Source: Sipunculus nudus | Lineage: Eukaryota; Annelida; Sipuncula; Golfingiida; Sipunculidae | DNA: 64,000 bases | Direction of reading: 5' to 3' | Assembly: GCA_026874595.1 (NCBI GenBank) | Contig: CM049315.1 | Location: forward strand, 35,914,164-35,978,163 | Shown here: positions 1-64,000 of the stretch, one piece after another | Layout of the letters: each line of letters begins with the position of its first letter | Numbering within the stretch: position 1 is the stretch's first letter | Translations under genes and position numbers: made by a program | The notes under the pieces: generated by a model | What the model saw: the letters and a program-made list of their open reading frames with translations, nothing else | Database searches by the model: none | What the model was told of the DNA's origin: nothing

Positions 1-480
1 TACCAATGTTTTATAAAGAGGCACTCAACAGCTGGTCTCAGTTTGTATCAAATGAACCTAGAGTATTTAGAAATATTATTATTCAACCATTATGGAATAA
101 TAGTAAAATAACAATCAATAAAAAATCTTTGTATTATCAGAAACTTGATGAAAAAGGTTTACACTCTGTGGCGGATGTTATTCTGAAAAAAAGTCGATGC
201 AGACTTGAGTTGTAAACAGAATTTTTTGCCATATATCTCGTTATACAATGCTATTCCTAATAAATGGCTAACAATTGTTAGACAGGGAATAAATGAATCA
301 AACTAATGTGAGGAAGTAAGCTGCTGTTCAGATGTATTAACCATAGAAGGAATTATGCAGATAAAAGACATGACAATGAAAAAAGTATATAAATCCTTTG
401 TGGAAAAAATCTATGAAAAGTCAACATTCACACCTCTACAATACAGATCTATCAAAACTGACAGTAATATGAGAGTAAAA
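1..480 (+). mobile_element. Decayed C-terminal end of a LINE ORF2 (L1/Tx1-like)
   Basis: An open frame at 6-215 encodes a peptide with a PLWNN...I..K.LYYQK...KG...VADV pattern, which resembles the region after the reverse transcriptase in L1/Tx1-type LINE ORF2 proteins. The homology resumes in another frame after about 200 (FLPYISLYNAIPNKW) and again near 375-450 (KKVYKSFVEKIYEKS), so at least one frameshift and a stop separate the pieces. No reverse-transcriptase core, endonuclease or poly-A tail is in view because the element enters from the left edge. It is read as a dead fragment. The family call comes from pattern recognition only. Confidence 0.5.
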
Positions 481-2930
481 GCAGATACGACATAAATATT
501 CCATAACCCTTAAACTAATGTTAAAGAGAAAACTGGGCTTTGTTCATTCCTTATTAATTACTTTGGACTATGAAAGCTTTAACTTACCCCTCTGAGGGAC
601 CATATTGTAAACCCACTTTCAGCTGAGACTCTTCAAATTTCATTTTTCTTCCATCTCTGCATCAGAAATTTTAAAACTGTGACATAAAAAAAAAATATTG
701 ACAAATAGTCACCATAGCCATCAAGCTCTTATCATGCTAAATACTATTATTAGCAGGCACAGACAAGGGGATGGAAAACATGGCCTATTTTTAAATGTCT
801 GTCATTTCATTCTCCCGCCCTGTAGTGAAATATATCCTTTAATGCAAGATCAGGGGTAAGACATCTAGATGAACCACATGTACATGCATCTATAGGGATG
901 CATTATACCAACCATTCAAAATATACATTTTATTACTTGGTCTGTATATACTCTGGTTGGCTTAATATTTGAAAATATAATTTCCACAATATTCTCTATA
1001 TAGATTAAGTGCATCACTTTCAAGCCCTAACAGGTAATTTATCCAAGTTTCTCAAAACCACTCATGGGAGCAGCCATTTTGCAAGATCACAATAAAACTT
1101 GGATGTCACAGGTCATGTCATGTATATATACTGCTTTATTTACAACTAGCTAATAAACCCGGTATACCAGGCTTTTTACCGCGGTTTGGGAGATATATTT
1201 ACTGAGATATTGAATGTTGGTTTATTTTTTATTATAAAAGTTAAAAGAAAATATAGATTTTTAGTGGGATACTCTCGGAATACGATATGTACAAATAATT
1301 TTTTACTGTTATTTTGTGGCGCTGTGCTCGTGGCAAAAATCATATCCCGGTATGTTTACCTTGAAGACCTGGTCAGTGATGGTTTACATTGCGAACCGGA
1401 ATGAGACGCGGAGGCATACAGTGTTTCGTTGATATTTGACTGATTTATATCGTTGGACATATAAAGAACAGGTTGGTGTGAGGAACACATGAAAGATTTA
1501 TTAAATGTACGTTGCAAGGAAACTGTTCCTGAAGAAGGAAACAAAAATATGCATACATCGTAAGTAGCAATAGCAGACCCAGCGGGACTCCATGCAGTGG
1601 GCCCATATCCCATTTTCAGCCACCGCAACCTTTTTTTCATCGTATTAGACAAATTTTGAGGCCTGAAACCCCCGACACCACCCCAACCCTGTTCCTGAAA
1701 TAAGGACCTTAAATTAGGTTTTGTCATTAATCCTCCTGGGTTGAACTCTCCATTTCATAAAGCGTGAAACATGTGTTTTTCTCTTTTACTGACCACGCAC
1801 GTGGGTCAAATCCCTCATTGAAAGCAAGCGTTATTCATATTAACAATAGTCCTTAGTGTTAGAGGTTAAGTGACCACGATGCACGCATTCCGGTGATTGC
1901 CGAAGGCAATTTGGCTGTGCTCGGTAAAAAAACGGAAAAATCACTCAAAATTATATGTATATTAAAAATTATTTATTTTCATATCACCTATGTCACTGCA
2001 GGGATAATAACCTTTAAAATGATGTATGGCACAATATTGTACACAACGCGGATTTAGAGAACACTGCGAACAAACGTGAACCTAATTCCTTTTTTAAGTA
2101 TTAGATATCAAGCTATGCTTATGGGTGACATAAAATTAAATATCTGCTTTTTTTCACTTTTCATAGTAAAAGCCTTTTGGCTTCAAAGCTACATGCATGG
2201 ATAACGTGCATGAGATCAGTGTTAATGAGGCTATTCAGTGTGAATGTGTAGGTCAGGCATTTTTGATTACGTACACAGGCTTCATTTTAATGATAGTTTC
2301 CTTTTGTAAATGTAAATAATTTAAACCTCTGAAACAAAAAGCCAACCACAGTTTTTGACTTATAAATCAAATATATTTTGCCATTGGTTGAGTTATGTGC
2401 TAGTTGAGTACCTATTGGTGTCAACAGCAGTCTAGCCCAGATGATATAAGACACAAATGGTATGACTTTATCAGTCTAGATGGACTGATTGTGACGAGTC
2501 AGTCAAAACTAGAAAATGACATATTATTTACTTGAATTGGCAAAAAGTTCATAACATCATCTATAACAGACTAAATGAATGATCCTCATGAAAACATTGC
2601 ACCATGCTATCTTAAGCTACAACTGCATAAAGGTTAATAATGCATGAAACCCAAATAAAACAAATCTGATCCCAAAGACCATTTCTGTTAATGCTAAATT
2701 TGTCTGTATTTAATGCGGACCCATGGGTAACTAGCATGCCTCAGCATTTCAAACATCACATCTAGGTCGCACTATGTATCCCCTGTCTGTATAATAGGTT
2801 CCGTGCTCACCTCTATGTGTAATACTTACAGAGCTGCTAAGTTTTCAGGTATATCCCAATGATAACAATCAAAAACTGTCCTTTCCCAAGACTGTGAAAA
2901 AATGGTTTTACTACATTTGTAAAGCAAAAT
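481..2930. other. Intergenic AT-rich DNA, nothing recognised
   Basis: The stretch holds only short chance open frames. The longest is 123 codons on the minus strand at 1356-1727, with no family resemblance. No splice-framed exon, tRNA or clear repeat was seen. Confidence 0.4.
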
Positions 2931-2932
2931 AC

Positions 2933-2966
2933 CCATGCATTTATTTTATTCTAAATAAATGCATGG
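2933..2966. repeat. Perfect 14 bp inverted repeat
   Basis: CCATGCATTTATTT at 2933-2946 is exactly complementary to 2953-2966, with a 6-base loop. It could extrude as a hairpin. No flanking duplication or associated gene was seen. Confidence 0.7.
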
Positions 2967-3609
2967 TTTTGGTGACAATTTATGCAAAGGTAACCTGGTT
3001 TAAAGTGACTAATGTTTTAAGGTTCTGTGACACAAAGAAGTACAGTATGATTTGATGACTGGGTCACATTAGTTATTCAAAATTCTTGATTCAGTACTAA
3101 GTAATTTTTTCTTAAGCAAACAAGGAGTAAGCGACTATATATGATATGCTGAAAATGCCATTTTGCAAGTCAAAAAAATTTTATTTGTTGGCTGATCTGT
3201 ACAATAACAGTAGCGATGTTTGAATGAATCACATTAGTCCAACATCATAATTAAATACAAACTACAACAAAGGACTTCCATTTTGTAGCTGAAACTACAC
3301 TAGGATTAGAATTTGTCAAGTTTTAAATATTCAATTAAACTAGCACACAAAAAAAATAATAATTGTTGGAACTGCCAGTCCTGTGCACCCAATAATTCTG
3401 TTCAAGAGGGGTAAGCCAAACAAACTCCAGGAAACTGATAATGCTCTTCCAGGGAAATCACGCCCTTCCTACAACAATTTATACAAAATTGACCAATTAG
3501 AGTGAAAGTAAATGCTACCGTTAGTATTTTTGGCAACAATCCTAAGAAATGGTTGCACTGAATTGTTTTCCACATTAACAAGCAGGAGTTGAAATCAGTT
3601 TTAATAAGG

Positions 3610-3751
3610 CACATCACTTACATGATGCACATCACTTACATGATGCACGTAACTTACATGATGCACATCACTTACACGATGCACATCACTTACATGATGC
3701 ACATCACTTACATGATGCACATCATTTACATGATGCACATCACTTACATGA
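3610..3751 (+). repeat. 18 bp minisatellite, about eight copies
   Basis: The unit ACATCACTTACATGATGC is repeated nearly perfectly about eight times. Because 18 is divisible by three, both strands stay open and give artificial hexapeptide repeats (ITYMMH on the plus strand); these are not treated as genes. Confidence 0.9.
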
Positions 3752-3789
3752 TTCATTGTGAAACATTTATTCAGCCACCTTGACAACCA

Positions 3790-6210
3790 ACAAGAGAATG
3801 ACTTTCAAGGTACTCTAAATCATGCGTCTGCATGACAAAGTGACTGATCGTGATGGAGCTAAACACTAATGTCCTGCCTGACTAGCCATATGAAACAGCT
3901 TTCGGAGCTATCACAACATATATTCAGAGGAAAGTAATGATGAAAGGATCAACCTGATGTAACTGTATTAACTTGTCTTGTTCCTCAAAATACAATATGA
4001 ACATATCTTTCAAAATAATGTATCCAGCTAAACCAAATAATGTAAACTATGTATGTCAGATACTGTTAAAGAGATATTTTTTTAACATTAGTTTTCACCA
4101 TTAGACTTAACTTGCCTGCTCTGTTACCATGTGTTTGCCTGATTCCATACCTTAATGTAACTTCTAATTCCTTGTATGGAAAGAGTTCTGGGTTAGGGGA
4201 GCCTGCTGCCAAGGAAATCATCGATGGTGGACTCTTACTAAGTATGGCAGCTGAAAAAAATACAAATATACAGATTTTATAAATATATTTTATATATATG
4301 ATGCAACATGTATAAGACTGAGTGCTTTATCAAGGCACCTTATATCTACTAATAAATTAAAACTTTAAAAAGCACACATTCTGTTAAAATTGATTGTTGC
4401 AGAGCAAGACAAAAGCTCAATTATACTGTCAAGTATATTGTATGAAATTTATATTATAACTAGAGTTGCTATTCTTTCATATTGTGAATGGATGTGCATT
4501 GTCTGTGCTAATACAAATCACCTCCAGAGTGTTTCTAACTGCATACATGTGGTGTAGGTATCCAGGATCCTAGATGCTGCCATTTAAAGATGTTTAGATA
4601 AACACTAGAACTTTAAACCCTTGCTGGAAGAAAGGTACATACAATCGAGTACTATGCTTATGAAACTTATACTTACCTAACCCGGGACAGAAAATAATAG
4701 TTTATTTGGATAATCAAAAATATAGCTAAAAATTTTTGACTGAAAATTAAATTAAATTACTTTTAAATCTTTGCAACCAATGGGGCTTTAAACTGCCTCA
4801 GAGTCAGAGAAAATAAGTGCATGACCTGTGCTAGATAGTCCAGAACTGGCCTGTTCCAGGGATATTCCCATTTACATTTTACAGTGCATGGAAAGCTAGA
4901 TGTCTTTTGAGCAACGGAGAACCACGGTTCTAGGTTCATTGGAGTCTGCGTGGGGCCTATTTAAATTCTAATAGTCTATGTTACATGGACTATCAGATAA
5001 TAAATAGGCCAGAAACAATACAGTTCTGGATTATGTGCTAGAGAGCTGCACAGCTGGCATTTTACCCCAGTAGATGTAGGGAAACCTAATATTATAATCC
5101 TAATTATATTTATGAATATGACATTTTTAAGCAGAATTGTCATAATTTTTTTGTTAAGGTTAGTCTCTAGTTTTCTTAAAGGATCTTCTAGGGCTCTCAC
5201 ACAGTGTAGCAAACAGAGAGAGATTTAGGGAGAGAGCATGGTAGCTGGTGCTCTGGACTGGTTCAAGTGTTTGGTTAGTTTTATTTCATTAGCAATATCA
5301 GATGTATAAATGTCTTCAAAGCCCAAGGTAATTGTGTATTTCACAGGGTTAAATAAAAAGCTTATTTACTATTTTTAATGCATTATTTGCAAAGTTTTAT
5401 TATTCTATAATAGGGTCAGACTAATTACCCCAATGGACTAAAAACAAATCCCAACAGACCCAAACAGATGCCTCAGTGAACCAAAATAGGACCCAAATGT
5501 GCATTTTTTTATTTCAATTTAAAATCTAAAACATTAAAAAACAAAATAAAACTGAAAGTTTTTATATCATTAGAAGAAAGGGAATGAGGAAATTACTACC
5601 AAATAACAATTATTTAAATTTTTCTCTTAATGTAAACCAAATTTTTATTTTTAGTGCATTAATTTTTATTTTAAAAAAAATCAAATATTAAGAAGAAAAT
5701 GTTACAATATATATTTTATAACTCAGGCTCTTACAAAAAAATGCACTAGAAACTAGTGTAAGGCTGTTAGAAGTACAGCAATATTTTGATGATCTTTCTT
5801 TCAGGAATTTATGCACATTATTTGTAAATTAGTACTGCCCAACATAACAAAATTTCTTAAAATTTTAAAATGTTTAACTGTCCTGATTAGGTAAATCACA
5901 AAATGTCTAGTACATAAACAGAATATTTCACCCCATAAGATTTTAGAAGCATGTGTCAAATACATGCCTCTAATGTCAAAATAATACAACTCGAGCAAAT
6001 ACACAAGAGTTGTTATACAAATTTATTTTTAGAACAAAGTATTTTATACCTTATTTGCATTACTTACTCATATGTAAAATGAAATCCAAATTAAAAAAGT
6101 CTATGCATTTTTGTACGCTCTTTACACTGTGCTTTACCTATAGGCCTACTACCTATCGTAAGCGTTATCATAAGGGGGAATGGAAATAAGCATCCCTTAT
6201 TACCACTCCC
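3790..6210. other. Intergenic AT-rich DNA, nothing recognised
   Basis: Only short open frames without family resemblance or splice context were seen on either strand. Confidence 0.4.
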
Positions 6211-6217
6211 CTATCCT

Positions 6218-6244
6218 TATTTCCACTCCCAGGGAGTGGAAATA
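6218..6244. repeat. Tight palindrome, 13 bp arms, 1 bp centre
   Basis: TATTTCCACTCCC at 6218-6230 is followed after one base by its exact reverse complement at 6232-6244. Related words (GGAATGGAAATAAG, ACCACTCCCCTATCC) lie just upstream at about 6179-6215, so the motif family is locally repeated. Confidence 0.75.
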
Positions 6245-6249
6245 GGGCC

Positions 6250-9200
6250 TGCCATAAAAAAAAGTTTGTATCATTATCATAGACATGGGAAATTAGTACC
6301 ATCCTTTATGACATTGTCATTAATTATTATCACTTACTCAAAACACGGATGGGTGACGGTTTCCTGCCCAGGCTGACAGGGTTTAAGAATCGCGTGTAGT
6401 TCATTTTGCCAGTGTGGTTGTTTTTATAACGGCACCATCACATGGAACGTGTGAAATTTCTCAGCTGCGTTCCCTCCACTCCAAACAACTCAACCGTGAG
6501 CTGACCTGATGTTTGTGTTTGATTCGGTCACATGATCTGTCTTTCTTACTCCACTACAGAAGAGCAATACTACAGAACCAACTTTTGTTCAGTGAGACTT
6601 GTACATAATTTTGGCATGGGTAGTAATAAAATTTCCTCAAATCGACCGTTAGAGCGCACGTTATCAGCTCATTCATTTCCCACGTGTTTATTCTGTTCCA
6701 TGTGTCATGGAAACAAAAGTATTTTCATTAATTAAAGTAGTAATCAGTCTCTGCGATTTTATTCTTTTAAAATCCATCAGAAGTCTCTCCAGCTGCTCTC
6801 AGCTGCGCTAGACTGGTACCCTGCTCTATTATGGCCCTCAGATTTCTAACACTTTTCTCATAATTAGTTTCATTTGATTCATCCTCATTTACATAATATT
6901 GCACGATACTAAGCACTGTAATAATAAAAAATATTGCACCTATCGAGAAATAAAAAAAAGCAGTAAACAGTGGCGGCCCCAGAACCCCCCCCCCCCTCCC
7001 TTTGAGCTGTAAAACCTCTCAAATTATCCATTTCTTTTCCCATATTTTCATAATTAATTTTCATTTTGCATATATCTTTTTTATTAATTAGCAATTTAAA
7101 CTATTAAGTTATTCGATCACTGTTTTTTTTTTTTTACTTTTTTATTCATAATTTGATATTAATGGACAGCTGTCTTATTTACTAGGCTTCTTTATGACAG
7201 CATCTGAATTTTCTATAATGAGGGATGGGATCTTTTCATCATTATACTCTGCTGGCTCATAACACTGAGGAAACAACAAAATTGTTATCTTTTTTTTTCT
7301 TGAGGCACGGCCTTCCTGTTTGCCTTTGGAGTGCTAGGACTGGTATATGGGGTCGACCGTGAAAATCTCAATGGCATGGCTCCTCTGCTGATACCGGTAC
7401 TCGAAATCACGATCTGTGCTCTGCTGCCCGAATCTTATGCACTGCCTGGACCAAAGAAGCCAGTAAAATGCATTTAAATTTTAATATAAGACTTCAACAT
7501 ATCAATTATTTTACTGTGAGCATTACATTTAAAAGATGATATATTGAAGATTATAAACGTATTATGGCATTTTCACCATAGAGATCAACATGTTGCAACA
7601 TATTTGAACAAATATAAATATTAAATATTGAACCCCTGTAACCTTTGTCTAGGGGAGGGGGAGACCCTCTCCCATATCCTGCCAAACATGCATATATGCA
7701 CACCCATAGACTCTGTATGTCTATGTACACATCTGGTTCAAGTTTTGGCCTGCATCATGATGACTCGCACTGCGCCGACTCGGGCTCACAAGAGTACGAC
7801 TCTGGTCTTTGGGAATAGTTTGAGTCAAAATCTGCATCAAAATGCACCGAGTCCTCTAAATATACCAGCGGCATAGGTTAAACTGTAGTGAAGAGGACAA
7901 TGTAGTCCGTTCAACTGTTTGATAAGAATTGTTTCAAGGCAGGTGTTTTCAAACAAGGGTGTTTTTGTGGTGAGGACTTCACGGTATAAGTAACATTTTG
8001 CAAGCATGCGCATGTGAAATGTTTACAGAATGTGTTTCCTTGATATGTAACAAATTTTATTTCTAAGTTTGACAATTGAGACGAGTAGTCCCGGTCGTCT
8101 CCCAGTGCCCCTAACAGAAGAGGTTTATTTACAGTAGAATCGACATCTGGCGGAAGGTTGCATGATGGATGAGAGTCAGATATAGCTTGAACCCCATTCA
8201 CATGCAGACATTTACTCATATAATAATTTTTGTATATGGAGAAAATTTACGCACGTGAGTAAAATTCTACTTTATACTATATTTACATTGTGTTCACATG
8301 TCATTCAGGTTCCTGTATGCAAATTGACATATAAACACACTATAAGAATTAAACAAGGGCCCAAGGACCCAAAGCTCAAGTGTGAATATTTGCTCTTTGA
8401 TGACACTATAGCTAATTTAAACAAGGGATGTTCTATTTCATGTCGGATCAGGACATAGGACTTGGACAATCCAGACAAGGACGTATCGGACAGGCATTTT
8501 GCATGAAAATGCTATAAAGTTTGAACTGAATGGAAATGAGTACAAATCTTGACCAATCTACTTATAGGTCTGCGAAAGCATTGAAAGAAATGTGTGAGGA
8601 TAGTTTTCTTTATATTTGCATAATGACAGGAATTAATGTTAGGATGATGCCCACAGTTTCATTTTCATAATGACTTTCACACAGATGACATAACATATCA
8701 CATTACTAAAAATGTAACTTTCTAACCAGCTCTTAGCACACAAACGCACATTAAATAGGCTTACCAAAATTGTAGATGACGCCACCAAATTGGCTATGCT
8801 GACTTCGTCCAACATAAACAGGTATTACATATATTATATCAGTATTCGTGTAGCCATTATTAAGAAAAGGTATTAATAGACATCGGACTTAATAATGAAC
8901 TCCGCCATGGCTCCTTAGCTAACAGGTCAGTGCTGTCTTTAGCAATAACTATGAATGAACTATTTAATTAAAAATGGATGACAAGGTAAGGGAAGGATGT
9001 AGCCTGGCGCACAAGGAGTTGGACTCCGAAGATGAAGGGTAATTGGTGCATTCGCCTAAAATGCCAAAAGAAAAAATTATCATGGTTTGTCCTCCCTTAC
9101 ATTACCATCTCAGAACTGCACCCCGAACTGTTGTTCTTGGATCACCTGATATGTATATATTCCTAAACCTAAGAATATTCCCTACAGCGTGGCGTGTGAA

Positions 9201-9385
9201 ATTTGTACGATTACTCAAAAGTGGTTGATTTAATTTTAAAGATAAAAAACTGGTTTTACTTATTTACCTTTAAATCAACATTTCTCAGCCATTAGTGGTT
9301 GAAAACATTCAATTTTCAACATACATTTATTTATTTTCAAACATATGCACTAAAATGCATACATTAGGGCCTTTATATATTTAAC
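6250..9385. other. Intergenic DNA with a poly-C run, no gene recognised
   Basis: The stretch includes a C-homopolymer near 6986-6997 and several T-runs. Open frames up to 102 codons (minus strand, 7911-8219) show no recognisable motif and no splice context. Confidence 0.4.
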
Positions 9386-9388
9386 AGG

Positions 9389-11045
9389 AAACCAGGGTTG
9401 GGTTTTAGGCTGCCCAAAACCTGTTTTCGGCAGGGCAGAGCCTAAAACATGCCTTTAACTGCCTAAAATAAGTTATAACCTGCCTAAAACTGCCTTTAAA
9501 TTCCTAAAACCTTACATACCTTCACCTATGACTTGCAGTTAACTATGTTTTATTGTTACACAGATAAATGCATTAAAGAAATATGCTCAACAAATTTAAA
9601 GTGAGGAACACTATTCAAACTAAATAAATTAAACCATGATACAAAAAAAGCAACAAATGAATACAACACTACTTCAGGTGTTCCATATGAACACATTTCT
9701 CTGACAGTTTTAGCTTGTATCTCTAAATCATGTTCTGAGGTCTCCCGACTCCATTACTGCCAATTTATAAAAGAATGCTCATACAGTAAGCTTATAATCA
9801 GATACTTTGATACAGCATTTTTATCACAATCAAGGGATTATATTTTGTTATTTATGTAAAATCAAGGGATTAAATTTTATTATTAATGCAAAACAAGTTT
9901 TCCCGGATTTTTAAAGTTGTTCCATTTACACTGATAAATAGTCCTTTATACTCGTGTATGTTTTGTATGCCCGTAGCTTCAAATAGCAAGAGCAAAAGAT
10001 TGATCTTTTAAATTATAACAGATCTTTTATGCTAGCCATAAACTAAAAATATGATAATATCTTACATTATCTGATAATGAACAAGAATATCCACTGGTTG
10101 TTTATTCCCTTAGCTAGGTCATCCTTTTGTCAAATTTTAAGATTTTGTGCACATGCTTATTGTACAGATATAATGATGGATATGCTCTGTTAACTGTATG
10201 ATGAGATTGTGAAAATGGAACCCTAATGAATCATTATAATAAGTATAAAATTAAAAAATGTGAAAATACATTGCAGTGAATATGTAGTAAACCACAGAAT
10301 ATGCATAATCACTTTTGGGCTGTGTTCAACCTAAAGGGCTGAGAAACCTACATGTCATGGTCAGGAGCCCTGACTGCACCACTTAGTAAAAAGTTTGACT
10401 CAGGAACAGTTTTCAGGGCAAGGGCTTTGATTGCATCATCCTAGTCATGTATGAAAGTTCACATGAAGATCTACCAAGACACAGCAGTGGGACTTATGAC
10501 CATTGGGTCTAATGAGCCCATCATCGTGATAAATAGTTATTAGCTGGTCTAATCAAGCATGGCCTCTGCCTCTGATACCCTGCCTTACAAGAGGCATACT
10601 GGAGGCTCTATGGCATCATTCCAGGTAGCAGGGCACTCATCAGCAAACCAAAAGGGTCCTGATAAAGACATTACCTTGGCCATTGAAACTAAGTGCCACC
10701 CAAACATGGTTTCATGCTCAAGAAACCTATACAGGCTCTTTGAAGACTGCATGATGCCAGCCAACAAAAATCATGCATTATTTATACCCGAAACCTTCCA
10801 GAAGCCAAGCAAAGCCTCGTGACTGCGTCACCCAAGCCAGTTTGGTAGTTTTATAGATCTTTAAGTCAAAATTTAAACACATATAGGTTTTAGGCACTTT
10901 TGATGCCTAAAACGTGCCTAAAACCTGTTTTAGGCGAGGCAGTTTTAACCAGGTTATAACCTATGGTCAAACTTTAAACACCTATGGTTAAAACCTTCCT
11001 GCCTAAAACTTGCCAACTCCGCAGGAAACCGGTTTTAGGTGAAAA
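9389..11045. repeat. Block framed by clustered GCCTAAAAC / GTTTTAGGC motifs
   Basis: Two clusters of the words CCTAAAAC and GTTTTAGG lie at 9389-9520 and 10885-11040, in both orientations. Both clusters also contain CAGGAAACC next to GGTTTTAGG. Repeated words in both orientations at the two ends resemble the subterminal transposase-binding repeats of cut-and-paste elements. An 87-codon open frame inside (10559-10822) is not recognised. No clean terminal inverted repeat or target duplication could be fixed, so the element call is inference. Confidence 0.35.
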
Positions 11046-11470
11046 TTTGAAAAACACTTCATACGCATTTCAATTCTAAATGCCTTATAAAATCATAATT
11101 TTGAAAGTAAGTATACCCCAAATAAAAGTATGTAAATATGTCTTAGGGTCTACTAAAATTTTTGCATAATTCATAGATATAGGTTTTTTAATCGGTACAT
11201 GTATGTTTTAATAAATGATTTTTAGTCAAATACCGGAAATCTATTAAAATTTTGTAAAATCTGGATCAAAACAACCTTTGTCATGCAGAAAACCAAAAGA
11301 TGTCAAATAATTACATGTAGAGGGCATTCTCAGCACTATGCACAGTTATGTTTTTGTTTTGATTTTGACAAAAAAATATAAATTCTAATCTTGACCTAGC
11401 ACGACTGAATCGGTTTAAATCAATGAATATGTAATCAAGACCGGTTTGTAATAAAAAAAAGTTCAGTTTG

Positions 11471-11472
<2 letters not shown>

Positions 11473-11516
<44 letters not shown>
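11473..11516. repeat. (TA)n microsatellite
   Basis: About 22 uninterrupted TA units. The IYIYIY-type open frame across it is an artefact of the repeat. Confidence 0.95.
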
Positions 11517-11518
<2 letters not shown>

Positions 11519-11519
11519 T

Positions 11520-12400
11520 ATATATGCAAATAGAAAATCTGTTCACATGACACAATTTACTTAATCGGTAATGTAAGAAATAGAAATATACATCACCTCC
11601 TGAGGTCGTACAAATATACTTTTACTTATGTCTGTTTATTCCAGGGGTATTTATACTCACATATACAAATCTGTTCACATGGCACAGCTAGTATACTTAC
11701 ATAAGTAAATTTACTAACATTTACATATATACAGGAGTAAATGTGTGCATGTGAATGGGGCTTAATTAGACTTGGCTGGTGGGTATTACATGTAAAAGGT
11801 AAAGTTGGACGTCAAAACTCCCGTAACACGTCTCCGCTAATCAGCAGTTCCATCCACGATGTCCTTTGTCAACACACATCAAACTTAACGCAGACACGCC
11901 CCCAGGAATGATTTCGTTAGAAAATTGACCTAAACAAAATTCGCAGACAAGACGTCGCCTACCAGACACAGTAACTGTGGAGACCGTCATACAAGATCGG
12001 TTCTCACGAGTCCATGCTACATAGAAATGAACATCAAAGGATGTAGGTGGCGCCTACTGATTGCTAAACTGCTTTGAAATTTACACCAAATGAAACACGT
12101 GTTTATCCTAACTGGAACTCTCACGTTAATGGCTAAATATGATACTTCATAAAATGTATAAAACTTGAAAAAAAAAGAATCTGGTCATATTCCCTATACC
12201 TTAATATACAAAGTCATAGTACTCTTGTGACAATCATGCCATATCCAAAATGATGATCGTTCTCACCAAACACATAAAAAACATAGTGGGCAGTATAAGC
12301 CATGGAATCACTAGACATGAAAGCATTGTGAGCCAGTGAATAGTTTTGGAAGTTCTGGACAATATACTATACTGATAATTGGCTCCTGGTGACAACATTC
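11520..12400. other. Non-coding stretch upstream of the Gypsy remnant
   Basis: No gene was recognised. It may contain decayed parts of the same retroelement, but neither protease nor reverse transcriptase motifs could be read. Confidence 0.3.
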
Positions 12401-13460
12401 CAAAGGTTCAACATCTTGTGACACCACGGCCTTTGAGAAAACAAATCATGAAATTTATCCACAACAAGCAACTAGCTGGGCATTAGAGTTTAGCAAAGAA
12501 CTTGCATAATGTACATAAGCTCTTTTATTGGCCCGGTTACAAGCGGGACGTGATTCGTTGGTGTCAAAAGTGTAACGTGTTTGCCAATAGAAAGCCATGC
12601 ATGGGACCCAATGAGGCAACACTTCGTCAACGCCAAGTAGGAGACAGAAAGGAGCGCGTGGCCACAGGTCTTCGTTTCCAGCAATAAACGGCTATGAAAC
12701 CGTAAACATATTGAGAATGGTCGATATACCATCGTCCATCCTCAATGTGTTTACGGTTTCTGAGCCATTTTAGCACTGGAAACGAGTGCCTGTGCGCGTG
12801 GCCATAGACACTTCGGAATCGCTCAGGACCACTGGCAATGGAAATCAGTTCATTTGTGTCCTTTTCGACTTTCACGAACACAGAAAAGGCTTACCGGATT
12901 CCGAACCACACGATTCAATAATCACTGAACGACTAATGCATACCTTCATAATGGAACATGGAATCCACGGTATTTGCACAGTTACTAAGGACCAGACCGT
13001 CAGTCCAAGCTCCGTAACCAACTGTGCAAGTTACTTGAGATTTAAAAAAAAATAGGGATCTGCACCTATCGTCCCAAAAATGATGACACCGTCGAACGAG
13101 AAAAGATGACCTTTCTACAGCTGTTGCTTTGTTTCGTGAATGATTTTCAAGACAGCTGAGATGATCTATTGCCCTACATGATTTCTCCTTATCGTGCGAT
13201 CTCAAACGACGTCACGAGATCTTTACAAGACCTAATGTTCCAGGGTTGGAAAATATCATACCTATCGACCTGTTACTGGGATAACCCCCGTACGACCAGG
13301 TACTCCAGTGTCCTCAGGGGTGTGTTGACTGGGTAAAGATGGCCATCTTGACAGCTATACTAGGAAATACCTCATGGAGGCGGCCGAACAGAAAAAAAAC
13401 GTTAACTACGATGTCAATGCAATGTACCAGAAATTCACCATTTGAAGTTGGGTGTGGTAA
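12400..13460 (+). mobile_element. Decayed Gypsy-type retrotransposon integrase
   Basis: In frame with frequent breaks, the stretch shows a zinc-binding HHCC region at about 12470-12600 (YWPGYKRDV followed by CQKC). An integrase core begins near 12787 (VAIDT, then GN.FICVLFDF). A later section near 13140-13260 resembles the LPYM...YRA part of the core's end. A C-terminal K/R-rich stretch with NYDV...FE.G follows near 13400-13455. Stops and frameshifts are present throughout, for example a stop just before 12490 and a run-associated break at 13040-13050. No LTR, protease, reverse transcriptase or RNase H was seen. A MITE interrupts the start of the core. It is judged non-functional. Confidence 0.7.
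12655..12802. mobile_element. 132 bp palindromic MITE (hAT-like) with 8 bp target duplication
   Basis: The element spans 12663-12794. It starts CACAGG and ends CCTGTG, and its two halves are imperfect reverse complements almost to the centre (TCGTTTCCAG..., AAACCGTAAACA...). It is flanked on both sides by the identical octamer CGCGTGGC (12655-12662 and 12795-12802). It sits exactly where the Gypsy integrase homology is interrupted, and the homology resumes after the second octamer. An 8 bp duplication is typical of the hAT superfamily; that assignment is inference because no transposase is encoded. Confidence 0.8.
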
Positions 13461-13811
13461 TATTACCAAAGGGCAAAGGGCAAAGGGGAGGTTACATTGA
13501 CACTTTTCGGGGAAGGGTTTTGGAAAAAATATAGTTGTGTTCTGATTCTAGTCCGATTCTAATACAATAATATTCATAATACAATGCAGTATGTCACATA
13601 AAGATCAAACGTCGGAAGCAAAGGATGTCCCTATATCATGATAAATTACTGCTGGACAAAATGCGAAAATGTCAAAACAATTAGTTCGTAAATTGCATTG
13701 GTTTCCGTGTTTGTTGCTTGTCTCGAGATAAACTGCAATGTCTTCAGTTACAACTCCAAATGAGTTTGTATCTTGAAATGGAATAAATTAACATATCTTT
13801 GTGTATTTCAG

Positions 13812-14135
13812 GGCTTCCAGATGCTGAAATCCTTGAGCTCTTGCTAACTTTTAATCGGTCCGTTCAATACACTGTCGTTGACCCGAATGAGTCAAGTGTG
13901 CAGATATTCAAGGACACGGTGACTGAAGCCCCTTAATTCAGAGACACTGACTTCAACTTCTACACACAGACTATACAGTCATTCCTGGACGGACCGGACT
14001 GTAGCGGTCCCTACCACCTGATCCACATGATCGACGCTTTATGTTATATTGATGATGTGTTTGAATTCGTCATAGAGACATGTGTCCGCTTGTTAACACC
14101 AGAAGGGATATTTTTCACCTATTTTCCTGGGGCAG
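13812..14135 (+). pseudogene. Histamine N-methyltransferase-like exon with in-frame stop
   Basis: The exon runs from an acceptor (TATTTCAG) to a GTGAGT donor, phase 1-1, 108 codons. It encodes part of a class-I SAM-dependent methyltransferase fold: a VVDPNESSVQIF segment (motif-II-like acidic strand end), an FNFYTQTIQ segment, then PYHLIHMIDALCYIDD and LLTPEGIFF, which match the core of histamine N-methyltransferase-like enzymes. Such enzymes transfer methyl groups from S-adenosylmethionine to small amines in the cytosol. A TAA at 13934-13936 breaks the frame; the minus-strand copy at 27.4 kb has a leucine codon there, so the stop is derived. The N-terminal exon with the glycine-rich SAM loop is not seen upstream, where a Gypsy remnant lies. 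Confidence 0.6.
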
Positions 14136-14471
14136 GTGAGTACTCGGAAGTTAAATATTGACCATAAACCCATAAAACCCGTATTCCTCAACAGGACAAT
14201 AATATTTCAATATATTAATACTATTGTGAATTTGGGTCCAAGACAAGGTATGTCTTACTTCAAATAAGCTGCAGCATTTTTAAAATAAGGGCCTGTCAGG
14301 CTGTCGTTTGAGAGTGTAAAGGTTTAATTATTTCTAGTTAAAAAATATATTCTCCTTTTTTGCCTACGGGTATATGGCTTAATTTCTTTAAGTTAAGATA
14401 TTTCATAAATAGGTTTTGTAACACTTTTACAATACTCGTATAATTTAAAGTATTCAAACTGTATTTGACAG

Positions 14472-14621
14472 ATGAAGGCATGATTAAAGTATACAACAAA
14501 AGCCAGGAAAGGCTTTCTGGTCCGTCTCGGCAGATGTACCTGGTGGAAAACATGGAAAAAGTGTTAGCGGATCGGGGTATCCCTTTCACAACAGATGCAT
14601 ATGATGTTTACGTTGATATCG
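14472..14621 (+). CDS. Histamine N-methyltransferase-like exon (middle)
   Basis: An open exon of 50 codons, phase 1-1, between TTTGACAG and GGTAAGCG. It begins DEGMIKVYNKSQ and continues MYLVENMEKVLADRGIPF and DAYDVYVDIG. This matches the lid and substrate-domain stretch that follows the SAM-binding core in histamine N-methyltransferase-like proteins. It lies 336 bases after the previous exon, in compatible phase. It is intact in itself, but the gene is interrupted upstream. The homologous minus-strand copy at 27.0 kb has lost the frame. Confidence 0.6.
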
Positions 14622-14865
14622 GTAAGCGATTGCATGGTTGTAACACTAAGTATAGACTGGATAGGGCAATGTTAATCCTAATACCTTATATCAATTAATC
14701 TTTTACATTATGTTCATACACTGTAAAAACACTTGTGTTAAAAAACAACACAAGAACTTGTGTTGAATCATATGACACAAAGTTGTGTTGTTGCAATACA
14801 AAACTTGTGTGAATGATGGGCTGTACATTGCAGAACACAAGCCTTGTGTTCTTTGTGTATCATGC

Positions 14866-15257
14866 TCACGGGCGTAGCAATTAAGCAAGGTGATGGTTGG
14901 CTGTACAACCGAGGGGGGTCGGGGGGGGGGGGGGTTGGTGCGCTCGCTCCTCCAAAGTTTGACGATATTATGCATGTGCGCCCCCCACCCCCTTAATAGA
15001 TGCTGCGGGGATAAGAATATCTGGTTGTCAAGTTATTTTGAGGAGCAGAAAATCCTTACATTTTCTGTGAAAGGTGTCCTATAAGCTTGTTCTAAAAAAT
15101 TTTATTTTGTTCATATTATGGGAGGGGATTGTACTCCATCCAATATAACTATCTAAATATAAACACATTTATCTATATTTCTGGATTTTTTTTAAAAGTT
15201 AAATCACAAAAACATTTAGGTTACATAAAAGTACATATAGGGCATCCACTCCCCTCC

Positions 15258-15262
<5 letters not shown>
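14866..15262. other. Low-complexity intronic DNA with poly-G run
   Basis: Contains a long G-run near 14921-14934 and C-rich tracts near 14981-14992. No gene was seen. Confidence 0.5.
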
Positions 15263-15311
<49 letters not shown>

Positions 15312-15312
15312 A
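15263..15312. repeat. (TA)n microsatellite
   Basis: About 24 TA units with one phase slip near 15300. Confidence 0.95.
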
Positions 15313-15884
15313 ACCTGACCGTATACGCCATGCCCATGTTCACCCCTCTACCCCATCAATGTTAACCTTGGACCTGCTAATGCCAGATGTTAAATTAATG
15401 AGCTTGTAATGGCAGTGTGTGGCTCGCGGTGACCTATACATACATCATATCAGCACGGCCAAGTGCTGGTCACAGCCTGTGCCTGCTTTTGTTACGGCTT
15501 ATTCCCGCCAACATGTGATGCATTTTGAATTCATGCATGCAGAAGTCGGCCATTTGGACTGCAGCAGCGACAAGCAACATTAGAGGAACCAGCTCACAGC
15601 ATTAGGAAAACCACCTGGCAGCTTTAGAGAAAGCTTGTTGTGTACAGTTGTGTTTTGCTGTTCGAATATAGAGCTGCTGAAACCATTATTATTTGTTTGG
15701 TCCTAGTGAAGCTTATTATTCTGAGATTGCATTCCATAATTGCATGCATTCATATTTGAAAATAAAATATTTCTTCATTTCTCTGTAAATGCGCATTTTC
15801 AAATGCTAATACATTTGCATTTAAACCCAAGCTTGACATACACACACATATATACGCGCAACTGAATAACCTATATAGTCCAGC

Positions 15885-16490
15885 GGTTAAGCTCCCATAT
15901 TTGGAGGAATTGTGCAAAAAATGAAAGAAGCATGAAAGTTGGCAAAAGTATTCTTTGGAGCTTATTGATGAATTTCAGATATACGGCCAAGCTGAAAATA
16001 AATTATCTTGGCCAAAATCCAAGATGGCGTTCAAGATGGCCGCCAAATTAGAAAATGTCAATAACTTGAGTTAAAATGTCCCGAGAAAGCATTGCAAGTA
16101 CTCTAATATTATGTTTTTTTTAATGAGAAATTCAATTTTTGAGGTTTCAACTCTCTCCAGGTACTCATTAGCTGGTTTTTATCACGAATTTGGTAATATA
16201 CCCATTAGTCCAACCGTTCAGCTGCATATTGAGAAGAATTGAAATGAAAACCTGGAAAGAAGAATGAAACTTGGCATAATAATTTTCCAGACCATACTCT
16301 ATATGTTCAGATATGGGTCCGAGCGGAATTCACAATATCTCGCTAAAACTCCAAGATGGCGGCCAAGATGGCCACCGAATATAAAATATCAATATAGTCG
16401 ATTAAATTTGTCCTGGAATGCATTGCAAGTGCATGTTTCTATGTTATTAGGATAAAAAAAATTATTTATAAGGGTTCCAGGTCTGTATCA
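15885..16490 (+). repeat. Two tandem ~300 bp units carrying AAGATGGCGGCC-type motifs
   Basis: Two diverged copies of one unit run from about 15885 to 16190 and 16205 to 16490. Each opens with AGTCCA.C.GTT.AGCT, contains GAA..ATGAAA.TTGGCA, and has a paired motif CCAAGATGGC...CAAGATGGCC (16019-16044 and 16351-16375). An inverted copy lies at 19660-19915. Short open frames starting MKLGII in the second and inverted copies are homologous only because the DNA repeat is. Confidence 0.7.
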
Positions 16491-16650
16491 TGCATGTGTG
16501 AATGAAGCCTGATTTTGTTGGTATTAAAATTGTGCTAAAATTATTAATTACCCTTTTGTACCAGCACATCTAACGGTAAAACGTATTTGTTGATTACCCT
16601 GCCGAAATTATATATATTTGTTAATTTTAAGTATTTGAACACTATGCCTC

Positions 16651-16840
16651 TTTCAATGTAATGAAAAGGACAGTCGATTGGTAAAACGCTTGGCTTTCTT
16701 CACTGGCGACTAAAGTTTCTGTCCCCGATGTTGCTATGGGAGTGGATTGTTGTGGTCCATACAGAGTCGGTTGTTTTCTTCGTGTCCTCTGATTCCATCC
16801 ACCACTTCGCCATCCGAGCCACGGAAGGTGCCTTGTAGTA
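16651..16840 (+). mobile_element. tRNA-derived SINE remnant, plus orientation
   Basis: The head has an A-box-like ATTGGTAAAACGCTTGGC, then CACTGGCGAC and a degraded B-box (AGTTTCTGTCCCC). The tail contains GTCGGTTGTTTTCTTCGTG, TCCATCCACCAC and CGCCATCCGAGCC. The same order occurs on the minus strand at 18927-19133, including the leader TTTCAATGTAATG, which supports a dispersed SINE family. No TSD was identified. Confidence 0.5.
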
Positions 16841-17104
16841 GTTATAATAACCAGTAGTACAATCAATGTAAAAGAAATTTTATTTGTCTTTGACCTTGAG
16901 GTGACGGTGCAGCTTCAAGACTATTTGCTTGCATGTAGACAGAATCAGTACATATTTAGCGGCTCACCACATTATGCTGTATGCTACGCTTTCTTTTAAA
17001 GTGATAGATTAAGGCCTGTTGGTATCACTTTCTACTGAATGAGACCTATCGTTAAGACATTAGAGAAAATCTCATGGTTTTTGGCGAGATTTCACCATTA
17101 TGCC

Positions 17105-17175
17105 ATTGCGACATCGACGGGGTTTGAACCGGGGACCTACAAACACGTCCTTAACCACGAGGCAACGTTCTCACC
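17105..17175 (-). other. tRNA-like sequence (degenerate)
   Basis: On the minus strand there is an A-box-like CTCGTGGTTAAGGACG (17146-17161) and a good B-box CCCGGTTCAAACCCC (17119-17133). The possible acceptor arms (GAGAACG and CGATGTC) pair at only about five of seven positions, and the anticodon arm is poor. It is read as a tRNA pseudogene or SINE head, not a functional tRNA. Confidence 0.35.
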
Positions 17176-17179
17176 CCGT

Positions 17180-18520
17180 ATATGCTATCTTTGTACTGTG
17201 GTGATGGTGCATGACAGAATCTGGACACTTGTAGACACTTGTGCAGTTTGCCGTTTACTTTCTACATTGATAATCTGGTTTATGATCCTTACCAATAAGC
17301 TAACTTTGCATTTCCAAGTGATGTCTTGAAATACTTCGTTTGCTTACATAATGCACACTTTTAATAAATATAATGATAATTAGAAATAATAAATATTTGC
17401 TTCATTTATTGAAATAATTGTCTTCATGTGCACAGAATGCAAAATTGTAGGTCGGACTGAACTTTGCACATTAGATAAAAAGAACCGATAGTAAGTTGGA
17501 ATTGTGGGCGTTTTACTAGAAGAAAAACGCTCTTGTCCTGCAAAAGATAAAAGAAAATATTCAGGCAAGGTTATAACATTTGCTGGCAATACTACAAATA
17601 AAATAATGTAATAAACTGTTCTGTTCAGTTATAATATTCAGAAGTAGTCTATCCTCATTAATATATGTTAACTTGTTGAAGCAAATGGTATGAAATACAA
17701 GTTTCCCAAGCATTCTACATTTGGGCATAACACTGACATAAAAGGAAAGTACAAAGGTTGCCAGAGCTCAGAAGCTGAAAGCACAGCAAAGTTACAATAA
17801 CAAATCAAGTCGATAAAAACTCAAACCAAACTTTGTACTGAATTTTTAGGTAATCAAGTTAATGAAGAAAGAATGCATATCTGGAACCTGAGGGTACATT
17901 ATATTTTTCAACCTTTTTTTTGTGAATTAGACTTTCTAGCTTCCGTCTTGCTGTACCATTTTCTTAGCATCCACCCATGAAAGATCAGCTAGCTTGAACC
18001 TGGCAGCACCGACTCATACAGGTGGTGATACAGGTGGTAGTTCTAACAATATATGCATGTACTACATGAATCTACAAATATGCATAATGTCAGCAAATGA
18101 AAGTATTTTGTTGACACCTACGCATTATGCAAAGTTAATTTTAATGGCAACTCAATGGGAAGGAACAAGTTTTATATCACAAAAAAATTGCTTCACTGCA
18201 AATGGCAGTGACACTTTACTGACACATGTCGGTTCTTTCCTACGATCATGCAGTCTAAAGTCTGCATCGTCACCATGTCAAAAAATTAGTAATCTGCATG
18301 AGTGTTATTTCATGCATTCATCACCATAGTACCAAGGCAGCATACAGCAACATGTTGCTCACCTCTTATGTGTGGATTCGGTTTTCTTGCCACATTCAGT
18401 CTGAAAGCCATCACTTCATGGCAAAAGAAGCTTAGAATCCATACAGATTTTCGAAAACCCTGCCTATTCTTCACTGATATATGAAGCTCCCACTGATACC
18501 AGACAGGATACCTAAGTTTC
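17180..18520. other. Intronic or element-internal DNA, no gene recognised
   Basis: The longest open frame is 111 codons at 17994-18329, with no recognisable motif or splice context. Confidence 0.35.
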
Positions 18521-18524
18521 TTTC

Positions 18525-18790
18525 ATCCATTACCTCGGCAAAGCAGTTAATACATTCGTAAGCATGCAAATAAAGGGATTTCAAACAGAGGAAGTCAGAT
18601 ATTAAATATTAATATAATAAAACCTACCCCAGCAAGTGACACTTTCATTTAAAAGTGCAGTATTCAGCAAATTTTATCAAGTTTACCGTTGGGTGTACTT
18701 ATGAAAAAGGGAATTTTAGTACAATTTCAGTAGGTACACACAAGGCAGAATCTATACAGCTGACAAGTGTGAGCTTCTTACATAGGTCTG
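18525..18790 (+). repeat. Diverged ~280 bp direct repeat, copy 1
   Basis: Shares the ordered words GCATGCAAATAAAGGG, AACCTA..CCAGCAA.TGACACTTTCATTT and ACAATTTCA.TA with 19350-19645. It is a diverged direct duplicate, unit function unknown. Confidence 0.55.
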
Positions 18791-18926
18791 TATCCTGCCA
18801 CGCACGCATCCAGTCTGATATAAAAGTTATAAGCAGGATAAACTTTATATTATATGGATTGTCTAATTTATTTTATTATAATATATAATTTATATGGATT
18901 GTACAGTTAGTTGTAATTACTATTAC

Positions 18927-19133
18927 AAGCCACTCTCCACTCTGGCTCGGATGGTGGCGTTCGGTGGTATATATACAGGGGTGAAGGAAAGCGAAGGACA
19001 AGGAGGCATTCACCCACCTTGGATGGGCCATTATAACCCAGTAGGAATAGGAACGATGTTGTTTAAACCTGGGGCGCCAGTGGAGATAGCCGAGCGTTTT
19101 ACCACTCAGTTGTCTATTCCATTACATTGAAAC
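18927..19133 (-). mobile_element. tRNA-derived SINE remnant, minus orientation
   Basis: Read on the minus strand it begins TTTCAATGTAATGGAATAG and gives the A-box-like GAGTGGTAAAACGCTCGGC (19091-19109), CACTGGCGCCCC, and the tail word CGCCACCATCCGAGCCA (about 18940-18957). It aligns along its length with the plus-strand copy at 16651-16840. A 78-codon open frame across it is coincidental. Confidence 0.5.
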
Positions 19134-19349
19134 AGACATTGGGCTCAATTACGTAAAATTAATATATATGTTAAATGTCAGCACAGTTGGATTTATGCAT
19201 TTGATATTTCCCAGTTGCTCTAACGAAGGTTTACATGAATGCTGATCGTAAAACCTAAGTCCATGTATGTAGGTTTCAAATATTCTAATGGTAAGTGTTT
19301 ACGGACATATCAAGTTCAATCCTAATTTCATTGCAGATTTCGACAGATA

Positions 19350-19645
19350 AGTGTTTTGCACCCTTCGCCTCTTTAAAGAAATTATATTTGTTAGCATGCA
19401 AATAAAGGGGAAGTAAAAGGAAGAAAGGAAGAAATATTGCAATAAAAATTGTTCTACTATTAAAGCATCCGAATTTATGACAAAGCAGACAAACCTAAGC
19501 CAGCAAATGACACTTTCATTTGATTACGATCACAATGTAAGCGACTACTGTGCAGAGCTCGACAAATAATGTTTGCTATCCATTGTGCTAGTAAACAAGG
19601 GAAAATGTATGACAATTTCAATATAAACAAAACCAGGATTCCTTC
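19350..19645 (+). repeat. Diverged ~280 bp direct repeat, copy 2
   Basis: Second copy of the repeat at 18525-18790, recognisable by GCATGCAAATAAAGGGG and CCAGCAAATGACACTTTC. Confidence 0.55.
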
Positions 19646-19659
19646 ACAGAGTCACTTTA

Positions 19660-19915
19660 CAGACTTTAAACCCTTATAAATGAATTTATCGACCCCAAAA
19701 ACATAGAAATAGTGCACTTGGAAAGCATTCTAGGACAAATATAACCGAATGTATTGATATTTGATAATCCGGCGGCCATCTTGGATTTTGACCAAGATCG
19801 GATGAATATCGCTTGGCCCTATATCTGAAAATGTTAAGTATGGTCTGGCCAACGATTATGCCAAGTTTCATGCTTCTTTCACTTTTTCCACAATTCTTCT
19901 CTGAACAGCTGGACT
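19660..19915 (-). repeat. Inverted copy of the AAGATGGC repeat
   Basis: On the minus strand it matches the units at 15885-16490, including GAAAGAAGCATGAAACTTGG and a CCAAGATGGCCGCC motif (19771-19784). Confidence 0.7.
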
Positions 19916-19989
19916 ATTATTATTATATCACATACGACGTTGTTGTTAGCCTTGTGTATGATGGGATGTTATAAGGCCAAACAAATTTT

Positions 19990-20055
19990 TTTTTGGTTCC
20001 CCGTGGTTTACCCCCCCTCCACCCCCCCCCCACCCCACCCCACCCCACCTCAGAC
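19990..20055. repeat. C-rich low-complexity tract
   Basis: Runs of C broken by single A or T (CCCCACCCC units). Confidence 0.8.
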
Positions 20056-20298
20056 TACAGATTTCAGTAGTAATCCTCCGAGTTTGAGCTCCTGCAACTG
20101 GGACATTTCTTTCATGTAAATTGAAAAATAGAATAAAAAATTATTATGTAATGACCTGTTCAGGTAACATTTTTGTTATTTTTATTCAAATTATGAGCAA
20201 TTGATGTAGGAATTTTTCATATTCCATAAAAATTTTTTCAGCCCTGAACCCTTGCAGAAACTCATTATATTTAATTAATACACTCTGTATAATTTCAG

Positions 20299-20646
20299 CC
20301 TGGGACCTCGCTGGAGATAGCTGTGGAGGAACTGAAACAGAAGAATGTAACACTCAAGAGAACAAAGCCGAACACCTTACGGATTAAGCCCTCTACCTAT
20401 ACCGTTATGCTGGAGGACTCGGTTGTGGTTGTACAACCAAGTACAATAGCGATAGCAGTGGACATTTTGTTTAAATCGATATATGTAATTGACATTGAAA
20501 TTCCAAAATCTCTTCAGCCATTCTATGGATTTATTGGACAATATATTTACAATACTGATGGGATGAAAACCATAGTTATGGTCAAATATTACAAAACGAT
20601 TTTTAATATTATTAAACAAGTTAATATTGTTCAAGTTAGCCAGTAA
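20299..20646 (+). CDS. Unrecognised terminal exon, transposon-associated type
   Basis: An open exon of 115 codons plus stop begins directly after an acceptor (TATAATTTCAG) in phase 0. It opens PGTSLEIAVEELKQKN and ends IVQVSQ. The central part (VMLEDSVVVVQPSTIAIAVD, then FKSIYVIDIEIPK and PFYGFIGQYIYN) resembles the C-terminal end of uncharacterised proteins common in fish and invertebrate genomes, often near transposons, where a hydrophobic ILFK..YV....YPK..... pattern recurs. It lies 1.2 kb inside the right end of the TIR-bounded block and may be that element's own gene. The function is not known. Confidence 0.4.
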   Translation, partial: PGTSLEIAVEELKQKNVTLKRTKPNTLRIKPSTYTVMLEDSVVVVQPSTIAIAVDILFKSIYVIDIEIPKSLQPFYGFIGQYIYNTDGMKTIVMVKYYKTIFNIIKQVNIVQVSQ

Positions 20647-21028
20647 ATTGTGAACAAAAGATACAAAGCTGGAATCTTCGTATCTTCTATCTTGTATAAC
20701 TTAAGAGCAGATTAGTGTATCTTTAGCGTATCTATGTTTCACATTTGTAATGTAGTTGAGTGAATAATAATCATATTCATTTTGGGGATGAAGAATTCAG
20801 GTTTACTGATACACAATGACAAAACCTATGCACAGCTATTGAGAATATTATTATTCTTTAATTTAATTTCTAGCTATATTATAAGCATTTAAAGGCAACG
20901 CTCGTTAGGCTTACAACTCTGCTGCTACTGCAGGTATCCTATTTGCACAGTTTGTACTGTAAAAAGTGCACTTACGTCAGTTTAGACATAACTTTTAAGA
21001 TGCTCGTTCTTTTCTTTTAGTTAATTTA

Positions 21029-21108
21029 TTACTAAGTATAGGTGACACTGGGACCTCTGATTGCTTATTAGAAATAATAATAATCCCATTTTCACCTATA
21101 CTTAGTAA
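21029..21108. repeat. 25 bp inverted repeat with 30 bp loop
   Basis: TTACTAAGTATAGGTGA... at 21029-21053 matches the reverse complement of 21084-21108, with two mismatches. It is a foldback MITE-like structure, and no target duplication was fixed. Confidence 0.7.
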
Positions 21109-21905
21109 TTCTTGATAAAGATGTTCCATTTATATGTATTTCTCTGTTCATCTGCATGCCTTTAAATTACACCGATGTCATAATAAATTATAAAGTCATT
21201 AACTATAGTGTTCTGAGTGATTCCCGTTCCCGTTCAGTTTTGCGCTGGACCCTTTTTTTTTAATTATACATTGTACACTTGGCCATATACATTTTATTTG
21301 AGAAAAAGTGACTATGCCAATTTTAGGGCATTTGGCAAGCCTATTAAATGTCGTTTGCTTGAATGTTAGCAAAGGAAAACAGTAATTGGAAAGTACTACA
21401 TTTTTAAATATATATGCCTAGATAATGTGTGAATGAAAAACACATGTAGATTGTTAAATCAGCACAAGTGGAATGAGTGAGGAACACAATATTTTGTTCC
21501 TGCAACACAAGTTATGTGTGAAAGAATAACACAAGTGGTTGTTAAATCAACACAAGTGGAATGGGTGAGGAACACAATATTTTGTTCCTGCAACACAAGT
21601 AATGTGTGAAAGATTGTTAAATCTACACAAGTCAGTTGGGTCAAGAACACAACACTTTTGTACCTGTAACACAAGTAATGTGTTCATGCTTGACACAAAA
21701 CTTGTGTTCTAACAACACAAATAAATTGTGATTTCAACACAAGACTTGTGTTGACATTTGACTTAACACAAGTACTTGTGTTAACAGAACACAAGTTTGT
21801 GTCTTTCATATATCACACAAGTATTGTGTTGCAGGGAACACAAACTTGTGTTTGGCCAACACAAGTGTTTTTACAGTGTAGACACCAGTTAAGAGGTTAG
21901 GTATA

Positions 21906-21908
<3 letters not shown>

Positions 21909-21944
<36 letters not shown>
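21909..21944. repeat. (TA)n microsatellite
   Basis: About 18 AT units just outside the right TIR at 21880. Confidence 0.95.
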
Positions 21945-21946
<2 letters not shown>

Positions 21947-22306
21947 GTAGTTTGCTTAATCTGTTGCCTTAGTCCATTTAACAAAGGGATATCTTTCAAC
22001 AGAATATTGGTAAAAGTTCCGTTTTAAAAGAAATCATGTAAGCGTGACATCCCAAATGACATGTTGATGCCAACTGTAGTTTCCAGTCGGAAGGAATTTC
22101 CTATTTATAAGAAGGTCGTATAAGCATCTTCAGTTCCCCAAAATATATATCAAAATGTCTGAATAAGAAATCGCCAAAACTGGTATAAACGGTGTTTCTC
22201 TATGCAAGAATATCTCGAACAGCGATTGTCCATTAACAAGTTTTCAACACAACGCGATACAATTTGCTTTATATACCATACAGCATGTTGTCCTTACATG
22301 TTGCAG

Positions 22307-22506
22307 GTGCTTTATTTTCTGGAGTAAATGAAGAAGCAGATGAGTTATTGGAAGTTTTGACAGAGGTAAAGGACATCCGCACGAAGGCTCCGGCCCTGAT
22401 TCAGCCTCTTCTTGATGACATCAAACAGGAGATGATTACAGTCGATGGTAAATTGTTCCTAAAAGATTTGTACTGTTTCTTCGTTATGCGGAAGCCAAAA
22501 TCTTAG
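22307..22506 (+). CDS. Histamine N-methyltransferase-like terminal exon
   Basis: The exon starts after TGTTGCAG in phase 1 and runs 66 codons to a TAG. It encodes GALFSGVNEEADELLEVLTE, then a DDIKQEMI stretch, then KLFLKDLYCFFVMRKPKS. This corresponds to the last part of histamine N-methyltransferase-like proteins: an acidic helix, the linker, and the final beta-strand that closes the sheet. Its phase fits the middle exon 7.7 kb upstream, with the TIR-bounded block in the intron. Two broken homologues of the exon lie at 26.0 kb (-) and 31.1 kb (+). The exon itself is intact; the gene is doubtful because of the stop at 13934. Confidence 0.6.
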
Positions 22507-22509
22507 GAA

Positions 22510-23760
22510 GGAATTACAAGCTGGTCACACGTATGTTGGTGGACGTAGAGGCTTCAGTGTTTAGAAATTCTTGTGGAATCGCTTGTGCCTTTCCAATTGG
22601 TATATACCATATTTTACTTATGCATATTTGGTATTGTATATATTTGGTCTCCGACATATTTGCATTTACGTAGCATGCGGATTCTCGTGCGGAGATTAGC
22701 ATGAAATACAACGCGTCAAGTGCTCAAGAACTCTTAAGCCTCGGCAGTGTTTTAAAACGTAGTAAGTTAAAATGTTACTATTAGAAATGGGGAAAGTTCA
22801 AACTGAGCATGAGACTCGGGCAATTGTTGCTGAACTCACGCTCTCAAATCATATTTTTTTACTCAAACCATGAACCTTAGCATTGGAGAAACCGAAAGTC
22901 CTTTCAATCCTGATTTAGACTCGAAATATTTATAAATAAATATGTATATAATTTGTAAAAGTATGGATTCATATTTTATTACAAAAATATGAAACAGAAT
23001 GAAACAGGGCTTATCCTAGAATATGAAAGTAGCTTATATGTCCTATATGAGTCGCCAGCAAATAAATAAAACGCTTTTTTTCCATGATCTGTGTTTTGTA
23101 TACCAAAAGTGAAGAATAGTAAAGTCTGGTATCTTCATCCGGAGCACATGAAAAAAAAACTCGTGTGGAAAGGATAAGTTCTGTTATAGAGAGTGTTCTA
23201 ATCATAGAAAGTTAGTATACAGGGAATCAATTTATTATTTTCTCACTGGATCTTTATTGTATTATAAAAAAGAAGTAGGTATCCGTCTAAAAAACGCCGT
23301 TTTTTTATATCAACCAGCAGACAAGTTTGTGAACCTGCTAGAGAAACATCCCCGGGAACCTTAACCATACCAACATTTGGGGAAAGATTTCTCATTCAGC
23401 ATTCATATATAATCGGATAAGGTAGCAAAGAAAAGGAGACATTTTTTATAAAAACAGATGAAAATTGTCCATAATATATAATGTACTGCCCAGAGTATTA
23501 CCACTAAACCGCATACTTAAAATGCTTTGTTTTGGCAAGATACAGTTCAGATTTACTCACGTCCTTTTTCTAAACACAATAGTTTCCCATTTTTGCTACG
23601 CTATTTCCACAACGCATCTATACATCTATATACTTTTGGAGGCAGGTTGGTTCTAAAGGTGTTCAAAGGCTATTTGTTTCACAGTTGTTTCTACAAATCA
23701 CTATTAACTTGAGTGGTTTTCAGCTGAGATATCACTTGCTATGAAATATTTTTACGAGCA
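22510..23760. other. 3' flank of the methyltransferase gene, no gene recognised
   Basis: AT-rich DNA with short open frames only. Confidence 0.4.
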
Positions 23761-23762
23761 AC

Positions 23763-23963
23763 ATGACTACTCTAACATCCTGGTTGAAGAAGCCTCAACT
23801 CAAGCGACCACGCAAGGAGGGATTACCAGACTCACGTGAGTGTGTGTCAGGGGTGAACCCTGCAGTCTTCCAAGTGGCGAGCGATCGCATCGATGAGCTA
23901 GTAACATCACAACCTGCCAAGCGCCGACGGGATGAATACCAAAATTTCGATGAAACCACTTGA
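23763..23963 (+). CDS. Possible N-terminal fragment of a transposon-associated protein
   Basis: A 66-codon open frame begins MTTLTSWLKKPQLKRPRKEG and ends with AKRRRDEYQNFDETT before a TGA. A short SWLKK start followed by a VNPAV segment and a KRRR.EY..F...T segment is seen at the N-terminus of a family of uncharacterised, probably transposon-derived DNA-binding proteins in marine invertebrates. The helix-turn-helix part that would follow is not readable downstream. It is likely a truncated relic. This is pattern memory, not a search. Confidence 0.3.
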   Translation: MTTLTSWLKKPQLKRPRKEGLPDSRECVSGVNPAVFQVASDRIDELVTSQPAKRRRDEYQNFDETT

Positions 23964-23964
23964 C

Positions 23965-26030
23965 TTTTGTGCATAAAAATAATTTTTTTATATGAAAACA
24001 GTGTTGTTCAGTTTCTCAGTGCCCGATCAAACATTAACAATCTATATGACTTAGCATCGTCTATTCCATTCGCCATTACTCTTAACCTTTATCTAACAAT
24101 AGTATCGGCTCCTGGCGGTAAAAAAGTACACGGACATGTCTGGGATGTTCGCAATTACGGGTGTTCTAAATTAAGCGCAAATCACGTCCCGTGAAAAGCG
24201 CGAAAATATAAAACCCCTCTTACAAATCACGTCCACAGTGTTCCATCTATATCTAATGTTAAATCGGAGTATGTATAGAAGCTATAGATTTCCGCTGCCT
24301 CAGAAAACATTAAATAAAACAGGTTATTGAATATATTGTCTTAATGCTGACTGAGCAGTTTTAACTTACTAGTTCCCATTGCGTGTCAATGTAATAAATA
24401 AACACTGTCACAAAACATGTCCGTCGACAAATATATGAGAAACACGAGCAAATCAGTCAGCGCCTAATGTATATACATATTAATTTTGTGCTGTATATGC
24501 AATTATTTGAATATTTAACCTAGTTTCTGCGTGTGAGATGAAGGGCTACTTTTAAAGTCTGTTAAAAAACGTTTTGCTATTGCAGGGATGTATACTTTCT
24601 CGTAGAATGTATATCATTTTGGCCAAGGCGTGGGACTACGGAGCAAAAGCTTCCCCATGAAGAAACACGCCAGTGCCTCAATGGCATAATGATGAAATCT
24701 CAGAGTTAGAACCTCCGACATACGTCTTAATTACATGATATACCTAACATTCCTAGTAAAATCTACATTCCAGAAAGCATAATAATAACATGTTAATTTA
24801 ATCGTACGGTTCATTTCAGGATTCAGTTTTACACGCAATATTAGGGTTAGTGTTTTTTATTGTAGAGGAAGGACACATCGAGACCTAAGGCATAAGAACT
24901 TAAATGAAAATATATGTCATTTTAATTCAACTCCAAATTATTCTAAAAATGTCATCCATGAAAATGGTAAATAAATGAAACAAAAGAGGTTTCATATAAT
25001 TGGCCTCTTTAAATGAGTGTTAAAAATGTGTCATACACGTAAGGATATTGACTAAATTATCTGCAGAAAATGAAAATAATGCCTTATACATTTGACAAAT
25101 ATTTCTAAATGAAGGTAGGCCCATACCAATTTACTGTAAAATTCCAATCTGGACCCAAATGGGTACAAGCCAAAGTAAATCACTAAATCAGAAACAGCAG
25201 TATGCACACGTGGTACTCAGCGCATCTAGGTTGTACTTTGCTGTTCTAAATGTAGAATATGCAGATGTAAACCGAAATGTTTAGACACATGCAAATCGTC
25301 GGTTTTCTCACACCGATAACATTGCACATATAGCAAACGGAGTTTAGACAATATAAGACTGTACATCTAACAAAGCACTCACAAACACAGTTGACTTTCG
25401 ACATTGATTGCTCTTTCTGCCGTGTTCCTTTGTTCCCTTGTTGAGATATACAGGTATTAGCAACTGTACCACTTGCAATTGCCATATTTGGCCAGTTTTA
25501 CAAAGTGGCCCACTGCTATGCGTGCTCGTCTTTTACTCGTATACTTGTTATAATTAAATGGACAAATTATCTGACCTTGCTGTTAACCAGATAATGGATA
25601 TGTATCACTGAGACATATTAAATATAAATCTTTGGAAGAAGTAATTGAAGCATGTAATTTCCTTCTACTCCTTTATATAAATCATATAACAGAAGAGGGT
25701 GAATATATTCATATTTAAATTTATGTTGGTTAAATGCCCTTCTACATACCGAGAAGCCTGGATGTTCATCCACCCCTTCAAGTGTACGAACAGTTTCTTG
25801 AAGATGTTTTGCCCAGATCTGTGTAGGTTGAAAGACTGGCATTAGGTATGATTTGTAGCAACGAATATTTACCTGACCGAAGTTTTTCAAGCAATATATC
25901 AAACGACAACGAATATAAAATTATTCAGGCACTGCAAACCCCGATATTACTTTAATTTACCATGCATTCTAGGAAAATTATAGATGTAATGCATTTCCCA
26001 ACCCCTTCTACAACGTTATCACTAGTATGT
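23965..26030. other. Intergenic AT-rich DNA, no gene recognised
   Basis: A 94-codon minus-strand open frame at 25618-25902 has no recognisable family. Confidence 0.35.
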
Positions 26031-26564
26031 GTATCGTAAGTATGTTTTTGTCCATATCGCTTTGGTTTCTGCATAGCAACGATGCAACAGCAAGAATGTA
26101 ATCATTTCCTCTTTGATGTCGTCAAGAACAGGTTGGATGATAGAAGGGTCCATTTTTCGGTCATTCATTACTTCAGTGAATAAGTCCAAGAAGTAATCTG
26201 CCTCTTCACTCTCTCTGGAAAATAGAGCACCTATAATGTTCAAGAACTTGTGTATCGCAATCTTGTTCACTCGAACTCGGGGAAATAAGAATACCTGCTT
26301 TCTTTCCTAGCTTGTGTTTTGCACTCTTTTTTTCTTGGCAATGTCCAGAAAATAGAACGTATGCAAAGTTTAAGAATTTTTTTTATTGAAACAGTTGTAT
26401 ATATTTTCATCACTACAGCACCAGAGATGAGTAATAACACAGGTAACTACTGCTTAACCATTTGCCAACACTCGGTTAAAAACCGTACATAAAACAGCTG
26501 ACAACCAAACACTGCATGGAATTTTATAATATTGATGCCGACATGCACTAGACAATGTTTAACG
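26030..26564. repeat. Left arm of a diverged inverted duplication
   Basis: The stretch matches the reverse complement of about 30858-31320: the methyltransferase last exon, its upstream intron (TCTATTTTC.GGAC..TGCCAAGAA in reverse) and the words GCCAACACTCGGTT and ACAGCTGACAACCAAACAC. The arms are about 500 bp and lie 4.3 kb apart. Confidence 0.6.
26035..26230 (-). pseudogene. Histamine N-methyltransferase-like last exon, broken copy
   Basis: On the minus strand the exon starts after an ATTATAG acceptor at 26231 and reads GALFSRESEEADYFLDLFTE, then a DDIKEEMIT stretch. After that the frame departs: the family's final strand is lost through a small deletion, and only an ETKAI-like trace remains in another frame. 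It aligns with the terminal exon at 22307-22506 and with the plus-strand copy at 31115-31318. Confidence 0.65.
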
Positions 26565-26944
26565 TTGCTTTAGTTCTAGTACACGTTGCCTCCTTGCAAG
26601 CACTATTCCATTACAAACCCTTTATCTCTCTACGAAGTTTGATAAATTCTTCTTCAGTTCAAAGCTTTATGATTTTGTGTATTCTAATAACCGAGATATG
26701 GCACCTGGGCGAGAGGTTTTTTTTTTTTGTTTCTACTTAACTGAAAATATACGTTTTATTTCACGTTGAACCAATGTAGACACATATTTGAATCCCAATC
26801 GGATTGACGAACAGATAGGCAGACGGCGAACAACAAAGAGTGATCGCTAAAACCATTCAAGTACATTTGGACTCTAAAGGGTTAGTGCCTTGGGCTGTCA
26901 TTAGGGCAAAGGGTATTTAATGTATTTCGAATCTGACGTCATGA

Positions 26945-27095
26945 CGTCTAAGTCCCACGTGAAAGAAAACATGCTTCTCTTGTTTAAGGGATGCACCGTT
27001 CATCTAACAATTTTGCCATGTTTTCAACCAAATAAATCTGTGAGAAGGACAAACACGCCCCTCATTGTTTTTTATACCTTATAGACACCATGAAC
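26945..27095 (-). pseudogene. Histamine N-methyltransferase-like middle exon, broken copy
   Basis: On the minus strand the segment QIYLVENMAKLLDERCIP is readable around 26990-27045 and aligns with MYLVENMEKVLADRGIPF of the exon at 14472-14621. A one-base deletion just upstream and several stops destroy the frame. Its position between the other two minus-strand copies confirms gene order. Confidence 0.55.
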
Positions 27096-27284
27096 TGTTG
27101 AACACACTTTACCACATCATGCGTGAGGGGTACTGTGAGATAAATTTATCTGGGGTCGAATATTAACAAAAACAGATTTGATAACAAGTATATATTGTAC
27201 CGTGTGGTAAATGATATCAGTGGAAAGATGAGAGTTCTCACTTGTCCATGCGAAATAAGTAATATATCCCGTCTTGGGTTAACT

Positions 27285-27530
27285 ATTATCTATGGCCATC
27301 TAAACACATCATCAATATAACATAAAGCGTCGATGATGTGAATCAAGAAGTAGGGACCCCTACAGTCAGGTCCAGGAATGACTGTATAGTCTGTGTGTAG
27401 AAGTTGAATTTTATTTCTCTGAAAAGACGGGCTTCAGATATTTTGTCCTTGAATATCTGCACGCGTGACTCATTCGGGCACACAACAGTGAAGTACTGGC
27501 ACAGGCCGATTTTAAGTTACCAACGTTACC
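27285..27530 (-). pseudogene. Histamine N-methyltransferase-like core exon, broken copy
   Basis: On the minus strand the readable parts are PNESRVQIFKDKISEARLF, FNFYTQTIQSFLD and, in a second frame, IHIIDALCYIDDVF. These align with 13812-14135. A one-base shift near 27360 and later stops make it non-functional. It retains a leucine codon where the plus-strand gene has its premature stop. Confidence 0.65.
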
Positions 27531-27534
27531 TCAC

Positions 27535-30468
27535 GTCACAAACAAATATGGACATCCTAAGTTGTAATAGCAGAACGTGTGCCTGCAAATGAAGTTGAAC
27601 ATACAGAGTTCAACATTCCCATATTTCTTTCCTCCAAATGTTATTCTCAATGAATTTTTATATAATGCCTTGGATTAAATTTCATGCAAAAGCATGAAAA
27701 AGATAGGCAACATGGCACGGGACGGTCTATGATACCCTTAACGATTCCTACATAAAGAGGACAGGAGCGTGCGTTCAACGTGCCAGTCATCTAAACGTCA
27801 TTGTGGTAGGGAGAGGTGTCGTACAAACAGTAGGCCTATAGTGCCTTTTATTTCTAAATCATTTTGCCAGTCTCTCCACATGACCTTCAATAAATGTCGT
27901 CCGTGTCTTCAGCATGCTGACTTTGCTTAAGACCCGTACTGTAAACACAGGAATGCCCTCCCTTCGTGACATTATTTTAAAGAATTACGGCACGAGTGCC
28001 GCACAACTCTAAAGCGCTGCCCGAAGCGATTAAGAAAATCACGTTCGCTCTCGCACTCGAGGTAGCAAACGTGCACATGGAAATGCTCTAGTGATAATAC
28101 CAGAGAAGCTCTTTTTTATCGCGTTTGCTCTCACGTTCACGTTTATGGAAACGCAGTTTTAGGGTTTAGAAGATATCGGACGTAACCTCATTGGTAAGAT
28201 ATAAAACAAAACCCTGATAACTGGATGAAGACTTAAGTATCCTGCAAAAAAAATGCATCAAATCATACATGTTACCATCCAAGTGGTTACTATAGCAGGG
28301 GCAACCTATGTTTCTTTTCCAAATGTTTGATTATATTTTAGTAATATAATCAGAATTTCAATAAATACTGACTGTTTTAAATGATTAGAATGATGAAAAT
28401 TGGAGCGATCGGAGGTGGGTGGGTATTTTATCTCTTGACAAAATAGTTGTATAATTATGAAAAGTAAAATGCGTATACATACATTTACAAATATAAAGTT
28501 GATTAAGTATAACATGAAACCATGAAAGTGATTTTAACGAAATGTTCAGTTTCGGGGTCGATATTATTTCGTTGTTAAATTGAATTCAAGTAAGAGATAC
28601 GTTGTTGATGACACTAGTGCCTCAAGCTATTTTATCCGCATTTAATGCCATAAAATCGAATGAGTTAAGTCCTAATTATGAAATTATTTGAAATGATGCC
28701 CACCTTGAATATATCAGGCAGGGACAAAATTAAACGCAAGATCAAAAATAAGAAAGCATACATTACTACACGTGATGTAAAAGAATTTTTGTATGGCCAA
28801 TATCTTCCTGTACATGTAATATTATCCTACGAAAAATAAATGAGAAGCAAGGATTTTTTTGCACATTTAGATCCACTTTTACTGTTTTATAACAAAATTA
28901 TTAAAACCCTCCTAAAAGATGTGTATTATTTTTTCGCCATGTGGAAACCAAACCATTTCATATTTAAAATTCACAGATACGCTGAAAACGTTAATAGTCA
29001 GGGTTAATAGAGGTAAATGTATTTTATTTCCTTTCTACACATCGAACGGTCACGTTGTGTCTGTTACATTTGTCTGTTAAAAGGCCACAAAAATATCAGA
29101 ATAATATATGAAGAAAGGGGTATTGCATGAAACAGCTATTACAAATCCACTCTTTAAAAAAAAGTACCCTCTGGACCTATTTCGCTGCTGGAGATACGTT
29201 AATGAAATCGAAGCATGTTAAATTATTTAATTTTTTATCTGTAAATATTGATTTATATCAAAATCTACAACAATTTAAGGTATCTTCTTGTTGATTTGGC
29301 TCTCCTTCTCTTCATCAGGAAATGTGTGTAACAGAATAATTTCGAAAATGTCTTAGTAGATCACGAATCTTAAATCGGATTTAAGGTAGCCCCTAGCTGC
29401 TAAGCGCAAAGATTATCCTATTACAGTTTTAGACAGTAGTAAGCAAATAAAAAGGAACCTAAGATTATAAACTTAGGAATAAATATTTCCAGTTCTCTTA
29501 CTAGGTGTGTGGTTAAATGTGCAAGTAAATTCTGTCTAATGGAAATTATGTAACCTTTCAAGAAAGTTATCGAAAACATCATTTTCTCAATATCGCTATT
29601 CTGTTTGTAGTTCAAAGAATTTAAAGCTCAAAAGTAAAGATATAGCTTCTCTCACCACTGCATATCATAAAGGTTTGTGAAATGTTTGGGTATCCTGCCA
29701 ATAGTACATAAAACTATTGCAATAAATGTAGCCGGGAAAAAAAAAATGAAATGCCCTTTATAAAAATCGTAACCGTAAGACCTAGAAACTGCTAACCCTA
29801 TATTCAGAGAAGTCCATAAAAATCTCCTTGGAAGGATGAAATTAGGTCTCTGTTACCTATATCTTCGGAGCTATGGGTATTGTAAGTAACCCCCCGCCCC
29901 CGAATAATAAAATATTTGATACAAAAACACCAGTATCTGTATAACTAATACACTGATGGCCATGATTTTACGCATGCACATTGATCATGGAATGATTAAT
30001 CAGTTCTTGCAGACTGGTGGCTCCATCTGGATTTGTTTATTTTTAATGCACATTTTCTCTATTTTTGAGACCTTCAAAGTTGCGGTCCTACGTTTAGTGT
30101 GCCCAGAACGTAACCGTTTGACCTGGAATCTTCTTACTTGACATCCAGGGAGGTCCATATAAAGTCGCCTTTGAAACTTGAAACTAGGTCCATATTCAGC
30201 TACGCGTCAAGACACCCTTGATCACTTGTTTAGTTTGTATTAGCTTCACCATGAGAATATTACAAATTAATCAAAAAGTGCTAAAAAAGTGCTAACGTTT
30301 TATTACTCGATATATGTTGAGTATCAACTCAGTGTCAGTTCAATATTAACTTCGTACCATAGCAAAGACTATGAAATCTCTTTTAAAATTAACAGTCCTG
30401 ATGTTGCCGTGATATTTATATTGTCTTAATTAGTATATAATTTTATAATGAGTAGGTTATTCGTTACC
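27535..30468. other. Intergenic AT-rich DNA, no gene recognised
   Basis: Short open frames only, and no splice-framed exon was seen. Confidence 0.35.
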
Positions 30469-30705
30469 TTATGATTGTGATATATTCACATAAACTGGTG
30501 CAAAGACGGGTTTCACGAGCTGTTTGCACTTCCACATATTTGCAAAAAGAATAAAAGTTAAAGTTAGCACAAAAGCTGAACGTATGTCATGAATTGGACT
30601 TTGCTCTTCATCTGTGTTGGGGTCATCGCATAGACCATTCATGGCATTTGAAGCGATGATTTCTATGGATCCTATGCTTAAAAAACTGCAAAAGAACATT
30701 ACCAA
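30469..30705 (-). CDS. Unrecognised candidate exon with one hydrophobic segment
   Basis: A minus-strand open frame of 78 codons follows an acceptor-like TTCTTTTGCAG. It encodes an acidic stretch (DDPNTDEEQSPIHD), then a membrane-like segment (SAFVLTLTFILFANMW), then KCKQLVKPVF. The codon mix looks less random than its neighbours. No family was recognised and it may be chance. Confidence 0.2.
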   Translation of the reverse strand: MVMFFCSFLSIGSIEIIASNAMNGLCDDPNTDEEQSPIHDIRSAFVLTLTFILFANMWKCKQLVKPVFAPVYVNISQS

Positions 30706-30857
30706 GGTAAGTCCATCACCTGAAGTTCAAACATTTTAACACCAGGATAATGTTATGTTGCAGTTTGACGTTGGCAAGTGTAATTAGTTGTTTAATTATT
30801 AATTAATTAATTAAATATTAAATATATTAAATATTAAAATAATTATTAATGTAGAAA

Positions 30858-31320
30858 TATTAAACATTGTCTCGTGCATGTTGGCATCAGTGTTATCAAA
30901 TTAATTCCATGTGTTTGGTTGTCAGCTGTTTCATATCCCGGTTTTGAACCGAGTGTTGGCAGATGTTGACAATTTATAGATTTATTTAAAAGATCTTAAT
31001 TTTTGTTTATGCTCTATTTTCCGGACAGTGCCAAGAATCATATTTCAAAATACAAATTAAGAAAAATAGTAGGTTTTCTTTTTTCCAGAGAGAGTAGACA
31101 ATTTTCCAAAACACAGTTTACAAGTGCTCTATTTTCCAGTAACAGTAAAGAGGCACATTATTTCTTGGAATTATTCACCGAGGTAAAGGACGTCCCAAAA
31201 AATGGACCCTTCTCTGAATCAACCTGTCCAAGACGACATCAAAGAGGAAATGATTACAGTCGATGTAAAAACACTTTTAAAAGACTGGTGCTGCATCTTG
31301 CGGAAACCAAAGCAATAAGG
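30858..31320. repeat. Right arm of a diverged inverted duplication
   Basis: Reverse-complement partner of 26030-26564. It includes GTTTGGTTGTCAGCTGTTT and the methyltransferase last exon copy. Confidence 0.6.
31115..31318 (+). pseudogene. Histamine N-methyltransferase-like last exon, frameshifted copy
   Basis: The first half reads SALFSSNSKEAHYFLELFTE followed by VKDV. Near 31225 the frame shifts, and the second half (DDIKEEMITVDVKTLLKD, then WCCILRKPKQ and a TAA at 31316) is only readable in another frame. Both halves align with the terminal exon at 22307-22506. No core or middle exon was found upstream, so this is an isolated relic. Confidence 0.65.
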
Positions 31321-33640
31321 AGAAAGTCCATATTCACGATTAAGATAGTAGCGAATAACGGTGAAAAAGGGACTAGAACTGGGAAATGCATTATATTTTT
31401 TATGAGCTTAAACTGTTGAGTAAAGTAAATTACTATCGGGTTTTGAAACGGCTGAAGAATGTTATATACCTAGTCGTTTGATATGTTGCATAAAAAACTT
31501 ATATATCGGTCTTGTAATTATAACCGGTACAGTATTAATGTCATGGCTAACAGAGAAAATAATTTAAAATGTTAGATAAACAAAGGTTTATGTAAGAATT
31601 TGCATTAATAGCTTGCTTGCAAGATATGGCATATAATTTTCTGAAATATATTGTTAAATGCGTAACTGGGATCTGCAGACAAGAAAGACGTATGCTTCAT
31701 TTTTTACGATATAAATGTCAGCAACCATGTAATATTGGGATAGTTGTTCATTTACTGAACACAAATTCAACCTAACAGCATTTCAGCTAAAGGTCGATTA
31801 ACGAATACGGCGCTTCTGTGAGCTAAAAGTCCCGTTTATAATCCAATATACATTTTTCTACTGGTATGAAGAATTGCACTTAAAAAAGATACCTTTAGAA
31901 ACACGTTCTCTTTGATAATAAATACATTCTTATCCAAGATCAATTAAACTTTGATATGGCCAAATAAAGAACTATACTTACATTCATTTGTCATTGTATG
32001 GCATACGGCTGAAATCGCCAATGTACAGCTGTCAGAATACATTGTATAAATATATGTACAAAGCAGATGGAAAATAGTTCTCTTTGTGATTAAACCCAAA
32101 TTGACAGTGCATGTCAGGTCTATAGATGTGGCTCAAATGGGGTATACTTTGATATCTTTCAGGTCATAATATATAAATTAAAAATTTCAATATAACAGAC
32201 AAGCTCATTTGATGTACATTGTCTGCCTTTGCATTACTAAATTGTCTGTGTTTAAACCTCTAGGAAGCAGCAGTGACTCGTACAATAAATGAAGCCGTCC
32301 CTATACTTTATTGATCTTCCACCCACTAAAACACATAGTTCCCGGATAAAGACTGCCACAGGAACGATGGCATTCAAGCAAGGTATGTGTAGGTTTACCT
32401 AATTAATACACATACCACATTAATTGTCTTTCCGAATGGTTATGGGCCATAGGTGGAAAACAGTTATAGGATGATACGCCTTTTCTAGAGACGCTATTAA
32501 TAATGTCAAGCTCACATAAGTGATAAAGGAAACATATTAACTTATCCTTTTCGCTCTTCGAGGTCTTCGCTGGTCATTTCTTACTACCGAATATCTCATA
32601 AGTAAATTCGACTGTTTATGTGTCCTCGAATATGCCGGTCTGAACAAAGGATGTACTGTAGGTTGCTCTTCATGGAGACGGTAAAAAGTATCTCAGAACG
32701 AATCGACATTAGAGGAATCAATGGAATATACATTGGTCAAAATAAACACAATCAGGTTCATGCCTACATGTTATTGTCTTATGTTTGGAACCACCGATTA
32801 AAGAAAATTTGGAATATTATAAAGATATCCAGTGTTCGCAAAATATTAATATAAATATTTGGTTAAAACATTCTAGGGCCAGCACACTATATAAAGCAAT
32901 CTAGATAAGTAAACTAGGCCATTGCAACGTTTATTCAGTTGCCATTCAGCTGAAATCGCGAATAAGTAACAAAGGGGAAATATCCATCAGAATTAACGGT
33001 AATTCGGTTAAGAAGTAATTGTTCTCACGATCTTTCCATGATAACGACCCCTTTAAAATCATTATGGGAAAAGTGTAACAAGTGAAACATGTTTTTCCAA
33101 AAGGCTATTCAATTGATTTACAGCCATGTTTTTATCATAACAAGGAGCTGCTTAAAAATTACGAGTCGTTCTCATGGCAACCTATTCTACATAGCGTCGA
33201 ATATTTTCCTGTACATTGAAGGCTAAATGAATTTAAGGGTTTTTGATCAGTGAGTCCCATACCTACAGGGAACATATATTTATATAATTATATTTACCTA
33301 ACAAGAAGAGTTTAACGTTACTTATGTCTGGATATTCTGTTAGACCAGGTTGGAGCGTTTATCTATGTACAACAAAGCGTGTCAGATGTTCAATCAGTTA
33401 GGCATAAAATCAAGCCGTGTTGGCGACGTTTTTCTAATACTGGTAACAGTGAGTCTGGTATATAAAGTAACATACACTGAAAATGTCAATATTAAAGCAT
33501 ATACTTTTCAGCTATACATCAAGGCTTTTACGTGAAACAATTTACTCATGGGCCATGATGCTCAGTTGAATTAAAGGAACCTTTAACAATGGGAACATGG
33601 CTCCCAGCGTGCTCAAATTCATGCATTTTCGTATAGACCT
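31321..33640. other. Intergenic DNA, no gene recognised
   Basis: Open frames of 61-78 codons at 32618 and 33350 have no recognisable motif. Confidence 0.35.
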
Positions 33641-33699
33641 TGTGCATATATCAAGTGACCTTATTCTACATCAAGCTGCTGCCATTCTGACCATCTGAG

Positions 33700-33895
33700 T
33701 GTAAAAGCATGTTATTTCACAAAGCTTGCAGAATATAGGTCACAGTCACACTTTTTCTGGTTTTTACAATAACCTCCCTGAATCTTCATCTTATTAACAT
33801 TTTCTAGGTCAAACTGTAACTAATATTGCAAATCTGCCGTTTTGGGTGATCAAATCATGTTCTTTCACATATCTTGCAGAATATAGGTCACTATG
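33700..33895 (+). repeat. Two-copy direct repeat, ~148 bp period
   Basis: CATGTTATTTCACAAAGC followed by TTGCAGAATATAGGTCAC recurs about 148 bases later as CATGTTCTTTCACATATC followed by TTGCAGAATATAGGTCAC. Confidence 0.65.
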
Positions 33896-34832
33896 ACCTG
33901 ATTTCAGTTTTTTTTATAATAACTATTCGCTGACATGGTAGAAATGTTACAATGTTTCATATTTTACTTATAACTTAAGCGGGTTTTCTCCATGTAAAAA
34001 TGGTGAGTTACAAATCCACCTTGACAACCAGACCCAACATTTTAATACACGCGGCTTTCAAGTTTTCATTCGATATATCGATTCGTTGAGTTGGATAGAG
34101 ATTATTCGGAGTCAAATGATGACATTTAATACGATACACTTCAGTAGTTAGCGTATGGTTGCTAATGATTAGGAATTCTTATATTTTCATTCTGCTCTGT
34201 TGTAACGAAATTGCTTATTGTTCATTCATTTGCAGCTTCTTTTTTTGGCGTCTTTGTGGCTGTGACGGGTCTATATCTGACAGATGGTATACCATTTATG
34301 AATAAATAAAAACATCTTATACTAATATACGTAATTAGCCACGTTATGTAAGATTTCATTTTGGGAAACGTATCTAGCAATAATGAATTTATGATGATAC
34401 TCTGTGCATAATTTCAGCTGTATAGTCTCATTCTTTATTTCATGATCAGGAATGTAAACCTATCATCCCGATATTATTTTTTCAAATTATTCCTCAAATA
34501 CCTAAATAATAGGCCTAATTTCTAAAGTGCCTAGTTATTATTTTCTAGGCATAGCTTCTATACGGATGTCGGATATAGACTATAAAAATACATAAAAAAT
34601 ATGCCGACCATGTCAAGATAACAATTTCGAAAACAATGGACAGAGTGCAATATCGGCTTTTATATATAAACGTATGTAGATTGCGTCGGATGAGAAATAT
34701 TGTCATCCAAAGTCACATTTACAGTATATGCAGAACGTGGGAACACTTGGGCGGATATCAATAAAAACATTTATTTCTGACTGACCATTTTAATATAATA
34801 TTTCAACCAATTTTAACGAATCGTTTCGTAAG

Positions 34833-35055
34833 GGTACAAATACTCAATTATGGGGAGAGAATACGCTGGGACAGTTGACACAACAGTAACAGATGACAAG
34901 TGTCAGCGCTGGGCTGACCAGTACCCTCACAGACACTCGACGCATCTGGAAGAACTACCGGATGAGACGCTCCCGGACGCAGCCAACTTCTGTCGTAACC
35001 CTGACAACAGAGAATCCTAAAATCAGGACTGAGTCGTGCGTTGTCCCTATGTGTG
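34833..35055 (+). pseudogene. Kringle exon 1, broken (internal deletion)
   Basis: Readable kringle features are GREYAGTVDTT, KCQRWADQYPHRHS, and an AANFCRNPD segment, then after a frame change TTENPKIRTESCVVPMC and a GGTAAG donor at 35056. Kringles fold through six cysteines. Here the first appears to be a tyrosine codon, and the fourth, in the conserved PWCYT, is missing. Roughly seven codons between RNPD and TTENP have been lost with a frame change. The deletion is confined to this exon. It is judged a dead domain. Confidence 0.65.
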
Positions 35056-35545
35056 GTAAGAAAATAAGGGATAATCTTATCCCCAGATTCCATCCAATGA
35101 TTAAATCCCCCTGTTAAATATGGTAAGCGGAATAATATTTTTACCATTATTTGAATTAAATTCAATGTATTATATTTGTTTATCAAGTTGTTAACAAATG
35201 TGAACATCCCCGAAAGTTAAGCCCTGTGAACATTGTAACATCAATCGATTCTTGAAAATATTTGATCAAAGTCCATTTATAAAACCTAGTATTATTGTAT
35301 GCTAAGCGACTGATTTCAGATATATTTGGTCCTGTCTTTTGAAAATAGTAATTTCTTTATGTTAATTTGCATATGATCACTTTTAGTTGGCGATGTAACA
35401 GAATGGTAGCTTAGCTCATACTAAATGATATTCTAAAAATATTTGTTACAGTTTTGATCGAATGGACAGGACATTTTTTATATATATTATGCTTTAGCTC
35501 TAGCTTTGACTATTACGAAATAATTAATATTTTTATTGCTTCCAG
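35056..35545. other. Intron between kringle exons 1 and 2
   Basis: AT-rich, with nothing recognised beyond the splice borders. Confidence 0.5.
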
Positions 35546-35795
35546 AATGTTATTACACGGAAAGGGGAATTAACTATCTTGGTACCTTGAATAATATACG
35601 AAAAAGGATATTTTTGTCAGGATTGGATCAAAGCCCTGCCACATGTTCATCTGGATAAGAAAGATGAAATGTTCCCCGAAAAATCGGTTGAAAAAGCCAA
35701 GAACTATTGCAGGAATCCGACAAATGATGTTCGACCTTGGTGTTACACAGAATACATACTTGAACGAAAAAACTATTGCGACGTTACAATATGCC
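35546..35795 (+). pseudogene. Kringle exon 2 with a one-base insertion
   Basis: The exon lies between ATTGCTTCCAG and CGTGAGT. It is 250 bases long where a phase 1-1 kringle exon should be divisible by three. The start reads ECYYTERGINYLGTLNN. After an A5 run near 35605-35609 the rest (GYFCQDWIKALPHVH, KNYCRNPTNDVRPWCYTEY, NYCDVTIC) is in the next frame. All six cysteines are present across the two frames. One extra A in the homopolymer explains everything, so it is either a recent frameshift or a sequencing error. Confidence 0.75.
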
Positions 35796-36933
35796 GTGAG
35801 TATATAAAAAATATATATAAATATTAATTTATATATATATTAATATATATATATATATTGAATTATATATATAAAATAAAAATAGACCTTGACCTCGAGC
35901 CACAAAGACACAACTGGGTCTAAATTTTTTAGACCGTCTATGACGGGACGTAGCATGGTATACCAACGATCTGTCCGTCCGTCCATCTGTATGTCCGTCG
36001 GTTAACTTTTAGTGTCTCCCCGATAACTTACCAATAGATTATCCCGCCCGAGTTCGAATTTGGGTAAAATTCACATATATTTAATAAGGTCGGAGTTCAC
36101 TGGGCTACTTTGTTACGTGCATAATTAATAACTTAACATTTAACGCCCCCAAAGTTATTGACACATAATATTGACTTAAAATGTTTTAAAAATCGAGGTT
36201 TTAATCTCATTACTGCAGTTACAAACGTAAATTCCTGTAAAAATATTGATTTAATACGTTTGTACTGGTATTTGTTTCTTTACATGCATATGTAATCTCA
36301 TTTCAATAATTCTTATGTAATACTTTTTTTTCAACGACTTTGTTTTCTCATTCAGTATGTATGCTTATTGCGTATAGGCCATGGCCATCATTGTTACTAT
36401 TTTCACAAATGAAACTTGTATTTCTGCACATACTTCTAAGGTCTTATTTTTAATGTATATATGATATTGTTGAACAGTTTCTCATGTCACATGGCACATG
36501 TGTAAGTGACCATTTGTCAAAGAAGAACCGGACCACATGTTAGGCACTGGCTTGGGGCGATCGTGTGCGACTATACGCAGTTCCGAAACATGTTCCGAAA
36601 GATTTTTATCCATAACACCATAAAAATAATGGTTCTATATATTAATAGCATACCGCGATGTATGTGATTTTCCGTATCTCCAGATTTCCGATACCACCGT
36701 CCGAACTGTCGTATTCGCCCCAAACCGTGCGTAATTGCTATTAGTTTCTCATATGAATTACATTTTTATCGAAATAAACGCATATGTAATGAGATCAGGT
36801 ATCACAAGGTCTGCGACGGGCGTATTATGCTCTAATTGCGGTGCTTTTGTTATATTTGATGGTCTACCACAATATCAATATGATTTGATATTCTATCAGT
36901 GTAACAATGCACGAAAATTCCTGTGCATTTCAG
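35796..36933. other. Intron with degenerate AT repeat and GTCC-rich dispersed repeat
   Basis: 35812-35880 is imperfect (TA)n. 35930-36005 contains GACGGGACGTAGCATGGTAT and a CTGTCCGTCCGTCC tract of a kind often dispersed in mollusc genomes. No exon was seen. Confidence 0.45.
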
Positions 36934-37091
36934 CATGCTCTAACGACGTTCTAGGAACAAAATACCGAAGAGACATTTTTCAGACACAAAGCGGCCTCAC
37001 TTGTCAAGAATGGTCGTCACACAGTCCACACTGTGGTGTTATACCATGGACCCGTTAGTCAAGTCAGAAAGCTGTGGTGTACCGTCATGTC
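36934..37091 (+). pseudogene. Kringle exon 3, broken (about 91 bp deleted)
   Basis: The exon starts after GCATTTCAG in phase 1: ACSNDVLGTKYRRD, then SGLTCQEWSSHSPH. It then jumps to WCYTMDPLVKSESC and CGVPSC in another frame, followed by a GTAAGC donor. The region that should carry the middle loop and FCRNP (third cysteine) is absent. The length of 158 bases against about 249 and the non-triplet loss show an internal deletion. Both splice sites survive. The domain cannot fold normally. Confidence 0.75.
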
Positions 37092-38029
37092 GTAAGCTTT
37101 ATTTCCCAAAAAGTAAAATGTTGATTAAGGTACTGAATTTAGCAGGCGTCAAGTTTTCCTTTCTCCCCGGCGCCCCTGAGGCATGTACTAAAACCTCTGA
37201 ATCATCCGCTGCGATTTTTATGGACGAGTAAAACCCTTAAATCCCTTAAATCCACAATGTAAAATTATCAAAAATTTTTACTGGCTCCTTATTTAATTGT
37301 TAGACCGTCAAACGTTTCGTTTATGAAGGAGACATAACAGGTCTGTATTCAATACAACTATAAATGCTTTTCACGAAAATAATAAAAAAATATGTATCCA
37401 CGCGGACTTTCTGGGTGGCCTTTGATTTTTTGTACTGTAGAAACTATAGATTTTAGGTTGTAAAGGTTTTGTTATGATTTATTGCTTGCCGAAAATCTCC
37501 GATATCGGCAAGCTGGTTGGTCAGTCGCGGATGTCTGACTTTCTGTCTGTCTGTCAGTTTGTCTGTCTGTCTGTTTCCTCTCTACAGGTCGCAAATTTGC
37601 AGCAATCGCTTTTCAAACTTACACACTTGATGGAAAATGTTAAATGACAGGAGCCTATTGTTTTTGGTTGATATAGGTCAAAGGTCAAGGTCAAGGTCAT
37701 CAAAAGTATTAAAAACGGTTTTTTCTTCATATTTTGTCACTTTTAGTCGTATTTACTTCAACTGTAGCTCATTTTAATCGTCATTCCAAGGCCTGTCTTT
37801 TGGTGTATAGCTGACCAGTAACCATGGTAACGCATTTTCGGGGAAAAGTGCTTATATTTGAAAATAAGTGGTCTTATTTTTCTAACTTTGTCAGTTTTAA
37901 AGCTACAGAGGTCTAGTTTTTTGCATCAGGTAGCATATAAGTAGTGTTATTTGATTATAAGTCTTGCGATATCTCGTGTAATATCTCATCAAACGAGATA
38001 TTTCGAGATATTACTTAGTGATAGCCTAG
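37092..38029. other. Intron, start of GTCT-rich repeat zone
   Basis: Contains a short (GTCT)n tract at about 37541-37570, a diverged first unit of the array that follows, and an ATATCTC inverted repeat at 37967-38012. Confidence 0.5.
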
Positions 38030-39480
38030 AGTTCACATGCAGGAATCATTTTGAAACTGATATATCTTATGTCTGACATTTATAATTAGAAACGGATTTT
38101 TCATTTTCCGGATATGGCTGCTAGAAGGGCGCTGCACTTGAACCTCCCGAATATACCATTTATTGGACATACCCCCAAAACTATAAACCTCAGTTACAGA
38201 AACTATAGCTTGGTTTCTTCCTCTGGGTCTTTTCCATAACCAGTGAAAGTCATCTGGTCTAAATTTTGTGTCACTTTGTCTGTTTGTCAGTTGTCCTTAA
38301 ATTCGCCTGTTTGCTGGTTCTTCGCCTATATAGCATTCTACAGGCCACAATTTGGAAGGAATCCTTTTGGAACTGGTACATCTTATGTCTTACACTAATA
38401 TCTCGAAATAAATTTTTCATTTTCCGAAAATGGCCGCTAGGGGGCGCTGCACATGACCCTCCCCAACATATCATTTTTAAGCCATATTCCCAAAATTATA
38501 AACCTTAATTACAAAAACTATGGCTTATTTTCTTTCTCTTGGTCTTCCCCAAAACCTGAGTAAGTCATGTGGTCTCATTATTGTGTTACTTTGTTAGTAT
38601 ATCTGTCTATCATTTGTCCATAAATTCGCATGCTTGCTGGTTCTTGTGTCTTACATATACCATTCTTCAGGCCACAGTTTCGAAGGAATCCTTTTGAAAC
38701 TGGTACTTGTTATGTCTTACACTAATTTCTCGAAACAGATTTTTCATTTTCTGGTTCTGGCCGCTAGGGGGCGCTGCAGTCAACGAAATTTAACATATCA
38801 TGTTTCGGCCATATCTCCAGAACTATAAATCTTTATCACATAATTTATAGCAAATTTTCTTCCCCTGGGATTTTTCCATAAATTGGTTAGGTCATCTGGT
38901 CTCAACCTTTTGTCACTTTTCACTATGTCTGTCTGTTTGTCAGTTGTCCTCGAAGTTCGCCTGCTTGCTGGTGCTTGCATGTTGCATATAGTAATGTACA
39001 AGACTCAGTTTTGCAGGAATCCTTCTTAAACTGGTACATCTAATGTCTTGCTATAATATCTAGAATGTGATGGTTCAATTTCTGGGTATGGTCGCTAGGG
39101 GCACTGCAGTCCAACCGTTTCACCATATATATTTTTCGCCATATCTCCAAAGCTATAGATTTTTATTGCATAAATTATAGCTTATTTACTTCCTCTTCTC
39201 CATATTCGGGTAAAGTCATCTTGTCTCAACCTTGTGGCAGCTTGTCAGTATGTCTGTCTGTTTTTCAGTTTCCCCAATTTGTCCTGCTTCTAGGTGCTTG
39301 CATCTTACATATAGCAATCTACAAGCTACAGTTTTGCATGAATCCTTTTGAAACTGGTACATCTAATCTAATTCTTTTTTTCATTTTCTTGGTATTGTGG
39401 CTAGGGGGCGCTGCAGTCGAACCACTTAAATATCAATGTTGGCCTATTTTTGGTAAGACTGCTTAATTGTAGCTTGTTTT
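38030..39480 (+). repeat. Tandem array, five ~320 bp units, CTCF-like core in each
   Basis: Each unit carries, in order: CAGGAATC.TT...AACTGGTACATCT, TTTTTCATTTTC, a GGCCGCTAGGGGGCGCTGC core, CCATAT..CCAAA..TATA, and a GTCTGTTTGTCAGTTGTCC tract. Cores start at 38115, 38431, 38758, 39089 and 39396, with spacings of 316, 327, 331 and 307. Cores 2 and 3 are the best and match the bilaterian CTCF consensus (CCnSYAGRKGGCRSY) almost completely; 1, 4 and 5 have one to three changes. All cores point the same way. Protein binding is inference. Confidence 0.75.
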
Positions 39481-40034
39481 CTTCTATTTCTTCATTGCTC
39501 TTTCACTTTTTGTTTCCACATCATTTCCGGCAAGCGCTCGACCTATGGTCGTCTAGTTTTGATTTTACTGCCATAGTGGATTGTCGCAGTCTTATGATGT
39601 TCAGATCTCGCTTTCACCACTGCTTTCGGTGCTCAATATTTAATTGCGTTTACCCAGTCAGCCTTATTAAGTAGTCGCGGATAAAACTAAGTTAATTTAG
39701 TTATCTTTTTTCGTGTGACGCAAAGCCCGTCATTATTACGTGGCCTGTCGTTAAAGGAAATGATAAATTGATTTGTCACATATTTGGGAAATAGGACAAC
39801 CCGACAAGTAACCCTCCCTCGGATTATCATCCATACGTTGGGTCAATGATTCCAAGGGTGTTTAAGTTTTATTAGACATAAGAAAACATTGAGTATTGTG
39901 GAATTTAAGCATAACGAAGGCATTCTTAAAAATTATAACCTATCAAACATTCATAGAAAAGAATTAATTTACTTGACTGATGCTCAGTTCAATGAATTCA
40001 TATGCAAATATATTTATGTATATCTGCGTATGTG

Positions 40035-40038
<4 letters not shown>

Positions 40039-40097
<59 letters not shown>
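40039..40097. repeat. (TA)n microsatellite at the left end of the Penelope palindrome
   Basis: About 29 TA units ending 30 bases before the left arm. Confidence 0.95.
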
Positions 40098-40099
<2 letters not shown>

Positions 40100-40127
40100 C
40101 TGAATTCTCCGGGTGCTGGCTTAAGAC

Positions 40128-41043
40128 AGTCAATGAACACAAAAAGAAGAGAGACATTAACGCCAACATTTCAAACAATCATATTATTTGGATCACATGT
40201 ACAGATTGTTGCTAAATTTTCAGCTACCCCTGTAGCCTTCGTCAGAGCGAGTGACTAACTGTAAACAAAGCTGATAGTGTGACCCTTCGCTAGGTCAATT
40301 GGGCTGGCTTGCCAGCTAAACTCATTAATCAATCTGATGTCTTGTCAGGACTGGCCTGTGTATGTCCACATGAAAACAGGGCTGCTGGGGTGTCAAAGAC
40401 AGGGAGGGGTTAGTCTCGAGGGGAAAAGTATGTGCTGAGTGCCGGGTATTTACAGAGAAAAGCCAAGTCTTTGTTTAATCCTTTTATGTGCGTACGTAGT
40501 GTATGAATGTGCCTTTGTTCTGATGTGAATCTGTCTTTGCTGGAGGAAAAGTTGCCTTTAAGGATGGTGCATGTTAAATCTCGAAGAGAATGGTCGGATT
40601 TGTTGAAATGTGCGGCCACGGGGAATCCGGGAGTGTTGTCGCGGATGGTTTTTTTGTGGTTGTTCATTCTGAGCCTGAATTTGGTGCCGGTTTCTCCTAT
40701 ATAATTTCCCTCCCCATTGGGGCATTTTTTACAAGTAATGAAGTAAATGACATTTGAGGAATTGCAAGAAAAAGGGCCTGGCCTGAGGGTTATGTTAGAT
40801 CCTGGGGACTGAAATGTGGGTTTGGTGTTTAAAATATCGCAAATCTCACAGCGGCGGTCACCGTATTTGACATTCCCTGACGGGCTGTTCTGTTTGTGTA
40901 GTTTCGAGTGGACAAGCATGCGTTTGAGGTTGGGAGGTTGTCTGTAAGCGGCAACGGGAGGCGTGGAGAAAAGAGAATTTGTAGCGGGATTTGAATTAAA
41001 GTTATTCCAGCATTTTTGTATATTTTTGTTGATAGAGATGATG
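40128..41043 (-). mobile_element. Penelope-like element 3' half, left arm (minus)
   Basis: The 916-base arm is almost perfectly complementary to 41137-42053. It carries the GIY-YIG open frame 40410-40919 and a 3' tail with a hammerhead-like motif (40218-40245), and ends 30 bases from a (TA)n tract. The upstream reverse transcriptase is absent; the arm stops at 41043 where the spacer begins. Confidence 0.75.
40410..40919 (-). CDS. GIY-YIG endonuclease domain of a Penelope-like element
   Basis: A 169-codon open frame on the minus strand. A cysteine-bearing linker (CEICD; then CNSSNVIYFITCKKC) leads into the nuclease: NYIGETGTKFRLRMNNHKK carries the YIG-equivalent and the catalytic arginine region, followed by PVAAHFNKSDHSL, and the conserved glutamate lies in FTSEQRHIHTL. 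In Penelope-like retroelements this domain follows the reverse transcriptase and nicks target DNA. No reverse transcriptase precedes it, so it is a 5'-truncated copy. The frame is open through to its stop, unlike the right-arm copy. Confidence 0.8.
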   Translation of the reverse strand: MLVHSKLHKQNSPSGNVKYGDRRCEICDILNTKPTFQSPGSNITLRPGPFSCNSSNVIYFITCKKCPNGEGNYIGETGTKFRLRMNNHKKTIRDNTPGFPVAAHFNKSDHSLRDLTCTILKGNFSSSKDRFTSEQRHIHTLRTHIKGLNKDLAFLCKYPALSTYFSPRD

Positions 41044-41136
41044 CAGCGAAATGATGATGAAACGAAACAGCCTCCTCAGGTACAAAGAAAAAGACATAAA
41101 TTCACGCATCCCCATGATCCAGGAATTTCACCCGGC
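41044..41136. other. 93 bp spacer at the centre of the palindrome
   Basis: Unique sequence between the arms. On the plus strand it is open and encodes part of the linker upstream of the nuclease (KDINSRIPMIQEFHP), so it belongs to the right-hand copy, which is longer at its 5' side. Confidence 0.7.
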
Positions 41137-41771
41137 CATCATCTCTATCAACAAAAATATACAAAAATGCTGGAATAACTTTAATTCAAATCCCGCTACA
41201 AATTCTCTTTTCTCCACGCCTCCCGTTGCCGCTTACAGACAACCTCCCAACCTCAAACGCATGCTTGTCCACTCGAAACTACACAAACAGAACAGCCCGT
41301 CAGGGAATGTCAAATGCGGTGACCGCCGCTGTGAGATTTGCGATATTTTAAACACCAAACCCACATTTCAGTCCCCAGGATCTAACATAACCCTCAGGAC
41401 AGGCCCTTTTTCTTGCAATTCCTCAAATGTCATTTACTTCATTACTTGTAAAAAATGCCCCAATGGGGAGGGAAATTATATAGGAGAAACCGGCACCAAA
41501 TTCAGGCTCAGAATGAACAACCACAAAAAAAACCATCCGCGACAACACTCCCGGATTCCCCGTGGCCGCACATTTCAACAAATCCGACCATTCTCTTCGA
41601 GATTTAACATGCACCATCCTTAAAGGCAACTTTCCCTCCAGCAAAGACAGATTCACATCAGAACAAAGGCACATTCATACACTACGTACGCACATAAAAG
41701 GATTAAACAAAGACTTGGCTTTTCTCTGTAAATACCCGGCACTCAGCACATACTTTTCCCCTCGAGACTAA
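41051..41771 (+). pseudogene. Penelope-like GIY-YIG nuclease, frameshifted copy
   Basis: The plus-strand frame 41051-41623 covers the linker and nuclease up to RLRMNNHKK, then shifts. The remainder (AAHFNKSDHSLRDL to YFSPRD) is open at 41562-41771. The cause is an A8 run at 41525-41532, where the left arm has seven (40649-40655). Other differences from the left copy are a few single residues, for example VKCGDRR against VKYGDRR. It is a near-identical but broken sister of the minus-strand copy. Confidence 0.8.
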
Positions 41772-42049
41772 CCCCTCCCTGTCTTTGACACCCCAGCAGC
41801 CCTGTTTTCATGTGGACATACACAGGCCAGTCCTGACAAGACATCAGATTGATTAATGAGTTTAGCTGGCAAGCCAGCCCAATTGACCTAGCGAAGGGTC
41901 ACACTATCAGCTTTGTTTACAGTTAGTCACTCGCTCTGACGAAGGCTACAGGGGTAGCTGAAAATTTAGCAACAATCTGTACATGTGATCCAAATAATAT
42001 GATTGTTTGAAATGTTGGCGTTGATGTCTCTCTTCTTTTTGTGTTCATT

Positions 42050-42053
<4 letters not shown>
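41137..42053 (+). mobile_element. Penelope-like element 3' half, right arm (plus)
   Basis: Reverse-complement partner of 40128-41043, one base longer because of the A8 run. It ends directly at the (TA)n tract 42053-42093. Confidence 0.8.
41936..41963 (+). ncRNA. Hammerhead-ribozyme-like motif in Penelope tail
   Basis: CTGACGA is followed by a hairpin (GCTAC, loop AGGG, GTAGC) and then GAAA. Penelope-like elements are known to carry hammerhead motifs of this layout. The first pairs next to the core are A-T and an irregular G, and stems I and III could not be drawn convincingly, so activity is uncertain. A mirror copy lies at 40218-40245 on the minus strand. Confidence 0.35.

Positions 42054-42093
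<40 letters not shown>
42053..42093. repeat. (TA)n microsatellite at the right end of the Penelope palindrome
   Basis: About 20 TA units abutting the right arm. Confidence 0.95.
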
Positions 42094-42095
<2 letters not shown>

Positions 42096-42325
42096 CTGTA
42101 AGGTCACCCGAAAAGTTGTACCTTGCCATTGATTAAGTTCTCAAACCAATTTGCACTTGAATAGGGGTATATCTTTTTTAGGTTATCGACCTATAAACCT
42201 TGTATATTCTTGTAACTGTTGCTAAATTTCTAAATTCTTTGGAAACTAATAACAGGTGAACAATGGTTGTTTGGGTCCTTGTGAATCTTGTATCTGTCCA
42301 TATTTCTGAAGCTTATTTTTCAAAG

Positions 42326-42577
42326 AATGTAAAGCTGATATATTTGGAGAAGATTATCGAGGAACCCAGACTAGGACCGTCAGTCTTAAGACCTGTCAAA
42401 GATGGGACACACAGTACCCACACTCACATCCTTACACGGACGCCAAAGACTTCCCAGATGATTCTATAGAGGAAGCGAGCAACTTCTGCAGAAACCCTGA
42501 CAAGGCACCTACAGGGCCTTGGTGTTACACGACCGACCCAGACACTGAACGAGAAACCTGCAACGTTAAAGCATGCG
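42326..42577 (+). CDS. Kringle exon 4, intact
   Basis: 252 bases, phase 1-1, between TTTTTCAAAG and GGTGAGT. It starts ECKADIFGEDYRGTQTRT and continues KTCQRWDTQYPHSHP, SNFCRNPDKAPTGPWCYTT, DTERETCNVKAC. All six kringle cysteines are present, with canonical YRGT, CQRW, FCRNP and PWCYTTDP. Kringles are roughly 80-residue disulfide-knotted extracellular domains that bind proteins and sometimes lysine. The lysine-pocket Asp-x-Asp of plasminogen kringles (RNPDxD) reads DKA here, so classic lysine binding is unlikely (inference). It lies just before kringle 5 and 5.2 kb after the last broken kringle. Confidence 0.88.
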
Positions 42578-42689
42578 GTGAGTTGGACTGCAAAACCTCA
42601 ACTAGTCATGGCGGAAGGCTAACATTCCAACTATTTGCTTATGAATGTTCAGCAAATTTGCAGCTGTCAAACAATATATATATATAGTG

Positions 42690-42800
42690 TAGGAAAGAAA
42701 AGAGTGACACCATTTATATTGACTTGTTTATTAAACAGGAGCTTTCGAAGCACACAAGAATCTTCATCAGGTGACCACACCGGTGACGTACACACTCACA
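42690..42800 (-). mobile_element. Second Penelope-like tail fragment
   Basis: The stretch holds GGAGCTTTCGAAGCACACAA and CTTCATCAGGTGACC. Read on the minus strand this is CCTGATGAAG...CTTCGAAAGC, a hammerhead-like tail layout often found at Penelope 3' ends. It is a different family from the palindrome. No coding part was seen. Confidence 0.35.
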
Positions 42801-43065
42801 CACATATATATACCGTTGGTCAAGCATAAACTGTTACAAGCGTGATCTAGGCTATGGAACATACAGTGAGTGATACCGGAAACACCAAACAAGTCCCGGT
42901 GGTTTTGTAATACATGCATGTTAATCAGGCTACAATATATGAAGTGTGACCCATTCCCTACATTTCGTTAGAAATATCTATAGAAAAGCATGACTGCAGC
43001 CGTTCTTGTATAATACGAATGGCCATTTGTTATTGGTGTTTTGCATTTTGTCAAACATTTTGCAG

Positions 43066-43317
43066 GCTGCAAGAAGACACGCGCTGGGATCGATTATGCT
43101 GGGAAAATCTCTAGAACTAGGTCTGGATTTACCTGCCAGAGATGGACCGACGTTACCCCGCACGAACATAACCACACGGATGCAGAGAATTTCCCCGAAT
43201 CCAACATTCCGGAAGCAGAAAATTTTTGTAGAAATCCGGATAGAAATCCAACAGGTCCATGGTGCTTTACGGTAGAATATAATGTCAGATGGGATTTCTG
43301 CGATATACCCATATGCA
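43066..43317 (+). CDS. Kringle exon 5, intact
   Basis: 252 bases, phase 1-1, between CATTTTGCAG and AGTAAGT. It reads GCKKTRAGIDYAGKISRT, GFTCQRWTDVTPHEHNH, ENFCRNPDRNPTGPWCFT, then WDFCDIPIC. All six cysteines and the W.FCDIP.C ending are canonical. The RNPDxD position reads DRN, again without the second acidic residue. It joins kringle 4 on one side and the Thr-rich exon on the other in the same phase. It is the last kringle before the stalk and, unlike the rest of the stalk/TM part, is not included in the tandem amplification. Confidence 0.9.
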
Positions 43318-43550
43318 GTAAGTGCAGGGGCCTGTCCTAAATAAAGATATCATAAAATGCATGGCAAATCATCATGAATGCTTTCATTATTATACACTTA
43401 AGCATAGTAATGCCTATTTAACCATGACACATATCCTGAGAACAGACGATAATGAATTATATATATGAAAATGTGAAGCGTGTTAATTCCATAATTAACT
43501 TTAAAGTGTTGCATTATATGTTACTAAATAATATTTGTTCATAATAAAAG
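43318..43550. other. Intron between kringle 5 and the Thr-rich exon
   Basis: AT-rich. The acceptor is a purine-rich ATAATAAAAG at 43541-43550, weak but required by the reading frame. Confidence 0.5.
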
Positions 43551-44887
43551 AGCCAAAGCCCACGCAAGCTCAGGAAAAGTTGAAAGTATCAACAACGGAG
43601 AAACGCACAACTACAGGACTGGAGACAGAAAGAACGACAATTCAGACTACAACTAGTATCCATACATCGACTGTAAAAGAAACTCCTTCAACAGCACAAC
43701 CGACAATGTCAACCAAAATTAAAACTCGTATAACAACAGACACCACGACAACTTCAGTAAGAATACCAACAACAAATGTTCAAACAACTCCCTACCAAGA
43801 AACATCAAGTACTGAGGGGACAACAGACGGACCTACAACAACCATCTTCACAACAACAACGATGAAAGCAAGAAAAGCCGAAAAAGCAACGACAACTAAA
43901 AAAGCAACAAAAACCGAAAAGGCAGCAACGAGAGCAACAACAACCAAGAAAACAACAATGAGAGCAACAACAATAGAGAATACAACAACCAGAGCAACAA
44001 CAACCGAGAAAACAACAACGAGAGCAACAACAACTGAAAAAGCAACAACCACGAAATCAACAACGAACGAGAAGGCAACAACAACAGAAAAAGCAACAAC
44101 AGTGAGGACATCAACATCAAACGTCAAATAACCACACCAACATTGCAAGGAAAAACATCAACCGAGGAAGCAATAATATCAACCGTGGGAGCAAAATCAA
44201 CGGAGAGAGCGACAAAGATCAAAGAAACAACAAAAAAGGACGATTTATCAACAACGCAGTTGGCTAAAACACAGGCAATAATCATGCCCAGAAGAACAAA
44301 AAACCTAGCGACCACTGATATATATGTCACAGCTGTGTATACCAGGCCAGTTGTGGACAAGACTACAGGCAAAAAGGAAGTATCAACCTTACAAATGACC
44401 ACTTTCGATAAAAACACAAAAGGTGAGGAGACGACAACCATCACAATATTATCACCAGCAGAAACAACAGCAGCTGCGAAAACGACAGATGGAAGGACGG
44501 GGCTACAAGATTCGACGGTTTCCTCGGAAATAGAGCAGACCACGTTAACAGGGACCACGGCACAAGTGGTTGTCAGAGTAGATAGTCCGAAAAAAAACAC
44601 ACAAAAGACAGTTCAAACCGTCGTCTCTACTCAGAACAGTTACAACACTGACGTGGACGGATCTATTTCGAAAACACCAGATTTCGTAAAGTCTTCCAAG
44701 ATTTCATCGACCAGATCAACCACGAAAGCCCAGTCACCACGAACTACTATAAAATCTGTACCAATCAGTATATTATTAAACACTCAGGTAACCGGTCACG
44801 GGACAACCGAGAGTACAGAGAGCTTCGGGAAGGGAGGGCCTGCTGTCTCAAAGGAAATGTTAACCAAATTCCATGGTCACTCCGCAG
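43551..44887 (+). CDS. Thr-rich mucin-like stalk exon, with one-base frameshift
   Basis: A long exon from 43551 (KPKPTQAQEKLKVSTTEK) to a GGTAAGC donor at 44888. Thr dominates, with Ser, Lys, Glu and Ala. A 30-base unit encoding RATTTEKTTT is repeated at about 43925-44060. Such Thr/Ser-rich stretches are O-glycosylated stalks in membrane mucins. The frame stops at 44129-44131 (TAA) but continues one base over as ITTPTLQGKTSTEEA to HSAG. The total of 1337 bases is one short of a phase 1-1 exon, so one base is missing at about 44115-44131. The identical break occurs in copies 2 and 3. Cysteines are absent. Confidence 0.7.
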
Positions 44888-45014
44888 GTAAGCATGCTTC
44901 GATTAACTCATAAGAACTCCAATTCCCCCTTTCAGGACAAAAATGTCACTATGTTGCACTTTAGTTATACCTTTATCATTTGTTTCTTCTTGATTCACCT
45001 GTGATATGTCACTT

Positions 45015-45065
<51 letters not shown>

Positions 45066-45152
45066 CATAATAACATTATGCTTACCACGTAGGCAGAATA
45101 TGCCGTCACCAATCACAGAATATAAAAAATTAAATCATTTTTTTTCGTGTAG

Positions 45153-45491
45153 ATCAAGATAACGTAACGTCGTATAATATGTCTAAAACAAAATCCCACG
45201 CGACGTTCGGCGAGACCAGTACAACTAACTCTACAATATCTGAGAAAACTATATGCAAACAATCCGAGACATTTAGACCCACGACAGACAGCAAACCCTT
45301 ATCCAAGGAGTCCGAGAATAGAGAAAACAGAACAGGTGGTATTCCCGTAACATCGGATTCCATTACAATGAGGTATACAACATTTGACAAAGAGGCAACA
45401 AAGTCCACACAGACTGCATACGTTGCAAAGAACACAACGGTACCAAGGCAGTCGGAATACACAACAAGTTCCATTGGGGTCTTTCAAAACG
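45153..45491 (+). CDS. Stalk exon 2 (Ser/Thr/Lys-rich)
   Basis: 339 bases (113 codons), phase 1-1, between TTTCGTGTAG and GGTCAGT. It starts DQDNVTSYNMSKTKSHATFG and ends SSIGVFQNG. It is rich in Thr, Ser, Glu and Lys with a single cysteine (ICKQSE), and has N-glycosylation-type NVT, NST and NTT triplets. No folded domain was recognised. It continues the extracellular stalk. Confidence 0.7.
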
Positions 45492-45903
45492 GTCAGTGAT
45501 GATAATACTTTACTGTAATGTCTGTCTCGTTACATTCACTACAAACAAACTGCTCACTGCCTTTTCTATGAATATTTTGGACATTTATTTCTATTAAATC
45601 TCATATATTATAACGGAACTGATCATTATATTTATTCCGGAGCTGAAACCCATATGTGCATGTGTTCAAATAGCATATGTCAAATCGTACTCTTTAAATC
45701 TGTTTGTAACCTCAAAGAATAAAAAATTTACAAAAAAAAATTATAAGGCGCAAACATTAAAGATAGACGCTAATTATTCCTGGAGTTTAATACGTGCCAC
45801 GACTGTCCTAGCATTTCTGCAAAGATATACGTTGTGTTTACCCGTATATCATGAAAATGTAGTTCATTATACACAATGTTATATATTGTGGTTTTGATTA
45901 AAG

Positions 45904-45990
45904 ATCACACAAGCAAGAAGGCAGTATCAGACATTAAAAATCATGCCTCGCCAGACCCAGCTGCCACAAGAACAGCAAAAGTATTAACAG
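45904..45990 (+). CDS. Stalk exon 3 (29 codons)
   Basis: 87 bases, phase 1-1, between TTTTGATTAAAG and GGTATGC. It encodes DHTSKKAVSDIKNHASPD, then PAATRTAKVLTG. It was found by phase and splice borders, and it is too short for independent proof. It is identical in the three tandem copies. Confidence 0.5.
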
Positions 45991-46291
45991 GTATGCATGA
46001 ACTTCAATTGTCTCAGTGAAGTATCATAAAGAAAATGTAATGCAGAAAACAGCTGCGCTTAACGGTAAAAGGTCATATTATAGAGATAGTATTTACAATA
46101 TCAGGTATTTTTTTGTGCATAACTAACCCAGGCTTTAAATGAATCATTTTGTTTCATCATCCGTGTCACTAATGATGTTACATTACTCTCAGAACCCATT
46201 CATATTACCAATTTTTTTGCAACTACATTACATTGAAACAATTTATGACATTTAATTTTTTCAATTAGGGAGAGACCGATTCTAGTATATG

Positions 46292-46348
<57 letters not shown>

Positions 46349-46650
46349 CTTTAATACTTATACTACATATACGGAAGTCAGATAGTCAGCTAAAGGTGTA
46401 TCTTATAATAGAAATGCCGTTGTCTCATCAAATTAAATGTAAATACGGATTTTTCCATCTGTGTATGTGTAAAGCTGATAAAGACCTAGCCCTAAATGCA
46501 ATGTTACTTAGATTGTTTCGTCCTGAACTATACGAATAAGAAGCAAAGCAATGGTACAACCTTAAATAAATAGAATTTATTGATCCTGTGAATATTGTAT
46601 GAAATGGTAGACAGAAAAGGAATCTCAAAGTATAATAATTAGTAAACTGG

Positions 46651-46710
46651 CTACCGTGGTATAGTGGTAGAACACAGGACTTAAGCCGAGAAATCGTGAG
46701 TTCGAAACTT
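46651..46710 (+). other. tRNA-like Pol III promoter segment in a stalk intron
   Basis: A-box-like TGGTATAGTGGTAG (46657-46670) and B-box-like GAGTTCGAAAC lie 28 bases apart. The acceptor and T stems do not pair well, so this is a tRNA pseudogene or SINE head rather than a tRNA gene. It is duplicated at 54478-54537 and 62298-62357 with the tandem units. Confidence 0.35.
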
Positions 46711-47033
46711 TTCCATTTTTCACGATCAGTCTCCACCCAAACTGTTCAGGCTCATTTGGAAGGCCATGCCCAAACGAGTGCGCCTTTCGGGGGATCCTCC
46801 TTGGAATGACCTAGCAATGGGGGACGATCACACAACTATGGCCAGCAGGCGCAAAAGTTACCGGGCCTGGTTAACACCAGGATATAAATCAAGAGGAAAC
46901 GTGTTACGTATTCTGAAACTGGGTATTCTGCAGGTGGACAAACCTAGTTAAGCTAGTATTAAAATTTACGTGGTTACCTTCAAATAAAACAATAAGAGAT
47001 ATTCATAATAACAATTTGCATCTGTGTTCTCAG

Positions 47034-47102
47034 ACTCATCTACCAAGCCTGAATCGCTCGGTGTGACAGCTGAAACATTGAGAGAGATCAATAGCAATAC
47101 AG
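47034..47102 (+). CDS. Stalk exon 4 (23 codons)
   Basis: 69 bases, phase 1-1, between CTGTGTTCTCAG and GGTAATAC. It encodes DSSTKPESLGVTAETLRE, then INSNTG. Good splice borders and matching phase support it; function as a membrane-proximal stalk is inference. Confidence 0.5.
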
Positions 47103-48417
47103 GTAATACGTTCTAATAGCCTCAATGCTACAACAGCATTTCTGTTGGACCTTCCTACAATCATTAGAATCAAATTAACGAACAACTTTTCAATTTTCCA
47201 TTAGATATGTTTATTATCAGTGTGTATTGTCTTTTATTTTTGAACGAACTCTTTTTATCATCCGCTTCATTCTAAAATGCTAAAACCGATATCATATGCC
47301 ATCACGATTTGTAATGTTTCAATTTGCCTTGTTAGTAATCCTTGTATAAAGAAAGAAAATCATACAGTGTATCGATATGAAAAACAAATGTACGATGACA
47401 TTAATGGCTAAGGAGAATCAAACTGTCTCAATCAAAACAGAATAATCACAGCTTTAACCTGGCATAATAAATATATAGAAGTGATTCATAAAGACCTAGT
47501 TTTAGATTAGAAGTGAATCTGAATATATTCCACAGAACATAGGATAGTGGTAGGAATATTCATTATACTGAATGAACAGTTATATTATTCTTAAAGAATA
47601 CTGATTAAATATACCTTAAATCAGCTTTGGAATGAAAACATTTCTTTTAATGCTTGATATGATATCTACCAATAGCTTGCTCCTATGGAAAACTTTATAA
47701 TATTTGTGCGTTTGATAGACCTTTGAGAAGGCGGATTATATCTAATGAAATTTATGTTTGGGACACATATATCTCAGTATATTTGGGCCATATCCGAAAC
47801 GAAGGTACAGAAAATAAAATTTAAAACTTGAACCAATAAAAAGTAATACGTAAGCCAGATATTGTTGATATGGAAAACGCTTGGTTTTGAATAGTTTGTT
47901 AGAAATTTTCGCTATCACAGTAGCACCATGACGGTAGACGGAACTTTAGATGCATAGGTCCAACTGCTGTAAAATCTTTGATAAGCTCTATCAACATTCT
48001 GGTCTATATCTTATTTCTTTTTTAAGGAAAAGAAAATATTAAATCTCAACACGTCTTTAATGGTATCAATGAAATTTTTTTTTATTAATGATCAATATAT
48101 TCTTTTTTTACAATAGAAACATGGTATATAGGGACAAAATAGGGAAAATTTGCATTTCCAATGGTTTTATAAATGAAAAGGCGAAAGAGTGATAAAACAC
48201 TTCTGTCTGCATACCTTTAATGATCCGTGGATACAGATAATGAATGTGATTACATTAGACACCTGCATGTAGTAACAAATGATCGCAATTTTATTTTCTT
48301 TAATGCGAAGACTTTGTTATTAATATATGCGGCTGTGAGCCAGTGATTTTTACCCGTAAAATAAGGTTGTTGTATTTCCGAATAGCCGCACCTAGAAAAT
48401 TTATTCCTTTTTTCAAG

Positions 48418-48651
48418 ATTTCCTGATGGATGTGATAACGATATCAAGCAGTGTTGTTCTGTCGGGGCTCGTCGTCCTGTCTCTCGCCGTCTTAATGGTA
48501 CACTGGAATGCTAGAAGAGACAGACGCAGAGCCGAAAGGAAACAAATTAGGATGAGGCGACGGTTACGTCCCCTTCGAGTCAAAGCGGCGAAAGATGCAT
48601 CAAAAGTGGACACCACAGAATCCCAGACGAGGAATGCCACGGAGACTTCAG
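48418..48651 (+). CDS. Transmembrane exon with Arg-rich juxtamembrane tail
   Basis: 234 bases (78 codons), phase 1-1, between TTTTTTCAAG and GGTATTGG. It begins DFLMDVITISSS. A hydrophobic helix follows (about residues 13-31, SVVLSGLVVLSLAVLMVHW), then the stop-transfer run NARRDRRRAERKQIRMRRR, then a hydrophilic segment ending ATETSG. This gives a single-pass type I orientation: Thr-rich stalk outside, basic tail inside. If the donor is not used, the frame runs on to a stop at 48687-48689. No ITIM, kinase or death-domain motif was seen in the tail. Confidence 0.75.
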
Positions 48652-49659
48652 GTATTGGAATATCAAAAAATTACCTTGGATTGTCATAAAACTAGCGGGT
48701 CAGTCTATTGTTAATACTCAAAATTCTGATTCAGCGACTCCACTCCATGAATTTATTTTTCGAATTTGAATAGAAAATAAGTGATATGGTAGCTCGTGAT
48801 AAAAAGCATCGCCTTTTTTTGAATATTTATTGCTCCTAAAATTATGTTATATTGCTCATTGAGCATTCTTTTTGGCTTCTCCGGGAATATCTAATCACAT
48901 GATCTTAATAAGTAATAGTAAAATTAACAAAGAGCCAAAGAATAAATAATCATCTGGACATTTAAATATCGGAAAGATTTAACACTGTTCGGTTCATTCA
49001 CAACGTTTAACTGAACATTGTAACATTATATCTTCAAAATCTTAAACTAGGTCCCACTGGCTAATTGTTGTAAATAAGATTGCTACAAATCCCTTTCTTC
49101 TTTTTTTTCCATGGTGATGAATACATATTTTTCTTCGGCTAATTAAACTAGAATAATGCTACTCAAACACAAATATACCTGTCATCTGAAGAATTTTTAA
49201 GCAGTCAACAGATTTCTCAGTCATGGATTCCTTGATCGTCTTTGAACTTAAATGCATAATCTCAAATTATGTTGGCCGCTGTACAACAAAGACGTGAGCG
49301 ATATCTGACAGACTTTTATTTTGTGTTATCTGCCTTAATACAGGCTGTCATGTCACAAAAGATATCCTCAGGATTATTCATCTGAGATAATATTACTTGT
49401 AATTTTAAAAATTGAGAGTCGTGATAGTTTTCCGTCATGTGGTAATAGTTGCCATTGTGCTTGCTAGCTATTTGTGTCTAACGTTTCTCACTGATCAGCA
49501 CTATCCTGGTCAGTTAACACTGTAGATATTTCAGAAATGATATGATTATTAAATATGCAGAATCTTAGCCTTTCTACATTAGATTTCTAGATTCGGATGA
49601 AGCTCGACTCTATAACGTGGCTGTTAAGTGATTTGTCTCATATAACATTTCTCTTCCAG

Positions 49660-49676
49660 GCTTGAAAATAAATTGA
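49660..49676 (+). CDS. Candidate terminal exon a (GLKIN, stop)
   Basis: The acceptor TTTCTCTTCCAG fits phase 1 from the TM exon. It adds five residues then TGA, with an AATAAA overlapping the stop region. It is very short, so support is only splice quality and its duplicated partner. Confidence 0.35.
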
Positions 49677-49817
49677 CACTTTCAGGCTTAATGTACTTTG
49701 AAAAATAGAGATTTCAGTAATCATACGATTATTAATTAGGAGGAATTTGGATCTTTTCTGTATTATAGATAGATATTTTTGACGCTTGACTCTTCTGATT
49801 TCACATTTCTCTTCCAG

Positions 49818-49849
49818 GTTTGAAAATGAATTGGCACTACTCAACTTGA
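49818..49849 (+). CDS. Candidate terminal exon b (GLKMNWHYST, stop)
   Basis: Same TTTCTCTTCCAG acceptor, phase 1, ten residues then TGA. It is an alternative to exon a through the local duplication. Transcript data would decide between them. Confidence 0.35.
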
Positions 49850-49859
49850 TACAATACGA

Positions 49860-50778
49860 ATCTTTTAAAAAAAAAAAAACGAAACATTTAACAAAACTTA
49901 CATAATTATGAGTTCATCCAGTGTAAGGTATCCATTCCGTAAAGTCAAATACTATTAATATGCTTTGGTCAGAGTTATAGCAATCTGTCATGATGAATTA
50001 TTTTATCACTTACTTAGACGATAATTATCTCATTACCAATATTATTTTTTTTCTAAACCAAACCGGCTTTCATTCATTGTTCCATATATACAAACTACAC
50101 TGCCTGAGACATCAATTGATGATTGTTACATGATGTGCTAAAGATTATTTTCAAATCTGTAGAGTAGAATCATCCTAAATAATCTCTCTCTCTCTCATTT
50201 ACTAGAAGTCGGTAATATGGTTATAAGCTGCACCTAGCTTTATTAAACTATATTAACCAAATCTAATAGGAGAGAAACGGCTGAAGGATTCTTGAAGTGT
50301 GTTGCTTGTTTGTAGGGTGAGGGGCCATTGGTAACTTATCCTTTAAATGCTATCAATTCATCAAATCCTCGGATGAACGTAACGTGGATATTCAATTTTC
50401 GCACACATATCGTTTCAGAGAACCCATGTCACGCTGCGCTTGAGACACAACACACGATGCTGAGTGTCTACTCAGGCGTGTCCTACAGGTGAATGTGCAA
50501 GTGTACGTCTACCCACAGCTTTCGTCAGAATTCGGACACTGTATATATGGAGTGTCAGCTCCTCCATACAAGGGAAACTCAGATGATTTATAGATCATGA
50601 AGAATTGCTGACACACACTGGTCAAATATTGATAATGATTCCCCATCACGTACCTTAAAATGATTTTTTTCCGTTTGGAGGTTGTCCTTACGTTAACAAA
50701 TCATTCACTTTCACCGAGACCAAATGATTTTGCAAGCTTACTTTATCTGAAATGTTAATTCCTTTGTTTTAATGTTTA

Positions 50779-50825
<47 letters not shown>

Positions 50826-51540
50826 CTAATATATGTTCCCATGTCATCGCAACTCCGTTGTATGACATTGAATCTTAAGTTGATACATGAACTCTTTGAA
50901 AAAAAAATATTTAATGCGTCTTTATCTTGCTTAAGAATAATAAAATCATGGAAAATATATTTATTCGAGTTTTCTCCTCTTATTTTCAAAGGGATTACCC
51001 CAGTTTAATAATTGTTGTGTATTGCTTGTTGCATGATTTACGATCGGTCCCAGGGGGTTTCTTATGGTTTATGGCAATCTTGTTTAAATTACAGACGGTT
51101 CACTTTCGACTTCGGGTAATGTGAGTGAATACAAGCAAGAAGACAATGGGTAGGGTGATCGACGGTTTTGAATTAATAATTCTGCTCAGTGTATCGAATG
51201 GTGTTTCGATTTATTGCGCATCATTAATAAAGAAATCTGAGTCCGGATATTTTATCTACTTGGATTTTGTTTTCAATAGGACTAATCATTTTTTTAATAT
51301 TTCAAAATGTCTTGACTAAACATAAAAATTACAACCTGAACAGACACGCCTGAATATCTTACCCTTTCCTATGGGTGCTTTGATATCCTGCATACAATAC
51401 AAACGTCAAAGTGCGTGTAAGAGGAATATCATTTACGAATTTTACATAGAATATACTACGTTATATACATAAAATTGAAACACTTTCAAATGCATTAAGA
51501 AATTGATACATTAGGCCATGAGATAATAGAGATACTCCAG
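49860..51540. other. Non-coding end of tandem unit 1
   Basis: AT-rich, with a (TA)n tract at 50781-50822. No exon or promoter was recognised. The last bases (GATACTCCAG) form a possible acceptor just before the unit junction. Confidence 0.45.
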
Positions 51541-52836
51541 TCAGGATCTTGATAACAACAGACACCACGACAACTTCAGTAAGAATACCAACAACAAATG
51601 TTCAAACAACTCCCTACCAAGAAACATCAAGTACTGAGGGGACAACAGACGGACCTACAACAACCATCTTCACAACAACAACGATGAAAGCAAGAAAAGC
51701 CGAAAAAGCAACGACAACTAAAAAAGCAACAAAAACCGAAAAGGCAGCAACGAGAGCAACAACAACCAAGAAAACAACAATGAGAGCAACAACAATAGAG
51801 AATACAACAACCAGAGCAACAACAACCGAGAAAACAACAACGAGAGCAACAACAACTGAAAAAGCAACAACCACGAAATCAACAACGAACGAGAAGGCAA
51901 CAACAACAGAAAAAGCAACAACAGTGAGGACATCAACATCAAACGTCAAATAACCACACCAACATTGCAAGGAAAAACATCAACCGAGGAAGCAATAATA
52001 TCAACCGTGGGAGCAAAATCAACGGAGAGAGCGACAAAGATCAAAGAAACAACAAAAAAGGACGATTTATCAACAACGCAGTTGGCTAAAACACAGGCAA
52101 TAATCATGCCCAGAAGAACAAAAAACCTAGCGACCACTGATATATATGTCACAGCTGTGTATACCAGGCCAGTTGTGGACAAGACTACAGGCAAAAAGGA
52201 AGTATCAACCTTACAAATGACCACTTTCGATAAAAACACAAAAGGTGAGGAGACGACAACCATCACAATATTATCACCAGCAGAAACAACAGCAGCTGCG
52301 AAAACGACAGATGGAAGGACGGGGCTACAAGATTCGACGGTTTCCTCGGAAATAGAGCAGACCACGTTAACAGGGACCACGGCACAAGTGGTTGTCAGAG
52401 TAGATAGTCCGAAAAAAAACACACAAAAGACAGTTCAAACCGTCGTCTCTACTCAGAACAGTTACAACACTGACGTGGACGGATCTATTTCGAAAACACC
52501 AGATTTCGTAAAGTCTTCCAAGATTTCATCGACCAGATCAACCACGAAAGCCCAGTCACCACGAACTACTATAAAATCTGTACCAATCAGTATATTATTA
52601 AACACTCAGGTAACCGGTCACGGGACAACCGAGAGTACAGAGAGCTTCGGGAAGGGAGGGCCTGCTGTCTCAAAGGAAATGTTAACCAAATTCCATGGTC
52701 ACTCCGCAGGTAAGCATGCTTCGATTAACTCATAAGAACTCCAATTCCCCCTTTCAGGACAAAAATGTCACTATGTTGCACTTTAGTTATACCTTTATCA
52801 TTTGTTTCTTCTTGATTCACCTGTGATATGTCACTT

Positions 52837-52881
<45 letters not shown>

Positions 52882-54108
52882 CATAATAACATTATGCTTA
52901 CCACGTAGGCAGAATATGCCGTCACCAATCACAGAATATAAAAAATTAAATCATTTTTTTTCGTGTAGATCAAGATAACGTAACGTCGTATAATATGTCT
53001 AAAACAAAATCCCACGCGACGTTCGGCGAGACCAGTACAACTAACTCTACAATATCTGAGAAAACTATATGCAAACAATCCGAGACATTTAGACCCACGA
53101 CAGACAGCAAACCCTTATCCAAGGAGTCCGAGAATAGAGAAAACAGAACAGGTGGTATTCCCGTAACATCGGATTCCATTACAATGAGGTATACAACATT
53201 TGACAAAGAGGCAACAAAGTCCACACAGACTGCATACGTTGCAAAGAACACAACGGTACCAAGGCAGTCGGAATACACAACAAGTTCCATTGGGGTCTTT
53301 CAAAACGGTCAGTGATGATAATACTTTACTGTAATGTCTGTCTCGTTACATTCACTACAAACAAACTGCTCACTGCCTTTTCTATGAATATTTTGGACAT
53401 TTATTTCTATTAAATCTCATATATTATAACGGAACTGATCATTATATTTATTCCGGAGCTGAAACCCATATGTGCATGTGTTCAAATAGCATATGTCAAA
53501 TCGTACTCTTTAAATCTGTTTGTAACCTCAAAGAATAAAAAATTTACAAAAAAAATATTATAAGGCGCAAACATTAAAGATAGACGCTAATTATTCCTGG
53601 AGTTTAATACGTGCCACGACTGTCCTAGCATTTCTGCAAAGATATACGTTGTGTTTACCCGTATATCATGAAAATGTAGTTCATTATACACAATGTTATA
53701 TATTGTGGTTTTGATTAAAGATCACACAAGCAAGAAGGCAGTATCAGACATTAAAAATCATGCCTCGCCAGACCCAGCTGCCACAAGAACAGCAAAAGTA
53801 TTAACAGGTATGCATGAACTTCAATTGTCTCAGTGAAGTATCATAAAGAAAATGTAATGCAGAAAACAGCTGCGCTTAACGGTAAAAGGTCATATTATAG
53901 AGATAGTATTTACAATATCAGGTATTTTTTTGTGCATAACTAACCCAGGCTTTAAATGAATCATTTTGTTTCATCATCCGTGTCACTAATGATGTTACAT
54001 TACTCTCAGAACCCATTCATATTACCAATTTTTTTGCAACTACATTACATTGAAACAATTTATGACATTTAATTTTTTCAATTAGGGAGAGACCGATTCT
54101 AGTATATG

Positions 54109-54175
<67 letters not shown>

Positions 54176-57100
54176 CTTTAATACTTATACTACATATACG
54201 GAAGTCAGATAGTCAGCTAAAGGTGTATCTTATAATAGAAATGCCGTTGTCTCATCAAATTAAATGTAAATACGGATTTTTCCATCTGTGTATGTGTAAA
54301 GCTGATAAAGACCTAGCCCTAAATGCAATGTTACTTAGATTGTTTCGTCCTGAACTATACGAATAAGAAGCAAAGCAATGGTACAACCTTAAATAAATAG
54401 AATTTATTGATCCTGTGAATATTGTATGAAATGGTAGACAGAAAAGGAATCTCAAAGTATAATAATTAGTAAACTGGCTACCGTGGTATAGTGGTAGAAC
54501 ACAGGACTTAAGCCGAGAAATCGTGAGTTCGAAACTTTTCCATTTTTCACGATCAGTCTCCACCCAAACTGTTCAGGCTCATTTGGAAGGCCATGCCCAA
54601 ACGAGTGCGCCTTTCGGGGGATCCTCCTTGGAATGACCTAGCAATGGGGGACGATCACACAACTATGGCCAGCAGGCGCAAAAGTTACCGGGCCTGGTTA
54701 ACACCAGGATATAAATCAAGAGGAAACGTGTTACGTATTCTGAAACTGGGTATTCTGCAGGTGGACAAACCTAGTTAAGCTAGTATTAAAATTTACGTGG
54801 TTACCTTCAAATAAAACAATAAGAGATATTCATAATAACAATTTGCATCTGTGTTCTCAGACTCATCTACCAAGCCTGAATCGCTCGGTGTGACAGCTGA
54901 AACATTGAGAGAGATCAATAGCAATACAGGTAATACGTTCTAATAGCCTCAATGCTACAACAGCATTTCTGTTGGACCTTCCTACAATCATTAGAATCAA
55001 ATTAACGAACAACTTTTCAATTTTCCATTAGATATGTTTATTATCAGTGTGTATTGTCTTTTATTTTTGAACGAACTCTTTTTATCATCCGCTTCATTCT
55101 AAAATGCTAAAACCGATATCATATGCCATCACGATTTGTAATGTTTCAATTTGCCTTGTTAGTAATCCTTGTATAAAGAAAGAAAATCATACAGTGTATC
55201 GATATGAAAAACAAATGTACGATGGCATTAATGGCTAAGGAGAATCAAACTGTCTCAATCAAAACAGAATAATCACAGCTTTAACCTGGCATAATAAATA
55301 TATAGAAGTGATTCATAAAGACCTAGTTTTAGATTAGAAGTGAATCTGAATATATTCCACAGAACATAGGATAGTGGTAGGAATATTCATTATACTGAAT
55401 GAACAGTTATATTATTCTTAAAGAATACTGATTAAATATACCTTAAATCAGCTTTGGAATGAAAACATTTCTTTTAATGCTTGATATGATATCTACCAAT
55501 AGCTTGCTCCTATGGAAAACTTTATAATATTTGTGCGTTTGATAGACCTTTGAGAAGGCGGATTATATCTAATGAAATTTATGTTTGGGACACATATATC
55601 TCAGTATATTTGGGCCATATCCGAAACGAAGGTACAGAAAATAAAATTTAAAACTTGAACCAATAAAAAGTAATACGTAAGCCAGATATTGTTGATATGG
55701 AAAACGCTTGGTTTTGAATAGTTTGTTAGAAATTTTCGCTATCACAGTAGCACCATGACGGTAGACGGAACTTTAGATGCATAGGTCCAACTGCTGTAAA
55801 ATCTTTGATAAGCTCTATCAACATTCTGGTCTATATCTTATTTCTTTTTTAAGGAAAAGAAAATATTAAATCTCAACACGTCTTTAATGGTATCAATGAA
55901 ATTTTTTTTTATTAATGATCAATATATTCTTTTTTTACAATAGAAACATGGTATATAGGGACAAAATAGGGAAAATTTGCATTTCCAATGGTTTTATAAA
56001 TGAAAAGGCGAAAGAGTGATAAAACACTTCTGTCTGCATACCTTTAATGATCCGTGGATACAGATAATGAATGTGATTACATTAGACACCTGCATGTAGT
56101 AACAAATGATCGCAATTTTATTTTCTTTAATGCGAAGACTTTGTTATTAATATATGCGGCTGTGAGCCAGTGATTTTTACCCGTAAAATAAGGTTGTTGT
56201 ATTTCCGAATAGCCGCACCTAGAAAATTTATTCCTTTTTTCAAGATTTCCTGATGGATGTGATAACGATATCAAGCAGTGTTGTTCTGTCGGGGCTCGTC
56301 GTCCTGTCTCTCGCCGTCTTAATGGTACACTGGAATGCTAGAAGAGACAGACGCAGAGCCGAAAGGAAACAAATTAGGATGAGGCGACGGTTACGTCCCC
56401 TTCGAGTCAAAGCGGCGAAAGATGCATCAAAAGTGGACACCACAGAATCCCAGACGAGGAATGCCACGGAGACTTCAGGTATTGGAATATCAAAAAATTA
56501 CCTTGGATTGTCATAAAACTAGCGGGTCAGTCTATTGTTAATACTCAAAATTCTGATTCAGCGACTCCACTCCATGAATTTATTTTTCGAATTTGAATAG
56601 AAAATAAGTGATATGGTAGCTCGTGATAAAAAGCATCGCCTTTTTTTGAATATTTATTGCTCCTAAAATTATGTTATATTGCTCATTGAGCATTCTTTTT
56701 GGCTTCTCCGGGAATATCTAATCACATGATCTTAATAAGTAATAGTAAAATTAACAAAGAGCCAAAGAATAAATAATCATCTGGACATTTAAATATCGGA
56801 AAGATTTAACACTGTTCGGTTCATTCACAACGTTTAACTGAACATTGTAACATTATATCTTCAAAATCTTAAACTAGGTCCCACTGGCTAATTGTTGTAA
56901 ATAAGATTGCTACAAATCCCTTTCTTCTTTTTTTTCCATGGTGATGAATACATATTTTTCTTCGGCTAATTAAACTAGAATAATGCTACTCAAACACAAA
57001 TATACCTGTCATCTGAAGAATTTTTAAGCAGTCAACAGATTTCTCAGTCATGGATTCCTTGATCGTCTTTGAACTTAAATGCATAATCTCAAATTATGTT

Positions 57101-57676
57101 GGCCGCTGTACAACAAAGACGTGAGCGATATCTGACAGACTTTTATTTTGTGTTATCTGCCTTAATACAGGCTGTCATGTCACAAAAGATATCCTCAGGA
57201 TTATTCATCTGAGATAATATTACTTGTAATTTTAAAAATTGAGAGTCGTGATAGTTTTCCGTCATGTGGTAATAGTTGCCATTGTGCTTGCTAGCTATTT
57301 GTGTCTAACGTTTCTCACTGATCAGCACTATCCTGGTCAGTTAACACTGTAGATATTTCAGAAATGATATGATTATTAAATATGCAGAATCTTAGCCTTT
57401 CTACATTAGATTTCTAGATTCGGATGAAGCTCGACTCTATAACGTGGCTGTTAAGTGATTTGTCTCATATAACATTTCTCTTCCAGGCTTGAAAATAAAT
57501 TGACACTTTCAGGCTTAATGTACTTTGAAAAATAGAGATTTCAGTAATCATACGATTATTAATTAGGAGGAATTTGGATCTTTTCTGTATTATAGATAGA
57601 TATTTTTGACGCTTGACTCTTCTGATTTCACATTTCTCTTCCAGGTTTGAAAATGAATTGGCACTACTCAACTTGA
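51541..57676 (+). CDS. Copy 2 of stalk/TM exons (no kringles)
   Basis: Exons equivalent to copy 1: Thr-rich exon from the junction 51552 (or from 51541 if TACTCCAG acts as acceptor, in frame) to 52709, stalk exons 52969-53307, 53721-53807 and 54861-54929, TM exon 56245-56478, candidate terminal exons 57487-57503 and 57645-57676. The same Thr-exon frameshift (TAA ending 51953) is present. The 5' end of the Thr exon, the kringles, and any signal peptide or promoter are missing. It is therefore either a non-coding duplicate or extra exons of the same gene; all are phase 1-1. Confidence 0.55.
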
Positions 57677-58605
57677 TACAATACGAATCTTTTAAAAAAA
57701 AAAAAACGAAACATTTAACAAAACTTACATAATTATGAGTTCATCCAGTGTAAGGTATCCATTCCGTAAAGTCAAATACTATTAATATGCTTTGGTCAGA
57801 GTTATAGCAATCTGTCATGATGAATTATTTTATCACTTACTTAGACGATAATTATCTCATTACCAATATTATTTTTTTTCTAAACCAAACCGGCTTTCAT
57901 TCATTGTTCCATATATACAAACTACACTGCCTGAGACATCAATTGATGATTGTTACATGATGTGCTAAAGATTATTTTCAAATCTGTAGAGTAGAATCAT
58001 CCTAAATAATCTCTCTCTCTCTCATTTACTAGAAGTCGGTAATATGGTTATAAGCTGCACCTAGCTTTATTAAACTATATTAACCAAATCTAATAGGAGA
58101 GAAACGGCTGAAGGATTCTTGAAGTGTGTTGCTTGTTTGTAGGGTGAGGGGCCATTGGTAACTTATCCTTTAAATGCTATCAATTCATCAAATCCTCGGA
58201 TGAACGTAACGTGGATATTCAATTTTCGCACACATATCGTTTCAGAGAACCCATGTCACGCTGCGCTTGAGACACAACACACGATGCTGAGTGTCTACTC
58301 AGGCGTGTCCTACAGGTGAATGTGCAAGTGTACGTCTACCCACAGCTTTCGTCAGAATTCGGACACTGTATATATGGAGTGTCAGCTCCTCCATACAAGG
58401 GAAACTCAGATGATTTATAGATCATGAAGAATTGCTGACACACACTGGTCAAATATTGATAATGATTCCCCATCACGTACCTTAAAATGATTTTTTTCCG
58501 TTTGGAGGTTGTCCTTACGTTAACAAATCATTCACTTTCACCGAGACCAAATGATTTTGCAAGCTTACTTTATCTGAAATGTTAATTCCTTTGTTTTAAT
58601 GTTTA

Positions 58606-58650
<45 letters not shown>

Positions 58651-59376
58651 CTAATATATGTTCCCATGTCATCGCAACTCCGTTGTATGACATTGAATCT
58701 TAAGTTGATACATGAACTCTTTGAAAAAAAAATATTTAATGCGTCTTTATCTTGCTTAAGAATAATAAAATCATGGAAAATATATTTATTCGAGTTTTCT
58801 CCTCTTATTTTCAAAGGGATTACCCCAGTTTAATAATTGTTGTGTATTGCTTGTTGCATGATTTACGATCGGTCCCAGGGGGTTTCTTATGGTTTATGGC
58901 AATCTTGTTTAAATTACAGACGGTTCACTTTCGACTTCGGGTAATGTGAGTGAATACAAGCAAGAAGACAATGGGTAGGGTGATCGACGGTTTTGAATTA
59001 ATAATTCTGCTCAGTGTATCGAATGGTGTTTCGATTTATTGCGCATCATTAATAAAGAAATCTGAGTCCGGATATTTTATCTACTTGGATTTTGTTTTCA
59101 ATAGGACTAATCATTTTTTTAATATTTCAAAATGTCTTGACTAAACATAAAAATTACAACCTGAACAGACACGCCTGAATATCTTACCCTTTCCTATGGG
59201 TGCTTTGATATCCTGCATACAATACAAACGTCAAAGTGCGTGTAAGAGGAATATCATTTACGAATTTTACATAGAATATACTACGTTATATACATAAAAT
59301 TGAAACACTTTCAAATGCATTAAGAAATTGATACATTAGGCCATGAGATAATAGAGATACTCCAGTCAGGATCTTG
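51552..59376 (+). repeat. Tandem unit 2 (7825 bp)
   Basis: Complete second copy. The junction is at 51551/51552: left is the non-coding end of unit 1, right is mid-exon Thr-rich sequence. (TA)n tracts lie at 52840-52877, 54111-54173 and 58608-58647, all with lengths different from unit 1. One substitution noted: G at 55225 where units 1 and 3 have A (47398, 63045). Confidence 0.95.
54478..54537 (+). other. tRNA-like segment, copy in unit 2
   Basis: Identical to 46651-46710. Confidence 0.35.
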
Positions 59377-60661
59377 ATAACAACAGACACCACGACAACT
59401 TCAGTAAGAATACCAACAACAAATGTTCAAACAACTCCCTACCAAGAAACATCAAGTACTGAGGGGACAACAGACGGACCTACAACAACCATCTTCACAA
59501 CAACAACGATGAAAGCAAGAAAAGCCGAAAAAGCAACGACAACTAAAAAAGCAACAAAAACCGAAAAGGCAGCAACGAGAGCAACAACAACCAAGAAAAC
59601 AACAATGAGAGCAACAACAATAGAGAATACAACAACCAGAGCAACAACAACCGAGAAAACAACAACGAGAGCAACAACAACTGAAAAAGCAACAACCACG
59701 AAATCAACAACGAACGAGAAGGCAACAACAACAGAAAAAGCAACAACAGTGAGGACATCAACATCAAACGTCAAATAACCACACCAACATTGCAAGGAAA
59801 AACATCAACCGAGGAAGCAATAATATCAACCGTGGGAGCAAAATCAACGGAGAGAGCGACAAAGATCAAAGAAACAACAAAAAAGGACGATTTATCAACA
59901 ACGCAGTTGGCTAAAACACAGGCAATAATCATGCCCAGAAGAACAAAAAACCTAGCGACCACTGATATATATGTCACAGCTGTGTATACCAGGCCAGTTG
60001 TGGACAAGACTACAGGCAAAAAGGAAGTATCAACCTTACAAATGACCACTTTCGATAAAAACACAAAAGGTGAGGAGACGACAACCATCACAATATTATC
60101 ACCAGCAGAAACAACAGCAGCTGCGAAAACGACAGATGGAAGGACGGGGCTACAAGATTCGACGGTTTCCTCGGAAATAGAGCAGACCACGTTAACAGGG
60201 ACCACGGCACAAGTGGTTGTCAGAGTAGATAGTCCGAAAAAAAACACACAAAAGACAGTTCAAACCGTCGTCTCTACTCAGAACAGTTACAACACTGACG
60301 TGGACGGATCTATTTCGAAAACACCAGATTTCGTAAAGTCTTCCAAGATTTCATCGACCAGATCAACCACGAAAGCCCAGTCACCACGAACTACTATAAA
60401 ATCTGTACCAATCAGTATATTATTAAACACTCAGGTAACCGGTCACGGGACAACCGAGAGTACAGAGAGCTTCGGGAAGGGAGGGCCTGCTGTCTCAAAG
60501 GAAATGTTAACCAAATTCCATGGTCACTCCGCAGGTAAGCATGCTTCGATTAACTCATAAGAACTCCAATTCCCCCTTTCAGGACAAAAATGTCACTATG
60601 TTGCACTTTAGTTATACCTTTATCATTTGTTTCTTCTTGATTCACCTGTGATATGTCACTT

Positions 60662-60706
<45 letters not shown>

Positions 60707-61932
60707 CATAATAACATTATGCTTACCACGTAGGCAGAATATGCCGTCACCAATCACAGAATATAAAAAATTAAATCATTTTTTTTCGTGTAGATCAAGA
60801 TAACGTAACGTCGTATAATATGTCTAAAACAAAATCCCACGCGACGTTCGGCGAGACCAGTACAACTAACTCTACAATATCTGAGAAAACTATATGCAAA
60901 CAATCCGAGACATTTAGACCCACGACAGACAGCAAACCCTTATCCAAGGAGTCCGAGAATAGAGAAAACAGAACAGGTGGTATTCCCGTAACATCGGATT
61001 CCATTACAATGAGGTATACAACATTTGACAAAGAGGCAACAAAGTCCACACAGACTGCATACGTTGCAAAGAACACAACGGTACCAAGGCAGTCGGAATA
61101 CACAACAAGTTCCATTGGGGTCTTTCAAAACGGTCAGTGATGATAATACTTTACTGTAATGTCTGTCTCGTTACATTCACTACAAACAAACTGCTCACTG
61201 CCTTTTCTATGAATATTTTGGACATTTATTTCTATTAAATCTCATATATTATAACGGAACTGATCATTATATTTATTCCGGAGCTGAAACCCATATGTGC
61301 ATGTGTTCAAATAGCATATGTCAAATCGTACTCTTTAAATCTGTTTGTAACCTCAAAGAATAAAAAATTTACAAAAAAATATTATAAGGCGCAAACATTA
61401 AAGATAGACGCTAATTATTCCTGGAGTTTAATACGTGCCACGACTGTCCTAGCATTTCTGCAAAGATATACGTTGTGTTTACCCGTATATCATGAAAATG
61501 TAGTTCATTATACACAATGTTATATATTGTGGTTTTGATTAAAGATCACACAAGCAAGAAGGCAGTATCAGACATTAAAAATCATGCCTCGCCAGACCCA
61601 GCTGCCACAAGAACAGCAAAAGTATTAACAGGTATGCATGAACTTCAATTGTCTCAGTGAAGTATCATAAAGAAAATGTAATGCAGAAAACAGCTGCGCT
61701 TAACGGTAAAAGGTCATATTATAGAGATAGTATTTACAATATCAGGTATTTTTTTGTGCATAACTAACCCAGGCTTTAAATGAATCATTTTGTTTCATCA
61801 TCCGTGTCACTAATGATGTTACATTACTCTCAGAACCCATTCATATTACCAATTTTTTTGCAACTACATTACATTGAAACAATTTATGACATTTAATTTT
61901 TTCAATTAGGGAGAGACCGATTCTAGTATATG

Positions 61933-61995
<63 letters not shown>

Positions 61996-62749
61996 CTTTA
62001 ATACTTATACTACATATACGGAAGTCAGATAGTCAGCTAAAGGTGTATCTTATAATAGAAATGCCGTTGTCTCATCAAATTAAATGTAAATACGGATTTT
62101 TCCATCTGTGTATGTGTAAAGCTGATAAAGACCTAGCCCTAAATGCAATGTTACTTAGATTGTTTCGTCCTGAACTATACGAATAAGAAGCAAAGCAATG
62201 GTACAACCTTAAATAAATAGAATTTATTGATCCTGTGAATATTGTATGAAATGGTAGACAGAAAAGGAATCTCAAAGTATAATAATTAGTAAACTGGCTA
62301 CCGTGGTATAGTGGTAGAACACAGGACTTAAGCCGAGAAATCGTGAGTTCGAAACTTTTCCATTTTTCACGATCAGTCTCCACCCAAACTGTTCAGGCTC
62401 ATTTGGAAGGCCATGCCCAAACGAGTGCGCCTTTCGGGGGATCCTCCTTGGAATGACCTAGCAATGGGGGACGATCACACAACTATGGCCAGCAGGCGCA
62501 AAAGTTACCGGGCCTGGTTAACACCAGGATATAAATCAAGAGGAAACGTGTTACGTATTCTGAAACTGGGTATTCTGCAGGTGGACAAACCTAGTTAAGC
62601 TAGTATTAAAATTTACGTGGTTACCTTCAAATAAAACAATAAGAGATATTCATAATAACAATTTGCATCTGTGTTCTCAGACTCATCTACCAAGCCTGAA
62701 TCGCTCGGTGTGACAGCTGAAACATTGAGAGAGATCAATAGCAATACAG
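59366..62749 (+). CDS. Copy 3 of stalk exons (partial)
   Basis: Thr-rich exon 59377-60534 (possible acceptor giving a start at 59366), stalk exons 60794-61132, 61545-61631 and 62681-62749. The same frameshift occurs (TAA ending 59778). The TM exon would start about 65 bases beyond the window end. No kringle or promoter lies between this copy and copy 2. Confidence 0.55.
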
Positions 62750-64000
62750 GTAATACGTTCTAATAGCCTCAATGCTACAACAGCATTTCTGTTGGACCTT
62801 CCTACAATCATTAGAATCAAATTAACGAACAACTTTTCAATTTTCCATTAGATATGTTTATTATCAGTGTGTATTGTCTTTTATTTTTGAACGAACTCTT
62901 TTTATCATCCGCTTCATTCTAAAATGCTAAAACCGATATCATATGCCATCACGATTTGTAATGTTTCAATTTGCCTTGTTAGTAATCCTTGTATAAAGAA
63001 AGAAAATCATACAGTGTATCGATATGAAAAACAAATGTACGATGACATTAATGGCTAAGGAGAATCAAACTGTCTCAATCAAAACAGAATAATCACAGCT
63101 TTAACCTGGCATAATAAATATATAGAAGTGATTCATAAAGACCTAGTTTTAGATTAGAAGTGAATCTGAATATATTCCACAGAACATAGGATAGTGGTAG
63201 GAATATTCATTATACTGAATGAACAGTTATATTATTCTTAAAGAATACTGATTAAATATACCTTAAATCAGCTTTGGAATGAAAACATTTCTTTTAATGC
63301 TTGATATGATATCTACCAATAGCTTGCTCCTATGGAAAACTTTATAATATTTGTGCGTTTGATAGACCTTTGAGAAGGCGGATTATATCTAATGAAATTT
63401 ATGTTTGGGACACATATATCTCAGTATATTTGGGCCATATCCGAAACGAAGGTACAGAAAATAAAATTTAAAACTTGAACCAATAAAAAGTAATACGTAA
63501 GCCAGATATTGTTGATATGGAAAACGCTTGGTTTTGAATAGTTTGTTAGAAATTTTCGCTATCACAGTAGCACCATGACGGTAGACGGAACTTTAGATGC
63601 ATAGGTCCAACTGCTGTAAAATCTTTGATAAGCTCTATCAACATTCTGGTCTATATCTTATTTCTTTTTTAAGGAAAAGAAAATATTAAATCTCAACACG
63701 TCTTTAATGGTATCAATGAAATTTTTTTTTATTAATGATCAATATATTCTTTTTTTACAATAGAAACATGGTATATAGGGACAAAATAGGGAAAATTTGC
63801 ATTTCCAATGGTTTTATAAATGAAAAGGCGAAAGAGTGATAAAACACTTCTGTCTGCATACCTTTAATGATCCGTGGATACAGATAATGAATGTGATTAC
63901 ATTAGACACCTGCATGTAGTAACAAATGATCGCAATTTTATTTTCTTTAATGCGAAGACTTTGTTATTAATATATGCGGCTGTGAGCCAGTGATTTTTAC
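59377..64000 (+). repeat. Tandem unit 3 (cut by window end)
   Basis: First 4624 bases of a third copy, (TA)n at 60665-60702 and 61935-61993. It shares with unit 2 a poly-A/TATTATAAGG variant (near 61380 and 53560) where unit 1 has a poly-A/TTATAAGG form (near 45740). Confidence 0.95.
62298..62357 (+). other. tRNA-like segment, copy in unit 3
   Basis: Identical to 46651-46710. Confidence 0.35.

Follow-up and report, generated by a model that had tools for sequence, protein, structure and literature searches.

A probable recent partial-gene tandem duplication at a kringle locus of Sipunculus nudus

The stretch of Sipunculus nudus DNA analysed in this work (contig CM049315.1 of the assembly GCA_026874595.1; hereafter the window, 64,000 bases with 0 N) bears a kringle gene on its forward strand, and self-comparison showed that a head-to-tail array closes it. 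Five kringle exons (K1 to K5, all on the forward strand) were found upstream of the array. Three of them, K2, K4 and K5, matched the Pfam Kringle domain above the cut-off (3 of the 10 translated pieces scanned). K2 (35591–35824; 6.6e-15) is a partial match covering profile positions 17–79 of 79. K4 (42310–42577; 1.2e-22 on the open frame 42310–42684) has an open frame and a donor, its 5′ end being unfixed, and K5 (43066–43317; 6.6e-24 on 43014–43337) has an open frame, an acceptor and a phase-1 donor. When compared with solved structures, K5 was similar to the kringles of plasminogen, HGF, prothrombin, apolipoprotein(a) and ROR1/ROR2 among the best 60 of 85 matches. The other two of the five kringle exons are decayed. 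K1 (34832–35114) misses its first Cys and changes frame after CRNPD; its second frame, the only one scanned, gave no Pfam match. K3 (36921–37090) is devoid of its middle part and also changes frame, and two pieces of it (around 36735–37228) matched Pfam Kringle below the cut-off. The domain expected of a kringle-containing membrane protein is present at the locus. As to other features, neither RNA genes nor tRNAs were found, the tRNA scan being run on its bacterial setting, and a Penelope-like open reading frame at 40413–41075, of which a single copy was scanned, had no match in Pfam at E 0.1.

Downstream of K5, the exon borders were inferred from splice-site motifs and phase, and all exons again lie on the forward strand. 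A Thr-rich exon with splice sites (43551–44887; inferred length 1337 bp) is followed by a second Ser/Thr-rich stalk exon (45153–45491; phase 1-1), which recurs as exact copies at 52969–53307 and 60794–61132. The membrane exon (48418–48689) is open to the TAA at 48687, has a possible donor after 48651 and recurs as an exact copy at 56245–56516. It encodes one hydrophobic segment, with a mean hydropathy of 2.3 over 19 residues (Kyte–Doolittle scale), and then a basic tail. In Pfam, it gave sub-threshold matches only (Sensor, 0.0009; TMEM100, 0.006), which we take for chance hits caused by a membrane segment. The receptor of the original prediction is putative, and neither a ligand nor a signalling domain was found in the ten translated pieces scanned with Pfam.

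Self-BLAST and global alignment divided the array, taken without strand, into unit 1 (43730–51551, 7822 bp), unit 2 (51552–59376, 7825 bp) and unit 3 (59377–64000), of which the window end leaves the first 4624 bp. These coordinates and lengths are exactly those originally predicted, and the self-comparison and the exon copies also bore out the claim that the unit begins in the Thr-rich exon, ends past the terminal exons and contains no kringles. More precisely, the unit starts at base 180 of the Thr-rich exon (43730, i.e., 179 bp inside), without the acceptor of that exon, and ends about 2.9 kb beyond the membrane exon, the kringle exons being left out. Units 2 and 3 are 5′-truncated fragments without kringles, and only the leftmost unit adjoins the kringle exons. 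Exact matching within the window found the unit's Thr-rich part three times, the second stalk exon three times, the membrane exon twice, and K4 and K5 once each. The prediction of three copies of both stalk and membrane segment therefore holds for the stalk exon stretches, whereas the membrane exon is present only twice in the window, where unit 3 is partial; its counterpart there, if present, would fall just past 64000.

The first junction (51551/51552, within 51542–51561) joins CAGGATCTTG to ATAACAACAG, and the second (59376/59377, within 59367–59386) is base-identical to it. In other words, the copies are adjacent, head-to-tail and separated by the same junction, just as in a tandem segmental duplication. 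No backward homology to the left flank was detected at the first junction: on the left side, the only one compared, the left flank and the unit end match at 12 of 40 positions and at none of the last five, and their longest match in the stretches compared (11 bases) lies away from the breakpoint. A homology-driven origin at the left edge was rejected, as no homology was seen at the breakpoint. NAHR would need homology at both unit edges; none was found between the left flank and the unit end, and the right flank lies beyond the window.

The units are nearly identical. Comparison of 43730–56180 with 51552–64000 gave 99.79% identity over 12,462 columns (2 mismatches, 24 gap positions), and comparison of 43730–48353 with 59377–64000 gave 99.72% over 4630 columns (1 mismatch, 12 gap positions). 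Judged from these alignments, copies so long and so similar are far beyond chance. Five differences separate unit 1 from unit 2 in the global alignment: three concern (TA)n lengths (44, 52 and 42 bases in unit 1; 38, 62 and 40 in unit 2), a fourth is a single base where an A-run ends, and the fifth is a substitution (47398 A, 55225 G). This confirms the reported near-absence of differences outside the TA and poly-A tracts, as a single base remains between these two units. With the tracts excluded, they differ at 1 in about 7675 positions, thus indicating that the copies are young or were recently homogenised. Exchange between units masks divergence, and the age is stated here only as "young". 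Unit 3 differs from unit 1, over the 4.6 kb compared, in two TA lengths and in an A/T at a run edge (45739/61380), and from unit 2 in the length of one A-run, in that of one TA tract and by a substitution (55225 G, 63045 A); a further row of the latter alignment merely marks where the window ends. The two single-base sites are A/A in unit 1, T/G in unit 2 and T/A in unit 3, i.e., there are three versions of the unit, though one of these two deciding sites sits at the A-run edge, where a consensus error would undo the count. The first TA tract has 38 bases in units 2 and 3 vs. 44 in unit 1. Together with the T common to units 2 and 3, this shorter tract suggests that the last split was between these two units.

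The reading frame deserves separate consideration. K5, the Thr-rich exon, the second stalk exon and the membrane exon are linked by phase-1 splice sites. The Thr-rich exon leaves a remainder of 2 when its 1337 bp are divided by 3, yet it has phase 1 at both splice sites. Its first part is Thr-rich in one frame, which ends at a TAA (44129–44131), and the rest is Thr-rich in another frame; the same stop is found at 51951–51953 in unit 2 and at 59776–59778 in unit 3. Hence, with the inferred borders, no single frame continues from the kringles to the membrane segment. An examination by hand of one GT-AG pair that might form a short intron removing the frame change gave a length of 48 bp, a multiple of three that leaves the frame as it is, and the few GT candidates checked by hand for an early donor leading straight to the second stalk exon were in phase 0, not 1. 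The frame change and the decayed kringles mean that the gene as assembled encodes no continuous kringle–stalk–membrane protein. Unless a consensus error recurs in all units, the array multiplied an already frame-changed segment. The frame change may itself be erroneous, or an allele of recent origin. In the second part of the Thr-rich exon, one frame is open over 251 codons, and Markov resampling gave a fully open frame in 0 of 5000 sequences. Resampling was less telling for the first part (55 of 5000), the second stalk exon (79 of 5000) and the membrane exon (510 of 5000). The open second part of the Thr-rich exon and the open frames of K4 and K5 suggest that coding constraint probably persisted until recently, and the gene may be in use even now, e.g., if the assembly is wrong about the frame change.

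Taken together, these data are best explained by a recent partial-gene tandem duplication, probably neutral and grown by unequal exchange, a reading to which we give a probability of roughly 0.6. The units, their identical junctions, the copies of exon stretches and the frame change are observed; the order of events, the age and the neutrality are inferred, as follows. A break-and-join event would have linked a site some 2.9 kb downstream of the membrane exon with a site lying 179 bp within the Thr-rich exon. This first join, made without detectable homology on the visible (left) side, would have created two 7.8-kb units, and at least one further unit would then have arisen when these identical units underwent unequal exchange or slipped replication. 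Only the leftmost unit would have stayed attached to the kringle exons, the others being 5′-truncated 3′ fragments that are probably neutral. Having neither kringles nor the Thr-rich acceptor, units 2 and 3 are most probably silent fragments. The neutral reading is based on the stop, which occupies the same position in each of the three units, and on the decay of two of the five kringle exons; both also speak against an adaptive amplification of a receptor.

It is possible, though not probable, that the whole locus is a decaying kringle-family pseudogene in which the array is incidental. This explanation overlaps with the preferred one rather than excluding it, and the decay of K1 and K3 as well as the frame-changed Thr-rich exon speak in its favour. 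However, open frames and usable splice sites are present in K4, in K5 and in both the second stalk exon and the membrane exon, and the frame change, as mentioned above, may be of recent or erroneous origin.

An assembly artefact, already raised in the original prediction and consisting either of a miscount in the repeat graph or of two haplotypes placed end to end, would produce extra units absent from the animal; we consider this rather unlikely. The near identity of the units would fit such an error, as would their differences, which are few and mostly confined to TA and A tracts; the unit count comes from the assembled sequence alone, and sequencing and consensus errors gather in the TA lengths. 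Furthermore, according to PMC9516828, false duplications are frequent in older assemblies, where they make up 4 to 16% of the sequence and stem mostly from divergent haplotypes and less often from read errors. They are fewer but persist in the newer assemblies of that study, where most of the remaining ones are situated on a single scaffold (22.2 of 24.1 Mbp for the first tabled pair; PMC9516828). The array resembles them in that near-identical copies lie on one scaffold. It differs from them in three respects. First, a junction of two non-homologous points that is base-identical twice is not expected from haplotypes placed end to end. Second, a diploid single-copy locus would supply at most two versions of the unit, whereas three were counted, with the reservation that one of the deciding sites, at the A-run edge, may be a consensus error. 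Third, gaps between copies mark false duplications in PMC9516828, whereas the window is free of N. Moreover, haplotypes that were separated by their differences would seem likely to diverge by more than about 1e-4. Given the three unit sequences, the identical non-homologous junction found twice and the absence of gaps, a haplotype error is less likely than a genuine recent tandem duplication. It is quite possible that the duplication is genuine but its unit count wrong.

The original prediction took the array for an amplification of stalk and membrane exons; that a working segment was multiplied is not supported, given the absence of the Thr-rich acceptor from copies 2 and 3 and the stop in all three units. 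Functional use of the array, through transcripts that splice stalk exons across units or through expression of units 2 and 3 as separate stalk–membrane proteins, appears improbable from the sequence features. It is true that the second stalk exon is in phase 1-1 and that both the Thr-rich donor and the membrane acceptor are in phase 1, so that added stalk exons would stay in frame. The AG just before the junction (exon start at 51541) would also give phase 1 with the truncated Thr-rich exon, as counted by hand, and among the 13 AG sites listed near the junction, 5 equal or exceed the pyrimidine share of the Thr-rich exon's own acceptor (0.53), so that a new acceptor may exist there. Nevertheless, the two AG sites that most closely precede the junction reach only 0.35 and 0.41 vs. 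0.53–0.82 for four inferred exons, the stop recurs in the Thr-rich stretch of every unit, and the stretch from the membrane exon to the unit end contains seven A[AT]TAAA signals, including four AATAAA. Least credible of all is that the array would set the length of a mucin-like stalk in the manner of a dial, with kringle-started transcripts crossing the units, skipping the inner membrane exons and collecting phase-1 stalk exons.

Our literature search revealed no paper on a Thr-rich stalk in a tandem kringle gene, from which we do not claim that the locus is unpublished, and a kringle domain was absent among the matches listed for lineage-specific expansion together with mollusc. The KIV-2 units of LPA contain kringle exons, and their number sets the protein size. 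This array, with units of about 5.5 kb whose number varies between people, shares with the S. nudus locus the repetition of multi-kilobase units inside a kringle gene, as described in PMC12123407. Unlike the KIV-2 units, those reported here leave out the kringles and carry the end of the gene, and that they change a protein is only a hypothesis. The preferred reading, partial-gene tandem duplication, is a known kind of event. In Drosophila, tandem duplications segregate, and genes are duplicated partially or wholly (PMC5460883 and PMC4503668). The partial-gene duplications among them resemble the present case in that unit edges ignore gene borders and fragments are joined to non-coding sequence; the difference is that at least three units are found here.

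If the stalk-length reading were true, individuals with different unit numbers would carry kringle proteins on stalks of different length, in a mirror image of KIV-2. Such a functional stalk array would matter more, and the frame change counts against it. A caution also follows for annotation: gene predictors may annotate the fragments as a single giant receptor or as additional stalk–membrane genes. Provided that the copies are real, the locus represents a clean and very young case of tandem partial-gene fragments arising, in which the first junction shows no homology on the visible side and later growth is suggested by the variants shared between units.

Four pieces in the window (13937-14158, 22237-22503, 26025-26306 on the minus strand, and 31000-31416), which lie in mixed orientation, presumably resemble a histamine N-methyltransferase-like gene. 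In the Pfam scan, the matches of the first (Methyltransf_12, 0.00086) and the second (INTS1_R4, 0.0061) stayed below the threshold, and the third and fourth had no match. These pieces are perhaps decayed copies.

Decay was observed in K1 and K3, two kringle exons of the plus-strand gene within the region 34832-37090, and an open frame is kept in K2, where the Pfam match is partial, as well as in K4 and K5 farther downstream. Between K3 and K4 lies a tandem repeat (38041-39364) comprising about four diverged copies of a 327-bp unit with 75% matches.

An inverted pair of copies at 40128-42053, located 1.7 kb upstream of the array of near-identical 7.8-kb units, shows 99.5% identity over 917 columns with a spacer of 93 bp, and is flanked by TA tracts (40035-40097 and 42053-42093). 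By motif, we take the ORFs in these copies to resemble a Penelope-type element at its endonuclease end; a Pfam scan of one of the two copies gave no match. Inside the Thr-rich exon, where unit 1 starts, a degenerate 15/30 bp minisatellite (43851-44102) is identical across units 1, 2 and 3.
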